From contig NZ_WVNW01000009.1 in assembly GCF_013179285.1 (NCBI RefSeq), positions 1-47,195 of the forward strand: DNA of 47,195 nt, given 5' to 3'. This stretch comes from Roseobacter sp. HKCCD6576-2 (GTDB lineage Bacteria; Pseudomonadota; Alphaproteobacteria; Rhodobacterales; Rhodobacteraceae). Both the position numbers and the translations under genes were made by a program. Below the pieces are notes generated by a model. The model was given only the letters and a program-made list of their open reading frames with translations, ran no database searches and was not told where the DNA came from. Positions 1 to 47,195 of this stretch are shown here, piece by piece (within the stretch, counting starts at the first letter, position 1; each line of letters begins with the position of its first letter).

Positions 1-349
1 AATACGAGCGAAAAACTCTAACTACAAACGGCGGGAAAATCGGGTTTCAGAGCAGTCACGTATCCAACACATCAGACCGCTTCAAACTGAGCCTCGGCTA
101 AGTCTGCGTTGATGTGCGAACCGAGAAGAAAGCGATAATTTACGGGCGCTACAGAATTCGTCACTTTAGGGCTCGGAACGGAGATCCGTGGCGGCGCTAC
201 ATCTCTGCTCCTTGAGACGAGAAGCGTCGTCACATCCCGACCCAGAGTTGCCGTTCACCTGGACACGAGCGCCGCAGTTCAGCTTCCCGAAAGCGGACTT
301 TGGGCGTCGATGCAGCAATCGCCGCGGTTCAATGACCGCTTCTATTGGT
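1..349. other. No gene recognised at left edge
   Basis: This stretch lies downstream of the leftward thiamine operon. Short open frames exist on both strands, but none resembles a known family or carries a convincing ribosome binding site. It looks like intergenic or decayed sequence. I see no tRNA, clear terminator or repeat in it. Confidence 0.4.
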
Positions 350-1114
350 TCAGCCGAACACCAAGCCGCCATCGACCACGAGGTTCTGGCCCGTCACGGC
401 GCGCGCCCAAGGGCTTGCGAAGAACAAGACGGCGTCGGCGGCTTCTTCGGGTGTGGTGACGGAGCGGAGCGGTGTGACGCCCGCGATGTAGTCAAAGACC
501 TCAGCTGGGGTTGCGGAGCTAGCATCCGTGGTTCTGAGCAAACCACCCGAGACCATGTTGACCGTGATACCCCTCGGTCCAAGCTCGGCGGCTGCGGTGC
601 GTGTCAGCGCAAGCAAAGCCGCCTTAGCCGAGATGTAGTCGTGATAGGGCACCACCGGGTTTTGGACAAGGTTTGTGCCGATGGTGACGATCCGCCCAAA
701 GCTCGCATCCGCCATCGCGGGCGTGGTGGCTTGGATAACGTTAAGCGCCCCTAACACGGCGGTACTATGTTGCGAGAGCATCTCGGCGGAGGTCAGTTTC
801 TCGATAGTGGCGCGGCCATCGCCGTCAAAGCTGTAATCAGCCAGGGCGTTATGGATGACAGTCGTAATCTGGCCGAGATCTGTTTCGGCTTGCTTCACCA
901 TCTGCGCAACTGCTTCTGCGTCTTGCACATCGGCTTGCAAGGCGACGACGTGGTCGCCCAGCCTTTCGGCGAGCTTGTCGGCGGCAGCCTGACTGTTGCG
1001 GTAATTGATCACTACTTTCGCGCCTTCGCAGGCAAACGCGCTGGCGATTGCCGCGCCCAATCCTCGGCCAGCGCCAGTGACGAGGACGGTCTGTTCGCTC
1101 AGGGCTTTGCTCAT
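350..1114 (-). CDS. SDR-family oxidoreductase (last gene of thi operon)
   Basis: A 254-residue classical short-chain dehydrogenase/reductase. The N-terminal TGAGRGLG motif is the Rossmann nucleotide-binding glycine motif, and YISAK supplies the catalytic Tyr-x-x-x-Lys pair; the C-terminal GQNLVVDGGL is typical of the FabG-like subgroup. It should use NAD(P)H to reduce or oxidise a carbonyl/hydroxyl group, but the substrate is not evident. The start at 1114 is chosen because ATG overlaps the thiD stop as ATGA, with GGAG just upstream. Longer upstream frames only read through thiD. Its position as the last gene of the riboswitch-controlled operon suggests co-regulation by TPP; a direct role in thiamine metabolism is inference. 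Confidence 0.87.
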   Translation of the reverse strand: MSKALSEQTVLVTGAGRGLGAAIASAFACEGAKVVINYRNSQAAADKLAERLGDHVVALQADVQDAEAVAQMVKQAETDLGQITTVIHNALADYSFDGDGRATIEKLTSAEMLSQHSTAVLGALNVIQATTPAMADASFGRIVTIGTNLVQNPVVPYHDYISAKAALLALTRTAAAELGPRGITVNMVSGGLLRTTDASSATPAEVFDYIAGVTPLRSVTTPEEAADAVLFFASPWARAVTGQNLVVDGGLVFG

Positions 1115-1920
1115 GTTTTCTCCTTCCAAAGATCGTAGAAATGGTGGACTGGCCCATGGCCGTGCCCGACAGTCTGCCGGTCCGCCGCCGCAATCGCGCC
1201 CGAGACGTATCGCTTGGCTTGAGCCACTGCCGCGCTTGGGGCCAGGCCCTTGGCGATTTGGGCGGCAATAGTGGAAGACAGGGTACAACCGGTGCCATGG
1301 GTGTTCTTGGTGAGGGTGCGCGTGCCTTCGAACCAGTGGAGCGCAGCGCCATCCCAAAGAACATCGGGGCTTTCATCACCGGTGAGGTGCCCGCCTTTGA
1401 CCAGCGCAACCTGGGGGCCCAACGCCGCCAATGCGCAAGCTTGGGCGGCCATCTCGTCTCGGCCGCTTGCTTCAGGCCTTTCCAGCAAACGGGCTGCCTC
1501 TGGCAGGTTTGGGGTGAGGATCGTCGCAATGGGTAGAAGGGTTATGCGCAACGCTTCCATCGCGTCTTCCTGCAGCAGCAGCGCACCGCCCTTGGCGACC
1601 ATCACGGGGTCGAGCACGATGGGAGGGGTAGGATAGGCGGACAAGGCGTCCGCCACTGCGGCAGCAATTTCGGCGGTAGCGATCATCCCGATCTTGACCG
1701 CATCGACGCGGACATCTGCAAAAACAGCCTTGATCTGCGCTCTGACAAAATGCGGCGGCAACAGTTCGACGCCGGTCACGCCTTGGGTGTTTTGGGCGGT
1801 GAGCGCGGTCACAGCTGCCATCCCATAGACCCCGTTGGCGGCAAAGGCCTTGAGGTCGGCTTGGATGCCCGCTCCACCAGAAGGATCGGAGCCAGCAATA
1901 GTCAATACATTCTTGATCAT
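1111..1920 (-). CDS. thiD: Hydroxymethylpyrimidine/phosphomethylpyrimidine kinase ThiD
   Basis: A 269-residue ribokinase-fold enzyme that phosphorylates HMP to HMP-P and then HMP-PP, the pyrimidine half of thiamine phosphate. It opens with TIAGSDPSGGAGIQADLK, the family signature. PIVLDPVMVAKGG follows in the middle and the anion-hole motif HGTGCTLSS lies near the C-terminus. Length is normal for the family. The start at 1920 forms an ATGA overlap with thiE, implying translational coupling; an upstream ATG only extends into thiE. Cytoplasmic. It lies in the thiM-thiE-thiD-SDR operon below a TPP riboswitch. Confidence 0.96.
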   Translation of the reverse strand: MIKNVLTIAGSDPSGGAGIQADLKAFAANGVYGMAAVTALTAQNTQGVTGVELLPPHFVRAQIKAVFADVRVDAVKIGMIATAEIAAAVADALSAYPTPPIVLDPVMVAKGGALLLQEDAMEALRITLLPIATILTPNLPEAARLLERPEASGRDEMAAQACALAALGPQVALVKGGHLTGDESPDVLWDGAALHWFEGTRTLTKNTHGTGCTLSSTIAAQIAKGLAPSAAVAQAKRYVSGAIAAADRQTVGHGHGPVHHFYDLWKEKT

Positions 1921-2567
1921 GAGGGGGGCTCCTTCGTTTGCTGTAAAGCGCGGCACAGATCGCGGGCCGCGCCTTCGGGGTCAGGCTGACCGCAAATTGC
2001 GGAGACGACAGCGATGCCGTCACATCCCGCACGCAAGGCATCGGCAGCATGTACTTGCTTTAGCCCGCCGATGGCGACAGTGGGGACCTGTGCTAAACGC
2101 GCCATATCGGCCAAGCCGGCTAGGCCAATCGTCGGCTTGTGATCCAACTTGGTTGACGTCGGAAAGACCGTCCCGAGGCCAAGATAGTCCACAAGTTGGG
2201 GATCTGCTGCCGCGACTTGGTCTGGCGTCTCACAGGATAGACCAATGATCTTATCTCGCCCGATATGCCCCCGCGCGCGGGTAGGCGTCACGTCCTCCTG
2301 GCCGATATGGACGCCGTCCACATCGGCTGCGGCCGCCGCCTCAAGATCATCGTTGATGACCAAGGGGACGCCCGTACCGCCTAAGACGCCTTTGAGTGCG
2401 CGCGCCGCCTCAATACGGTCGCGCGTCGAGGCATCCTTGTCGCGCAACTGCACAAAGCTCACGCCTCCCCGAACTGCAGCCTCCACGGTCTCGACCAATG
2501 CCGGACCAGGGCAGAGGCTAGGGTCGGTCACCAGGTATAACCGAAGGCTGTTGGTGGTTAACGCCAT
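1917..2567 (-). CDS. thiE: Thiamine phosphate synthase ThiE
   Basis: A 216-residue TIM-barrel enzyme that joins HMP-PP with hydroxyethylthiazole phosphate to give thiamine monophosphate. Family motifs appear in order: RLYLVTDPSL at the N-terminus, VQLRDKDAST, the HIGQEDV segment, GLGTVFPTSTK and the phosphate-binding VAIGGL. Length is normal. The start at 2567 overlaps the 3' end of thiM by 10 bases, and the gene overlaps thiD by 4 bases, so the three are almost certainly one transcript. Confidence 0.96.
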   Translation of the reverse strand: MALTTNSLRLYLVTDPSLCPGPALVETVEAAVRGGVSFVQLRDKDASTRDRIEAARALKGVLGGTGVPLVINDDLEAAAAADVDGVHIGQEDVTPTRARGHIGRDKIIGLSCETPDQVAAADPQLVDYLGLGTVFPTSTKLDHKPTIGLAGLADMARLAQVPTVAIGGLKQVHAADALRAGCDGIAVVSAICGQPDPEGAARDLCRALQQTKEPPS

Positions 2568-3340
2568 GAGACGCGCGTCTCAGCAAGGTCACCCGGTTGC
2601 AGCGCATGCAGCATATCTAGGAAAGCAACCGAGAAGCTGCCGGGTCCGTTGGCTTCTTCACCTGCCCGCTCGCCGGCTTCGGCGAAGTGGAGGAAGGCAG
2701 CGATCGTTGCCTCTAGACTGGGGGCCACAGCGGCATAGGCCCCTACCAGCGCAGTGAGTGAACAACCCAACGCTGTAACTTTCGGCATAAGGTCTGAACC
2801 ACCCGTGATGCTGGCACTCCGCGCACCATCCGTAATGAAATCAACAGCGCCCGAGACTGCTACGACGCAGCCATGGTTGCTTGCCAGGGCCTCGGCCGAG
2901 CTATGTGCATCGCTAACGCTATCACCGCTATCGGCGCCCTTACCTGACCCTGCGCCGCCAGCCAGCGCAATGATCTCTGATGCATTCCCCCGCACGACGG
3001 TTGGTTTAAGTGCGAGCAAATCCAGCGCGGCATTGGCGCGATAGGCCGTTGTGAAATGAGCAACCGGGTCGAGCACCCAGGGCACGTCGGCTTTGTTCGC
3101 GGCGACAGCGGCGGCCTTCATGCTATCTACCCATGGAGCAGAAAGAGTGCCTATGTTGATGGTGAGCGCCCTGGCAATCGGGGCAAAGTCCGCCACCTCT
3201 TCGGGCGCGTGGATCATGGCTGGAAAAGCACCAGCCGCCAAGGTCACATTCGCCGCAATGTTCATCGCGACATAGTTGGTGATGCAATGGACGAGCGGTG
3301 CCTGATTGCGTAGCGCATCAAAGGCATCATTGGGTGTCAT
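2558..3340 (-). CDS. thiM: Hydroxyethylthiazole kinase ThiM
   Basis: A 260-residue salvage kinase that phosphorylates the thiazole alcohol to feed ThiE. Diagnostic motifs are PLVHCITNYVAMN at the N-terminus, WVLDPVAH and VVRGNASEI in the middle, and the downstream VVAVSGAVDFITDG. It is the first gene of the operon and its start lies about 60 bases after a TPP riboswitch, with an AAGGA-type ribosome binding site. The thiM-thiE-thiD arrangement suggests salvage of both halves of thiamine. De novo genes (thiC, thiG) are not in the window. Confidence 0.96.
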   Translation of the reverse strand: MTPNDAFDALRNQAPLVHCITNYVAMNIAANVTLAAGAFPAMIHAPEEVADFAPIARALTINIGTLSAPWVDSMKAAAVAANKADVPWVLDPVAHFTTAYRANAALDLLALKPTVVRGNASEIIALAGGAGSGKGADSGDSVSDAHSSAEALASNHGCVVAVSGAVDFITDGARSASITGGSDLMPKVTALGCSLTALVGAYAAVAPSLEATIAAFLHFAEAGERAGEEANGPGSFSVAFLDMLHALQPGDLAETRVSWR

Positions 3341-3400
3341 GCAGTCTTTCCTTTTCTCAACAACGGAAAGACGCGACAGACCGAGCGGGTCTATTGGTGC

Positions 3401-3470
3401 CTCCCTCCGCCGGCATTATCCGGTTCAGGTTCAAAGGGTGCATCTCAGCCTCGCGGCGCCCCTGACAGCT
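3401..3470 (-). promoter_or_regulatory. TPP riboswitch (THI element)
   Basis: Read on the minus strand the leader contains the hallmarks of the TPP aptamer: a GGGGC/GCGGCGC-type first stem, CTGAGA, the ACCC segment, then GAACCTGA followed by GGATAATGCCGGCGGAGGGA. It lies directly upstream of thiM. Between aptamer and start codon, a short stem AGACC/GGTCT (3378-3392) followed by a T-containing stretch may be part of the expression platform. Binding of thiamine pyrophosphate is expected to switch off the operon. Confidence 0.95.
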
Positions 3471-3473
3471 TCA

Positions 3474-3501
3474 TGGATAATCATTTGAGACGTGAGGTCA
3501 A
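3474..3501 (-). promoter_or_regulatory. Putative sigma-70 promoter of the thi operon
   Basis: On the minus strand TTGACC (3496-3501) is followed by a weak -10 around TTATCC/TATCCA (3474-3480) after 15 to 16 bases. It would start transcription just ahead of the riboswitch aptamer. The -10 is poor, so this is tentative. Confidence 0.4.
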
Positions 3502-3687
3502 CCAAAGTTCAGGACGCCGTGGACCGACACCAGTAGCTGACATCCGAACGGCATGCAGTATCTGGCGCTTTGGGGCTCTCTCCGGACATCGGAGGCAGCG
3601 TGGCATCCTAAAGATGGGGCGGTTCTGACCACCATCGCTTAGCGAGACGTTGCTGCCATTCATCCGGACACTTGTTAAACTTGTGGC

Positions 3688-4023
3688 ATGCAAGTTCGAA
3701 CCGGCAGAACCGAAGATGATATCGTCGTGGCGATTCAGATCGATTTAAGTGTGACTGGCACACACGAAAGAGCCTCATACATTGAAGCTGTGGCTGAACG
3801 CGGCGGTCTGAGACTTGCCCTTGATCAGGGCCGAATTGTCGGGTTTTGCTGCCTTGATGACCACTACTTCTTTGAAAAAGCGTTCGTCTCTCTTCTCATC
3901 GTAGACCAAGGTTCACGTCGGCGCGGTGTTGGACAAGCCCTGCTCGAAGCGACGGCTTCAGAACGGCCTGAAACCTGGACATCGACCAATCGGTCAAACG
4001 TTGAGATGCGCGGGCTACTGTCG
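3688..4023 (+). pseudogene. GNAT acetyltransferase, 3' end lost
   Basis: The first ~110 residues read as a Gcn5-related N-acetyltransferase: FVSLLIVDQGSRRRGVGQALL is close to motif A (the acetyl-CoA pyrophosphate loop R-x-x-G-x-G), and TWTSTNRSN is the usual beta-strand after it. After MRGLL the frame runs into unrelated sequence, which on the opposite strand is the 3' end of an integrase. The last ~40 residues expected for a GNAT protein are missing. The promoter-proximal part is intact, with a start at 3688, but the protein is probably non-functional. Confidence 0.7.
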
Positions 4024-4329
4024 AGTAGTCAATGTACCTCTCTGTCGTATGAAGAGAGGTGTGCCCTGCGAGGTACTGAACATCCCGCAACGAGCCGCCA
4101 ACGTCTGTAATCTTCTTGGCGGCATTGGTGATGAACGTTCGCCTGCCGCTGTGAGATGAACAGCCCAACAGGCCAAGGTCACGATACCAGGACGCAAACA
4201 TGTTGACGATCGCCTGCGGGCTTGTCCTGTCGGCTCGCTCGGTTCGAATGACGTGCTCGGACGGGCCGAATGCGGGACGAGGAGGATGCTGCCGTTGGGA
4301 TCACCATCTCGAAGGTCTACTTTCGCCAC
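4024..4329 (-). pseudogene. Tyrosine recombinase C-terminal remnant
   Basis: On the minus strand SSHSGRRTFITNAAKK carries the H-x-x-R box, LAGHTSLHTTERYID the conserved H and the catalytic Tyr. This is the catalytic end of a phage-type integrase. The preceding part (MAKVDLRDGDPNGSILLVP) lies in another frame, so at least one frameshift separates the pieces. The N-terminal two-thirds are absent. The 3' end abuts the broken acetyltransferase gene at about 4023, so the junction marks a recombination event. Confidence 0.7.
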
Positions 4330-4379
4330 TATTTGGTTACTTGGAGCTTAGGCGAACAATCGTCTGAAGCGTTCTAGCC

Positions 4380-5159
4380 TCAAGGTGCTGCAGCGTAGCC
4401 ATACCAAGCTGGAGCGGCCTCGTCCGAATTGAACGCATACATCTGATTGCCGAAGTCATAGTGCCAGAACTCGGCTGGATAGTTCACGAAACCAGCCTGT
4501 GTCATTGCATAATAAAGCAGCCGACGATTCAGGAGAGCCGATGTATTCGGCTCAATCTCGCCGCAAATCACGCTGCGCTCCAGATGATCAGTGTGGGCGA
4601 CCGGTCCTAGATCGTCGAAAGCGGCGCCCAAATCCAAGACCGCACCATCCCCTAGTGATTGAAGCATCACATCCACCGAGCCACCTGTTGAATGCGTTGG
4701 CCATGTGGAGGAATCTGCTGGGTCAAAGCGTCTCGGGTCTGAACTATACTGGCTCGTCAGTTCAACGACCTCTGCATTCGCAAGATCCGGGTTTTCGCGT
4801 GTGAACTTGGACAATGCCCATGACCAAAGACCCTTTTGGGTCTCTATTGGGCGGTAGGCATCATAGACGACGAGTTCACAACCTTGATCAGCGAGGAGTT
4901 CGTTAGCCCGATGCAGCATTGGCACGAGTCCGGAGCGACATAACACCCGCGACATGCTTCCCTCAATTCGGCGCTCGTAGGGCGCATTCGATCCATCCGC
5001 TATGTGGTAGTATGGCACTGCGGCGATACCATGCTCAATGACATCGACAAGCCGCTCTTGCCCACGAGGGTCTCCCGTATCAACACGCACGGCGTGATAG
5101 CCCCGTGTGTCGCCACGGTCGTCAGTGATTGGAATAAATGGAAGATCGAAAACGTTCAT
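4380..5159 (-). CDS. D-Ala-D-Ala dipeptidase, VanX/DdpX-like (M15D)
   Basis: A 259-residue zinc metallopeptidase of family M15. HSTGGSVDVML gives the His and Asp zinc ligands of the S/T-x-H-x-x-G-x-x-x-D motif, and EFWHYDF gives the catalytic Glu and third ligand of the E-x-W-H motif; VVYDAYRP is the usual upstream strand. Family members hydrolyse D-Ala-D-Ala, either for nutrition/recycling or in glycopeptide resistance. No vanH/vanA-like genes are nearby, so a resistance role is unsupported. No signal peptide is obvious from the chosen start (5159). The frame stays open upstream to 5462, but that extension does not look like protein. No strong ribosome binding site is visible. Confidence 0.83.
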   Translation of the reverse strand: MNVFDLPFIPITDDRGDTRGYHAVRVDTGDPRGQERLVDVIEHGIAAVPYYHIADGSNAPYERRIEGSMSRVLCRSGLVPMLHRANELLADQGCELVVYDAYRPIETQKGLWSWALSKFTRENPDLANAEVVELTSQYSSDPRRFDPADSSTWPTHSTGGSVDVMLQSLGDGAVLDLGAAFDDLGPVAHTDHLERSVICGEIEPNTSALLNRRLLYYAMTQAGFVNYPAEFWHYDFGNQMYAFNSDEAAPAWYGYAAAP

Positions 5160-5458
5160 TACTGGAACATACAACCGCACCCACCGGAAAGCACGGAGCA
5201 AAGAGGTCAATAGTGCTTTCCGGCATCGATCACTCGGACAAAACTGTAGTACGGAATATGCATTCACGGACCGCGGCGTCACCACAGCCGCCATTCGTGT
5301 CGGGCGCAGCATTCGGTAAAAAGGGCTCGAAGCAGACTTGCGGCTGTGTGGCGCGACAAGAACAGCGGATTCGGAAGCATTGAGGTCGGCAAGGCGGACG
5401 AAGCGTCTATTCGCTTCTGCTGCACGAATGTCAGTTTTGTGAGGGAAGCAAAATGAGT
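5160..5458. other. Spacer without recognised gene
   Basis: Between the dipeptidase and the broken hydrolase. The dipeptidase frame stays open through it, but the translated residues lack any family resemblance. I see no repeat or RNA. Confidence 0.35.
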
Positions 5459-6080
5459 TCACACCTCCATACGTCTCAGGAAGCCGTCGATCAGCCGAGG
5501 CAGGTCTGGGTGTTCTGAGCTCCCAGGGTGATCTGTTTCCGGAAGAATTTCTAAGGAAAAATCTGGGAGAAGACCTTCGAGTCTTTCAATCGTTGCTCTC
5601 TCCGGGTCCTCTGAGCCTGCAAGACCAAAAACCGGTACGTTCAAGTGCGTCAGGGCAGCCTCTGGGACATCTATGACCTCTGGCATTCATGCGACGATCG
5701 CCTGAAACGCCTCGAAGTCAGGACTTGGAGTGAGCCACGCTTCCCCTTCAGCAATCGCTTGGGGCAGCCAGCCTAGTATGTCCGCGTAGCCCTGCAAAGC
5801 GACGTCCAGCTCCGGTCCCGGCCAGCCCGACGAGACAAGGAAAACGGAGCGTATTCGACCGGGAACTCCAAAGCTGCTCTCCAAGCGACTTCTGATCCTT
5901 GTGAGAAGCCGACCAGATGAGCAGTGTGATAACCTTCGACATCCAGAATACAGAAGACATCTTCAATCATCCGCATCCCAAAGCCTTCGGGCCTCTTCGG
6001 ACGACCGCTATCGCCGTGTCCGCGGCGATCCGGGAGGATAACCGTGAAGCGCTCGCTGAGACAGTTGGCGACGCCGTTGG
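5459..6080 (-). pseudogene. Alpha/beta hydrolase, truncated and frameshifted
   Basis: Three pieces together make one alpha/beta hydrolase. The first (to about 5860) has VILPDRRGHGDSGRP and the nucleophile elbow GFSQGSEVAWR. The second, in another frame, continues with FLVSSGWPGPELD to AIVA. A TGA at 5687-5689 then interrupts the frame, followed in the same frame by a third piece with FGLAGSEDPE and the C-terminal end. The N-terminal segment with the oxyanion-hole HG is missing beyond about 6080. A frameshift, an in-frame stop and a 5' truncation together make decay certain. Confidence 0.8.
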
Positions 6081-6111
6081 TCAGTCGAGGCCCGGCCTTC
6101 TGATCCTTTCG

Positions 6112-6135
6112 CGCCCGGTCTCCGCGCCGGGCGCT
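6112..6135. repeat. GC-rich inverted repeat
   Basis: GCGCCCGG and CCGGGCGC form an 8-bp stem around a short loop at the truncated 5' edge of the hydrolase remnant. There is no T-tract on either side, so it may be a remnant terminator or simply a structural repeat. Confidence 0.4.
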
Positions 6136-6143
6136 TCCTGGCA

Positions 6144-6190
6144 ACTGGCTAAAGAACCGGCCAATAAACCGGACATAGTACCGGATTATA
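6144..6190. promoter_or_regulatory. ACCGG iterons upstream of fic
   Basis: ACTGG at 6144 and ACCGG at 6156, 6168 and 6180 recur with exact 12-bp spacing, and a further ACCGG lies at 6259, 19 bases before the fic start. A possible -10 (TATGAT, 6215-6220) follows the array. Regular spacing of about one helical turn suggests a cooperative operator. The binding protein is unknown; autoregulation through the C-terminal helix-turn-helix-like part of the Fic protein is a guess. Confidence 0.5.
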
Positions 6191-6281
6191 TCGAGCTTTC
6201 ATTCCGATTAAGTATATGATAACGTTTTTGTAGATGCAGGTTTGGATATAGCCTGAGAACCGGACAAGAAACAGGCCAAGA

Positions 6282-7472
6282 ATGGCACAAGACGAAGGCG
6301 AAAGCATAGGGCTCTTTGAGCCGCTGATGGTGAGCGAGGGTTCGCCCCACCGGGGCGGGTTGAACGATCTCGCCCTGGAGCTTGCCGAAAAATCGGCAGC
6401 CTTCCGAAGCAGCTTGCCGGAGTCGACTGCGGCGGCACTGGCTGATCTCGTGCGTGCGATGAACTGCTACTACTCAAACTTGATTGAAGGCCACAACACA
6501 CATCCCATCGACATTGAGCGTGCGCTGGACGACGACTACAGCACCGATCCGAAGAAGCGCGATCTTCAGCTCGAAGCCAAGGCCCACATCACCGTCCAGA
6601 AATGGATCGATGAAGATGGCATGGCGGAACTGCCAACGGCTCCCGCCTCGATCATAGAGATGCATCGACGCTTCTGCGAGCTGGTGCCTGAGGACCTTCT
6701 ATGGGTCGAGTATCCAGGCACAGGCGAGCGGGTCAAAGTCGTGCCCGGAGAGTTGCGGGAACGCTATGTGGAAGTTGGTCGTCATGTTGCTGTTAGTCCC
6801 GGCGCTGTGCCGCGATTTATGGATCGGATGCACGAAGCCTATGCGCGCGCTGGCCGTATCGAGGCGATCCTGGCCGCCGCTTGCGCTCATCATCGGCTTC
6901 TTTGGGTTCACCCCTTTCTGGATGGCAATGGCCGTGTCGCGCGCCTGATGTCTTATGCCATGCTGCGCAACGCACTCGATACACGGGGGCTTTGGTCCGT
7001 CGCGCGCGGCTTAGCGCGGCAGGAGCAGGAGTACAAAGCCCATCTGCAAGCCAGTGACGGGCCAAGGCGTGGTGATCGCGATGGCCGTGGCACTATGAGC
7101 GAAGCAGCTTTGGCATCGTTCACAGAGTTCTTCCTTCGTACCAGCATTGATCAGGTCGAATTCATGCGCACGCTAATGCAAGCAAACCGACTGCGGGATC
7201 GCATCATGATCTGGGCAGAAGAAGAGATGCGCGCGGGAGTCCTGCCGCCGAAGTCAGATATCGTGCTGAAGGCAATCCTGTTCCAGGGCGTGCTGGAGCG
7301 AGGCGAAGTGGATACCATGCTCGGTATGAGTGATCGTGCTGCACGGCGCATCACCTCAGCGCTGCTTAAGGCTGGCGCGGTCACGTCCGATAGTACTCGG
7401 GCGCCGCTCTATCTTGCCTTTCCTGCCAAGTATGCGGAGCGCTGGATGCCGGGACTGTTTCCAGCGGCTTAG
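6282..7472 (+). CDS. Fic-domain protein (AMPylase-type)
   Basis: A 396-residue Fic protein. HPFLDGNGRVAR matches the catalytic HPFx(D/E)GNGRxxR motif, with the His that activates the target hydroxyl and the phosphate-binding GNGR. Upstream, SNLIEGH matches the (S/T)xxxE(G/N) inhibitory helix, so this is probably a self-inhibited class II Fic enzyme. About 100 C-terminal residues (ending AAPAA-like LFPAA) resemble the winged-helix region of related proteins. It should transfer AMP or another nucleotide moiety to a protein target; the target is not evident. No separate antitoxin gene accompanies it, as expected for class II. A set of ACCGG repeats precedes it. Confidence 0.92.
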   Translation: MAQDEGESIGLFEPLMVSEGSPHRGGLNDLALELAEKSAAFRSSLPESTAAALADLVRAMNCYYSNLIEGHNTHPIDIERALDDDYSTDPKKRDLQLEAKAHITVQKWIDEDGMAELPTAPASIIEMHRRFCELVPEDLLWVEYPGTGERVKVVPGELRERYVEVGRHVAVSPGAVPRFMDRMHEAYARAGRIEAILAAACAHHRLLWVHPFLDGNGRVARLMSYAMLRNALDTRGLWSVARGLARQEQEYKAHLQASDGPRRGDRDGRGTMSEAALASFTEFFLRTSIDQVEFMRTLMQANRLRDRIMIWAEEEMRAGVLPPKSDIVLKAILFQGVLERGEVDTMLGMSDRAARRITSALLKAGAVTSDSTRAPLYLAFPAKYAERWMPGLFPAA

Positions 7473-7551
7473 AGGCGGAATGGCTTCACCAAGAAAACCT
7501 TACCTTCGAAACCCGGTTGCGTCTGCAACCGGACTAGGCACGCGCCAATGA

Positions 7552-7836
7552 GCGGGGGAAACTGTCAAGATCGAAAGCCTCGGTGTGGTGCGGGCGCAGG
7601 CGTATAGCGACCAAAGTGATGGTTGTTAGCACCGGAGCGGCAGCGAGGTGCGGGTTGGGTCCGCGTCGCTGACGACGGAGAATGAGGCCTGGGCGCTTGG
7701 GGTCGGTGTTGAGGGCCGCTATGCGTGGACTGACCGCGTGGATCTCTTCGGCGAGGCCTCCTATGCCACCGGGCTCGGCAACGCCGGGGATGCCAGCGCC
7801 CTCAGCGCAAGCGCAGGTCTCAAAGTGATGTTCTAG
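7552..7836 (+). pseudogene. Autotransporter beta-barrel, C-terminal remnant
   Basis: The frame ending at 7836 reads ALGVGVEGRYAWTDRVDLF, then ASYATGLGNAG and ends SAGLKVMF. Alternating hydrophobic strands and a final aromatic are typical of the last strands of an autotransporter or Omp barrel recognised by Bam. The upstream stretch (from about 7552) continues the similarity weakly and in another frame. No start codon, passenger or signal is attached, so this is a remnant. A matching signal-peptide end of an autotransporter lies at 11210-11511 on the other strand. Confidence 0.55.
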
Positions 7837-7989
7837 AAACCCCGCACCGCCGCCGACATCTGGACGCGTGCCAAGCCAGCCTCCATCGCAGAGACCAGCT
7901 TGAAGCACAATCAGCCCGCAGTGCGGGCCTGGCCAATTTATGGATGTTTCGAGACATTCATTTATTTAGGTTAAACCGAAATGATGTAT

Positions 7990-8290
7990 TTATCCAATAA
8001 GGTCATTGGTATCGAGCCCGTACTCCTCAATGTCCTGATTGATCCCCATTCGCCCATCAATGATGAATAGCACGAAAACGGTGTCGTCTCGAAGCGTGTA
8101 GTAGATGTTGTAACGCTTCTGAAAGATCAGACGTCGGATGCCGCGGGCTCATGGTATAGGTGCCCGAGCAGGGGATTGCTGCTCAAGTGCTCCAGGATTA
8201 AATGGTCAATCTCGTACTGAAAAGCCTCAGCGTAGTCCTGCGAGTAGTCCAAGTGGTACAGGTAAATCGGCCACAAACCAACAACTGATC
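7990..8290 (-). pseudogene. ParE/RelE-like toxin, frameshifted
   Basis: On the minus strand YLYHLDYSQDYAEAFQYEI leads to GHLYHEP in one frame, and then GIRRLIFQKRYNIYYTL and VFVLFIIDGRM in the next frame. Together they look like one toxin of the plasmid-stabilisation (RelE/ParE) superfamily, with the usual R-x-L-x-F...Y-x-I-x-Y strand. The frame change falls near 8145. No clear start codon or antitoxin is next to it. Confidence 0.55.
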
Positions 8291-8371
8291 GCTCAAAAGC
8301 TGAGATGTGACGGTTAGGGAAGGCGGCGGTCTGCCCTGCCGACCGCCGAGGGCGGCCTCGGAGGAGATCGA

Positions 8372-8865
8372 TCACAGTCGGAACAGGATCGGCCTTCTTG
8401 CCAACCCCTTGCGCACGATCCGCATCCGTTTGGGCGTGTGAATTGGCTGGATCAGATTGTTGGTCTCGGTCGTGGCCATCATGTGTGTCAGACCGTCCTT
8501 GCCCTTGCCGCGCGGTTCCTCCCGTTCGAAGCGCCAGAGCTCGGTGACCGCGAAGGTGGCCGGGCTCTCGCCCTTGGTCTCGTTGAAGGCCGTCACCAAG
8601 GATAAGGCACCGGCGCTCGAAAGTGCTGGACCGCCAGAGGCCGTTCCTGACGAACTTGCCGTCTCTCGGGTTGTTCCATGCGTGCGGTCTGATCGGCTTT
8701 CCGATGCTCTTCAAGACGTTCGGGGTCCGGAAGCCCTACCGCATTTCGAGGAACTCGAGATGACCGCTCGACCCGAGGCGAACAACCGGACTTTGGCCAG
8801 TAATCACTGTGCAGAGCGGTTTGAGCCTGATGAGAGACACGATCCCAAAGGATGGGAACGAAACG
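8372..8865 (-). pseudogene. SOS-response-associated peptidase (SRAP/YedK-like) remnant
   Basis: Minus-strand fragments resemble the SRAP family, which crosslinks to abasic sites in single-stranded DNA. GSSGHLEFLEMR is followed by a TAG exactly where family members have the Trp of MRWGF, then GFRTPNVLKS. RRCLI leads, after a frame change near 8600, to VTAFNETKGESPATF, then MMATTETNNLIQPIH. The N-terminal catalytic Cys2 region is not found and the end is scrambled. The nonsense codon plus frameshifts indicate decay. Confidence 0.55.
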
Positions 8866-8990
8866 ATGAAAAGAATCTGACCTAAATGCCCGATTAGAGA
8901 GGCTGCTGTCTGCCAATAGCGACCTAGGGTCAGGACCCATTGATTTCCGTGCAGCGGTCTGATTCACGGTTCGAAAAACGAGCGGTGACC

Positions 8991-9748
8991 ATGCCTGATC
9001 TTTTCTGGCTGACGGATGCGCAGATGGCGCGTCTTGAGCCCTTCTTCCCCAAGTCCCACGGCAAGCCACGCGTTGATGATCGACGTGTGCTGAGCGGCAT
9101 TATCTTCATTAATCGCAACGGGTTGAGATGGCGCGACGCCCCTTCGGCCTATGGCCCACACAAAACACTCTATAACCGTTGGAAACGGTGGAGCGACAAA
9201 GGCATCTTCGCCCGGATGATGGTCGGCCTAGCTGCCGAACACGGTGCAGACAAGACTGTGATGATCGACGCCACCTACCTGAAAGCCCACCGTACCGCGA
9301 CCAGTTTAGGCGTCAAAAAGGGGGGCGTGGACGCCTGATAGGTCGAACAAAAGGCGGCATGAACACCAAGTTGCATGCCATCTGCGACAGTCAGGGTCGT
9401 CCGCTCAGCCTCTTCGTCACCGCTGGTCAGGTCAGCGACTACATTGGCGCGCGGGCAATGTTGAGCAGTCTGCCAGATGTCGATTGGCTGCTCGGGGATC
9501 GTGGTTACGACGCTGATTGGTTCCGAGAAGCGTTGAAAGATAAAGGGATACGTGCCTGCATCCCTGGCCGGAAGCAGCGGAAGAAACCGGTAAAGTACGA
9601 CAGGCGGCGCTACAAACGCCGGAACCGGATCGAGATCATGTTCGGCAGGTTGAAGGACTGGCGGCGTGTGGCAACCCGCTACGACCGGTGCCCGAAGGTC
9701 TTCCTGTCAGCCATCGCCCTCGCAGCACTCGTCATCTACTGGCTATGA
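8991..9748 (+). CDS. IS5-family transposase (two frames, programmed frameshift)
   Basis: The first frame (start at MPDLFWLTD, 8991, preceded by GAGCGGTGACC) ends at 9338 and contains the N-terminal DUF4096-like domain and VMIDATYLKAH with the first catalytic Asp. The second frame overlaps it and carries WLLGDRGYDADWF (second Asp) and YKRRNRIEIMFGRLKD (catalytic Glu), ending at 9748. The -1 frame change can occur at the A5G6 run near 9317, the usual arrangement in the IS427 group. The DDE triad is complete, so the enzyme may be active if frameshifting works. Confidence 0.88.
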
Positions 9749-9850
9749 GATGCTGTAACGGGGCCTGCGTCACGCACGACCGTTGCCACTTGTCAGACCA
9801 GCACGGCGCTGTCGCCATTCCCGTATTGACCCTAGATGGAGGATGACGGG

Positions 9851-10879
9851 ATGAAGCTATTTATCGGATTGGATGTGTCGTTGGCGAAGACCGCAGTGTG
9901 CGTGGTAAGCGAGCATGGCCGGATCGTCAAAGAGGCGGAGACTGAAAGTGACCCGGAAGCTCTGGCGCACTGGTTGGACGAACTTGACGGCAGTATCGCA
10001 GCGATTGGCCTTGAGGCTGGGCCACTGTCGCAATGGCTGCACAGAGGGCTGACCGAAGCTGGCCTGGAGGCGGTGCTCATGGAAACACGGCAGGTGAAAG
10101 GAGCGCTGAAGGCGATGCCGATCAAGACGGATCGGCGCGATGCAGAAGGGATTGCACGCCTTCTTCATCTCGGCTGGTTCCGCCCGGTCCACTGTAAATC
10201 CGTCTCTGCTCAGGAAACCCGGGCGGTTCTCGGCGCTCGAAAGGCTATCCAGCAGAACATGATCGCTCTGGAAATGTCGTTGCGCGGACTGCTGCGGAAC
10301 TTCGGCCTCAAGGTTGGTGCGATCTCCCGCGGCAGGTTCGAGACACGCATTCGGGAATTGGCAGATGGCAATCCGATGCTGGAAACCGCAACAGCGCCAA
10401 TGCTACGCGCCAGAGCAACGTTGCGACAAGAACTGGCAGCCCTTGAGAAACAGGTACGCCAGCTCGCCCAGGACGATCCAGTGTGCCATCGTTTGATGAC
10501 AATGCCGGGGATCGGTGCAGTCGTCGCACTGACCTTCCGCGCAGCTGTCGATGATCCAACCCGCTTTCGATCTTCAAAGCGGGTCGGACCGTGGGTTGGC
10601 TTGACGCCTTCACGCAACCAGTCCGGAGAACGGGACCTGTCAGGCGGTATCACCAAAGCTGGTGACGTCAATCTGAGGAGGGCGTTGTGCCAGGCCGCAA
10701 CCGTCATGATGAACCGCGGCCGATCGACATGGCTGAGAACCTGGGGAGCCCAACTCGCGCAGCGGCGCGGACGCAAAATCGCAATGGTCGCCCTCGCACG
10801 CCGTATCGCTGTCATACTTCATCGGATTTGGGTCGATGGCACAACCTTCCAATCAGATGCGGCGCCAAACCCTGCCTAA
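9851..10879 (+). CDS. IS110-family transposase (DEDD recombinase)
   Basis: 342 residues from the start at MKLFIGLDVS (9851), chosen because GGAGG lies 7-8 bases upstream; an in-frame ATG at 9836 is possible. The N-terminal domain has the RuvC-like GLDVS (Asp), IGLEAGP (Glu) and KTDRRDAEGIA (Asp pair) of the DEDD fold. The C-terminal Transposase_20 domain has MPGIGAVVALTF and the WVGLTPSRNQSG serine region. These enzymes recombine DNA guided by a bridge RNA. The gene looks complete. Confidence 0.92.
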   Translation: MKLFIGLDVSLAKTAVCVVSEHGRIVKEAETESDPEALAHWLDELDGSIAAIGLEAGPLSQWLHRGLTEAGLEAVLMETRQVKGALKAMPIKTDRRDAEGIARLLHLGWFRPVHCKSVSAQETRAVLGARKAIQQNMIALEMSLRGLLRNFGLKVGAISRGRFETRIRELADGNPMLETATAPMLRARATLRQELAALEKQVRQLAQDDPVCHRLMTMPGIGAVVALTFRAAVDDPTRFRSSKRVGPWVGLTPSRNQSGERDLSGGITKAGDVNLRRALCQAATVMMNRGRSTWLRTWGAQLAQRRGRKIAMVALARRIAVILHRIWVDGTTFQSDAAPNPA

Positions 10880-11196
10880 CAGGATGACACCCCACCCGTT
10901 GCCTGCCTGACCGCAGGCCTTTGAGGTCCCGCAGGGACGTGGTTCCGATGATGCCGTGGTCAGGACAGTCGCCGACTTCAATCAAGCACGCCTATGAGAT
11001 GGGCACATCGGAATTACATCGAACCAGCATCATGTTGGCAGCCGCCGCGCTGACCACGAACCGAAGCATGTACCCAAAGGATCTCAGCCGTAGGCCGCGA
11101 AAGAAGCCAGGACCGGCACCAAGAATATCAAAGAACCTCTACGGCGGGTCAATTGTTGTGCGCAAAACCGCTTGACTGGGGTGCCTCCGTTACCGA
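10880..11196 (+). other. IS110 3' non-coding region, possible bridge RNA
   Basis: About 315 bases between the transposase stop and the IS5 right repeat lack a convincing gene, while the 5' side of the transposase has only about 100 bases. IS1111-type members encode their bridge RNA on the 3' side, so this is the likely place here. GCAGGCCTTTGAGGTCCCGC (from 10915) can fold, but the guide loops cannot be assigned by eye. Confidence 0.3.
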
Positions 11197-11209
11197 AGTC
11201 CTGACCCTA

Positions 11210-11511
11210 AGGGTTAGAGTAAACGTCCCAGTTGTGTCATATTGGATGCCATTACTATAGTTGCCAGTGTTACATGTGATGGCGCTTCCAACGGTTTGGT
11301 TCGGGGATTCGCCCGCGCACCCCCGGACCGCAGTCGCCTGAGCCGCTGCCTGGCCCGCACCACCCGCAAGCAGCGCCGCAGCTGTCGCCACAACCGAGAG
11401 CCCTGGCGCAATGCTCGCTACCCGGCCTTTGATCTTGGTCAAGCGGCCACCTCGAACAGAGACGTTAAGCGGGCGAAGGGCGGGCTGGGTATCTGAGGAC
11501 TGGTTTGTCAT
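11210..11511 (-). pseudogene. Autotransporter N-terminal remnant with signal peptide
   Basis: Begins at MTNQSSDTQP (11511) with AGGAGAG upstream. A long basic N-region is followed by APGLSVVATAAALLAGGAG and a likely cleavage after AAAQA, an extended autotransporter-type signal. A short mature stretch (SAITCNTGNYSNGIQY, TFTLTL) matches passenger starts and is cut at 11209 by the IS5 right end. The remaining passenger and barrel are not adjacent. Confidence 0.55.
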
Positions 11512-12305
11512 TTTTGAAACTCTCCTGTGAGGGACTCGAGCACAATCGAGGCAAGGCACCGCCCTGCCCGTCGAGTGGTCAGTGGGGTGGCAGAAATGCG
11601 GGCATAGGTATGGGGATCGGCATCGGCCAGAGGCGGTGTGGCAGCCTCAGCCGAAAGCGAGCCAACGAGTGGGACGGCCGCGGTTCGTCCGCGCCGTCCG
11701 TTCTAATCCAGGGGAAAAAGTGTAGGAGGGTTGCAGCTGATCTCTCATCGGTGACCGCCACATCGTGCGTCACGGAAAGCGCGTATGACCGCTCCAGGCC
11801 ATCCAATCCAGATACAGGGACCGGAGGGTCAGCTAGTCCACAAGCTGTGGCCGACCTTGGGCCGGGTGTCAGACTGTCAGGAGGAGAAGACCGGTGAGTT
11901 CTGCTGCCTACGCCACGCGCCCGATGAACCGATGATACGGCCGCTCAACTCAAGCCGCAAGCAAAAGGCTGAGTTAAGTGCAGATATTATTGGCGCTTTT
12001 TGCATCGCAAACTCAGGCAGGTGTCCATCTATGGATTGCGTGCGCATTCAGACTGTCCATATCAAAGGCCAATACACGTCAGATGCAAAGGCGACCGTCC
12101 AAAACAAAGTCTCTTTTCCATCCCAAGCTCCAACCCTTGTTCATCTAGCCTAATCACCCTCCCCTTTTCTGGTAAAAAGGGGAGGGTCGGGCGCGTAGCG
12201 GATCAGTCTTGGGCAACGATCCACATAACTCCCACCGTATGAAGAACCTAGACCCAGCTTTCTGCGAAGAGTAATACTCCCTTTGAATACTTAAATAGAT
12301 ACGAG
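11512..12305. other. No gene recognised; contains a strong hairpin
   Basis: About 0.8 kb. Open frames are present (for example 11785-12153 plus) but show no family motif, ribosome binding site or coding character. The 13-bp inverted repeat at 12156-12187 is the only distinct structure. Probably upstream and intergenic sequence of the former autotransporter locus, partly decayed. Confidence 0.4.
12156..12187. repeat. Perfect 13-bp inverted repeat (hairpin)
   Basis: ACCCTCCCCTTTT (12156-12168) and AAAAGGGGAGGGT (12175-12187) are perfectly complementary around a 6-base loop. The stem ends in A/T pairs and has no following T-run on either strand. It could be a bidirectional terminator-like structure. 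Confidence 0.6.
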
Positions 12306-12569
12306 CTATGACACTCTGCTCTTAGTTAAAAACGGTGGAGCACGGCTCTTTTGGGCAGTCTTCCAATACTCGACAATCTGCCGACTACGCTCCTTCGCGA
12401 CAGTTCTGGCATTGATCACCAACTCCCGGCTCAATTCCGCGATGTCAGCTTGCGGTCGCCGTATCGCTGCTATGAATAGGATGCAACGAACAATCAAAAC
12501 ACCTGGTTTCAGAGCGCGGCGCTGAAACAGTTGGGCCGCAGCTGTTCGAGCCCGGTCACGGGCCGACAT
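12306..12569 (-). CDS. Small hypothetical protein (87 aa)
   Basis: Not recognised. An 87-residue, basic, Arg-rich frame with a predicted helical C-terminal half (ELVINARTVAKERSRQIVEY). No membrane segment or cysteine motif. No clear ribosome binding site. A TCCTAT/ATAGGA inverted repeat lies 24 bases upstream and could be an operator. It may be a real small DNA-binding protein or chance. Confidence 0.3.
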   Translation of the reverse strand: MSARDRARTAAAQLFQRRALKPGVLIVRCILFIAAIRRPQADIAELSRELVINARTVAKERSRQIVEYWKTAQKSRAPPFLTKSRVS

Positions 12570-12592
12570 GCCAGGGCGTCATCATAGCGAAG

Positions 12593-12610
12593 TCCTATTT
12601 AAATATAGGA
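12593..12610. repeat. TCCTAT/ATAGGA inverted repeat
   Basis: Six-base arms around TTAAAT, in an AT-rich patch upstream of the small leftward frame 12306-12569. Possible operator or hairpin. Confidence 0.35.
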
Positions 12611-12890
12611 GTCTAGTATTTTCGGTCCGGCACTCTGAGTCTAAGATCGGATAGCACGTGAGTTAACTGGATGCAGTTGCGAGCGTCAAATCTGAACCTT
12701 CTACAACGCGAGCAGGCCGCATTCATCTCTATAAGGCCAGACGCCCGATCAGAAATATCTCAACCTGTCGCGACTAGTCCCGGTCGCGACATAGCCGAGC
12801 GGAAAATCCACTTAAAACGGATCGAAACAGCTTAGACAAACGAGCCACCTTGTAAGTTAACAAACCCAGGAAATAGGAAAAAACGGACTA
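12611..12890. other. Intergenic, leader of the lipoprotein gene
   Basis: No coding frame of note. It holds the upstream region of the lipoprotein gene, ending in an AGGAAATAGGAAA-type ribosome binding site. No clear promoter motif found. Confidence 0.35.
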
Positions 12891-13385
12891 ATGCATATTT
12901 CTAAAACTGATCGGGTCGCCAAGATGATGCTTGTTATTGGTGCTGCTTTGGCTTTGTCTGCCTGTGCGTCCGGCGTCGACATTACTACTGAACCTGTCAA
13001 TCCCATCTACAATGCGCAGGGAGCGAGACAGACGGCCAACGGAACAGAGACCGTTGAGGTTCGCACCTTTGTTGGCCGCCGACAGGAGATAACGGACGTA
13101 CCTTGCCAGATCTCAAGCCCGTTCTACGCGGCTAGAGTTACGACCCCGGCGCAAATCATCCTGCCGAGCTTTGCCGAGCAGACGCCAGCGATCACAATGA
13201 GCTGTACGCATGAAGGAGAAACTCGCAGCGCCAGTTTTACCCCTGTGAACCGAACGGTCGAAAAAAGGACGCGTGCATGGGGTGGGGGATTGCTGACCTA
13301 CGCGATGGTGGCTGGCTCTACCAAAGCCGAAAATAGCGTCTTCGGATACAACCAGTTGCGCATCGACTTTGGTCAGGCAGAGTAG
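12891..13385 (+). CDS. Hypothetical lipoprotein
   Basis: A 164-residue protein with a lipoprotein signal: basic start, hydrophobic MMLVIGAALAL and the lipobox LSAC, so Cys24 should be lipidated. The mature part contains two further Cys (PCQIS and SCTHE), perhaps a disulfide, and AWGGGLLTYAMVAGS, which could be a glycine zipper-like membrane or oligomer segment near the C-terminus. No specific family recognised; cell-envelope location is the safe inference. AGGAAA lies upstream, and a second Met (residue 12) is a possible start. Single gene, no operon partner. Confidence 0.72.
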   Translation: MHISKTDRVAKMMLVIGAALALSACASGVDITTEPVNPIYNAQGARQTANGTETVEVRTFVGRRQEITDVPCQISSPFYAARVTTPAQIILPSFAEQTPAITMSCTHEGETRSASFTPVNRTVEKRTRAWGGGLLTYAMVAGSTKAENSVFGYNQLRIDFGQAE

Positions 13386-13713
13386 GCACTACACCGGTTC
13401 ATTGAACGCAAACCATGCGCCCCATCACCTATGTCGATCGTCTGTTCGCGGATCCCGCCAGGCCACGCTTTGACTTGGAGCCCCTGTCTCCAAAGACCAA
13501 ATCGCTTCGCCGGTTCTTTGGAGTGGCGACCTCTCTATCTCAGCATCCACCTGTTCGGGGGAGAGATATGGGCCCGTTGGGTGCACAAGGCCAACGAACA
13601 GCGTGTCAATCGGCATCCAATCCTGTCCCCCCTATCGGCGTCCAATATTGACCCCCTTGGCGCTGAGCTGGCCCCGGCGCCGCGTAGTCTTCAATTTACG
13701 CAGCGGCTTGGCG
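13386..13713. other. Spacer including the end of an IS21-type element
   Basis: Several overlapping short frames, none convincing. CGGCGTCCAATATTGACCCC (about 13635-13654), just past the istB 3' end, looks like the terminal repeat region of an IS21-family element. Confidence 0.4.
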
Positions 13714-14394
13714 TTACGCCCGGTTCTTGAAGCGCCAGCTTTCGTTTCCGGTTTCGACGATTTCACAATGATGCGTGAGGCGGTCGAGGAGCGCAGTGGT
13801 TATCTTGGCGTCGCCGAAGGCCAGGTTGGTGGTGACGATGATCGAAGTGCGCTCGTAGAGCTTGCTGATCAGGTAGAACAGGAGATAACCCAACTCGTCG
13901 AGGGTCAGGAGGTCGAGGCGGGAGATTAGGTCTGCGGTGCGGCCCTGCCGCTTGGCGCGAGCTTCGGCGTCGAGCGTGTTCATCAGATCGACGACGTTGA
14001 AGAATCGCCCCCGGCGTCCGGCCCGGATACAGGCCAGGGCGATACTGACGGCGAGATTGATCTTACCGGTTCCAGTGCCGCCGATCAGCACGAGATTGCG
14101 CTGATGGTTGAGGAAGTCGCCGTTGGCCAGGTCGCGGATCAGGGTCTCGTTGACCTCCGCCGCTTCGAAGTCGAACTCTTCGATTTCCTTGGCGAGCGGC
14201 AGCTTGGCGATGGTCATCTGATATTTGACCGATCTGGCCTGCTTCTCCCTGATCTCGGCGGTTCAGCAGATCGCCGATGATCTGTTGGGGTTCATGCTGG
14301 CGTTTGATGGCGGTGGTCGGTGTCTTATCATAGGCCGCCCTCATGCCGTAGAGCTTCAGCTGGCCTATTGCTCCACCACGTCCGAGCGTTTCAT
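13714..14394 (-). pseudogene. istB: IS21 helper ATPase IstB, degenerate
   Basis: Minus-strand pieces rebuild one IstB: MKRSDVVEQ at 14394 with AAGGAG upstream, KLYGMRAAYD and [12 protein letters not shown] in a second frame, then [20 protein letters not shown] to the C-terminus SWRFKNRA. One A is missing (GAGCAAATAGG became GAGCAATAGG) and one C is extra before GCCGAGATC. The Walker A reads GGTGTGKIN where GGTGTGKTH is usual, and two short stretches (after ELGYL and after NLAFG) are deleted. istA is absent except for a possible C-terminal scrap near 14400-14475. Confidence 0.82.
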
Positions 14395-14475
14395 TCTGTG
14401 TTCTCCTTAAGCTGTCATAGCGGTCGCAATTGGCGGCGGGCTCACATGAGAGCCGCAGTGCGTCAGGCGTCGCAA

Positions 14476-14766
14476 TTAATAGGGGCGGCGGCGGTTCTTC
14501 GTGTGCCGACTGCGCCGTTTCCACGAACCGCCAAGGTTCCCGAAGCGAGTTGAAACATCGGCCCTAGGCATACCCGCGGCCATCGTCGCTGATATGGATT
14601 TGGAGAGGCCTCCAAGGTCATCATATTCCAGCTCAACGCCGGCCTCGGTCGCGTCCGCATCAAGAGCATTCCAAACGAACTCGGATAGCACCTGAATCGG
14701 TGACGCTTTCGATTGACGTTCGATGAAGTCGTCTTGGATTTCTACGTTAAATTCTTCGGCGCTTAA
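14476..14766 (-). pseudogene. GHKL (HSP90-like) ATPase, N-terminal fragment
   Basis: FVWNALDADAT is the N-box of a Bergerat-fold ATPase and FGNLGGSWK follows the G1 box in this family. The protein stops at 14476 where IS21 debris begins, so the rest is lost. The G1 region reads SISATMAAGMP; one base shifted it reads IHISDDGRGMP, the expected D-x-G-x-G. Loss of an A in an A-run and gain of a G in a G-run would explain the two compensating shifts. The frame opens just after, and overlapping, the parE stop, with no good ATG. Confidence 0.65.
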
Positions 14767-15047
14767 AGCTCCCGTGGGTCTTGTCCGCGCAAGATGCGGA
14801 CCACCTCGACCAAATCAGAATTGATGATGCGATAATAGATCGTATGCGGATGATGCACGCTGCGCCTGTATCCTTCGCGGTAGTCTGATTTCTGAAACTG
14901 CATCGGTGCGTCGCTGATCTCGGTCAAATGTACAATCAGACTGTCGAAGTAGTTATCTGCACGAGCAAGCTCGAAGGTCTCGATCCCGTAGCGATAAAGA
15001 TTTGTAAGGTCTTCGTCCGCTTTCGCGGTCAGCCTATACGCCCCCAT
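14763..15047 (-). CDS. parE: ParE-family toxin
   Basis: A 94-residue toxin of the ParE/RelE superfamily. YRLTAKADEDLTNLYRYGI is the characteristic N-terminal helix pair, followed by basic strands YREGYRRSVHHPHTIYYRI and VEVVRILRGQD. ParE proteins act on DNA gyrase. It follows parD with a 14-base overlap, the standard antitoxin-first order, and appears intact. Cytoplasmic. Confidence 0.93.
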   Translation of the reverse strand: MGAYRLTAKADEDLTNLYRYGIETFELARADNYFDSLIVHLTEISDAPMQFQKSDYREGYRRSVHHPHTIYYRIINSDLVEVVRILRGQDPREL

Positions 15048-15285
15048 CGAGACGCAATTCTTGCTTCACGGCAGCACGAATCTCTTCAGGTGTCCGGTCG
15101 CTAACGCCGCTCTTCTCACCTTCCACCAGAGCGGCAATAACTGCCTCTCGGTGGTTGCTCTTGGCTTCCAGAAGTCGCAAGGCGTCACGCATGACTTCAC
15201 TGGCAGATTTGTACCGCCCGGAGGCCACTTGCCCTGCTACGAACTCTTCAAAATGATCGCCTAGCGCAACGGATGTATTCTTCAT
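15034..15285 (-). CDS. parD: ParD-family antitoxin
   Basis: An 83-residue antitoxin. The N-terminal half (ALGDHFEEFVAGQVASGRYK, SASEVMRDALRLLE) is a ribbon-helix-helix DNA-binding domain of the CC2985/ParD type. The C-terminal acidic tail (EGEKSG...EEIRAAVKQEL) should bind and neutralise ParE. It is the first gene of the pair, directly behind a promoter with an embedded palindrome, which fits autorepression by ParD/ParDE. Confidence 0.94.
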   Translation of the reverse strand: MKNTSVALGDHFEEFVAGQVASGRYKSASEVMRDALRLLEAKSNHREAVIAALVEGEKSGVSDRTPEEIRAAVKQELRLDGGV

Positions 15286-15305
15286 TTCGTTGACCCTTCA
15301 CCCCC

Positions 15306-15334
15306 ATATTACCAAAACTTGGTAGTGTTGACAA
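15306..15334 (-). promoter_or_regulatory. parDE promoter with operator in the spacer
   Basis: Minus strand: TTGTCA (15329-15334), 17 bases, TAATAT (15306-15311). The palindrome TACCAA-AAC-TTGGTA (15310-15324) fills most of the spacer, so a bound ParD would block RNA polymerase directly. Confidence 0.75.
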
Positions 15335-15552
15335 GGATCAACGAGTTATGATTTGAGCGCCATGCCCTTTTGGACCGAACAGACAATAGTGAAGGCTTAA
15401 GCATATACTCTTAGTCTTGGGGCTCATAGCTGCAGTGAACAGATCTGGGTGGGGCAAGGCGTGACTGAGGCTACTGCTAGCCTAAAGATGCATAAGCCCT
15501 TGTATATGAAGTTTAGTGCGGACCTTGGCTGGTCCTCCCACTCATTGAGAAG

Positions 15553-15753
15553 ATTGATTCAGTGGCGCAGGTGGTACGACGTTACGCGGTCAATGCGAAC
15601 CTTGTTTTCAAATGGCTGAAGGATGCGCGGTTTGCACCAGAAGCTGAGGGAACAGACGAGGAAGCAACACTTCTGCCGATTGAGATCGAGGCAGGTGTTG
15701 CCCTCAAAACAGCGCCAATCGACTTGCCAACCCCACGCGGTCGAGTCAAGTAA
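15553..15753 (+). pseudogene. IS66-type orfA (TnpA) fragment
   Basis: VVRRYAVNANLVFKWLKD is the helix-turn-helix of IS66 accessory protein TnpA, followed by PEAEGTDEEATLLPIEIE. Both the first ~25 residues and the C-terminal DNA-binding part are missing, and no IS66 TnpB/TnpC lies nearby. Remnant. Confidence 0.7.
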
Positions 15754-16467
15754 TACGCAAGTTCTGTGCTCCAGCCTGGGTCCAACGAAGCATTGTAAAT
15801 GCCCTCCCCAGCCAATTGTCCATTCTGTCTTTCTTAGGCGAGCAGCCCAAGGTGCAAACCCGTCACGCCTTTGTCTCCACTTATGCAATGCAGTGCTCCT
15901 CCGGCACTCACGGATGCTGGCATCGCAATGCGTGTGTTGCATTACACTCTTATTGCCTAAGAACGCAAAAGGACTGGTACTTCGGAGACTTTGGCGAAGA
16001 AAGGAGCAAACGTTCCTTCTCAATGGTTCTTTGCTTGCGTAATATAATCTCAAAAGTCGAACCTGACCTTCACCGCCATGCGAAACGAATGCAAGATGGG
16101 CTCACATCAGTGTTTCACCACTCACGTCGCGAAGCTCCGTTTTTCAGGTGGAGTTGACCGTGCAATGAGAAAGATGCCGCGACTTTAACAAGTCTTGGGC
16201 CAATGCACTCATGAGCTCAGCGCACAAGTGCGCCACCTGTATTCAGTCGTATTGAAAACTGTTTCATAACATCGCCGCCTCGTGCGATGAACTCCATAAA
16301 AGGAATCTTATAACGCTGCGCCGAAGCAGCAAGCCAGTCTTCTATTGTACGATAGCCTTTAGCTATCAGAGCTAAGCTGGGTCAGCGAATAGGGCCCAAG
16401 TTTGCGACAGAGCGCCTCCCGTCCGGGTTGCGCATGACCACAAAAAGCTATTTTCTATCAATAGTCT
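15754..16467. other. No gene recognised; upstream of the helicase fusion
   Basis: About 0.7 kb. Frames on both strands (such as 15816-16157 plus) show no family resemblance. Base composition is lower in GC just before the helicase gene, where its promoter should lie. No clear -35/-10 pair or repeat stood out. Confidence 0.4.
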
Positions 16468-19400
16468 TTGAACAAATGCGCTGTCTTGATGAACGGTCGA
16501 CATACAGAGTTTCTATCTGGATGCCTGTCTATCGATCTGGAGGTGGATCCCAGGACAGCCAAAGTCTTTGCTTTCGCGGCAGTTCGAAGCGATGACCAAC
16601 CGGCTTTGAAATCGGGAACCGCCTCGCTTGAGCAAAACCTTGACCGCCTGGAAGACGCCATCGCTGGCATCTCGCATCCGATTGGCCACAATTTCCTGCG
16701 CCATGATATGGAACACCTGATCGCTGCCAGACCGCGGCTGGCTCAGATCATGCAGGCACCAATTGATACATTGTGGCTGAACCCGCTGGCCTTCCCACGC
16801 AATCCCTACCACCATCTGGTTAAACACTATCAGGACGGGCGGTTGGCTGCAGGGCATATCAACGACCCCGAACTCGATGCCCGGCTTGTCTTTGAAGCGT
16901 TGGCCAATCAGCTCGACGCATTTCAAGAGCTTACCAAAAGCGAACCAGGTGCGCTTGCAGCCTATCACTACCTTACAACACGAATGGGACAGTCGAGCGG
17001 GTTTGATGCCGTTTTCAAGTACCTGCGGAAAGCCAATTGCCCACCGCAGGATGAGGCCGTCGCTACTATCCGTCGGATGCTGGACGGTCGGGCTTGTGGC
17101 AAACGGATCGAACAGACTCTGGGGCGGCTTAGCAATCCTCGAAATGGGTGGCCTATGGCCTATGCGCTATCCTGGATCACCGTAGCGGGCGGGGACTCCG
17201 TCATGCCGCCGTGGGTCCGGGCGCAGTTCCGCGAGGCGTCGCTGATTGTCCGGCATCTCAGAGATACATCCTGCAAAGATCCCAACTGCCAGTGGTGTGC
17301 GGAACAGAATGACCCAGTCCGCGCGTTGAACAGGTGGTTTGGGTTTGACAGTTTTCGCTCCCAGCCTGTTGACCCGGATGGTCGTCCCTTGCAGGAGCGC
17401 ATTGTCGATGAAGCTATGTCCGGAACCAGCCTGCTGGGCATCCTGCCGACTGGCACCGGAAAGTCCGTTTGCTATCAGGTACCCGCGCTGTCCCGATTCG
17501 ATAAGATTGGGGCATTGACCGTAGTCATATCACCGTTGGTCGCCCTGATGGCTGATCAGGTGCAAGGGATGGAACGGGCAGGTATTTCTTGTTCCGTTAC
17601 CGTCAATGGTCAGATGTCCATGCCAGAACGGCAGGATGCGCTGGACAAGGTCCGCATGGGAGATGCGGGCATTCTGATCATCTCGCCCGAGCAATTGCGC
17701 AGTACATCCATCCGCTCGGCTCTTTCACAGCGCGAGATCGGCCTGTGGGCCATTGACGAAGCGCACTGCGTTTCGAAATGGGGTCATGATTTCAGGCCGG
17801 ATTACAGGTATCTGGGACGGTTCATTAAAGAGTTCTCCGGCGACCAGTCCCCTCCCCCGATCCTCTGCCTCACGGCGACAGCCAAACCGGAAGTGGTTGC
17901 GGACATCGTAGAGCATTTCAAGTCTCGTGCTGGGGTCCAGTTGCTCTCCTTTGATGGCGGGGCATCGCGAAAAAACCTGACATTCGATGTCAGGCATACG
18001 GCCAAGAACAGCAAACTGACCGATGTCTTGAACGTAATAGAAGAGTTGCTGCCATCAGAGGGTCGATCCGGTGCCGTGGTCTATTGCGCGACGCGCAGGG
18101 AGACCGAGCGCGTTGCTGAGTTTCTGAAGTCGCAGGGCATGGACGCAGCACATTTCCACGCCGGACTTGGGTCCGATGACAAACATGACGTTCAAGAACG
18201 GTTCCGGGTCGGAGACCTGCGGGTGATCGCCGCCACCAATGCCTTCGGCATGGGAATCGACAAACCCGATATCCGGCTGGTGGTTCATTCCGACATTCCG
18301 GGATCGCTGGAAAACTACCTGCAGGAGGCCGGGCGCGCCGGACGCGACCGGGAAGACGCAGATTGTGTGTTGCTTTTCGCCGGGGATGACGTTGAACGCC
18401 AGTTCCGGTTGTCGGCCAGCTCTCGCCTTGCTCGGCACGAAATCGGGGCCATCCTGAAAGCGCTGCGTTGGATTGACGAACGCACGCGCAAGACCGGCAA
18501 GATTGTCGCCACCGCGGGAGAGATCGTCCGGTCTGAAAACGATCGCGAGTTCGAGCGGGACAGTGCAACAGATGACACACGGGTCAAGACAGCGGTGTCT
18601 TGGCTTGAGGAAGCAACGCTTGTCTCACGCGAAGAGAACCGTGTCCGGATTTTCGCGTCCTGCCTGAGGGTCCACACAATAGACGAGGCAAAACAACGGC
18701 TCGGGCGCGCGGACATTACTCAAACGCATCGCAAAGCACTATTGGCCATTGTCCAACATCTGATGTCAACGCCTGCAGATGAAGGAGTCTCCACGGACCA
18801 ACTCTGCGGCGTTAGCGGATTGACACCGGGCGCCTTGCCAAAGGCGATGGCCGATCTTGAAAGCTTTGACATCGCGCGCAACGACGTTGCGATGACTGTG
18901 TTCATCCATGTCGGTGTGGCGCAATCCTCTTTTGCGCGCCTCACACAGGCCACAAATCTGGAACGGGATTTGATCGCGTCGATGCGAGAGTTGGCACCGG
19001 ATGCCGACAAAGAGATCCCAATGCCACTGAACCTGTCTGAAACCTGCCAGCGTCTGCGCGATCAGGACCACGCCGATGCCCGCCCCGATGTTATCGACAA
19101 ACTGATCCGGGGTATAGCTCGGGATGGCAAGGGGCAGGATGGTGGCACCGGCAATATCCGGCTGCGCAAGATCAGCCGGAATACCTTAAACGTTACGCGG
19201 ATAAGATCATGGGATGTCATTGCCCAGACAGCTGAACTTAGGTGGCAAGCGGCCGGGATTCTGCTGAAGTATCTAACGGGGCGGCTCGACAAAGGCGCGC
19301 GCGGCAAAGACCTGCAGGTTGAATCCACTGTGGGGGAACTATTGGCGCAGATCGCACAGGATGCCATTCTGAAATCCAGCGGTTTGCGCGACATCACCAA

Positions 19401-21708
19401 GCTTTTGGAACGCTCCCTGCTTTGGATGCATGAGCAAGGCGTGCTGACATTGGGCAAAGGATTGACCGTGTTCCGCCCTGCCATGACAGTCTTTCTGAAT
19501 CCAAAAGGTGGCCAGTTCACCCAGTCCGATTTCCTGCCTTTGGAGGAGCATTACGCCGAGCAGACGCTCCAGACCCATGTCATGGCAACCTATGCAGAAA
19601 CAGGTCTGGACAAGATGGCGGATGCTGAGCGTTTGTCAGAGGACTACTTTCTGCTCAACAAAGAGCAGTTCATGAAACGCTGGATGCCGGGCATGGCCCG
19701 CGAGGTCAGGCGACAAACCACCAGCAAGTCATGGGCCGCCATTGTCGAAGACCTGGGCAACAAGGTTCAGCAGGACATCGTCATGGATGACCGAGAACAG
19801 ACCAACGTGCTGGTTCTGGCCGGCCCCGGATCCGGTAAAACCCGCGTTTTGGTGCACCGGATCGCCTATCTGTTGCGGATGAAGCGCGAGAACCCGCGCG
19901 ATATTTTAGTTTTGGCCTATAACCGCTATGCAGCTGCTGAAATCCGAGTTCGGCTGAGGGCTCTTGTTGGGGACGATGCGGTGGGGGTTACGATCTCGAC
20001 TTGCCATTCGCTTGCCATGAGACTTGTCGGCGCCAGTTTTTCGGGGGTTCACGCTGCCACAGAAGACTTCGACGACGTCATTATGGAGGCGGTCCGCCAG
20101 CTCAGCCCCGAAGGACTGACCAAAGCCGAGACCGAGGCGCAGCGCGATAGCCTGATACAGGGGTTTCGCTGGATTCTGGTAGACGAATATCAAGACATCG
20201 GCCCCGAGGAATACGCGCTCATTTCCGCCGTGGCAGGCCGCTCTCTTGAAGATGCCGATCTGAAGCTCAGCCTGTTTGCCGTGGGAGACGACGACCAAAA
20301 CATCTATGCTTTCAACGGGGCCTCCATCGACTTCATCCGCAGGTTTGAAGAGGACTACAAGGCCAGACCGTCTTTTCTGGTCGAGAATTACCGGTCAACG
20401 TCGCACATTATCGAAGCGGCTAATCAAGTCATTTCGAAAGCGCCTAACCGGATGAAGATCGATCACGAGATCAGGATCAATCAGGCGCGGGCGTCCCAAC
20501 CCAAGGGCGGACGTCTGGAGAAGGTAGATTCCATTGCCCACGGCCGGGTACAACTGCTTGATGTTCTGCCAGGTGACATGCCGCAGGCCGCAGCAACCGT
20601 CGATGAGTTGATCCGCCTCTCCCGTCTGGATCCACACTGGAATTGGTCTCGTACAGCGGTGATTTCCAGAAACTGGATAACTCTGGATGCGGTTCGGACC
20701 TATGCCGAAGCGCAGGGGCTGCGCGTGGACATGGCCAACGAAGATCTTCCAAGTGTTTGGCGCCTCCGAGAAACCCAGCGCTTGGTGTCGGGATTGCGCA
20801 AGAAACAGGGAGAGTTACTGAGCAGTCAGGATGTCTTCATGGTTCTGAATGAACAGGCTCGCAACAGATGGGTGGATTTGCTGGCCGAGGGCGTGACCGA
20901 ACTGGCCCAGGAGTTGGGCACCAAAACGATGCCGGTGACTGACATCATTGAATGGATTGCGGAGTGGTCCCGGGATACACGCGGCGAACAGCGCGGGCTG
21001 CTTTTGCTGACGGCGCACAGGGCGAAAGGCCTTGAGTTCGACCACGTCGCTATTCTGAATGGCGGCTGGACAAGGGTTTCCAAAGAAGAAGATACCGAAG
21101 CTCCTCGCCGCCTGTTCTACGTGGCGATGACCCGTGCACAGCAAAGCCTGACAGTGCTAACGTCCGGAGTGCATCCTTTTCTGAAAACTGGGTCCGAGTC
21201 AGTTCTGGTCAGGCGCGTGGTACCTGATCCCGACAGGATCGCCTTGCCCGCAGTCAAATACCAAATGCCTGCGCTCGATATTGTCGATCTGTCTTTCGCT
21301 GGTCGGCAGCGAGATACGCACGAGGCGCACCCGGCTGTTCGTTCTGCAAGAGTTGGGGACAGCCTCTCCCTTATGTTTCAACAGCCTCATTGGGTTTTGC
21401 TCGACGCCAGAAGCCGTGTCGTCGGACGTATGGCCAAATCGTGGAAACCACCCCGTGGGCATGCGTTCATCTCTGGTCAGATCGGGGCCATCATCAACTG
21501 GCGGAAGGTCGACAGCATCGAAGACTATGTACACTACTATAGGCGCGACAGCTGGGAGACCGTACTACCAGAGTTGATTTTCCGGCCTGAGAATGCCGAG
21601 ACCTCACTTGGTCCGCAGGCGCAGACAGTCCCCGATTTCGATCAGATGGACAACGCCAGGCAATGTCCAGCCAAACAAGAGGCCGACCCGCCAGCAAGAG
21701 ATAAGTGA
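16468..21708 (+). CDS. Exonuclease-RecQ-UvrD fusion helicase (1746 aa)
   Basis: Three modules in one chain. Residues ~18-145 resemble a DEDD 3'-5' exonuclease: SIDLEVD (D23, E25), GHNFLRHD (H74-D80) and NDPELDA (D137). Residues ~300-700 are a RecQ helicase: Walker A LPTGTGKSVCYQ, DEAH box AIDEAHCVSKWGHDFRPDY with the aromatic loop, and GMGIDKPDIR plus LQEAGRAGRDRE. Residues ~1100-1570 are a UvrD/Rep SF1A helicase: AGPGSGKTRVLVHRIAYL, ILVDEYQDIGPEEY, GDDDQNIYAFNGA, TAHRAKGLEFDH and YVAMTRAQ. It should unwind and trim DNA in repair, recombination or defence. TTG at 16468 and ATG at 16489 are both possible starts, and neither has a strong ribosome binding site. The reading frame is uninterrupted. 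Confidence 0.9.
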   Translation: MNKCAVLMNGRHTEFLSGCLSIDLEVDPRTAKVFAFAAVRSDDQPALKSGTASLEQNLDRLEDAIAGISHPIGHNFLRHDMEHLIAARPRLAQIMQAPIDTLWLNPLAFPRNPYHHLVKHYQDGRLAAGHINDPELDARLVFEALANQLDAFQELTKSEPGALAAYHYLTTRMGQSSGFDAVFKYLRKANCPPQDEAVATIRRMLDGRACGKRIEQTLGRLSNPRNGWPMAYALSWITVAGGDSVMPPWVRAQFREASLIVRHLRDTSCKDPNCQWCAEQNDPVRALNRWFGFDSFRSQPVDPDGRPLQERIVDEAMSGTSLLGILPTGTGKSVCYQVPALSRFDKIGALTVVISPLVALMADQVQGMERAGISCSVTVNGQMSMPERQDALDKVRMGDAGILIISPEQLRSTSIRSALSQREIGLWAIDEAHCVSKWGHDFRPDYRYLGRFIKEFSGDQSPPPILCLTATAKPEVVADIVEHFKSRAGVQLLSFDGGASRKNLTFDVRHTAKNSKLTDVLNVIEELLPSEGRSGAVVYCATRRETERVAEFLKSQGMDAAHFHAGLGSDDKHDVQERFRVGDLRVIAATNAFGMGIDKPDIRLVVHSDIPGSLENYLQEAGRAGRDREDADCVLLFAGDDVERQFRLSASSRLARHEIGAILKALRWIDERTRKTGKIVATAGEIVRSENDREFERDSATDDTRVKTAVSWLEEATLVSREENRVRIFASCLRVHTIDEAKQRLGRADITQTHRKALLAIVQHLMSTPADEGVSTDQLCGVSGLTPGALPKAMADLESFDIARNDVAMTVFIHVGVAQSSFARLTQATNLERDLIASMRELAPDADKEIPMPLNLSETCQRLRDQDHADARPDVIDKLIRGIARDGKGQDGGTGNIRLRKISRNTLNVTRIRSWDVIAQTAELRWQAAGILLKYLTGRLDKGARGKDLQVESTVGELLAQIAQDAILKSSGLRDITKLLERSLLWMHEQGVLTLGKGLTVFRPAMTVFLNPKGGQFTQSDFLPLEEHYAEQTLQTHVMATYAETGLDKMADAERLSEDYFLLNKEQFMKRWMPGMAREVRRQTTSKSWAAIVEDLGNKVQQDIVMDDREQTNVLVLAGPGSGKTRVLVHRIAYLLRMKRENPRDILVLAYNRYAAAEIRVRLRALVGDDAVGVTISTCHSLAMRLVGASFSGVHAATEDFDDVIMEAVRQLSPEGLTKAETEAQRDSLIQGFRWILVDEYQDIGPEEYALISAVAGRSLEDADLKLSLFAVGDDDQNIYAFNGASIDFIRRFEEDYKARPSFLVENYRSTSHIIEAANQVISKAPNRMKIDHEIRINQARASQPKGGRLEKVDSIAHGRVQLLDVLPGDMPQAAATVDELIRLSRLDPHWNWSRTAVISRNWITLDAVRTYAEAQGLRVDMANEDLPSVWRLRETQRLVSGLRKKQGELLSSQDVFMVLNEQARNRWVDLLAEGVTELAQELGTKTMPVTDIIEWIAEWSRDTRGEQRGLLLLTAHRAKGLEFDHVAILNGGWTRVSKEEDTEAPRRLFYVAMTRAQQSLTVLTSGVHPFLKTGSESVLVRRVVPDPDRIALPAVKYQMPALDIVDLSFAGRQRDTHEAHPAVRSARVGDSLSLMFQQPHWVLLDARSRVVGRMAKSWKPPRGHAFISGQIGAIINWRKVDSIEDYVHYYRRDSWETVLPELIFRPENAETSLGPQAQTVPDFDQMDNARQCPAKQEADPPARDK

Positions 21709-21789
21709 GGTGCCCCTCGTTTCCTAGACACCCGCCTCCGTCAGTTTTTACTGTCTGATTTCGAAATCAACGGGTGACAGCATGCCGTT

Positions 21790-22131
21790 GTGCCAAAACG
21801 CGATCTGAAATCCATTATCGCAAGGGCAGTCGCCGCTGCAAGGTCGTGGAATGAACTCGCAGCAGCACTGGCAGAAAATAACGTTATGCTAGCGGCCAAG
21901 GGCGGAGGCCTTGTTGTCAAAAACGCATCGACCAGTGAGGAGATCAGCAAGATTTCTGCCCTTGGCTTCAAGTACGTCGATTTGATCCGCCACTTTGGCG
22001 AAGGCTTCCCGGACCACCACGCGACATGGCTGGTCGAAAAGACCTTAAATGACAATTACGTACCCAAAAGCCCAAAACGAACGGGAAAGGCCAGAAATCG
22101 CAGGAATAAACCCAGCGGTGACGAAGACTGA
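21790..22131 (+). CDS. Small basic protein following the helicase fusion
   Basis: A 113-residue protein beginning at GTG, 81 bases after the helicase stop and co-oriented. The middle (WNELAAALAENNVMLAAKGG, then GLVVKN and ALGFKYVDLIRHFG) resembles a small domain I associate with relaxase/mobilisation proteins; the C-terminus is a Lys/Arg-rich tail (PKSPKRTGKARNRRN) likely to bind nucleic acid. The function is not known. Co-orientation suggests it could be a partner of the helicase, but the gap and weak start leave that open. Confidence 0.55.
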   Translation: MPKRDLKSIIARAVAAARSWNELAAALAENNVMLAAKGGGLVVKNASTSEEISKISALGFKYVDLIRHFGEGFPDHHATWLVEKTLNDNYVPKSPKRTGKARNRRNKPSGDED

Positions 22132-22290
22132 TAGCTCGTGCCACATGTAGCAACCAAACTCAGTTTCTGGCGGCCCAAAGCGGCCTCTCACCCTAGCAAT
22201 ACAATGCCGCAGTCGCATCCCGCATTGCGGACATTCACGATTGCAAAAGTCTGTCGCTAGTCCTGCATACTGTAGCGGTCTACTTGGCTC

Positions 22291-22866
22291 CTACGACTCC
22301 AATGCTTCAATTATTGCACGCGATTGACGGCACTCGGCCAGACCAGGCCGGGTTACGAAATACAGAGACGCCGTTGTGCCATTTGCGCAAATGGCACGCT
22401 CTGAAAGTGACCCATGTCGTGTTTTGGCGGCAAGTAGCAGTGCATCAAGTTCATTAGACCAGATCAGTTCGACGTCATCTGTTGTGCGCGTCTCCCGAAC
22501 ATAAGGATCAAGCTCCTTTGAATGACGAGGCCATCCGTTTGGCAGGCTGTCAGCGACGAGGGGATCGACGCCCAAGCTCAACTTCCGACCGTTGAGCGCT
22601 GGGGCAACCGCCTCGGTCGCGTCTGTCAGAACGTCGAATGCGCGCGAAACGTCTGGGAGGTAGGCCGCGCCTTCTCGCGTCAACAACAATCCCTGTGGCA
22701 TACGTCGGAAGAGCGAGATGCCAAGGGACATCTCCAACCGCTTGACCTGCTGACTGACGGCACCAGCCGTTACACCAAGCTCGGCCGCTGCCGCCTTAAA
22801 ACTCAGATGGCGCGCGGCCGCTTCAAACGCTTTGAGGCCGTTCAAGGACGGGAATCGATAGGTCAT
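22291..22866 (-). CDS. LysR-family regulator, shortened effector domain
   Basis: The first ~65 residues (FPSLNGLKAFEAAARHLSF, AAELGVTAGAVSQQVKRLE) are a normal LysR winged helix of the GcvA-like type. The protein is only 191 residues from MTYRF (22866), against about 300. The effector part starts normally (KLSLGVDPLVADSLP) but about 100 residues appear to be missing before a C-terminal-like end (SLYFVTRPGLAECRQS). Divergent from the ridA-like gene, which it may once have regulated. Possibly a defective regulator. Confidence 0.7.
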   Translation of the reverse strand: MTYRFPSLNGLKAFEAAARHLSFKAAAAELGVTAGAVSQQVKRLEMSLGISLFRRMPQGLLLTREGAAYLPDVSRAFDVLTDATEAVAPALNGRKLSLGVDPLVADSLPNGWPRHSKELDPYVRETRTTDDVELIWSNELDALLLAAKTRHGSLSERAICANGTTASLYFVTRPGLAECRQSRAIIEALES

Positions 22867-22993
22867 GGGGTCTCGTAGCACGCATGGCGGGCGCAGTAGA
22901 CCGAGATTTTCTAACGCTCGCGCTCAATTTCTATCGTTTGAAAAAGGCAGGCCGATCCGCCCAAATCCCCTCAACAAACAGAAAGAGGGTCTG

Positions 22994-23416
22994 ATGACGA
23001 TCAGATGCAATCCCCCGACCAGATGGCCGCAACTTGGCCGCCCCTTCCATCATGGCATGGTCGAACCGAAAGGCCGCGTTCTTCATATGACGGGGCAAGT
23101 CGTTTGGGATCATGATGGGAATGTCATCGGGAAAGACGACTGTGAAACGCAGGCCCGGCAATGCTTCGACAATGTCGAAAGCATCCTGAAGGCAGTCGGC
23201 GGGCGCTTGGACGACATCGTGTCGTTGACCGTTTTCTACCTCGATCCGGCAGACATGCCGGCCATCCAAAAGGTCCGGGCCGAACGCCTTCAACTGACGC
23301 ACGGCCCCTTCAGCATTCTCATTCAGGTCGCCGGGTTGATCACTCCAGACCTTTTGGTGGAAGTCGCACCCATTGCCGCGATCCCTGATGATCGCTTTCA
23401 CGAACCAAGATACTGA
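22994..23416 (+). CDS. RidA/YjgF-family protein
   Basis: 140 residues from MTIRCNPPTRW (22994), chosen for GAGG eight bases upstream. HMTGQVVWDHDGNVIG, ARQCFDNVESILKAVGG and VEVAPIAAIPD match the RidA family, which hydrolyses reactive enamine/imine intermediates. The usual catalytic Arg region near the C-terminus is not clear (LITPDLLVEVAPIA has no Arg at the expected place), so this may be a RidA subfamily with another activity. Co-transcribed with the VOC gene 12 bases downstream. Confidence 0.85.
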   Translation: MTIRCNPPTRWPQLGRPFHHGMVEPKGRVLHMTGQVVWDHDGNVIGKDDCETQARQCFDNVESILKAVGGRLDDIVSLTVFYLDPADMPAIQKVRAERLQLTHGPFSILIQVAGLITPDLLVEVAPIAAIPDDRFHEPRY

Positions 23417-23428
23417 GGTTGGATTGCC

Positions 23429-23878
23429 ATGAACAAACATGAAGGTTTCAAAGCCATTCGCAGCTTGGACTACGTGATCCTACTTTGTGATGACCTCGCG
23501 AAGATGAAAGCGTTCTACCAAGGACTTTTCGAGTTTCAAGTCGAGGAGGATTTTCCGGAACGGATGGTCTTCTTTCGGGTCGGCACGCTGTTTCTTGGTC
23601 TAAGGAAACGCGGCCGCCCTTACGACGGGCCAAGCAAGCCGACGCCATCCGCATCCATTCAGATCAGCTTTCGTGTACCGCCAGCCGACGTTGATCTCGC
23701 GTACGATAGGCTGGCTGAAGGCAAGAGTGACATGATCGAGCCTCCGACAAACCAGGACTGGCCCCACAGGACTCTGTTTTTTCGCGACCCGGAACATAAC
23801 ATCATTGAAATCTTCGCCGACATTCACCCGCGTGAGACATTGGCTGAACCTTCCGGCGCTCATCAGGTTATCGACTGA
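23429..23878 (+). CDS. VOC-family (glyoxalase/dioxygenase-like) protein
   Basis: 149 residues with the paired beta-alpha-beta-beta-beta halves of the vicinal oxygen chelate fold: LDYVILLCDDLAKMKAFYQ and LFFRDPEHNIIEIFAD. The terminal Glu of NIIEIF is a typical metal ligand, while the first strand has Tyr where a His ligand often stands. It may be a metal-dependent lyase or dioxygenase, or a binding protein. Lies 12 bases after the RidA-like gene, with which it probably shares a transcript. Confidence 0.85.
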   Translation: MNKHEGFKAIRSLDYVILLCDDLAKMKAFYQGLFEFQVEEDFPERMVFFRVGTLFLGLRKRGRPYDGPSKPTPSASIQISFRVPPADVDLAYDRLAEGKSDMIEPPTNQDWPHRTLFFRDPEHNIIEIFADIHPRETLAEPSGAHQVID

Positions 23879-23933
23879 TGGCAGTTACGAGGAATGGGAC
23901 CCGCATCCGTGGGCGATCCAGTCTTCGCCACGG

Positions 23934-24632
23934 TTACAGGATGCGATCAACATCAGCGTCCGCAAACCCGAACTCTGCCATCAAATGCCGATGCTCAGCA
24001 CCGCCGATGAAGGTGTTAAGAGCGTGATCAACACGGTTTTGAAGGTCACTGGCCGAAAGCGCAAAAGCGAAGCATCCAAACGCCGGAGCTCTTTCCCGAA
24101 GCGGGACGTCCACGACGGCGAGGCCAACGGCATCGTTCGTTTGAAGCAAGCCTTCATGGGCGCGAGCAACACTGGCAAACGCTTTGACTTTCTCGTCCTG
24201 CACGGCTCGTGCCGCACCAGCGTAGGTCTCGAACTCGCGGAACGGGCCGGGCGCCACACCGAGTTCAAGAGCGGTCAAATGCTGTACCTGGTCCCATATG
24301 ACAGCAAGTTTCAAATCACTCGAAACGGCAAGACTTCGATACCGAGCCAAGCACTGTGCATCCTCTTCCCGGACACGCAATCCATCGGGCAAGGCCGAGA
24401 TCGATCTGCTGAACAAAGCGACGCGCTGCCGTTCAGGGGACGCGAAAAGACCTATGGTCATCTGCCAGTCATCTCGGGCGAGACCGGGCAGAAGTTGGGC
24501 GAACTCGGCTTCAACAAACTCAACGTCGAGTTGATTGAGGACGTACCGCGCCAACTCAACATCGCATCCAGTTACGTCTTCCGCTTCATCCACATAGTTG
24601 AACGGCGGCTCTATGAGGTATGCGACCCTCAT
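23934..24632 (-). CDS. Periplasmic-binding-protein-like (SBP_bac_3) protein without signal
   Basis: 232 residues with the solute-binding protein family 3 pattern: VAYLIEPPFNYVDEAEDVTG, CDVELARYVLNQL, LLPGLARDDWQMTIG, and the C-terminal AFALSASDLQNRVDHALN. The start at 24632 is set by an ATGA overlap with the SDR gene. No signal peptide follows it, so it would stay in the cytoplasm unless the true start differs. No ABC permease or ATPase genes are adjacent. Confidence 0.72.
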   Translation of the reverse strand: MRVAYLIEPPFNYVDEAEDVTGCDVELARYVLNQLDVEFVEAEFAQLLPGLARDDWQMTIGLFASPERQRVALFSRSISALPDGLRVREEDAQCLARYRSLAVSSDLKLAVIWDQVQHLTALELGVAPGPFREFETYAGAARAVQDEKVKAFASVARAHEGLLQTNDAVGLAVVDVPLRERAPAFGCFAFALSASDLQNRVDHALNTFIGGAEHRHLMAEFGFADADVDRIL

Positions 24633-25229
24633 TCCACAATCACCACTTGACCGTTGCTCGTCCCTTCGACGCATTTGGCAAACGCCCGTCCGACCCGCGC
24701 CGACGACACCCACTCATGGCCCGGAAACAAAGCGCCATAGCGACGCTCGGATACGTCAAGCAGCCCCCGGGCTCACAGCGTTGATCCGCACCCCCGGGGG
24801 CATCTCAATCGCCGCGCCCTTGTCAAAACCCGCCAGCGCACCGTTTGCGAGTGCAGCCGCTGTGCCTGCGACAGCCGGGTCGCGATCCAGTACACCGCTG
24901 GTCAACGTAAATGAGCCGTCACCCGCGAGCCGCTTCAACCCTTCCAGAACGAGGTTAACCTGCCCCATCACCGTGTTCTCAAGCTCCATCTTCAGCGATG
25001 CGTCCGTCTGCTCAGACAGCGGGACAAAGTGAACATGGCCAGCGGCCGAGACGAGAGCGTCAAAAGCGCCGATCTCTTGATACATGGCCTCAATTGAGCC
25101 AAGGTCGGAGATATCTGCGCGTACTTCTCCGGTTTTTCGACCTACGCGAACAAACTCATGGCGCTGCGAAAGCTCGGCAAAGGTGGCCTTCCCAACATCG
25201 CCCGAGGCACCGACAAGAATGATTTTCAT
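24629..25229 (-). pseudogene. Short-chain dehydrogenase with a single-base frameshift
   Basis: MKIILVGASGDVGKATF (Rossmann motif) to INAVSPG is one frame; the run of five G (24764-24768 on the complement) then shifts it to an early stop. With four G the protein continues LLDVSERRYGALFPGHEW to VVIVE and stops exactly at the ATGA overlap with the next gene. Its upstream end also overlaps the MerR stop. The likely 199-residue enzyme lacks a clear Tyr-x-x-x-Lys, like other small SDR-fold proteins. A sequencing slip in the G-run is as likely as a real mutation. Confidence 0.8.
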
Positions 25230-25484
25230 CGCAGATACTTCTCATAAATTTCAAGCTTTTTGGTGAGTATCTCGTCACACCGATCAAGATCATCGCGGCG
25301 TTTGGCCAAAAGCCGGGAGTAATCCAGCAGGATGCTCTTACGATAAGGGATAGTGGCATCCCCCTGTGCATACAGCGCCGCAAACCGCTGCATCACCTTC
25401 ATCGGCATACCGGTCTCGCGCAGCCAATAGGGCAGTGCCAGCCAGTCAACGTTCTCCTGCGAAAACCGCCGCTGCCCGTCAGAA
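25226..25484 (-). pseudogene. MerR-family regulator, DNA-binding helix missing
   Basis: GQRRFSQENVDWLALPYWLR is the second half of a MerR helix-turn-helix and METGMPMKVMQRFAALYAQGD-like sequence with a coiled-coil (LLAKRRDDLDRCDEILTK) follows. The first ~25 residues with the recognition helix are absent; upstream frames do not supply them. Its stop overlaps the SDR start as ATGA, so it originally headed a MerR-SDR-SBP operon. Confidence 0.65.
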
Positions 25485-26054
25485 CCGCGCATGACAAAAG
25501 ACCTCCGTACGCGGGGAGATACCGGCCTTGAGTAACTCGAGGTCAAGAAGAATTCTGATAAAAAGTCTGCCCATACCGGTCACACGATCTCGGTTTCAAA
25601 TTCTGCGGTCGCAACCCGCATTGCAGCCATTCGCTACAAACGCGAAATCCGTGCCAAAGCCAGTCCTGATCTGAGAACGAGCCAATGTAGATTGATCCCT
25701 TAGAAGGGCACTCTTTCGAATTGGATCTCGTTAAATCAGAAGTTGTCGAGACTATCTCCGGGACATCGCAGCGCTTAGGGCGTTTGGGTGCAAAGAGACG
25801 CGGCGGTATTGAAAGCTGAGAACCGCAGTCTTCCACTACTTTGGATTGGATTGCAGGGGCTGGAACAGCGCGAGTGCAACACTAGTTTGTGCAAGTAAGG
25901 AGCCTGCTGCGTGTCGGCAGCCGTTCGCGCATCTTCGGGTTGTCACGTAGGCTTACCTAGACTGTTACACATGCGTCATCCGACTCGGGCACACTATGTG
26001 AAGGCGTGGATCAAGAGGCTGCGCCAACCTCAAAGTACATCCAGGGAGATCCCC
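25485..26054. other. Intergenic, upstream of the phosphoesterase
   Basis: About 0.57 kb with no recognisable gene; it must hold the phosphoesterase promoter. Rightward frames here are only unsupported 5' extensions of that gene, and leftward frames lack motifs. No repeat or riboswitch seen. Confidence 0.4.
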
Positions 26055-28037
26055 ATGACTGCGAAGTTCACGGGCCGCATAGCATTGCTCGCGGCCGTAT
26101 CGATGGTGTTGGCCGCCCCCGGTCTGGCTCGGACCGATTACGTCGCCGATATTGATATCGTGCGCACAGGTGCCGATCCAGCAGCGGAAACCGTAACCGG
26201 CCACGTGTTTCATGACCTCAGTCAAGACGGAGCGCGCCAGGCGGATGAGCCGGGCGTGGCCGGCGTGATCGTGTCGAACGGACGCGATGTGACCACAACT
26301 GATGCCGACGGTGCCTATGCACTGCCAGTCTATCAGAATATGACCGTGATGGTCCACGAGCCGGCAGCATACGACGTGCCGGTCAATGCAGACGGTGTAC
26401 CACAGTTCTTTTACCACCATTTGCCTGAAGGCACGCCAGTGGCGCTGCGCTACGGCGGGCTGGCGCCCACGGGTCCGCTTCCTGCCGCGATCAACTTTCC
26501 GATGATCCGCACCGGCGTGGACGAGGAATTTTCTTGCGTGATGATGGGTGACACCCAGCCCTATTCCAACACCGAAATCGGCTACGTGCGCGACGGTGTG
26601 CTGGACAGTATCCTCGACCAGGACTTGAGCGAGGCGGAGTGCGCCATCATGTTAGGTGACGTGATGGGGGACGACCTGTCGTTGTTGCCGCGCTTCATGG
26701 ACCTCTGGTCGGTGATCGACCTGCCGCAATATTATATCCACGGCAATCACGATTTCGATTTCGACGCGACGACGGATGAACATTCCGCCGACAGCTGGCG
26801 CGAGATTTACGGCCCAGCCTATTACAGCTTCGACATCGGCGGCGTGACATTTATCGCGCTCGACAACGTGGTGTACCCATGCGGCCCAGATGATGACGGC
26901 CCCGGCGGTCGCGATGCGTGCGCTGATCCGGAGCGAGTGGTTTATAACGGTCGCGTGAACGAGCGGCAGATGCAGTGGCTTGAAGCGATCCTGGACGAGA
27001 TACCCCAAGACCGCTTGGTCGTGATGCTGCATCACATTCCCTTTGTCTCGTTCATCGACAGCAACACTGGGCGTCACCAAACCGACAATCTGGTGGAAAT
27101 CCATGCGCTCCTCGCCGGGCGACCAGCAATCAGCTTTTCAGGGCACACCCACACGATGGAATACCTGGCCGCCGGAGAGTGGTTTCAGGGCTGGGAAGAA
27201 CAGGTCGGGGTGACGCGCCTGCCCTTTGACCATGTTGTTGGCGGTGCGCCGTCAGGCAATTGGTATTGGGGTGATCTGAACTTCGATGGCACACCGCTTG
27301 CCTTTGCCCGGGGCGGTACGCCGCCAGGCTACATGATCGTCGACTTTGACGGCTCCGATTTCGAGGTGAATTTCTACGCCGCAAATCTCGCGCCGGAGCG
27401 TCAGATCGCGCTGAGCTTCAACACACCTCAGTTCCGCACGTGGTTTGACGAATTGTTCGCGTGGGCAGATGAGCGGGGGGACCCCGAGGCGGACACACCG
27501 CCCCTGACTGTCAACGATCTGGCAGATCTACGACTGTTCACGCCTGAGGACCTGAATGAAACCGTTTGGCTCACTGCAAATGTGTGGATCGGGGACCGCA
27601 ATACCGAAGTTTCCGCCTCTATCAACGGCGGGCCTGATTTGCGGATGACACGCACGCAAGCTGGCAATGGCGAAGATGTCCTGTCCGGGTCCGAATGGGC
27701 GGACCCGTTTGCAGCCGTGCGCCAGATGACGATCGGCCGCTTCGGCTGGCAGTCGACGCAAGGCGGCGATCGGGCCCAGGGCTTCGAGGTCTGGCAGGGG
27801 TCGAGCTATGGCCCGGCAAACCCGCAGCCTGCAGAGACATGGATGATCGCCGACAGTTCGACGCATCTGTGGCGCCTCGAGATGCCCACCGACCTACCCG
27901 TGGGTGCCCATATCGTCGAGGTGACAGCCGCTATGGCGGATGGTCGTGAATTCACGGACCGAATGACCTTCGAGGTCCGTGCGGAACGGCCCTTCCCCTT
28001 TTGGAACAATACCCTGTGGGATGACCAGACAAACTGA
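26055..28037 (+). CDS. Exported calcineurin-like metallophosphoesterase
   Basis: 660 residues from MTAKFTGRIALLA (26055; GGGAG upstream), with a Sec signal ending near APGLA. An N-terminal carboxypeptidase-regulatory-like domain (VTGHVFHDLSQDGARQADEP, GVIVSNGRDV) precedes the phosphoesterase core: MMGDTQ, MLGDVMGDD, YIHGNHDFD, MLHHIPF and SGHTHTMEY, the five metal-binding motifs. A C-terminal beta domain follows, as in MetallophosN-Metallophos-MetallophosC proteins. The first motif is GDTQ rather than GDxH, as in several relatives. It likely cleaves a phosphoester in the periplasm. The signal region is Ala-rich and not Tat-like. It is followed by a terminator and appears to be a single-gene unit. 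Confidence 0.9.
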   Translation: MTAKFTGRIALLAAVSMVLAAPGLARTDYVADIDIVRTGADPAAETVTGHVFHDLSQDGARQADEPGVAGVIVSNGRDVTTTDADGAYALPVYQNMTVMVHEPAAYDVPVNADGVPQFFYHHLPEGTPVALRYGGLAPTGPLPAAINFPMIRTGVDEEFSCVMMGDTQPYSNTEIGYVRDGVLDSILDQDLSEAECAIMLGDVMGDDLSLLPRFMDLWSVIDLPQYYIHGNHDFDFDATTDEHSADSWREIYGPAYYSFDIGGVTFIALDNVVYPCGPDDDGPGGRDACADPERVVYNGRVNERQMQWLEAILDEIPQDRLVVMLHHIPFVSFIDSNTGRHQTDNLVEIHALLAGRPAISFSGHTHTMEYLAAGEWFQGWEEQVGVTRLPFDHVVGGAPSGNWYWGDLNFDGTPLAFARGGTPPGYMIVDFDGSDFEVNFYAANLAPERQIALSFNTPQFRTWFDELFAWADERGDPEADTPPLTVNDLADLRLFTPEDLNETVWLTANVWIGDRNTEVSASINGGPDLRMTRTQAGNGEDVLSGSEWADPFAAVRQMTIGRFGWQSTQGGDRAQGFEVWQGSSYGPANPQPAETWMIADSSTHLWRLEMPTDLPVGAHIVEVTAAMADGREFTDRMTFEVRAERPFPFWNNTLWDDQTN

Positions 28038-28063
28038 CAACGTCTCGGCATTCCGTCTCGACG

Positions 28064-28084
28064 CGGTCCCCTTCTCGGGGGCCG
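28064..28084 (+). terminator. Rho-independent terminator after the phosphoesterase
   Basis: An 8-bp stem (CGGTCCCC/GGGGGCCG, one T-G pair) with loop TTCTC is followed by TTGTTTCGTTTC. It lies 27 bases after the stop codon. Confidence 0.75.
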
Positions 28085-28483
28085 TTGTTTCGTTTCGGGG
28101 TCTCGCCATCCCATGGTCCGTCAAGATACCTCGCCCGCAGGCAGTATCATCGTGTTTTGTTGACGGCGGCCCATACCAGCCTTTTGCATGCGAAGATTGC
28201 GCTGCAATGCAGCTTTCCGGAAGCGGTCATTCGTGCAGATTCCAGCATCTGTGTCGACGAACGTCCGTTACATGGGACCACCCTGCCACGGAGGATCGAT
28301 GTGTCTGGTCGTGTCGAGGTTCGGTGAAGCCTTCTCTCGCGCACCACCTTTGCGAACATGCGCTATGCGCTCCGGTAAGACGCGCATCGTGTCCGCAAAG
28401 CTTACGGTTTGCTGGTGGCATCGAGTCTGCCGCTGGTACTCCGAGATAATCGGCTTGATGGCGGAGTACACCCCGCTGCCGTT
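28085..28483. other. Convergent spacer without gene
   Basis: Lies between the convergent phosphoesterase and LysR genes. Overlapping frames occur on both strands but none resembles a protein family. No repeat or RNA recognised. Confidence 0.4.
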
Positions 28484-29416
28484 TCAGGCGGACCGAGGCA
28501 CCTTGAGATATCCTTCCGCACTTCTGCTCAGCTCCGTCGCGAGTGCTGCGACGGGTTTTTCTACTTCCTCAATCGGGAGTTGTTCCTCCGTGTCGACGCG
28601 CCAAGCGAGGGAAATTCTATGCCAGATGGGCTGATCCGCAATTTCATGCACGGCAAGGCGCCCCACGCTGGCATCGCTTTGAACGAGGCCGAGCGGAGCG
28701 ACGGCTGAAACCTGTCCTTCGGCAACCATCTGTCGCAGCATGAAGAAAGACCCAACGATCTGCGCAGAAGGCACTGTCAGATCAGCGGCCGAGCAGGCGG
28801 CGTGGACTCGGCGCCAGATGCTGTCACCTTCCCGGTAGAAGGCAAGCTCTCGGGCCAGGATCTCATGAAGCTGGAACTGGCCGGATCGGCGGGCGGTCTG
28901 CGGCGCGGTCACGTAGACGAGACGTTCCTTGAGCACGTCTACCCATCGCAATTCGGGCAGGGGCGCGAGTTCACGGGCAAGCGCGAAATGCAACTCGCCA
29001 GACATGAGCTGGGCAACCTGACCTTGGCTCGGCATCTCGGAAAACCTCAGGTTGATCGACGGCGCGTCCCCCGCCGCCCGGTGTAGGCTGTCGAGGCCAA
29101 GGAGCCGGACCATGCTTGGCAGGATCCCCATCTCGATAACTGGCCTGGTCACTTCGCGTTCGGACACCTCGCTTTCGGTTTCTCTCACCAGGGCCAAGAT
29201 TTGGCGGCTGCGCTGATAGAGCATGGATCCGCGATCCGTGGGCCGAACCCCGCGGGAATGTCGATCGAGCAGCTTTACCCCCAGCCGATCTTCCATCTCC
29301 TTGACCTGAAAACTCAGTGCGGTGGGCGCTAGGTTCAGTCCCTTTGCTGCCCTCGTGATGTTCCCGGCCTCAACGATCCGGCCAAAGTACCTAAGTTGGC
29401 GTAACGTCAAGTTCAT
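28484..29416 (-). CDS. LysR-family regulator divergent from the redox operon
   Basis: 310 residues from MNLTLRQLRYF (29416). The N-terminal winged helix (GNITRAAKGLNLAPTALSFQ, VKEMEDRLGVKLLDR) is of the NAC/Cbl/CysB-like group, with a full-length effector domain (PVIEMGILPSMVRLL onwards). Divergent orientation to the flavoprotein operon, with about 207 bases between, and a palindrome in that gap make it the probable regulator of that operon. The inducer is unknown. Confidence 0.9.
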   Translation of the reverse strand: MNLTLRQLRYFGRIVEAGNITRAAKGLNLAPTALSFQVKEMEDRLGVKLLDRHSRGVRPTDRGSMLYQRSRQILALVRETESEVSEREVTRPVIEMGILPSMVRLLGLDSLHRAAGDAPSINLRFSEMPSQGQVAQLMSGELHFALARELAPLPELRWVDVLKERLVYVTAPQTARRSGQFQLHEILARELAFYREGDSIWRRVHAACSAADLTVPSAQIVGSFFMLRQMVAEGQVSAVAPLGLVQSDASVGRLAVHEIADQPIWHRISLAWRVDTEEQLPIEEVEKPVAALATELSRSAEGYLKVPRSA

Positions 29417-29511
29417 GATCCCAACAGTCCTGATCGAAGCGTTCTCGGCATTCGAGACGGCGTGTACCCGGGACGGTTGGGCACCGCCCATCACATGTCG
29501 GCGTGCAGAAA

Positions 29512-29526
29512 ATCTTAAGCTAAGAT
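29512..29526. promoter_or_regulatory. LysR-type palindrome in the divergent gap
   Basis: ATCTTA-AGC-TAAGAT is a 6-bp inverted repeat fitting the T-N11-A LysR box and lies between the LysR gene and the flavoprotein operon, in an AT-rich patch (AAATTTTATGC follows). Confidence 0.5.
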
Positions 29527-29623
29527 GAAATTTTATGCAATGGACGGCCAGTCGCTCAAACTTCTATCGTTTCACGTATGCCTGCCGTCGGGACCCGGCG
29601 GAGCGCCAGAAAGGGGCCACGCC

Positions 29624-31711
29624 ATGGGCCGCACAGCCGATTCAAATACAGAGAACAAGACAGAGCTCGCGGAGACCGAGGAGACGCAACCGGGCATTTC
29701 GCGGAGGGGATTTTTTGCTACCGGGGCCGCAGCCGGTGTAGGGGTCGCCGTTGCAGGGGGCGCCCAGCCCGCCGCTGCGGAGGCCGGCGAAGAGTGGGAC
29801 TACGAGGTCGATGTCGTTGTCGCCGGCGGTGGTTGCGCCGGGCTGACTGCGGCCATCCGCGCCCATGACCTCGGGGCCAGCGTACTCGTCATCGACCAGA
29901 ATTATGATCTCGGTGGCCGAATGCTCCACTCGGGATCGTTCCTGTCGCTCGGAGGCGGAGATCCGGTTCAGATGCGCGATATGGCCGGCGAAGTCGACCC
30001 TGACGGATACATCACTGTGCCGCCAGTCGAGGACCCTGCGGAATTGGATGACAATGTCGAGTTGCTTTTCACAGACGTAACCGACTGGTCGATCGTCGAT
30101 ACCAAAGCGCAGTCGCCCTACCGCTACAACGAACGCGACATGATGCGGAGCTGGGCCGAGAATTGTCCGGCGACGCGGCAATTTCTGATGGACAATTATG
30201 TGCGCTTTACCCGAGTCAACGGCACTCATGGCGGCGGCGGTGTGAGCCGGGCTCGCGCGCCCTATTGCTTCTTGATGCTGGGTGATGTCACCGACATGCG
30301 CGCCGGTACAATCACGGCCGAGGATGCCGGTGTCACCCATCCTGAACGCACCAGTCCGCTCGCCCCCGTACAGATGCAGGATGCTAGTTCCTTCGTCGGT
30401 CCCGGTGCTGTCCGGAACGGTGTGGCGTTGGCCCGCCCGCTGGAGTTCTCCGCTCGCGAAAAAGGTGTGAAGTTTATGCTCCACCGCCACTTTGACGAAC
30501 TGGTTCGAGAAGATCAATTCTCCGGGCGCGTCCTCGGGGTTAAGGCGTCCTACTCGCCACGCCAAGATCCGGAGACCGGCGAGCCCCTACGTAGTTACTG
30601 GCAACGCGGGAACATCGACGAACGCCGAGACCGTGTCCGCATCCGCGCCCTTAAGGGCGTGATCATCGCCAGCGGTGGACATGCCGGAAACCCCGAATTC
30701 CGCGGCATGTTCTACCCCGCACTCCGCGAACCGGCCTTTCCGACCTCGGGCTATGCGCTTCTGGGTCCTAATGGTCAGGATGCAAGCGGTATCATCGCGG
30801 GCATGAAGGTCGGGGCAAACCTCTCGGGTATGCAGCAAAACCTGTCCTATCCGACGACCTTCCACATCTCGACGCGGCTCGGCACCCGCGATGCGTATAC
30901 GACGATGATGCCGGGCCATCCGACGTTCAATTTCCGCGGCTCTGCGGGGATCAATGTCGGCAACGCGGGCTTCGAGGAGTTCATTGCCGTTAATCAGGTC
31001 GGCAGACGGTTCTTCAACGAGGTGCGGTTGCCGCTTCGACCCAGCATCAACCGCTACCCCGGCGGCGAGGCGGCGGGTCTGCCAAATGCGGAACTTGACC
31101 ATGTGCCGAACGATTGGCGCAATTGTCGCCACGAGTGGATCCGGCAGATGTATGACTATGATCACGGGCTCGATGCCGCCCTTGCGATGAACGAAGGCTC
31201 TGAGCCACCCAATTACTACAGCGGCCCGATCTGGGCGATCTTCGACCAAGACGCGGTCGAACGCACGGGGTGGGAGTTGCGGTACCCATATGTAAACGAG
31301 GACAATGGGTACTATTTCCGCGCCGATACGATTGAGGAACTGGCCAACAAGATCCGCGCTGGCCATCCGTTTCAGCGTGTGCCGCTTGTCCATCTGCCCG
31401 AGACTGTGGCGACGTGGAACAGCTACGTCACCGACGGTGCCGATCCGGAGTTCGAGCGCGAGGTGGATGCACCCATGAACCCCGTCGCGGCTCCACCCTT
31501 CCACGCCTTGTCGATCATGGTGATTTGGCACGACAGCTATGGCGGGCTCAGGGTCAACGGACGCTGCCAGGTCGTCGATCTGCATGGTCAGGTGATCTCG
31601 GGTCTCTATGCCGGAGGTGAGGCGGTGGGCGGCTTCAACAAGCATGGGCTCGGCAAGGGGCATGTCCACGGCTACATCGCAGGCACTCATGTTGCGGAAG
31701 AGCTGGGCTGA
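29624..31711 (+). CDS. Tat-exported FAD-dependent oxidoreductase (fumarate-reductase-like)
   Basis: 695 residues from MGRTADSNT (29624; AAAGGGG upstream). SRRGFFATGAAAG is a twin-arginine signal, so the folded FAD protein should go to the periplasm. VDVVVAGGGCAGLTAAIRAH is the FAD Rossmann motif, VLVIDQNYDLGGR follows, and YAGGEAVGGFNKHGLGKGHV is the C-terminal FAD-binding segment of the FAD_binding_2 (fumarate reductase/succinate dehydrogenase flavoprotein) family. The substrate domain in between is unlike SdhA, so the substrate is unknown. It overlaps the next gene by one base and sits with a diheme cytochrome, the likely electron partner. Confidence 0.9.
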   Translation: MGRTADSNTENKTELAETEETQPGISRRGFFATGAAAGVGVAVAGGAQPAAAEAGEEWDYEVDVVVAGGGCAGLTAAIRAHDLGASVLVIDQNYDLGGRMLHSGSFLSLGGGDPVQMRDMAGEVDPDGYITVPPVEDPAELDDNVELLFTDVTDWSIVDTKAQSPYRYNERDMMRSWAENCPATRQFLMDNYVRFTRVNGTHGGGGVSRARAPYCFLMLGDVTDMRAGTITAEDAGVTHPERTSPLAPVQMQDASSFVGPGAVRNGVALARPLEFSAREKGVKFMLHRHFDELVREDQFSGRVLGVKASYSPRQDPETGEPLRSYWQRGNIDERRDRVRIRALKGVIIASGGHAGNPEFRGMFYPALREPAFPTSGYALLGPNGQDASGIIAGMKVGANLSGMQQNLSYPTTFHISTRLGTRDAYTTMMPGHPTFNFRGSAGINVGNAGFEEFIAVNQVGRRFFNEVRLPLRPSINRYPGGEAAGLPNAELDHVPNDWRNCRHEWIRQMYDYDHGLDAALAMNEGSEPPNYYSGPIWAIFDQDAVERTGWELRYPYVNEDNGYYFRADTIEELANKIRAGHPFQRVPLVHLPETVATWNSYVTDGADPEFEREVDAPMNPVAAPPFHALSIMVIWHDSYGGLRVNGRCQVVDLHGQVISGLYAGGEAVGGFNKHGLGKGHVHGYIAGTHVAEELG

Positions 31712-32640
31712 TGGCTCAGGCCGGCAACTGCGAGGTGGGGGAGGAACAGGGCTGGATCGAGTTGATCCCGGACGTGCTAGATACTGGTGCTGACACCGAC
31801 ATTCGAGTGATCTTGACCGGCGAGCGGGCCAGGCGGCTTGCTGGCAAGGCGCTCGACATCCTCGACGGCGCCGGGGCGGTCTCGACCCAACTCACGCTCC
31901 TGCTCAATGATGAAGGCTCAGCCATCGGTATCTGTAAGCTGCCCGCACCGGACGATCCGGGGCGCGCGGTGTGGACGGCACACCTGCCGGAAGTCGAGGA
32001 TGACGGCATCCCCGCTTTTGAGCTTGCTTTCGACGTTCGTGCCCACAGTCTGAGCCTTACTTTGTGGGACGTACCTCTGGCGGTCGAGCGCGGTGCGCGT
32101 TTCAGTCTGCGTGCTGGATTACGGTGTTCGGCGGGCTGCGACATGTCCGGCCAGCGGATCGTGTTTCTCAGCGAAGACGGTGGAACGATCGTCTCCGCAA
32201 AGACGCGGGAGATGCCCAAGGAGGGAACTGAGGCCGTCTACTGGGCCGAGATTGATTTTGAAGCGCCGTCCATCGATGGGAAGGCCGCCTGGGAGGTAAC
32301 CGGCACGGCCGATGGCCTCTTGCATTGCCATACCGAGGCGCGGGCACAGATGGCAATAAACGTCGTCTCGCCGGCAGAGCATAAGATCAGTGTGTCCGTG
32401 ATCGACGCCGAGACCTCGGCGCCGATCGCACGGGCCAAGGTTGTGGCGCACCCGTTCCAAACCTTCACAGACGCCGGGGGTCGGGCGGAACTACGCCTGC
32501 CCTCCGGTCCGCGCAGACTCTTTGTCAGTGGGCCAGACCACATACCATATCAGGTGGAAGGGGATGTGACAGAAGACATCGACATCACGGTCGCGCTCGA
32601 CCGCGACAAGCCGATAACCGAAGCCGAGATCTGGGCATGA
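31711..32640 (+). CDS. Beta-rich protein of the redox operon (Ig/CarboxypepD_reg-like)
   Basis: 309 residues, not recognised as a known enzyme. No signal peptide is seen from the start at 31711. The C-terminal ~90 residues (ISVSVIDAETSAPIARAKVV, TDAGGRAELRLPSGPRRLFV) look like a carboxypeptidase-regulatory/transthyretin-like domain. The first ~220 residues are beta-rich and contain CSAGCD and LLHCHTEA, which could bind a metal. It may fold with the flavoprotein or cytochrome. TGATG and ATGA junctions couple it to both neighbours. Confidence 0.75.
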   Translation: MAQAGNCEVGEEQGWIELIPDVLDTGADTDIRVILTGERARRLAGKALDILDGAGAVSTQLTLLLNDEGSAIGICKLPAPDDPGRAVWTAHLPEVEDDGIPAFELAFDVRAHSLSLTLWDVPLAVERGARFSLRAGLRCSAGCDMSGQRIVFLSEDGGTIVSAKTREMPKEGTEAVYWAEIDFEAPSIDGKAAWEVTGTADGLLHCHTEARAQMAINVVSPAEHKISVSVIDAETSAPIARAKVVAHPFQTFTDAGGRAELRLPSGPRRLFVSGPDHIPYQVEGDVTEDIDITVALDRDKPITEAEIWA

Positions 32641-33416
32641 TCGAAGCTGAGTCCCCCGCGAAATTGCCTTCGGTCAAGGGCATCCTCTGGACTGTCTGCG
32701 TAGTCGTTGTCGCCCTTCCCCCCGCGGGAAAGGCGCAGGACGCTGAACTGATGGCCTCGGGAGCCGCCTTGTACCAGCAGAATTGCGCCCTTTGCCATGG
32801 CGAGAACGGGGCGGGGCTACCGCCGAGTTTTCCTGCGCTTTCCGGGAATGCGGCGCTGGCCGATCTGTCCCGGATCGTTGGCAATATTCACCAGGGTCAA
32901 GGCGACATGCCGCCATTTCCCGATCTTCGGTCAGAGGAGATCGCGGCACTGGCCACCTATATCCGCAACTCGTGGGGCAATACCGAGGGTGAGGCGACAA
33001 TCGAGGACGTATCGGCCCTGCTTGAGAATCTCGACGCAACGGAAGACCGGTGGACGATCTGGGACGGCGTTTTCAGTTCGGCCCAGGCGGCGCGTGGGCG
33101 GCTTGTCTATGACGGCCAATGCGCTGTCTGCCACGGCCGCCGATTGAATGGCGCCGCAGAGGACCCAGATATGCAGTCAGGCCCGCCGCTTGCACGCGCG
33201 AATTTTTTGCGTGAATGGGACGGACGTTCGCTCGCGGTGCTGTTCGACTATACGCGGGTCTCAATGCCGCAGGCCAATCCCGGTTCGCTCAGCGATGAGC
33301 AATACGCCGACATTCTAGCCTATATGCTCTCGGTCAGCGGCGCCTCGGCTGGTGTGGTGGAATTGCCGGGCGATCATGGTGAGTTGGCTCGTATCGTCGT
33401 TGCGCCGAATGAGTGA
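32637..33416 (+). CDS. Diheme c-type cytochrome
   Basis: 259 residues with an N-terminal signal (ILWTVCVVVVALPPAGKAQ) and two class I cytochrome c domains. CALCH and CAVCH are the covalent heme sites; MPPFPDL and SMPQAN supply likely Met axial ligands. It should accept electrons from the exported flavoprotein, or give them to it, and link to the respiratory chain. Four-base overlaps with the preceding gene and 8 bases with the next indicate one operon. Confidence 0.93.
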   Translation: MIEAESPAKLPSVKGILWTVCVVVVALPPAGKAQDAELMASGAALYQQNCALCHGENGAGLPPSFPALSGNAALADLSRIVGNIHQGQGDMPPFPDLRSEEIAALATYIRNSWGNTEGEATIEDVSALLENLDATEDRWTIWDGVFSSAQAARGRLVYDGQCAVCHGRRLNGAAEDPDMQSGPPLARANFLREWDGRSLAVLFDYTRVSMPQANPGSLSDEQYADILAYMLSVSGASAGVVELPGDHGELARIVVAPNE

Positions 33417-33735
33417 ACCCATGTTCCGCGGGCCCATCGTGATCTGTCTTGTTATCGGATTGGCCGGCCCGTTACTGGCCCAGAGTGGTGACGCCGCCGA
33501 GGGAAACGCAGCCGTCGCGTGCCAGACGGCCGGCTACGATCTTATCCTAATGAACTCCAGCGAGGTGGCTTTGCCGGAGGGGACCGAGCTTGCCTGGGCC
33601 GTGCGCTTTGCCCGCGCCGAGGGTGTCCACACGCTGAACCGCACACTGGAACCTGGAGAGCGCGTCGTCATCGTGGCGGCAACCGACCCGAGCTACCTGA
33701 CCACCGATACCCCGTGCACAGTGGAGATACGTTGA
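33409..33735 (+). CDS. Small exported protein of the redox operon
   Basis: 108 residues (MSEPMFRGP, 33409; MFRGP at 33421 is an alternative start). A hydrophobic signal (IVICLVIGLAGPLLAQ) is followed by a ~85-residue mature domain with two Cys (VACQTAGYD and TPCTVEIR) that may form a disulfide. No family recognised. Overlap with the cytochrome gene suggests an accessory subunit of the same periplasmic system. Confidence 0.75.
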   Translation: MSEPMFRGPIVICLVIGLAGPLLAQSGDAAEGNAAVACQTAGYDLILMNSSEVALPEGTELAWAVRFARAEGVHTLNRTLEPGERVVIVAATDPSYLTTDTPCTVEIR

Positions 33736-33811
33736 CCGCTACTGACTGGGGTTCGCTGCCCAATCGATCTTGGACGAAACGATCCCGCCTCTGGTCTGGC
33801 GAAGGAGGTCG

Positions 33812-34212
33812 TTCAGCAACGTCCATACCACGATGCCAAAAGGCATATTGGATCGTTCCTTGCGCAATCCGCTAAACTATTCCCGAGAGGAATATCAACA
33901 AGCCAAACGCGCCAAGCAAGACCCGAAGCTGATGAAAGCGGCTATCCAGGATTGTTGGAAACGCTCGGACAACGCCGAAACGTTCAAGGCTGCTCTGGAA
34001 GAGAAGGGCTTCTTCCTCTCCCAAGGGGGCATGCCCGCCAGCTTGATGATCTGAAAGAGCATTTTCGGCTGAAGGCAGAGGATACCATCCGTCTCGCTAT
34101 CAGGCTCACCCATGCGCGGTTTCGTCAGAAGCCGGACGTTCTGGTGCCGGAGTTCAAGCCATCAACCAAACGTGATGATTGGTTTGATGAAGACGATCAC
34201 ATGCCGGAATGA
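33812..34212 (+). pseudogene. Relaxase/mobilisation protein C-terminal remnant
   Basis: NVHTTMPKGILDRSLRNPLN, YSREEYQQAKRAKQDPKLMK and ETFKAALEEKGFFLSQG resemble a mobilisation relaxase. Near 34030 the frame changes and the next stretch (LDDLKEHFRLKAEDTIRLAI) reads as its coiled-coil end, stopping at 34212. The N-terminal nuclease with its catalytic Tyr and His triad is absent. The remnant implies that the locus once carried a transferable element. Confidence 0.6.
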
Positions 34213-34223
34213 GCAATAGCCTA

Positions 34224-35450
34224 TTAAGCGATGGGTATGTTCTTGAGGTGTTTCTCGATGGCATCACGAACATCGGCGCTCATTGGCAAGTGTGACTTTT
34301 GCTGGCTCCAATGCTCATGAAACAGATCGACGGTTTCGCGGGCTGTATCGAGTACCAGCCTGGAAGGAAGCGCGGCCTTTGATGCCAGATGGCTCAGCTC
34401 ATCTTCGGAAAAGTCACCAAACGCCCTGCTGCGGCTTACATTCAATGCGAATTGATCGCCTGGTATGTAGGGTACGGTCGAAACGAAATCATAAGCAGGT
34501 GCAAGCGCAGAATTTACGCGATCTGGATAGATCAATGACCAGTTCTTAAGGTGCATATCCCCGTTGCCGATCAGCACATTGAAAGTCAGGCGGCGAACGA
34601 ATTCTGCAATATCTACATCACTGGTTTCGGCGGCGAGCACTTGTGCAATGTTACGCATGCTGGCGTTCTTGTACTTGTCTTCCGCATAGACACCGTAGAC
34701 CTGCGCGAAGTCCTCAATATGGAGTGCGCTGCCATCATCCAGGCGGTCGAAGCGTTCTATTATGAAGGCCGTGCTGCCGAACTTATCGATGCCTTCGGGG
34801 ATATTCTGAATAGAAGCCACATCGACCAAGTCGATGGCTGGAACATTAATTCCGACCATGCTTGCAAGCTGCATCATCGAGAACTCGTTTTCGGGCACCC
34901 CTTCGTATTCCCGTGAGGGTAATTTGACGATCCAACCGCCGCCGATACCGGAAGCTGGGATCGTCAGGCTCCCGCTAGCATCACTCACAGCTGAGAATTT
35001 GAGCTGAACACCAGCCAAGGAGAACCGCAGCACATTCTCTTTGGGATGATCGCCATGGCGATCATCGTCATGATGATCATCATGATCGGGCGGCCAAGCT
35101 TCGCCATCCGTTGGCGTTACGGTGATAGCGCCGGGAAGGTCTTTGCCTAGCGCCCAGAGAAGAAAGAACTCGCGCTCAGGGTTCACTCCAGCCCTCTCTG
35201 CAAGGTACTGGCGCATATTTCCTTCGGGCAGAAGATTGGAAAAGAACGGCATCAGACGTTTTTGGTAGGGCCGGAACTCGGTCAGCAAAGTGCCAAACTC
35301 GTCCTTGAAGCCGAGACCCAATGTCGGGCGGATGCCTGCGTCGATATACTCATCCGTAAAGGCAAAAATCGTCCTGTCACCACCCACATTGGTAAGGGTG
35401 CCTATCTGCTCTCCATAGAGTCGAACTTCCAGAACAGAAACGTCAGCCAT
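34224..35450 (-). CDS. hipA: HipA-family Ser/Thr kinase toxin
   Basis: 408 residues from MADVSVLEV (35450; GGAGG five bases upstream). The N-subdomain (VLEVRLYGEQIGTLTN) is followed by RFSLAGVQLKFS, whose Ser corresponds to the autophosphorylated Ser of HipA. LIGNGDMHLKNWSL is the catalytic loop (G-N-x-D-x-H-x-K-N) and APAYDFVST the Mg-binding Asp. HipA toxins phosphorylate aminoacyl-tRNA synthetases. Just before the autophosphorylation loop sits an insert rich in His and Asp (HDDHHDDDRHGDH, about residues 125-137). It overlaps hipB by 8 bases. Intact. Confidence 0.93.
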   Translation of the reverse strand: MADVSVLEVRLYGEQIGTLTNVGGDRTIFAFTDEYIDAGIRPTLGLGFKDEFGTLLTEFRPYQKRLMPFFSNLLPEGNMRQYLAERAGVNPEREFFLLWALGKDLPGAITVTPTDGEAWPPDHDDHHDDDRHGDHPKENVLRFSLAGVQLKFSAVSDASGSLTIPASGIGGGWIVKLPSREYEGVPENEFSMMQLASMVGINVPAIDLVDVASIQNIPEGIDKFGSTAFIIERFDRLDDGSALHIEDFAQVYGVYAEDKYKNASMRNIAQVLAAETSDVDIAEFVRRLTFNVLIGNGDMHLKNWSLIYPDRVNSALAPAYDFVSTVPYIPGDQFALNVSRSRAFGDFSEDELSHLASKAALPSRLVLDTARETVDLFHEHWSQQKSHLPMSADVRDAIEKHLKNIPIA

Positions 35451-36033
35451 CATCACCTCCATCAAGGCGGTAGGCTGGCCGGGCGGTTTCAGTGTCCATT
35501 TCATCATCGATTGAATGCGCTACTCGGTTGCGCAGGGTGGCCATCTGCCTTGCGACCTCTTCGATAGAGTACAGCCCTTCGCTCTTCTTGAAGGCTTCGA
35601 GTGTCTTGCGAATGTTGCGCAGCGCATCGGTATCGCTCAGCATCGGTTGTAGGTGCTGTAGCTCACGGAAGCGGCGCAGCAAAGGGTCTAACTCCCCTCG
35701 CGCAGTGTTCACTTGCGGCAGAGAGTCCAAAAGCTTCTTGATGTTTGAAATTTCTTTGCGTGTTTGCGCGGATGTCGTTGGCTTTTCGCTTGTTGAGCGC
35801 GTGATGGATTTGAGCGCTGGCAGAGCCTTGCGCGGGACTAGCGCGATCTCCAGATCAAGAGCGCGCGTGATGTCGGCCAGGCTGGAGATGCGCAGATCAA
35901 CGCCGCCGCTTTCGATCTTGGAGATATGAGACTGCGGCACGCCAGCGCGCTTGCTCAGCTCACGCTGGCTCAGCCCTTTCCTCTCGCGAGCTGCCTTGAG
36001 GGTGGCAGCTATGTCTTCAGTCACGTAGTTCAT
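35443..36033 (-). CDS. hipB: HipB-type XRE antitoxin with long C-terminal extension
   Basis: 196 residues. The first ~65 hold an XRE helix-turn-helix (LSQRELSKRAGVPQSHISKI). About 130 further residues (EISNIKKLLDSLPQVN, RFRELQHLQPML, DALRNIRKTLEAFKKSE) are helical and could dimerise or contact HipA; the usual HipB is under 110 residues. It precedes hipA and probably represses the operon at a large palindrome upstream. A fusion or a variant antitoxin subfamily would both fit. Confidence 0.86.
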   Translation of the reverse strand: MNYVTEDIAATLKAARERKGLSQRELSKRAGVPQSHISKIESGGVDLRISSLADITRALDLEIALVPRKALPALKSITRSTSEKPTTSAQTRKEISNIKKLLDSLPQVNTARGELDPLLRRFRELQHLQPMLSDTDALRNIRKTLEAFKKSEGLYSIEEVARQMATLRNRVAHSIDDEMDTETARPAYRLDGGDDG

Positions 36034-36115
36034 CTCGATCTATCTTTCTGCATCAAAGCGGCTCTTTGATATATTTTAGAATATCATGTCTCACAAGAGT
36101 GTAGCAAGAATATAA

Positions 36116-36160
36116 TATATAAAAGTAGATCATATAGTGTTCATGATCTACTTTTATATA
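36116..36160. promoter_or_regulatory. 18-bp-arm palindrome upstream of hipBA
   Basis: TATATAAAAGTAGATCAT (36116-36133) and its exact complement (36143-36160) flank a 9-base loop, 83 bases upstream of hipB. A possible leftward promoter (TTGCTA, then TATTCT, or TTGTGA, then TATATC) lies between it and the gene. Probably the HipB operator, or a hairpin in the transcript. Confidence 0.65.
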
Positions 36161-36586
36161 TCTCAGGAGAAGAGTGCCGCCCCGATGGGCAGCGTGTCTT
36201 CCTATCGCCCAGTCTTTCGCGCTCGGCAGTAGTGTCCTAACGATTGGTGTAATTCCCGCCGGTAGCGCGGGGCGCTTGGCGGCCACGTTTGTTCCGACGT
36301 TGGTTTGATCTGGATGTTGCAGCAAAATCTACCGCAAATACGAAGGGTAGTAAGGGCACCATCGAGAAAATCCCTGCAGCGTCAGGTGTGCGAAAAATGG
36401 GCCCCTACAGGGGCAGTAGTGCGACACGTCACCGGGTTTATAACCCTTTGAAGCGTCTCACAAAACATCTGACGCCAAGTAGCCTGAGTGGCGTCTGAAC
36501 GAAGCGAGAGCGCCCTTCCCCCGCGTTTCCTGGGATGTTCCCAGCGATTGCGTGATTTTTTCCTAGATCGGAGAAGGGGTCATACG
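36161..36586. other. Intergenic between hipBA and the recombinases
   Basis: No convincing gene. It probably holds the recombinase promoter and, if the recombinases belong to an integrated element, one attachment site; no duplicated core was found by eye. A GAAGGGG-like ribosome binding site ends the segment. Confidence 0.4.
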
Positions 36587-37902
36587 GTGCGACAAACAGA
36601 CAGAAAAACCATAGCGCGTTCCGCTGTCATCCAGCCAGAGAGGAACACACAGAAACAGGGCCAAGACCAGGTACATCGGGACGACATTGTTCCTCAACTC
36701 GGTCGGCGTATTCGAGGCAGCCGAGAGACATGGGTTGTTCATTGCCCACGCCAAGGCAAGACTGCGAAGATCACCCTTGGCGCTTGTGCAACCATCCCAG
36801 TCGCGCGGGCGCGGACAATGGCTCTGGACCTTCTTGAGGAGGCACCAACCCACCCAGCCCTCTGCGGGAAACGACCCTGGCAGCATTTGCCCAAATCTTT
36901 CTTGATGATTGCGCGGGCCGTTGGAAGCCCAAAACCCTCCACTCACACAGGCACGCAGTGTCACGACATATTTTGCCCGGCCTGGGAGGTATGCAGGTTG
37001 GAAAAATCGAGCGCGCTGATGTGACGGCGTGGTTCAACAAAATGGAAATGTCGAAAGGTGGCCGTAACCGCGCTTTGTCGGTTCTGTCGTCGCTGTTTAT
37101 CCATGCGGAAATTCGCGGACTTCGACCGCCCGGATCGAACCCCTGTGCCGGAATGCGCAGACACGACACGCGCTTCCAGGCGCGCTATCTTGACGTTGAT
37201 GAATATGCGGCACTTGGACGGGCATTTACCAAGGCCTCTGTAGCATCCCCGATGGCCGTCCATGTCCTTCGGTTTTGCGCTTTAACGGGCTGCCGGAAAT
37301 CCGAAGCGTTGATGCTGCGTTGGTCAATGATTGACGGCAACAGAGCGGCGCTTCCGGACTCCAAAAGCGGGCCAAAGTCGATTTGGTTGGGCAAGCCCGT
37401 TCGAAAGCTCATAGCGACTGTTCCAAAGACTGGCGAGTGGGTCTTCGAGATTGATGGTGAGCCAGTATGTCCAAAGATGCTGCAAAGGGTATGGAACGAC
37501 ATCAGATCGGATTTAGGGATACCAACCTTCCGCATCCACGATCTGCGACACAGCTTCGCCTCTGTCGCTGTCAGCCTCGGATACGACCTTCTCATAGTCG
37601 GCGGGTTGCTCGGCCACGCCGATAAGGGCTCCACCGCAGGCTATGCGCATCTCAATACACGCGACGTTGCAGCGGCCTCTGCGCGGGTTGGTAAGCACTT
37701 CGCCAAAGTCATAGCCGGAAAGCAGCCGAAGGAGGCCTGCAAGCCCGGTAGAAGCGGTTCCAGGCCTGATAAGCTGATAGCGGCCTTCCTGAGATCAAAA
37801 GACACTCTGACGACGTTCTGTGCCAGCCGTGGGTTGGAACCGGAGACGTTCCGTCGCGATGTCGAGAACTGGCGGTCTGTTCATGCGAGGTTGGCCCAAT
37901 GA
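36587..37902 (+). pseudogene. Tyrosine recombinase 1, frameshifted
   Basis: Two frames form one integrase. From GTG at 36587 (AAGGGG upstream): an arm-binding N-terminal domain (DIVPQLGRRIRGSRETWVV, ITLGACATIPVARARTMALD). Near 36840-36850 the frame shifts by one base; the continuation has TLAAFAQIFLDDCAGRW, HAVSRHILPGLG, and a complete catalytic domain: TGCRKSEALMLRW (Arg), FRIHDLRHSF (H-x-x-R), GLLGHADKGSTAGYAHL (His, Tyr). About 60 extra residues follow the Tyr. Its stop overlaps the next recombinase as ATGA. If the frameshift is an assembly slip, the gene is intact. Confidence 0.8.
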
Positions 37903-39038
37903 GGACGGAAGCACTTTTAACCCCGCATATGCTCGCCTCGCTCAAACCCAGAACGAAGGATTATGCGATCTTCGATGCAGGCTGCCCTACCCTCGCAATA
38001 CGTGTGCAACCCAGTGGCGCAAAGTCATGGGTCACTTGGGATCGGTCGTCGGGCAAATCGCGGCGCGTCACACTTGGACGCTTAAACGAATTGACGCTCG
38101 AGAAAGCGCGAGGTGCATTGCTGTCGTATAACGCCACGCTCGCCGTAACACCGATCGAAAGGTGCATGACCTTCGCGGAACTGGTCCGCATATTTATGAG
38201 CGCCAAAAGGAAGGTCTATAGACCAGACACTATCGACAGCATGCAATCCTATCTCAAGACCCAGTTGTTGCCAGCGTTTGGGAAGACACGGATGGATCGG
38301 ATCACGACGCCTGAGGTCGCCGACTGGTTCCATGGGTATTCCCGGACAATGCCCGGCGGGGCAAACCAAGCGCTTCTACACTTCACGACCATCTTAAACT
38401 GGGGAAAGGAAAACGGGCACATTCCGTTTTTGATGCCGAACCCCGCCAGCCCCCTGCGCAAAAACCGCCGTGTCGCGCGGGGGCAGATGTTAAATAGCAG
38501 CGACTTGAACAGATTGTTCAACGTGCTTGCCTCTCCGACTTCTCGAAACAAAGAAGCTTCCAGTGTGATCGAGCTGGTATTGCTGACGGGTTGTCGTTCC
38601 GGCGAAATCGTGCGGCTGCGTTGGGACGAAGTAAGGCCAACGCGCTTGGAACTTGCTCAGACGAAAACAGGCGCGCGAACGGTCTTCCTCAATGATCTTG
38701 CTATCGAACGGTTAAAAGAACGGCGGCGAACACGATCATCAACGTTCGTCTTTCCATCTCCCTATGATCCAACCAAACCGCGCACTGCGCCCACCTGCGC
38801 CTGGCAGACCATCAAGGAGAAAGCAGGCCTGCCGCCAACGTTGAGGCTGCACGACCTACGGCACACATATGCCAGCCACGCCATACTTGGGGGAGAAAGC
38901 CTCTACATCACTGGCAAATTGCTGGGGCATCATGATGCGCAAAGCACCGAGCGCTACGCCCATCTGTCAGGGGATGCATTGGCGGCAGCATCTGGAAAAG
39001 TCTCTTCGCGGATCGAAAAGCTGCTGTCAGGTGGTTGA
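37899..39038 (+). CDS. Tyrosine recombinase 2
   Basis: 379 residues, complete: N-terminal arm-binding-type domain (CPTLAIRVQPSGAKSWVTW), core-binding domain (TFAELVRIFMSAKRKVYRPD), and catalytic domain TGCRSGEIVRLRWDE, RLHDLRHTYASHA, GKLLGHHDAQSTERYAHL. It resembles integrases of genomic islands and starts inside the stop of the preceding recombinase (ATGA). The two proteins differ in sequence, so this is not a simple recent duplication. Confidence 0.93.
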   Translation: MRTEALLTPHMLASLKPRTKDYAIFDAGCPTLAIRVQPSGAKSWVTWDRSSGKSRRVTLGRLNELTLEKARGALLSYNATLAVTPIERCMTFAELVRIFMSAKRKVYRPDTIDSMQSYLKTQLLPAFGKTRMDRITTPEVADWFHGYSRTMPGGANQALLHFTTILNWGKENGHIPFLMPNPASPLRKNRRVARGQMLNSSDLNRLFNVLASPTSRNKEASSVIELVLLTGCRSGEIVRLRWDEVRPTRLELAQTKTGARTVFLNDLAIERLKERRRTRSSTFVFPSPYDPTKPRTAPTCAWQTIKEKAGLPPTLRLHDLRHTYASHAILGGESLYITGKLLGHHDAQSTERYAHLSGDALAAASGKVSSRIEKLLSGG

Positions 39039-39943
39039 TGGGGCCAGTTCGCTCTTCAGGGCCAACGCGGAGACCGCCAAGAGTCTCAAGCGGTGGCCCG
39101 GCACTCTCCATAAATCGCGCAACAGAGGATGACTCCAGACTATCCTTTCGCAGCGATCGGCTTCAACAGTCGAGACGTGGGACCTTCTTGCCGTTCGCTG
39201 CATCTGTAAAGTGAACAGGGCTTTCGCACCGCGACCCACACACCGTGCGGGTTCTGTTGAAGAACTTGACGCAACCGGCGATCCGATCATCGTCGGAGTG
39301 TCACCATCCTGTCTTTATTCATGATGTTGGCGTTCGAAATAGAAGCCTGCCTTACAGACGATGATGACGCGACTATTCGAGCGAATATAGGAACGATGCA
39401 GCAAATGCGAATCTCAATAGACGCGCTCAAGTCTCAGCTAAGAGCCGAGTTACGTAAATTGGTGATGCCGTATCGGTGTAAGCCCAACACAACGACGTTT
39501 GAATGGGATCATTTAGGGTACTGACGGGTCACGAATTAACACTCTCTCGTCTGATATCGCTTCTATGGTAGCTGACACGGCCCAAGGATAGCCGATACCT
39601 ATCAGTTCATAGTATATCGATATTTATCAATTCAGTAACTTTATCCTACGAAGTGGGCACAGACACGTTGGGTGGATACTTCTTTTCACGTGCCGCGCCC
39701 CTTCTTCCGGAGGGGTAAATGGAATGAAGTTAATTAGGACCTGGGATGGAAAAGAGAGTACTGCTTTCGCGCTGTAACATTTGCAAAACAAAGTTGGGTC
39801 GATATCTCGTGAGAGGGAAATCTCAAGTGCGCAGGTATTTGAAAATGAAAACCCACCGAACTTGCGATGAAAAATCACTAATATACGCAATGAATTCAGT
39901 ATTCATTCTTGCAGATCGAATGACCCTCAGATTCATCATTCGC
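39039..39943. other. AT-rich spacer before the biosynthetic cluster
   Basis: About 0.9 kb with no confident gene. One frame (39321-39524 plus, 67 aa) is listed separately. GC content drops from about 39520 onward. Several short inverted repeats are visible near its right end, and the cluster promoter lies beyond. Confidence 0.4.
39321..39524 (+). CDS. Small hypothetical protein (67 aa)
   Basis: Not recognised. An acidic N-terminal half (EIEACLTDDDDATIRANIG) followed by a basic helix (ALKSQLRAELRKLVMPYRC). No clear ribosome binding site. The frame follows the recombinases by 280 bases in the same direction. It may be chance. Confidence 0.3.
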   Translation: MMLAFEIEACLTDDDDATIRANIGTMQQMRISIDALKSQLRAELRKLVMPYRCKPNTTTFEWDHLGY

Positions 39944-39976
39944 AATTTGAGTGTGTAAATTAAACCCACTCAAATT
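39944..39976. promoter_or_regulatory. Perfect 10-bp inverted repeat upstream of the cluster
   Basis: AATTTGAGTG (39944-39953) and CACTCAAATT (39967-39976) with a 13-base gap. It ends at the -35 of the putative cluster promoter, so it may be an operator or a terminator for leftover upstream transcription. Confidence 0.5.
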
Positions 39977-40015
39977 CACCTATATACGTGTACAAGGTAT
40001 AGATTTCCACCTTGT
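39975..40015 (+). promoter_or_regulatory. Putative promoter/operator of the aminoacyl-carrier cluster
   Basis: TTCACC (39975-39980), a 17-base spacer and TATAGA (39998-40003) resemble a sigma-70 promoter about 40 bases before the first start codon. A second inverted repeat, ACAAGGT/ACCTTGT (39992-39998 and 40009-40015), overlaps the -10 and likely start site. Repression by an unlinked regulator is plausible, as no regulator gene lies in the cluster. Confidence 0.45.
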
Positions 40016-40044
40016 TGTTTCGCATGCAATGATGAAGGTTTTTC

Positions 40045-41199
40045 ATGCTGGATACTCCAAACACAGACACACTTCTAAACGAGATCGAGGTGTTGCGCGG
40101 TAGGAACCGCTCTACAGCAGATTGCGTCAAACATCTGATACGCATAGGAGCGCACGCCGCGCCTATAAAAGAGACAGATTTTAATGCCATGCGCTACCGC
40201 GAGATCGCCGCTCTTCTCGGCGAGATAAACCCATCTCTGGCTTTGAGCTTCACCATGCACCTTTATACGGTCTGGGGGCTACATCGGCACCGGCATAGCG
40301 TTTTGCAGCCAGTCTTACAGGAGATCGTCGAGCAGGGCGCATTGACAGGATCCCTGAACGAGCCAGGTCTATATTTCACATCACCGGGTCAACTAGATCT
40401 GGACACATACCCGATCCGAGCGCGCAAGGTTGACGCCGGATATATCGTTAATGGCACTAAGAAATTCGTTTCCTTGGAGCCATTCGTCTCGTTCCTGCCG
40501 GTATACTGCGCACTTGAGGGCTACCAAGGTGACGACTTGGGCCTGGTTTGCCTGATGTTGCGAAAATCCAGTGCTGGAGTAAGTGTGCTTGATGACTGGA
40601 ACACAGTAGCCATGCAGGCCACGGCCAGCAACTCGGTTGCTTTTGATGGCGTATTTTGTCCTGACGAGATGGTGATCTGTGATGAAACCACCCCTATTTC
40701 ATCGCTCGCGTTGCAGGGCTATCTCTTCCGGTTTTCTGTAAGTTCGGTCTATTTGGGTATTGCGCGGCAAGTGATGCAGCATAGCATCGAATCCGCAGGA
40801 TCCAAACGTCCTCCCGGCGGCAATCTTCCCTTGGCACGTTACCCTGGAGTTCAGTTCTCGACTGCAGAAATGATCATCAGCCTAGATACCATGGAAGCTC
40901 AGATGGATCGCTTCACCAAGGTGCTTGATGACTTCGTGTCCGGCGATCCGAACGCCGCGAGGGTCATTTCTCGCATCAGCCTTGTAACCAAGGAAGTGGT
41001 CGCCCGAGAGAGCGAAAGAATCGTGAATGCCGCGATGAAAATCGACGGCATAAGCAGCCTGTCATCTGCCAACCCGTTATCTCGTATCTATACGGATGCG
41101 AAAGCAGCCCAATTTCATCCGCCGCAGCGCGATGTCGCCTACGAGCTTCTGGCTAAGGAAGCGCTTGGTGTCATTTCTCTCAAGAACAGGTGGCTCTAA
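40045..41199 (+). CDS. Acyl-CoA-dehydrogenase-like flavoprotein
   Basis: 384 residues, full length for the family. GSLNEPG sits where the FAD-contacting loop usually is, GYIVNGTKKFVSLEP is the middle beta-domain signature, and KAAQFHPPQRDVAYELL with EALG is the C-terminal helical end. Family members oxidise the alpha-beta bond of acyl thioesters; in carrier-protein pathways related enzymes act on aminoacyl- or acyl-carrier substrates. As first gene of the cluster it may desaturate the carrier-bound aminoacyl group. It lies one base before the ligase gene. GAAGG precedes its start. The catalytic Glu was not assigned. Confidence 0.87.
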   Translation: MLDTPNTDTLLNEIEVLRGRNRSTADCVKHLIRIGAHAAPIKETDFNAMRYREIAALLGEINPSLALSFTMHLYTVWGLHRHRHSVLQPVLQEIVEQGALTGSLNEPGLYFTSPGQLDLDTYPIRARKVDAGYIVNGTKKFVSLEPFVSFLPVYCALEGYQGDDLGLVCLMLRKSSAGVSVLDDWNTVAMQATASNSVAFDGVFCPDEMVICDETTPISSLALQGYLFRFSVSSVYLGIARQVMQHSIESAGSKRPPGGNLPLARYPGVQFSTAEMIISLDTMEAQMDRFTKVLDDFVSGDPNAARVISRISLVTKEVVARESERIVNAAMKIDGISSLSSANPLSRIYTDAKAAQFHPPQRDVAYELLAKEALGVISLKNRWL

Positions 41200-41200
41200 G

Positions 41201-42361
41201 ATGAACATGATCGATTCTCCCTCCGACTCCGCTTCGAACTCCGTGCCGCGCCAGTGTGTCGTTGCTCTGCCCGAGCGCATCAAAGGTGGGCGCCTCTCCG
41301 AGTTGCTGGAACGCGTTCCGTACCTAAGCGAACAGGTCTTGCAGGTGGCTTACGACCAGGCGCGTCACGAGGTCAGGTTTACTCACGCGGACACCGATGA
41401 CGCCCGCCTGTCCCAGGCAGTACACGAGCTGGTGGATGTACTTCTTACCGCTCGAATCTTGGCCCAGAAAGAAGAGCGTAGCAATCTGGAACAACAACCC
41501 ACACCGTCCCTTGACCACAGTTTTTCGGCAGATGTTTTTTCGGGAAGAGTTGGCCTTGCAGCGATGGACGCGCTGGATCGCGCCATCTGTGAAATAGCAG
41601 AGCGAAATGGTGCCGGTCTGCGACGCTATCCGTCAGTTTATCAAGCTAAGACGATGCAGTGCTGCGGCTATCACAAAAACTTCCCACAAAACGTCTTCGG
41701 TGTAACACGCATTCCCCACGACTATTCCGTAATCCGTCAAATTCGTGACAGTGATAGCATCGACATCGATCCCTCTTTGTTTGTGAGCGATGGGGCCTAT
41801 TTGCAACCCTGCATCTGCTATCACTGCTACGAAGAATGGCGTGGCGCTAAGATCGAAAATGCCCTTCTTAGCTCTGCCGGACGCTGTTTCCGGCATGAGA
41901 TTCGCTGGAAGCTAGATGACTTTCGCCGCAACGAGTTCACGATGCGCGAAATCGCCTTTGTCGGTGATGCCGAGTGGGTCGAGCTGCGCAGGCTCGGGAT
42001 CATGCAAGAGGTGTGGGATCTGTTCTGTGATCTTGGGCTGGGCGGCCGGATCGTTACCGCTCGTGACCCGTTCTTCCACTATGATGACATGATGACTAAA
42101 GGTGCCGTTCAGTTAATGGCAGATGCCAAGTACGAGCTTGAGTTCGTAACTACGGATCAACGCGCGTCATCCATTGCGTCATTCAACAACTGCCAAGACA
42201 GCTTGACTGCTAAGTTCGACATCACTGGCCCGGATGGGGACAAGGACCGCCACTCAGGTTGCGTCGCTTTCGGGTTGGATCGCTGGTGCACGTCGCTGTT
42301 CACACGCCACGGCACAGATCATAACGCATGGCCAAAAACCCTGCGTCGTTTTCTTAGCTGA
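41201..42361 (+). CDS. Amino acid:[carrier protein] ligase (aaRS-like)
   Basis: 386 residues. The last ~250 are the catalytic core of a class II aminoacyl-tRNA synthetase of the SerRS type: CFRHEIR (motif 2, residues 229-235) and GCVAFGLDR (motif 3, 353-361). It lacks a tRNA-binding coiled coil. Such stand-alone cores activate a small amino acid as aminoacyl-AMP and charge it onto the phosphopantetheine of a carrier protein, and a carrier gene follows directly. Its zinc/substrate region has unusual Cys (TMQCCGYHKN, PCICYHCYEEW, FNNCQD). The N-terminal ~110 residues are an extra domain. The amino acid specificity cannot be read. Confidence 0.9.
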   Translation: MNMIDSPSDSASNSVPRQCVVALPERIKGGRLSELLERVPYLSEQVLQVAYDQARHEVRFTHADTDDARLSQAVHELVDVLLTARILAQKEERSNLEQQPTPSLDHSFSADVFSGRVGLAAMDALDRAICEIAERNGAGLRRYPSVYQAKTMQCCGYHKNFPQNVFGVTRIPHDYSVIRQIRDSDSIDIDPSLFVSDGAYLQPCICYHCYEEWRGAKIENALLSSAGRCFRHEIRWKLDDFRRNEFTMREIAFVGDAEWVELRRLGIMQEVWDLFCDLGLGGRIVTARDPFFHYDDMMTKGAVQLMADAKYELEFVTTDQRASSIASFNNCQDSLTAKFDITGPDGDKDRHSGCVAFGLDRWCTSLFTRHGTDHNAWPKTLRRFLS

Positions 42362-42395
42362 ACTCTCACACTCCTTTCGAGAAAAAGGAAATTCC

Positions 42396-42650
42396 ATGTC
42401 ACAAGACATTGAAGCGACTGTTTTAACCGTGATCAACCGCCTATCCAACGGGGACGCGCCCGTTGAACTGGGAACACCTCTGTCGTCGCTGGGCATCAAC
42501 TCGGTCAAGATCATGCAAATCATCACCCAGTTGGAACTGGCACTGGATTTCGAGTTAGAGGAAGAACACCTGTCGATGGCGCATTTCCAGACAGGACAGC
42601 ATATAGTCCGGCTTCTTCAGGACAAATATCATGACACAACAGCCGCATGA
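42396..42650 (+). CDS. Acyl/aminoacyl carrier protein
   Basis: 84 residues from MSQDIEATVL, with AAAAAGGAA upstream. SSLGINSVKIM is the phosphopantetheine attachment motif (Ser36), and the acidic helices ELEEEHLSM are typical of carrier proteins. Stand-alone, not part of an NRPS. Presumably primed by the PPTase at the cluster end and charged by the adjacent ligase. Its last codons overlap the formyltransferase start as ATGA. Confidence 0.93.
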   Translation: MSQDIEATVLTVINRLSNGDAPVELGTPLSSLGINSVKIMQIITQLELALDFELEEEHLSMAHFQTGQHIVRLLQDKYHDTTAA

Positions 42651-43498
42651 ACTTGCGGGTTGCACTGATCTGCGGACGGCAGGGTCTTACTCTGTTATCT
42701 GCGCTGCCTGAGATTCTGAAAGGACACACGCTGCGGTCCTTTCTATCGCCTGCTGCATGGCGAGACGCACAAGCTCAAGATTCGGGGTTGGAACTGGGAA
42801 GCGTATGTTTACCTCTCCCGGAAACAGGCACCTTTGAAGATACGCTGGCCGGTTTTCGGCCGGACGTTATTCTGGTGATGTCCTACCTGGGCAAACTGCC
42901 TCCACACTTGGCGCGCTATACGCGGTTCGGCATGGTCAACATGCACCCGTCTCTCTTGCCACAGTATCGTGGGGCAGCCCCCATTTTCCATGCTATCCGG
43001 GATGGTGCGGCTGTCAGTGGACTTACATATCACTACCTGAACGATGACTTTGATGCTGGCCCCATCATTGCGCAGTTTCCAATAAAGATCCAAACACAGG
43101 ATTGTGCGCAATCCCTGTGGCTGAAGATCAATCGTAGGCTACTAACCACCTTGCCGGACCTTCTAGAATGCATTGAGACTTGGGCCGAACGCGCCACACC
43201 TCAGGATGGGGCCTGTGCCACTTCTGCGCCTGCGCCCGACCTTGCGCTATGCCGCTTGTCACCCACGCATACTACCATGCGAAACCTGCGCATTATTCGG
43301 GCGTGTACAACGATCGGCGGTGCGGTGCTGGAGGATCAGGCCCATGGTACAATTCGCGTGACAACGGCGACGCCTGATCTTCACGAGGCATTAGCTTCCG
43401 GCAACAACCAACCCCTTTCTTTGCAAACGCGAGATGGCAGGCTCTTTCTAACTTCGGTGCACCCCATATCACCAGTTGCATCGATGGCGCTGATTTAA
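42647..43498 (+). CDS. Formyltransferase (Fmt-like)
   Basis: 283 residues of the formyltransferase family that uses 10-formyl-tetrahydrofolate. VNMHPSLLPQYRGAAPI with N98 and H100, and DDFDAGPI with D136, form the catalytic Asn-His-Asp triad. The C-terminal ~80 residues resemble the beta-barrel of Met-tRNA formyltransferase. A normal fmt would be linked to def; here it is coupled to a carrier protein, so it most likely formylates the amino group of a carrier-bound aminoacyl moiety or the product. Confidence 0.9.
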   Translation: MNLRVALICGRQGLTLLSALPEILKGHTLRSFLSPAAWRDAQAQDSGLELGSVCLPLPETGTFEDTLAGFRPDVILVMSYLGKLPPHLARYTRFGMVNMHPSLLPQYRGAAPIFHAIRDGAAVSGLTYHYLNDDFDAGPIIAQFPIKIQTQDCAQSLWLKINRRLLTTLPDLLECIETWAERATPQDGACATSAPAPDLALCRLSPTHTTMRNLRIIRACTTIGGAVLEDQAHGTIRVTTATPDLHEALASGNNQPLSLQTRDGRLFLTSVHPISPVASMALI

Positions 43499-43518
43499 GA
43501 CGTTTTCAGGGGCTCAAT

Positions 43519-44472
43519 ATGCTTCACCTTCCCCAACCTATTTCCTATGATGAAAGACTGTTCGATCGGCGGTTTCTGGATTGCTGGCGACGGCAAGCGC
43601 TGGTGTTCATGGAGCAGGCTGGTGCTGATATCGATGCTTTGCTTTACAGTGCCTTTGTCTCTTCTGACCAGATTTTCGACGAAACACTATGCGGTGAGGC
43701 GCCCAAATACGCCTTTCCCACAGACTGCCTGAATGATGAAGGGCTGGCGCTGATCGGGTGGCAGCAGACGATCAGCAAATGCAACTCCTTCGATGAAGCG
43801 CGCGCCACCATTGAAAAAGCCCTGAATGACAGCGGATTTGCGGTTCTGATGGGCAGTGTCTTCTACTTCGCCCACAACCCGGAATACAGGCAAGAACACC
43901 TCAATCATTCCATCGTTCTGACTGACCAGGCCCCGGACGGCTCGTGGGTGCTTCACGATGATGATCCGATGACAGCCCTGCGCCCCTACCGTTACCCAGA
44001 CCACGACGTGGCTGCATTCTTTGACAACAACGGCACGCGGGCAGTACGTGTGTTTCGCGCCATCTCCTCGCCCACTCCTGACGAAATCAACAGTCGCGCC
44101 AGGTCACTATTCACCCGACGCACGAGCCAGCATCGCGATGACATGCGTTTGCTGTCCGACATTCGCGCCATCGCGACCGATCCCCACCGTCGCCTTCATC
44201 AAGTAGCGCGCCATCTGCGCGAGAGTTTCTCACTGCTGTCCGGGTCACGCAGCCTGTCAGCGCGTTTCCTTCGTTGTGTAGTCAGGGACCAGGACACGGC
44301 GACCCTGATGGACGCGTGCGCCGAACAAGCCCTTGTCCTTCGCAACCTCATGATGAAGGTAGAGTACGGTGGGCGGCTCAACCTTGACCGGCTGGAAACG
44401 CGATGCCTTGAGTTGCGTGGCATGGAAAGCAGTCTTCTTGAGCGGCTTACTATGGAAAGGCATCCCGCATGA
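43519..44472 (+). CDS. BtrH-like/papain-fold protein, putative acyltransferase
   Basis: 317 residues. The N-terminal half resembles the BtrH_N/C39-like cysteine-peptidase fold: FLDCWRRQALVFMEQAG offers Cys22, LNHSIVLTD offers His130 and WVLHDDDP an Asp, a possible Cys-His-Asp triad. In butirosin synthesis BtrH transfers an aminoacyl group from a carrier protein to an acceptor, so this is a candidate release/transfer enzyme. The C-terminal half is helical and of unknown role. Similarity is by pattern only. AGGGG precedes the start, and the stop overlaps the MFS start (ATGA). Confidence 0.6.
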   Translation: MLHLPQPISYDERLFDRRFLDCWRRQALVFMEQAGADIDALLYSAFVSSDQIFDETLCGEAPKYAFPTDCLNDEGLALIGWQQTISKCNSFDEARATIEKALNDSGFAVLMGSVFYFAHNPEYRQEHLNHSIVLTDQAPDGSWVLHDDDPMTALRPYRYPDHDVAAFFDNNGTRAVRVFRAISSPTPDEINSRARSLFTRRTSQHRDDMRLLSDIRAIATDPHRRLHQVARHLRESFSLLSGSRSLSARFLRCVVRDQDTATLMDACAEQALVLRNLMMKVEYGGRLNLDRLETRCLELRGMESSLLERLTMERHPA

Positions 44473-45695
44473 TCGGTTACCTACCTCTCCTACGTCAGCC
44501 ACGGGTTGCAGCATTTTTCGCCAACCAGTTGCTTGCAAGCTTTGGTGACGGATTACTAGGTGTTTTTGCTACCATTGTCGCTTTGCGTTATACGTCCGAT
44601 CCAGGCCTGCTTGGATTAGCAGCCTTCTACGTTGCCTTCCCTCGCGGCGTGTTCGGGCTTGTGGGCGGAGTCATAGCAGATGCCGTGGGGCGTCGCAGTT
44701 TACTCATCGCCTGCGATCTGACGCGAGCGGTCTGCGTGCTCGCGCTGGCAATAATGGCCTGGACGTCCGAGCTGGCTCTCTGGGTTTTACTGCTACCTGT
44801 AGCCTTAGCAGCCACAACGTACGGCGTCTCCAAACCTGCCTCAAAGGCTATAATCCCGTCTCTCGTCAGCGAGGCACAGCTGCTGCAGACAAACAGCTTG
44901 ATCCATGGCTTTCAGTGGCCGTCCTACTTCCTTGGGGCGGGCGTCATGGGAGGAATCTTTGCCATCACCGACAGCATTTCCGTGTCTGCACTCATTGTTG
45001 CACTAGTGTTTTTTTTCGCCACGCCCAGCCTGTTCGCCCTGCCCTCGGTGCCTGCCGTCAATCCTAATTTGCGGCTTGGTCGGGTGTGGCCAGATCTGCG
45101 GGACTCGGCACATACTTTGCGAGGGCACCGTCTTCTGTTCCTGCGTGTGACAAGCTACTTCGGCTATACAGCGGCTTGGCGTGGTATGATCTACGTCGTG
45201 CTGCCGCTCGCGCTTATCGAGGTCTTCGATCTACCCTCCGAAATGTTCGGAGCCCTCATGTTGGCCAGCGGCACGGCAGAATTGATTGCCGCCCTTCGAT
45301 TGGGCAACCGGCATAACCAGGTCGGAACACTCGCCTTGGCCTTTGTAGCCGAGGCTGTTCTGGCCGCAGCCGCTGCAGTCATTTTGATGTCAGCCGTCCT
45401 TCCGTTACCAGCATTTGCGATGGCCATGCTGGCGGCGGCCCTCGTGGGTGCCTCAGCAGCGGTTGCAGATATTCCGATCGTCACGACGATCCAGACCACT
45501 CTTGACGATGCACATAGGGGGCGGGCCTTCAGCCTGTGGAATGCAATCGGAGCCTTGGGTGGCAGTGCCGGCGTACTCCTGATAGGTGCACTGCTTCAAA
45601 TCTGCGGGCTGTCTCTAGGGCTCTTGCTGCTTGGTTCCGGGTTGCTAGGAATTAGTCTATGGTTTCGCAGCTTGCAACCCGCAGCCTATGATTAA
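44469..45695 (+). CDS. MFS transporter, probable exporter
   Basis: 408 residues with about twelve hydrophobic helices and the loop motif GGVIADAVGRRSLLIA between helices 2 and 3, characteristic of the MFS. Resembles the MFS_3/enterobactin-exporter-like group. Inner membrane. Coupled to the preceding gene by ATGA, so it likely exports the product and may give self-protection. Confidence 0.9.
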   Translation: MIGYLPLLRQPRVAAFFANQLLASFGDGLLGVFATIVALRYTSDPGLLGLAAFYVAFPRGVFGLVGGVIADAVGRRSLLIACDLTRAVCVLALAIMAWTSELALWVLLLPVALAATTYGVSKPASKAIIPSLVSEAQLLQTNSLIHGFQWPSYFLGAGVMGGIFAITDSISVSALIVALVFFFATPSLFALPSVPAVNPNLRLGRVWPDLRDSAHTLRGHRLLFLRVTSYFGYTAAWRGMIYVVLPLALIEVFDLPSEMFGALMLASGTAELIAALRLGNRHNQVGTLALAFVAEAVLAAAAAVILMSAVLPLPAFAMAMLAAALVGASAAVADIPIVTTIQTTLDDAHRGRAFSLWNAIGALGGSAGVLLIGALLQICGLSLGLLLLGSGLLGISLWFRSLQPAAYD

Positions 45696-45706
45696 GAAAG
45701 CCCTTC

Positions 45707-46318
45707 ATGAAGACGCTACGAAACCTTGATGACCTACGGGTACTAATCCCGGAACCCGCGCCGACAACTGCACTCAAAATCCGCGATCACTTGACACCGC
45801 GTATGGCAGAGTTCATCGCGAGCAGTCCGCTTTGTCTAATCTCGACCATTGACCGGGACGGCTTTCCATCGGTCTCGCCACGCGGCGACCAGCCAGCCGT
45901 CGCAACGGTTCAGGGGGCAAATATCTTGGACTTGCCGGAACGCAAAGGCAATCGCCTGATATTTTCGCTGCAAAACATTCTCGAACGTCCCCGCATCGGG
46001 GTGTTGTTCCTACAGCCGAACGTGTCTGAAACCTTGCGTGTACACGGATCGGCCGACATATTAGCGGATCCGGCTCTGGCTTCAGACCTGCGTTCTGACA
46101 CACAGCCTGCACTCTGCGTGATCCGGCTCGCTGTGCATTCGGCCTATTTCCACTGCGGCAAGTCCTTGATGCGCGCTCGAATGTGGCACCCGCAGGATTG
46201 GCCCGAACCAAAGGCCGTCTCGATGGGGCGCGAAATCGCGGAAGGCGCGCGGCTTGGCGAGGATGCTGCCGCCGCGTTGGAAGAGGGTGTACAAGAACGC
46301 TATGTCACAGACCTCTGA
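45707..46318 (+). CDS. PPOX-class FMN-binding oxidoreductase
   Basis: 203 residues of the pyridoxamine-5-phosphate-oxidase-like split-barrel fold, MSMEG_1061-like: FIASSPLCLISTIDRDGFPS, VSPRGDQPAVATV, DLPERKGNRLIFSLQNIL, IGVLFLQPN, and AYFHCGKSLMRARMW. Such proteins bind FMN, heme or F420 and catalyse redox steps on small molecules. It may perform a late oxidation in the pathway. It lies 11 bases after the MFS gene and overlaps the PPTase gene by 17 bases. Confidence 0.88.
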   Translation: MKTLRNLDDLRVLIPEPAPTTALKIRDHLTPRMAEFIASSPLCLISTIDRDGFPSVSPRGDQPAVATVQGANILDLPERKGNRLIFSLQNILERPRIGVLFLQPNVSETLRVHGSADILADPALASDLRSDTQPALCVIRLAVHSAYFHCGKSLMRARMWHPQDWPEPKAVSMGREIAEGARLGEDAAAALEEGVQERYVTDL

Positions 46319-46988
46319 TGAGGCGAACTTCCAATCCTGCCTTGCCTTGGGACTGGTACGCCTGTCACACAGCACCACCGAACGCAGTTCACCATGTACG
46401 GCCCTGTACCAATGGCTGCCAGAGGGTGACGTTCGGCAAGCCGAATGTAACCATGCAGGCCATCGGCGTATCGAATTCCTGACCGGCCGGTTTATTCTGC
46501 GCAGGATCATGCAATGCCGCTTTGGCCTGAAAGAAGTTTGCATTAAGACATTGTCATGTGGGCAACCTCATTTGCCGGATCATCCGATGAGTATCAGCAT
46601 CAGCCATTCAAGCGGTTGGGTGGTGGCAGGAGCCCTTTCGCATGGGCGTCTTGGACTCGATGTCGAAGGTCCTCGCAAGAGATTCTGCCTGCCGCGTCGG
46701 CTCAAAGAAAGATACTGCGCGGCGGGCGTATCACAGGAGTTCGTAGCACGCCATTGGCCACTGATCGAAGCACAGGCAAAATGCACAGGAACTTCCTTAG
46801 GACTATTGCTGCAACGTCCCGAACTTTGCCTGTCAATAGACAAGAAAGCACGCCGCGGCTGGTTTACATCCGACCAATACCTAATGCGATACATCAAACT
46901 GCCAGGAGCACAACTGGCGTTATGCTTAGATTCGATGGTGCACAAAGTTCATCTCGACCGCGTAGTCCTACCTAGCTCCACCCACTGA
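46302..46988 (+). CDS. 4'-phosphopantetheinyl transferase (Sfp-type)
   Basis: 228 residues from MSQTSDEAN, the start inside the preceding gene. FLTGRFILRRIM, MSISISHSSGWVVAGAL and LGLDVEG are PPTase motifs, the last carrying the Mg-binding Asp. The third motif reads WPLIEAQAK, where W-x-x-K-E-A-x-x-K is usual, so Ile replaces the first Lys. It should convert the apo carrier protein to its holo form. Location in the cluster supports a dedicated role. The substitution might lower activity or alter selectivity. Confidence 0.83.
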   Translation: MSQTSDEANFQSCLALGLVRLSHSTTERSSPCTALYQWLPEGDVRQAECNHAGHRRIEFLTGRFILRRIMQCRFGLKEVCIKTLSCGQPHLPDHPMSISISHSSGWVVAGALSHGRLGLDVEGPRKRFCLPRRLKERYCAAGVSQEFVARHWPLIEAQAKCTGTSLGLLLQRPELCLSIDKKARRGWFTSDQYLMRYIKLPGAQLALCLDSMVHKVHLDRVVLPSSTH

Positions 46989-47195
46989 TAGAGATGCTGG
47001 CTGTGATCAAAGCCGGCTGAGCGGATAAGCATAAAGAGTTCCAGCCCGAGACTGAGGACTTGATGCTTTTTAGGGTATCAAGCCGCCGTCAGGAAGGTGG
47101 GGGTGGGGACAGGGCACCGCTTACCCGTTAAAGCCGAATATGACCCAGCCCCCTGATCCGGGCCGCTCAGGTGTAGAATCCGTTCCTGTTTTGCT
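46989..47195. other. Right edge, no gene recognised
   Basis: Contains GCTGGCT/AGCCGGC (46994-47013), a possible short stem after the cluster, and GC-rich sequence with no frame of note. It may border another mobile element beyond the window. Confidence 0.35.

Follow-up and report, generated by a model that had tools for sequence, protein, structure and literature searches.

In the butirosin side-chain pathway, BtrI serves as the carrier and BtrH as the transferase. An N-hydroxylase combined with a formyltransferase is a known pairing in hydroxamate siderophores, and hadacidin, a fungal product, is N-formyl-N-hydroxyglycine. The butirosin carrier and transferase are treated in the accessible passages of PMC2922099 and PMC10318531, and a role for SerRS relatives that charge carrier proteins is only proposed in those of PMC2922099. 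An aminomalonyl-ACP supply of the zwittermicin type is described in passages of PMC6395733. According to the available parts of PMC6165268, group D flavin monooxygenases have an acyl-CoA dehydrogenase (ACAD) domain and include N-hydroxylases, and some members of group D act on carrier-tethered substrates. Moreover, excerpts of a preprint (PMC10849742) present ChmG as an ACAD-superfamily N-oxygenase that N-hydroxylates a prolyl-carrier protein.

The window, that is, the whole stretch of DNA that was analysed, comprises 47,195 nucleotides and is an entire contig of Roseobacter sp. HKCCD6576-2. Genes A to H are all present on the + strand at 40045-46988, and the intergenic distances from A to H are +1, +34, -4, +20, -4, +11, and -17 bases. 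These coordinates confirmed the arrangement claimed by the first-pass annotation, which was eight genes on one strand with spacings from -17 to +34 bases. Gene B (41201-42361) was assigned as a class II aaRS-like amino acid:carrier-protein ligase, with matches to PRK07080 (2.7e-33; 115 bits, under the equivalog cut-off of 357) and, below the cut-off, to PF00587 (1.7e-5). Its start was placed at 41201, where an ATG sits one base past the stop of gene A; this position makes a start at 41096, which would give a longer frame, less probable. The solved carrier-protein ligase Bll0957 (3mey) matched ligase B at 6.8e-23. Ligase B keeps the class II arginines R231 and R361 and the triad C206/E233/C354, which presumably has a zinc role, and all of these residues were unchanged across the 13 aligned ligases. 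The adjacent gene C (42396-42650) encodes a stand-alone carrier protein (PF00550, 2e-5), whose phosphopantetheine site is Ser36 in GINSVK. Ligase B very likely charges carrier C; for a carrier as its target in place of tRNA, the pointer is the neighbouring carrier gene. A prediction of the amino acid was dropped; the Cys at the C331 position of the window is also found in loci L002/L003, L009, and L041, the residue is Ile in L010 and His in the other aligned ligases, and this variation ties to no amino acid.

Bll0957-type ligases and the rhizobial ACP-ACAD-ligase-DUF1839-GH2 cassette (L018, L019, and L024) share with the window the ligase class, the Cys-Glu-Cys triad, and the grouping of the ligase with a single carrier and a single ACAD-type protein in one operon. 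However, the window ligase and ACAD fell outside the clades of the cassette in the trees, and its DUF1839 and GH2 are missing from the eight window genes. The window in turn adds a formyltransferase, a BtrH-like protein, an MFS protein, a PPOX protein, and a PPTase. The butirosin pathway resembles the window in its stand-alone carrier and BtrH-like transferase, but its ligase is of another type, and the eight window genes include no ATP-grasp enzyme, BtrK-like decarboxylase, or aminoglycoside gene. Hadacidin contains the same N-formyl-N-hydroxy-aminoacyl group as that predicted for the window, and a literature search found no bacterial carrier route to it. The likeness to chalkophomycin ChmGHIJ (PMC10849742), drawn by description alone from the excerpts, lies in the proposal that an ACAD-type enzyme N-hydroxylates a carrier-bound amino acid, whereas chalkophomycin comes from an NRPS pathway in which ChmJ is the proline-adenylating enzyme. 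Two other candidates were rejected. Compared with the aminomalonyl-ACP supply of the L009, L012, and L013 type, the eight genes include no 3-hydroxyacyl dehydrogenase, acyltransferase, or PKS, and gene A lacks the ACAD Glu. The FVG gvg cluster (PMC8064604) has a formyltransferase, gvgI, and an amino-acid-type product, but a carbamoyltransferase in its core; the word 'carrier' is absent from the main text of that source, and ligase, ACAD, and BtrH are absent from its accessible passages. Among the matches listed and the passages of the open PMC literature, there was no pathway with this exact combination, in agreement with the first-pass annotation, which knew of none, and the gene combination looks new.

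Gene A (40045-41199) encodes an acyl-CoA-dehydrogenase-type flavoprotein with nearly equal scores against PF08028 (2.1e-10) and PF00441 (1.6e-8). We take the EGT-type and WER-type motifs to be the sites of the catalytic Glu in acyl-CoA dehydrogenases. In the alignment, F228 and P359 of gene A replace the dehydrogenase Glu, and both positions were likewise non-acidic in the clade members L041, L002, and L003, while the aminomalonyl-type ACADs keep one Glu, at EGT in L009 and at WER in L012/L013. Since the ACADs of the rhizobial cassette also lack both catalytic glutamates in the alignment, the loss is not specific to the gene A clade. The earlier label of an acyl-CoA-dehydrogenase-like enzyme needs correction on this point, and the suggestion of a dehydrogenated product lost its footing, given that gene A has Glu at neither position and the L009, L012, and L013 ACADs keep one. 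An ACAD-type sequence devoid of both glutamates is what a group D flavin monooxygenase or N-oxygenase would show. The NCBIfam scores for SfnB (51.5 bits), the prolyl-carrier dehydrogenase (39.6 bits), and DszC (38.5 bits) were all far under their cut-offs and did not decide the matter. Among the best 15 rows of a phmmer search, the top PDB matches were 5gj7/5z8t, deposited under the title 'acyl-CoA dehydrogenase type 2 domain protein', followed by DnmZ and 3m9v/4kcf, the last being presumably KijD3, and all of these ranked above the other entries named CoA dehydrogenase. Amino-sugar N-oxygenases are among the nearest characterised PDB relatives of gene A. With a 3-row profile, 3m9v/4kcf (6.8e-23) was narrowly ahead of the short-chain acyl-CoA dehydrogenase 1jqi (3.9e-21), and DnmZ and the nitrososynthase 3mxl missed the 1e-20 cut. 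The AlphaFold model of gene A from a 3-row alignment was too poor for use (mean pLDDT 43). We consider it likely that gene A encodes an oxygenase rather than a dehydrogenase, and by sequence it is probably an aminoacyl-carrier N-oxygenase. Annotation would label this gene an acyl-CoA dehydrogenase, which it probably is not.

Gene D (42647-43498) encodes an Fmt-type formyltransferase (PF00551, 2.4e-23) carrying the N98/H100/D136 triad and the SLLP motif, which we take to be the functional sites of such enzymes. Gene G (45707-46318) encodes an MSMEG_1061-family PPOX-type flavoprotein (TIGR04025, 180 bits; cut-off 170), which is not a recognised flavin reductase and had no PDB relative at 0.001; it is a possible electron donor for gene A. 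Gene H (46302-46988) was assigned as an Sfp-type phosphopantetheinyl transferase by PF17837 (8e-8), with the ACPS domain PF01648 only below the cut-off. No relatives of D, G, and H were found at 1e-3 in 21 loci, L041, L002, and L003 included, and a carbamoyltransferase is present at L041. Family matches and motifs support, at the level of sequence, the earlier view of an aaRS-like ligase beside a predicted stand-alone carrier, a PPTase for its priming, a putative BtrH-type transferase, a formyltransferase, and an exporter.

Gene E (43519-44472) encodes a putative BtrH-like (papain-type) acyltransferase. The BtrH label found no support in gene E itself, which had no Pfam match at E values up to 0.1, and gained support through a 30% identical relative from Vibrio halioticoli (L014), which scored 30.8 bits against PF14399 BtrH_N (cut-off, 29.7 bits); the relatives in L015 and L016 scored 23.6 and 20.3 bits, respectively. 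In hhalign, the window E group gave probabilities of 91 against the L002/L003 group and 94 against the L009/L011 group. The candidate catalytic residues are Cys22, His127 or His130, and Asp147 or Asp148; Cys22 is common to the four window-group E proteins and L002/L003, and H130 is invariant in 8 rows. An E profile returned three weak PDB matches (best, 0.0039), none papain-fold by name, and the AlphaFold model from a 3-row alignment was too poor for use (mean pLDDT 36). The Vibrio relative neighbours an AMP-binding enzyme, a carrier, and a Lys/Orn N-monooxygenase, and is followed by an MFS protein to which the predicted MFS exporter of gene F (44469-45695; PF07690, 1.1e-21) is 31% identical over 385 residues. 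For two L041 proteins (350 and 326 aa) that appeared BtrH-like by eye, comparison with the window E group gave hhalign probabilities of 4% and 13%, and we do not count them as BtrH-like. DUF1839, as a possible BtrH relative, reached an hhalign probability of 34% over 230 columns, with the Cys and one of the two His aligned; it is a lead only.

The complete eight-gene set was present in no other examined locus, the oxidase-ligase pair A+B recurred across phyla (two Bacillus records and L041), and the BtrH-like/MFS pair E+F recurred in Vibrio. The lack of co-conservation that the first-pass annotation named as a ground for refutation therefore applies to the full set, but not to the A+B core, in the loci examined. 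These covered 12 of 88 plasmid-record matches for the ligase, 2 of 52 for A, and 3 of 3 for E; L023 and L025 are annotation-free and were covered by BLAST alone. The window, L041, and L002/L003 formed one supported clade in both the A and the B tree, the ligase clade including also L009, and the position of L041 in the ligase tree was flagged as a long branch. Ligase B shares 40% identity over 351 residues with the L009 ligase, which adjoins a BtrH-domain protein. The annotation of the stretches L010, L012, L013, L020, L021, and L022 names no BtrH next to the ligase.

Gene order, families, active-site residues, the absence of the Glu, and the recurrence of A+B and of E+F are read directly from the locus and its relatives. 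We infer all reactions and their order, what G does, which amino acid and acceptor are used, and which product results. We tentatively propose, at a likelihood somewhat short of even, that the operon is an NRPS-free carrier pathway for N-hydroxylation and N-formylation of a carrier-bound amino acid, followed by transfer and export. The PPTase H would attach phosphopantetheine to carrier C, and ligase B would adenylate an amino acid and load it on C. Gene A would N-hydroxylate the amino acid on the carrier, with reduced flavin possibly from G, and D would use formyl-tetrahydrofolate to formylate the nitrogen already hydroxylated by A. The papain-type, BtrH-like E would then transfer the N-formyl-N-hydroxy-aminoacyl group, which would be hadacidin-like and metal-binding, to an acceptor, and F would export the product. 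That A and D share one target nitrogen has close to an even chance. If N-hydroxylation and formylation hold true, metal-binding groups of the hydroxamate type would be built here in a new way, by enzymes that form a portable set for making them. It is somewhat unlikely that the locus represents a hadacidin-type acyl-donor system built on portable A+B and E+F pairs, with exchangeable tailoring that is formyl here and carbamoyl in L041. With a dedicated carrier and PPTase alongside genes for tailoring, transfer, and export, the operon offers a small testable pathway for a predicted carrier-charging ligase.

Instead of sharing one nitrogen, A may hydroxylate a carbon or the acceptor amine and D may formylate a plain amine, yielding a formyl-aminoacyl conjugate without a hydroxamate. 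We regard this as unlikely in view of the N-hydroxylase/formyltransferase pairing of hydroxamate siderophores and the N-oxygenases among several nearest PDB relatives of A, although L041, which holds the closest A, has a PhyH enzyme and a carbamoyltransferase but no formyltransferase relative. Group D enzymes are also mostly described, in the available parts of PMC6165268, as aromatic-compound hydroxylases. Less probable still is an unusual dehydrogenase A, in line with the first-pass annotation, which would form a dehydro-aminoacyl or imino-acyl carrier intermediate before N-formylation and transfer. Its ACAD-type domains, with the PF00441 match at 1.6e-8, and the match of the short-chain acyl-CoA dehydrogenase entry to the A profile at 3.9e-21 are consistent with such an enzyme, and the prolyl-carrier (PMC10849742) and aminomalonyl (PMC6395733) ACADs act as dehydrogenases according to the passages available; however, A and the three aligned clade members have no acidic residue at either Glu position. 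In a valanimycin-like scheme, A would hydroxylate a free amine, E would aminoacylate the hydroxylamine from C, and D would formylate, the carrier replacing seryl-tRNA. The valanimycin route includes a SerRS paralogue and a transferase (PMC2922099, in part), and the isobutylamine N-monooxygenase, likened to A by description alone, is tabulated as a group D enzyme (PMC6165268, in part). Nevertheless, none of the eight genes matched a GNAT-type transferase such as VlmA and none resembles an N-N-forming enzyme, and we consider this scheme scarcely likely.

The contig ends at 47195, 207 bases past gene H, with a 55-base repeat (47141-47195) that recurs at eight other sites of the same genome, six with the whole 55 bases and two with 52 bases, and the cluster may continue past it. 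It is hardly any more likely than the valanimycin-like scheme that the repeat has truncated a larger cluster, of which the operon is an incomplete part, such that the eight genes alone make nothing. This multi-copy repeat, the recombinases upstream, and the absence of a visible acceptor-making gene at the locus point that way, but the eight open frames, their tight spacing, and the presence of the checked key residues argue against it. The two tandem tyrosine recombinases (36958-37902 and 37899-39038, both on the + strand) lie directly upstream of the operon and are probably the border of a mobile island, outside the pathway.

All eight genes of the operon, A to H, lie on the plus strand (40045-46988), with intergenic gaps of -17 to +34 bases. 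The first-pass annotation had proposed an NRPS-free pathway built on an aaRS-like ligase and a stand-alone carrier, and its labels for seven of the eight genes (all but E) matched the family searches. The residues expected of ligase B (41201-42361), carrier C (42396-42650) and formyltransferase D (42647-43498) were all found, and E (43519-44472) has candidate papain-type residues. Judging from the gene spacing, the family matches and the expected residues, the eight genes are therefore a real operon. The genome has three PP-binding matches, of which the carrier is one. No further pathway gene was apparent among the 15 other ORFs scanned in the window, which comprised integrases, a transposase, Fic, HipA, a helicase fusion, a phosphoesterase, a flavocytochrome-type FAD protein, a cytochrome c, ThiM, ThiE, a dipeptidase-like protein, a carboxypeptidase-regulatory-like domain protein and two without a match.

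Residues 103-385 of B aligned with the solved ligase Bll0957 (3mey; 6.8e-23), and C206, E233, C354, R231 and R361 were unchanged in all 13 aligned ligases; B scored 115 bits on the family model, against a cut-off of 357. In a tree of 17 ligases, B grouped (support 95/93) with the Bacillus pair, the Alkalihalophilus ligase (locus L009) and that of L041, the locus with the closest relative of A seen; the L041 ligase was flagged as a long branch. The ligase of L010 stood next to this group (100/100), and those of the rhizobial cassette were separate. The close relatives of B sit in unlike clusters: a zwittermicin-like PKS cluster in L009; inositol-phosphate-synthase-like, ATP-grasp, decarboxylase and AsnB-like genes in the Bacillus locus L002, several labelled by eye; BtrH-domain, carrier, ATP-grasp and MurF genes on a Priestia plasmid (L011); and Streptomyces clusters. 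A BtrH-family protein adjoins the ligase in L009 (above cut-off; on this Alkalihalophilus plasmid the gene lies immediately ahead of the ligase, L009 11079-13092) and in L011 (28.6 bits, slightly below). In L002 such a protein (20.1 bits) lies about 5 kb from the ligase, and none was named in L010, L012 or L013. Ligases were also seen in two genomes of the window's own family (L042, 4728-5942; L043, 6762-8042), beside a membrane protein that by eye looks like an MBOAT acyltransferase, and a protein encoded in a phage record from human faeces (MT835751.1, 13533-14318) shares 28% identity with the ligase core.

In dehydrogenases of the type to which A (40045-41199) was assigned, the catalytic glutamate occupies one of two sites, close to the C-terminus (EGT motif) or in a helix that comes earlier (WER motif). 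In the alignment, the EGT glutamate was retained in L009 and the WER glutamate in L012 and L013. A has P359 and F228 at these two positions, and its label "acyl-CoA dehydrogenase" wants correction. The clade members of L041, L002 and L003 are also non-acidic at both. This loss is not unique to the A clade, because the rhizobial cassette enzymes likewise lack a glutamate where these positions align (the earlier one gapped in one alignment). The best PDB matches of A were 5gj7/5z8t, deposited as acyl-CoA dehydrogenase type 2 domain protein, for which a PMC search of the codes found no paper. DnmZ and 3m9v/4kcf, which we take to be KijD3, followed, with a nitrososynthase further down. With a three-row A profile, 3m9v/4kcf (6.8e-23) was narrowly ahead of a short-chain acyl-CoA dehydrogenase (3.9e-21), and DnmZ was below the 1e-20 cut. 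According to PMC10849742, ChmG of chalkophomycin is an N-oxygenase of the acyl-CoA dehydrogenase (ACAD) superfamily that acts on a prolyl-carrier protein and has Met at the position of the prolyl-oxidase Glu. A review (PMC6165268) places N-hydroxylases among the group D monooxygenases, which have the ACAD domain and in some cases carrier-tethered substrates.

The closest relative of A seen was in L041 (43% identity over 333 residues). That cluster also holds a ligase 31% identical to B, two carriers (one by Pfam, one by eye), a PhyH enzyme, a glycosyltransferase, an M29 peptidase and a carbamoyltransferase. The Bacillus relative is 32% identical to A, and in its genome even the PP-binding matches closest to the ligase are at least some 13 kb away, on the other strand. 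A, L041 and the two Bacillus proteins formed a clade (97/96), with A and L041 as sisters (99/98; the letter make-up of L041 was flagged), separate from the cassette enzymes and the aminomalonyl dehydrogenases. Thus, the suggestion of co-conservation holds for A and B, found together in three lineages with differing neighbours, but not for all eight genes. The full set appears so far unique, because no relatives of D, G or H were detected at 1e-3 in the open frames of 21 loci. In samples of genomes rather than the whole collection, the ligase (E up to 1e-25) turned up twice among 394 family genomes, in that of the window and as a distant copy in another. It occurred in 6 of 195 relatives at 1e-10 (own genome counted) and in 4 of 298 relatives of a Bacillus genome at 1e-40 (that genome counted). 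E was found at 1e-15 in 1 of 398 genomes of the phylum sample, its own. The A-clade profile, for which scoring was limited to the five or six top candidates of each genome, recovered its own genome alone among 367 of the class (1e-60) and G986 itself alone among 299 relatives of genome G986 (1e-70).

In hydroxamate siderophores, an N-hydroxylase and a formyltransferase build formyl-hydroxyornithine, and hadacidin exemplifies an N-formyl-N-hydroxy-aminoacyl group. By the favoured reading, A, as the putative N-hydroxylase, and D could both modify an amino acid bound to the carrier and thereby form such a group, which E would hand to an acceptor; the MFS protein F (44469-45695) would export the product. 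The PPOX protein G (45707-46318), for which a PDB search found no solved relative, may supply reduced flavin to A. D should use formyl-tetrahydrofolate, as predicted from its N98, H100, D136 and SLLP motif. The BtrH label of E stood only through a relative: E itself matched no Pfam family at E-values up to 0.1, but a Vibrio halioticoli plasmid protein (30% identity, 302 residues) reached 30.8 bits on BtrH_N (curated cut-off 29.7). Three records of the plasmid collection, from Vibrio, Nonomuraea and Xenorhabdus, contain this subfamily. In Vibrio, an F relative (31% identity, 385 residues) comes after the E relative, making E and F the second recurring pair. The cluster also encodes an AMP-binding enzyme, a carrier, a Lys/Orn N-monooxygenase, an aminotransferase and two FAD enzymes, and by its gene content is a putative second case in which a BtrH-like gene accompanies genes for an N-hydroxylase and an exporter. 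For the proposed pathway, this pair is balanced by the lack of D, G and H (PPTase, 46302-46988) relatives in the 21 loci and the narrow margin of the A profile. DUF1839, which adjoins the ligase in the rhizobial loci L018, L019 and L024, may be the transferase of that cassette; its collinearity with the BtrH-like group was weak (hhalign probability 34%).

No described pathway with this gene set was found in open PMC papers, among the matches listed. The nearest published statement, in a 2010 note (PMC2922099), concerns the gene company of carrier-charging SerRS paralogues: an ACP, a Rossmann-fold monooxygenase/dehydrogenase, an uncharacterised conserved protein and a glycosidase. Biosynthesis on a carrier protein that an aaRS-like ligase primes is a known kind of pathway, and this operon's form of it looks new.

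The window is the entire contig (47195 bases). Its last 55 bases (47141-47195) recur whole at six other places in the genome and as 52 bases at two more; since the contig end is a genomic repeat, the assembly breaks 207 bases past H. Two tandem tyrosine recombinase genes with a 4-base overlap (36958-39038) lie directly upstream of the operon, and no record of the plasmid collection closely matched the stretch 36400-46988. A perfect inverted repeat of 19 bases with a 9-base loop was found at 36115-36161. An IS110 and IS5 stretch (8923-11212) was 80-88% identical to Celeribacter, Phaeobacter and Dinoroseobacter plasmids among the best 10 of 177 matching records, of which Rhizobium was the commonest genus. 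This suits Rhodobacteraceae, the family considered in the first-pass annotation, without proving it. Fic-domain and HipA-like genes lie at 6282-7472 and 34224-35507, and a 1746-residue protein (16468-21708) combines DEAD/DEAH and UvrD helicase domains in one chain. A TPP riboswitch (3385-3473, minus strand) precedes the ThiM- and ThiE-like genes (region 1917-3473).
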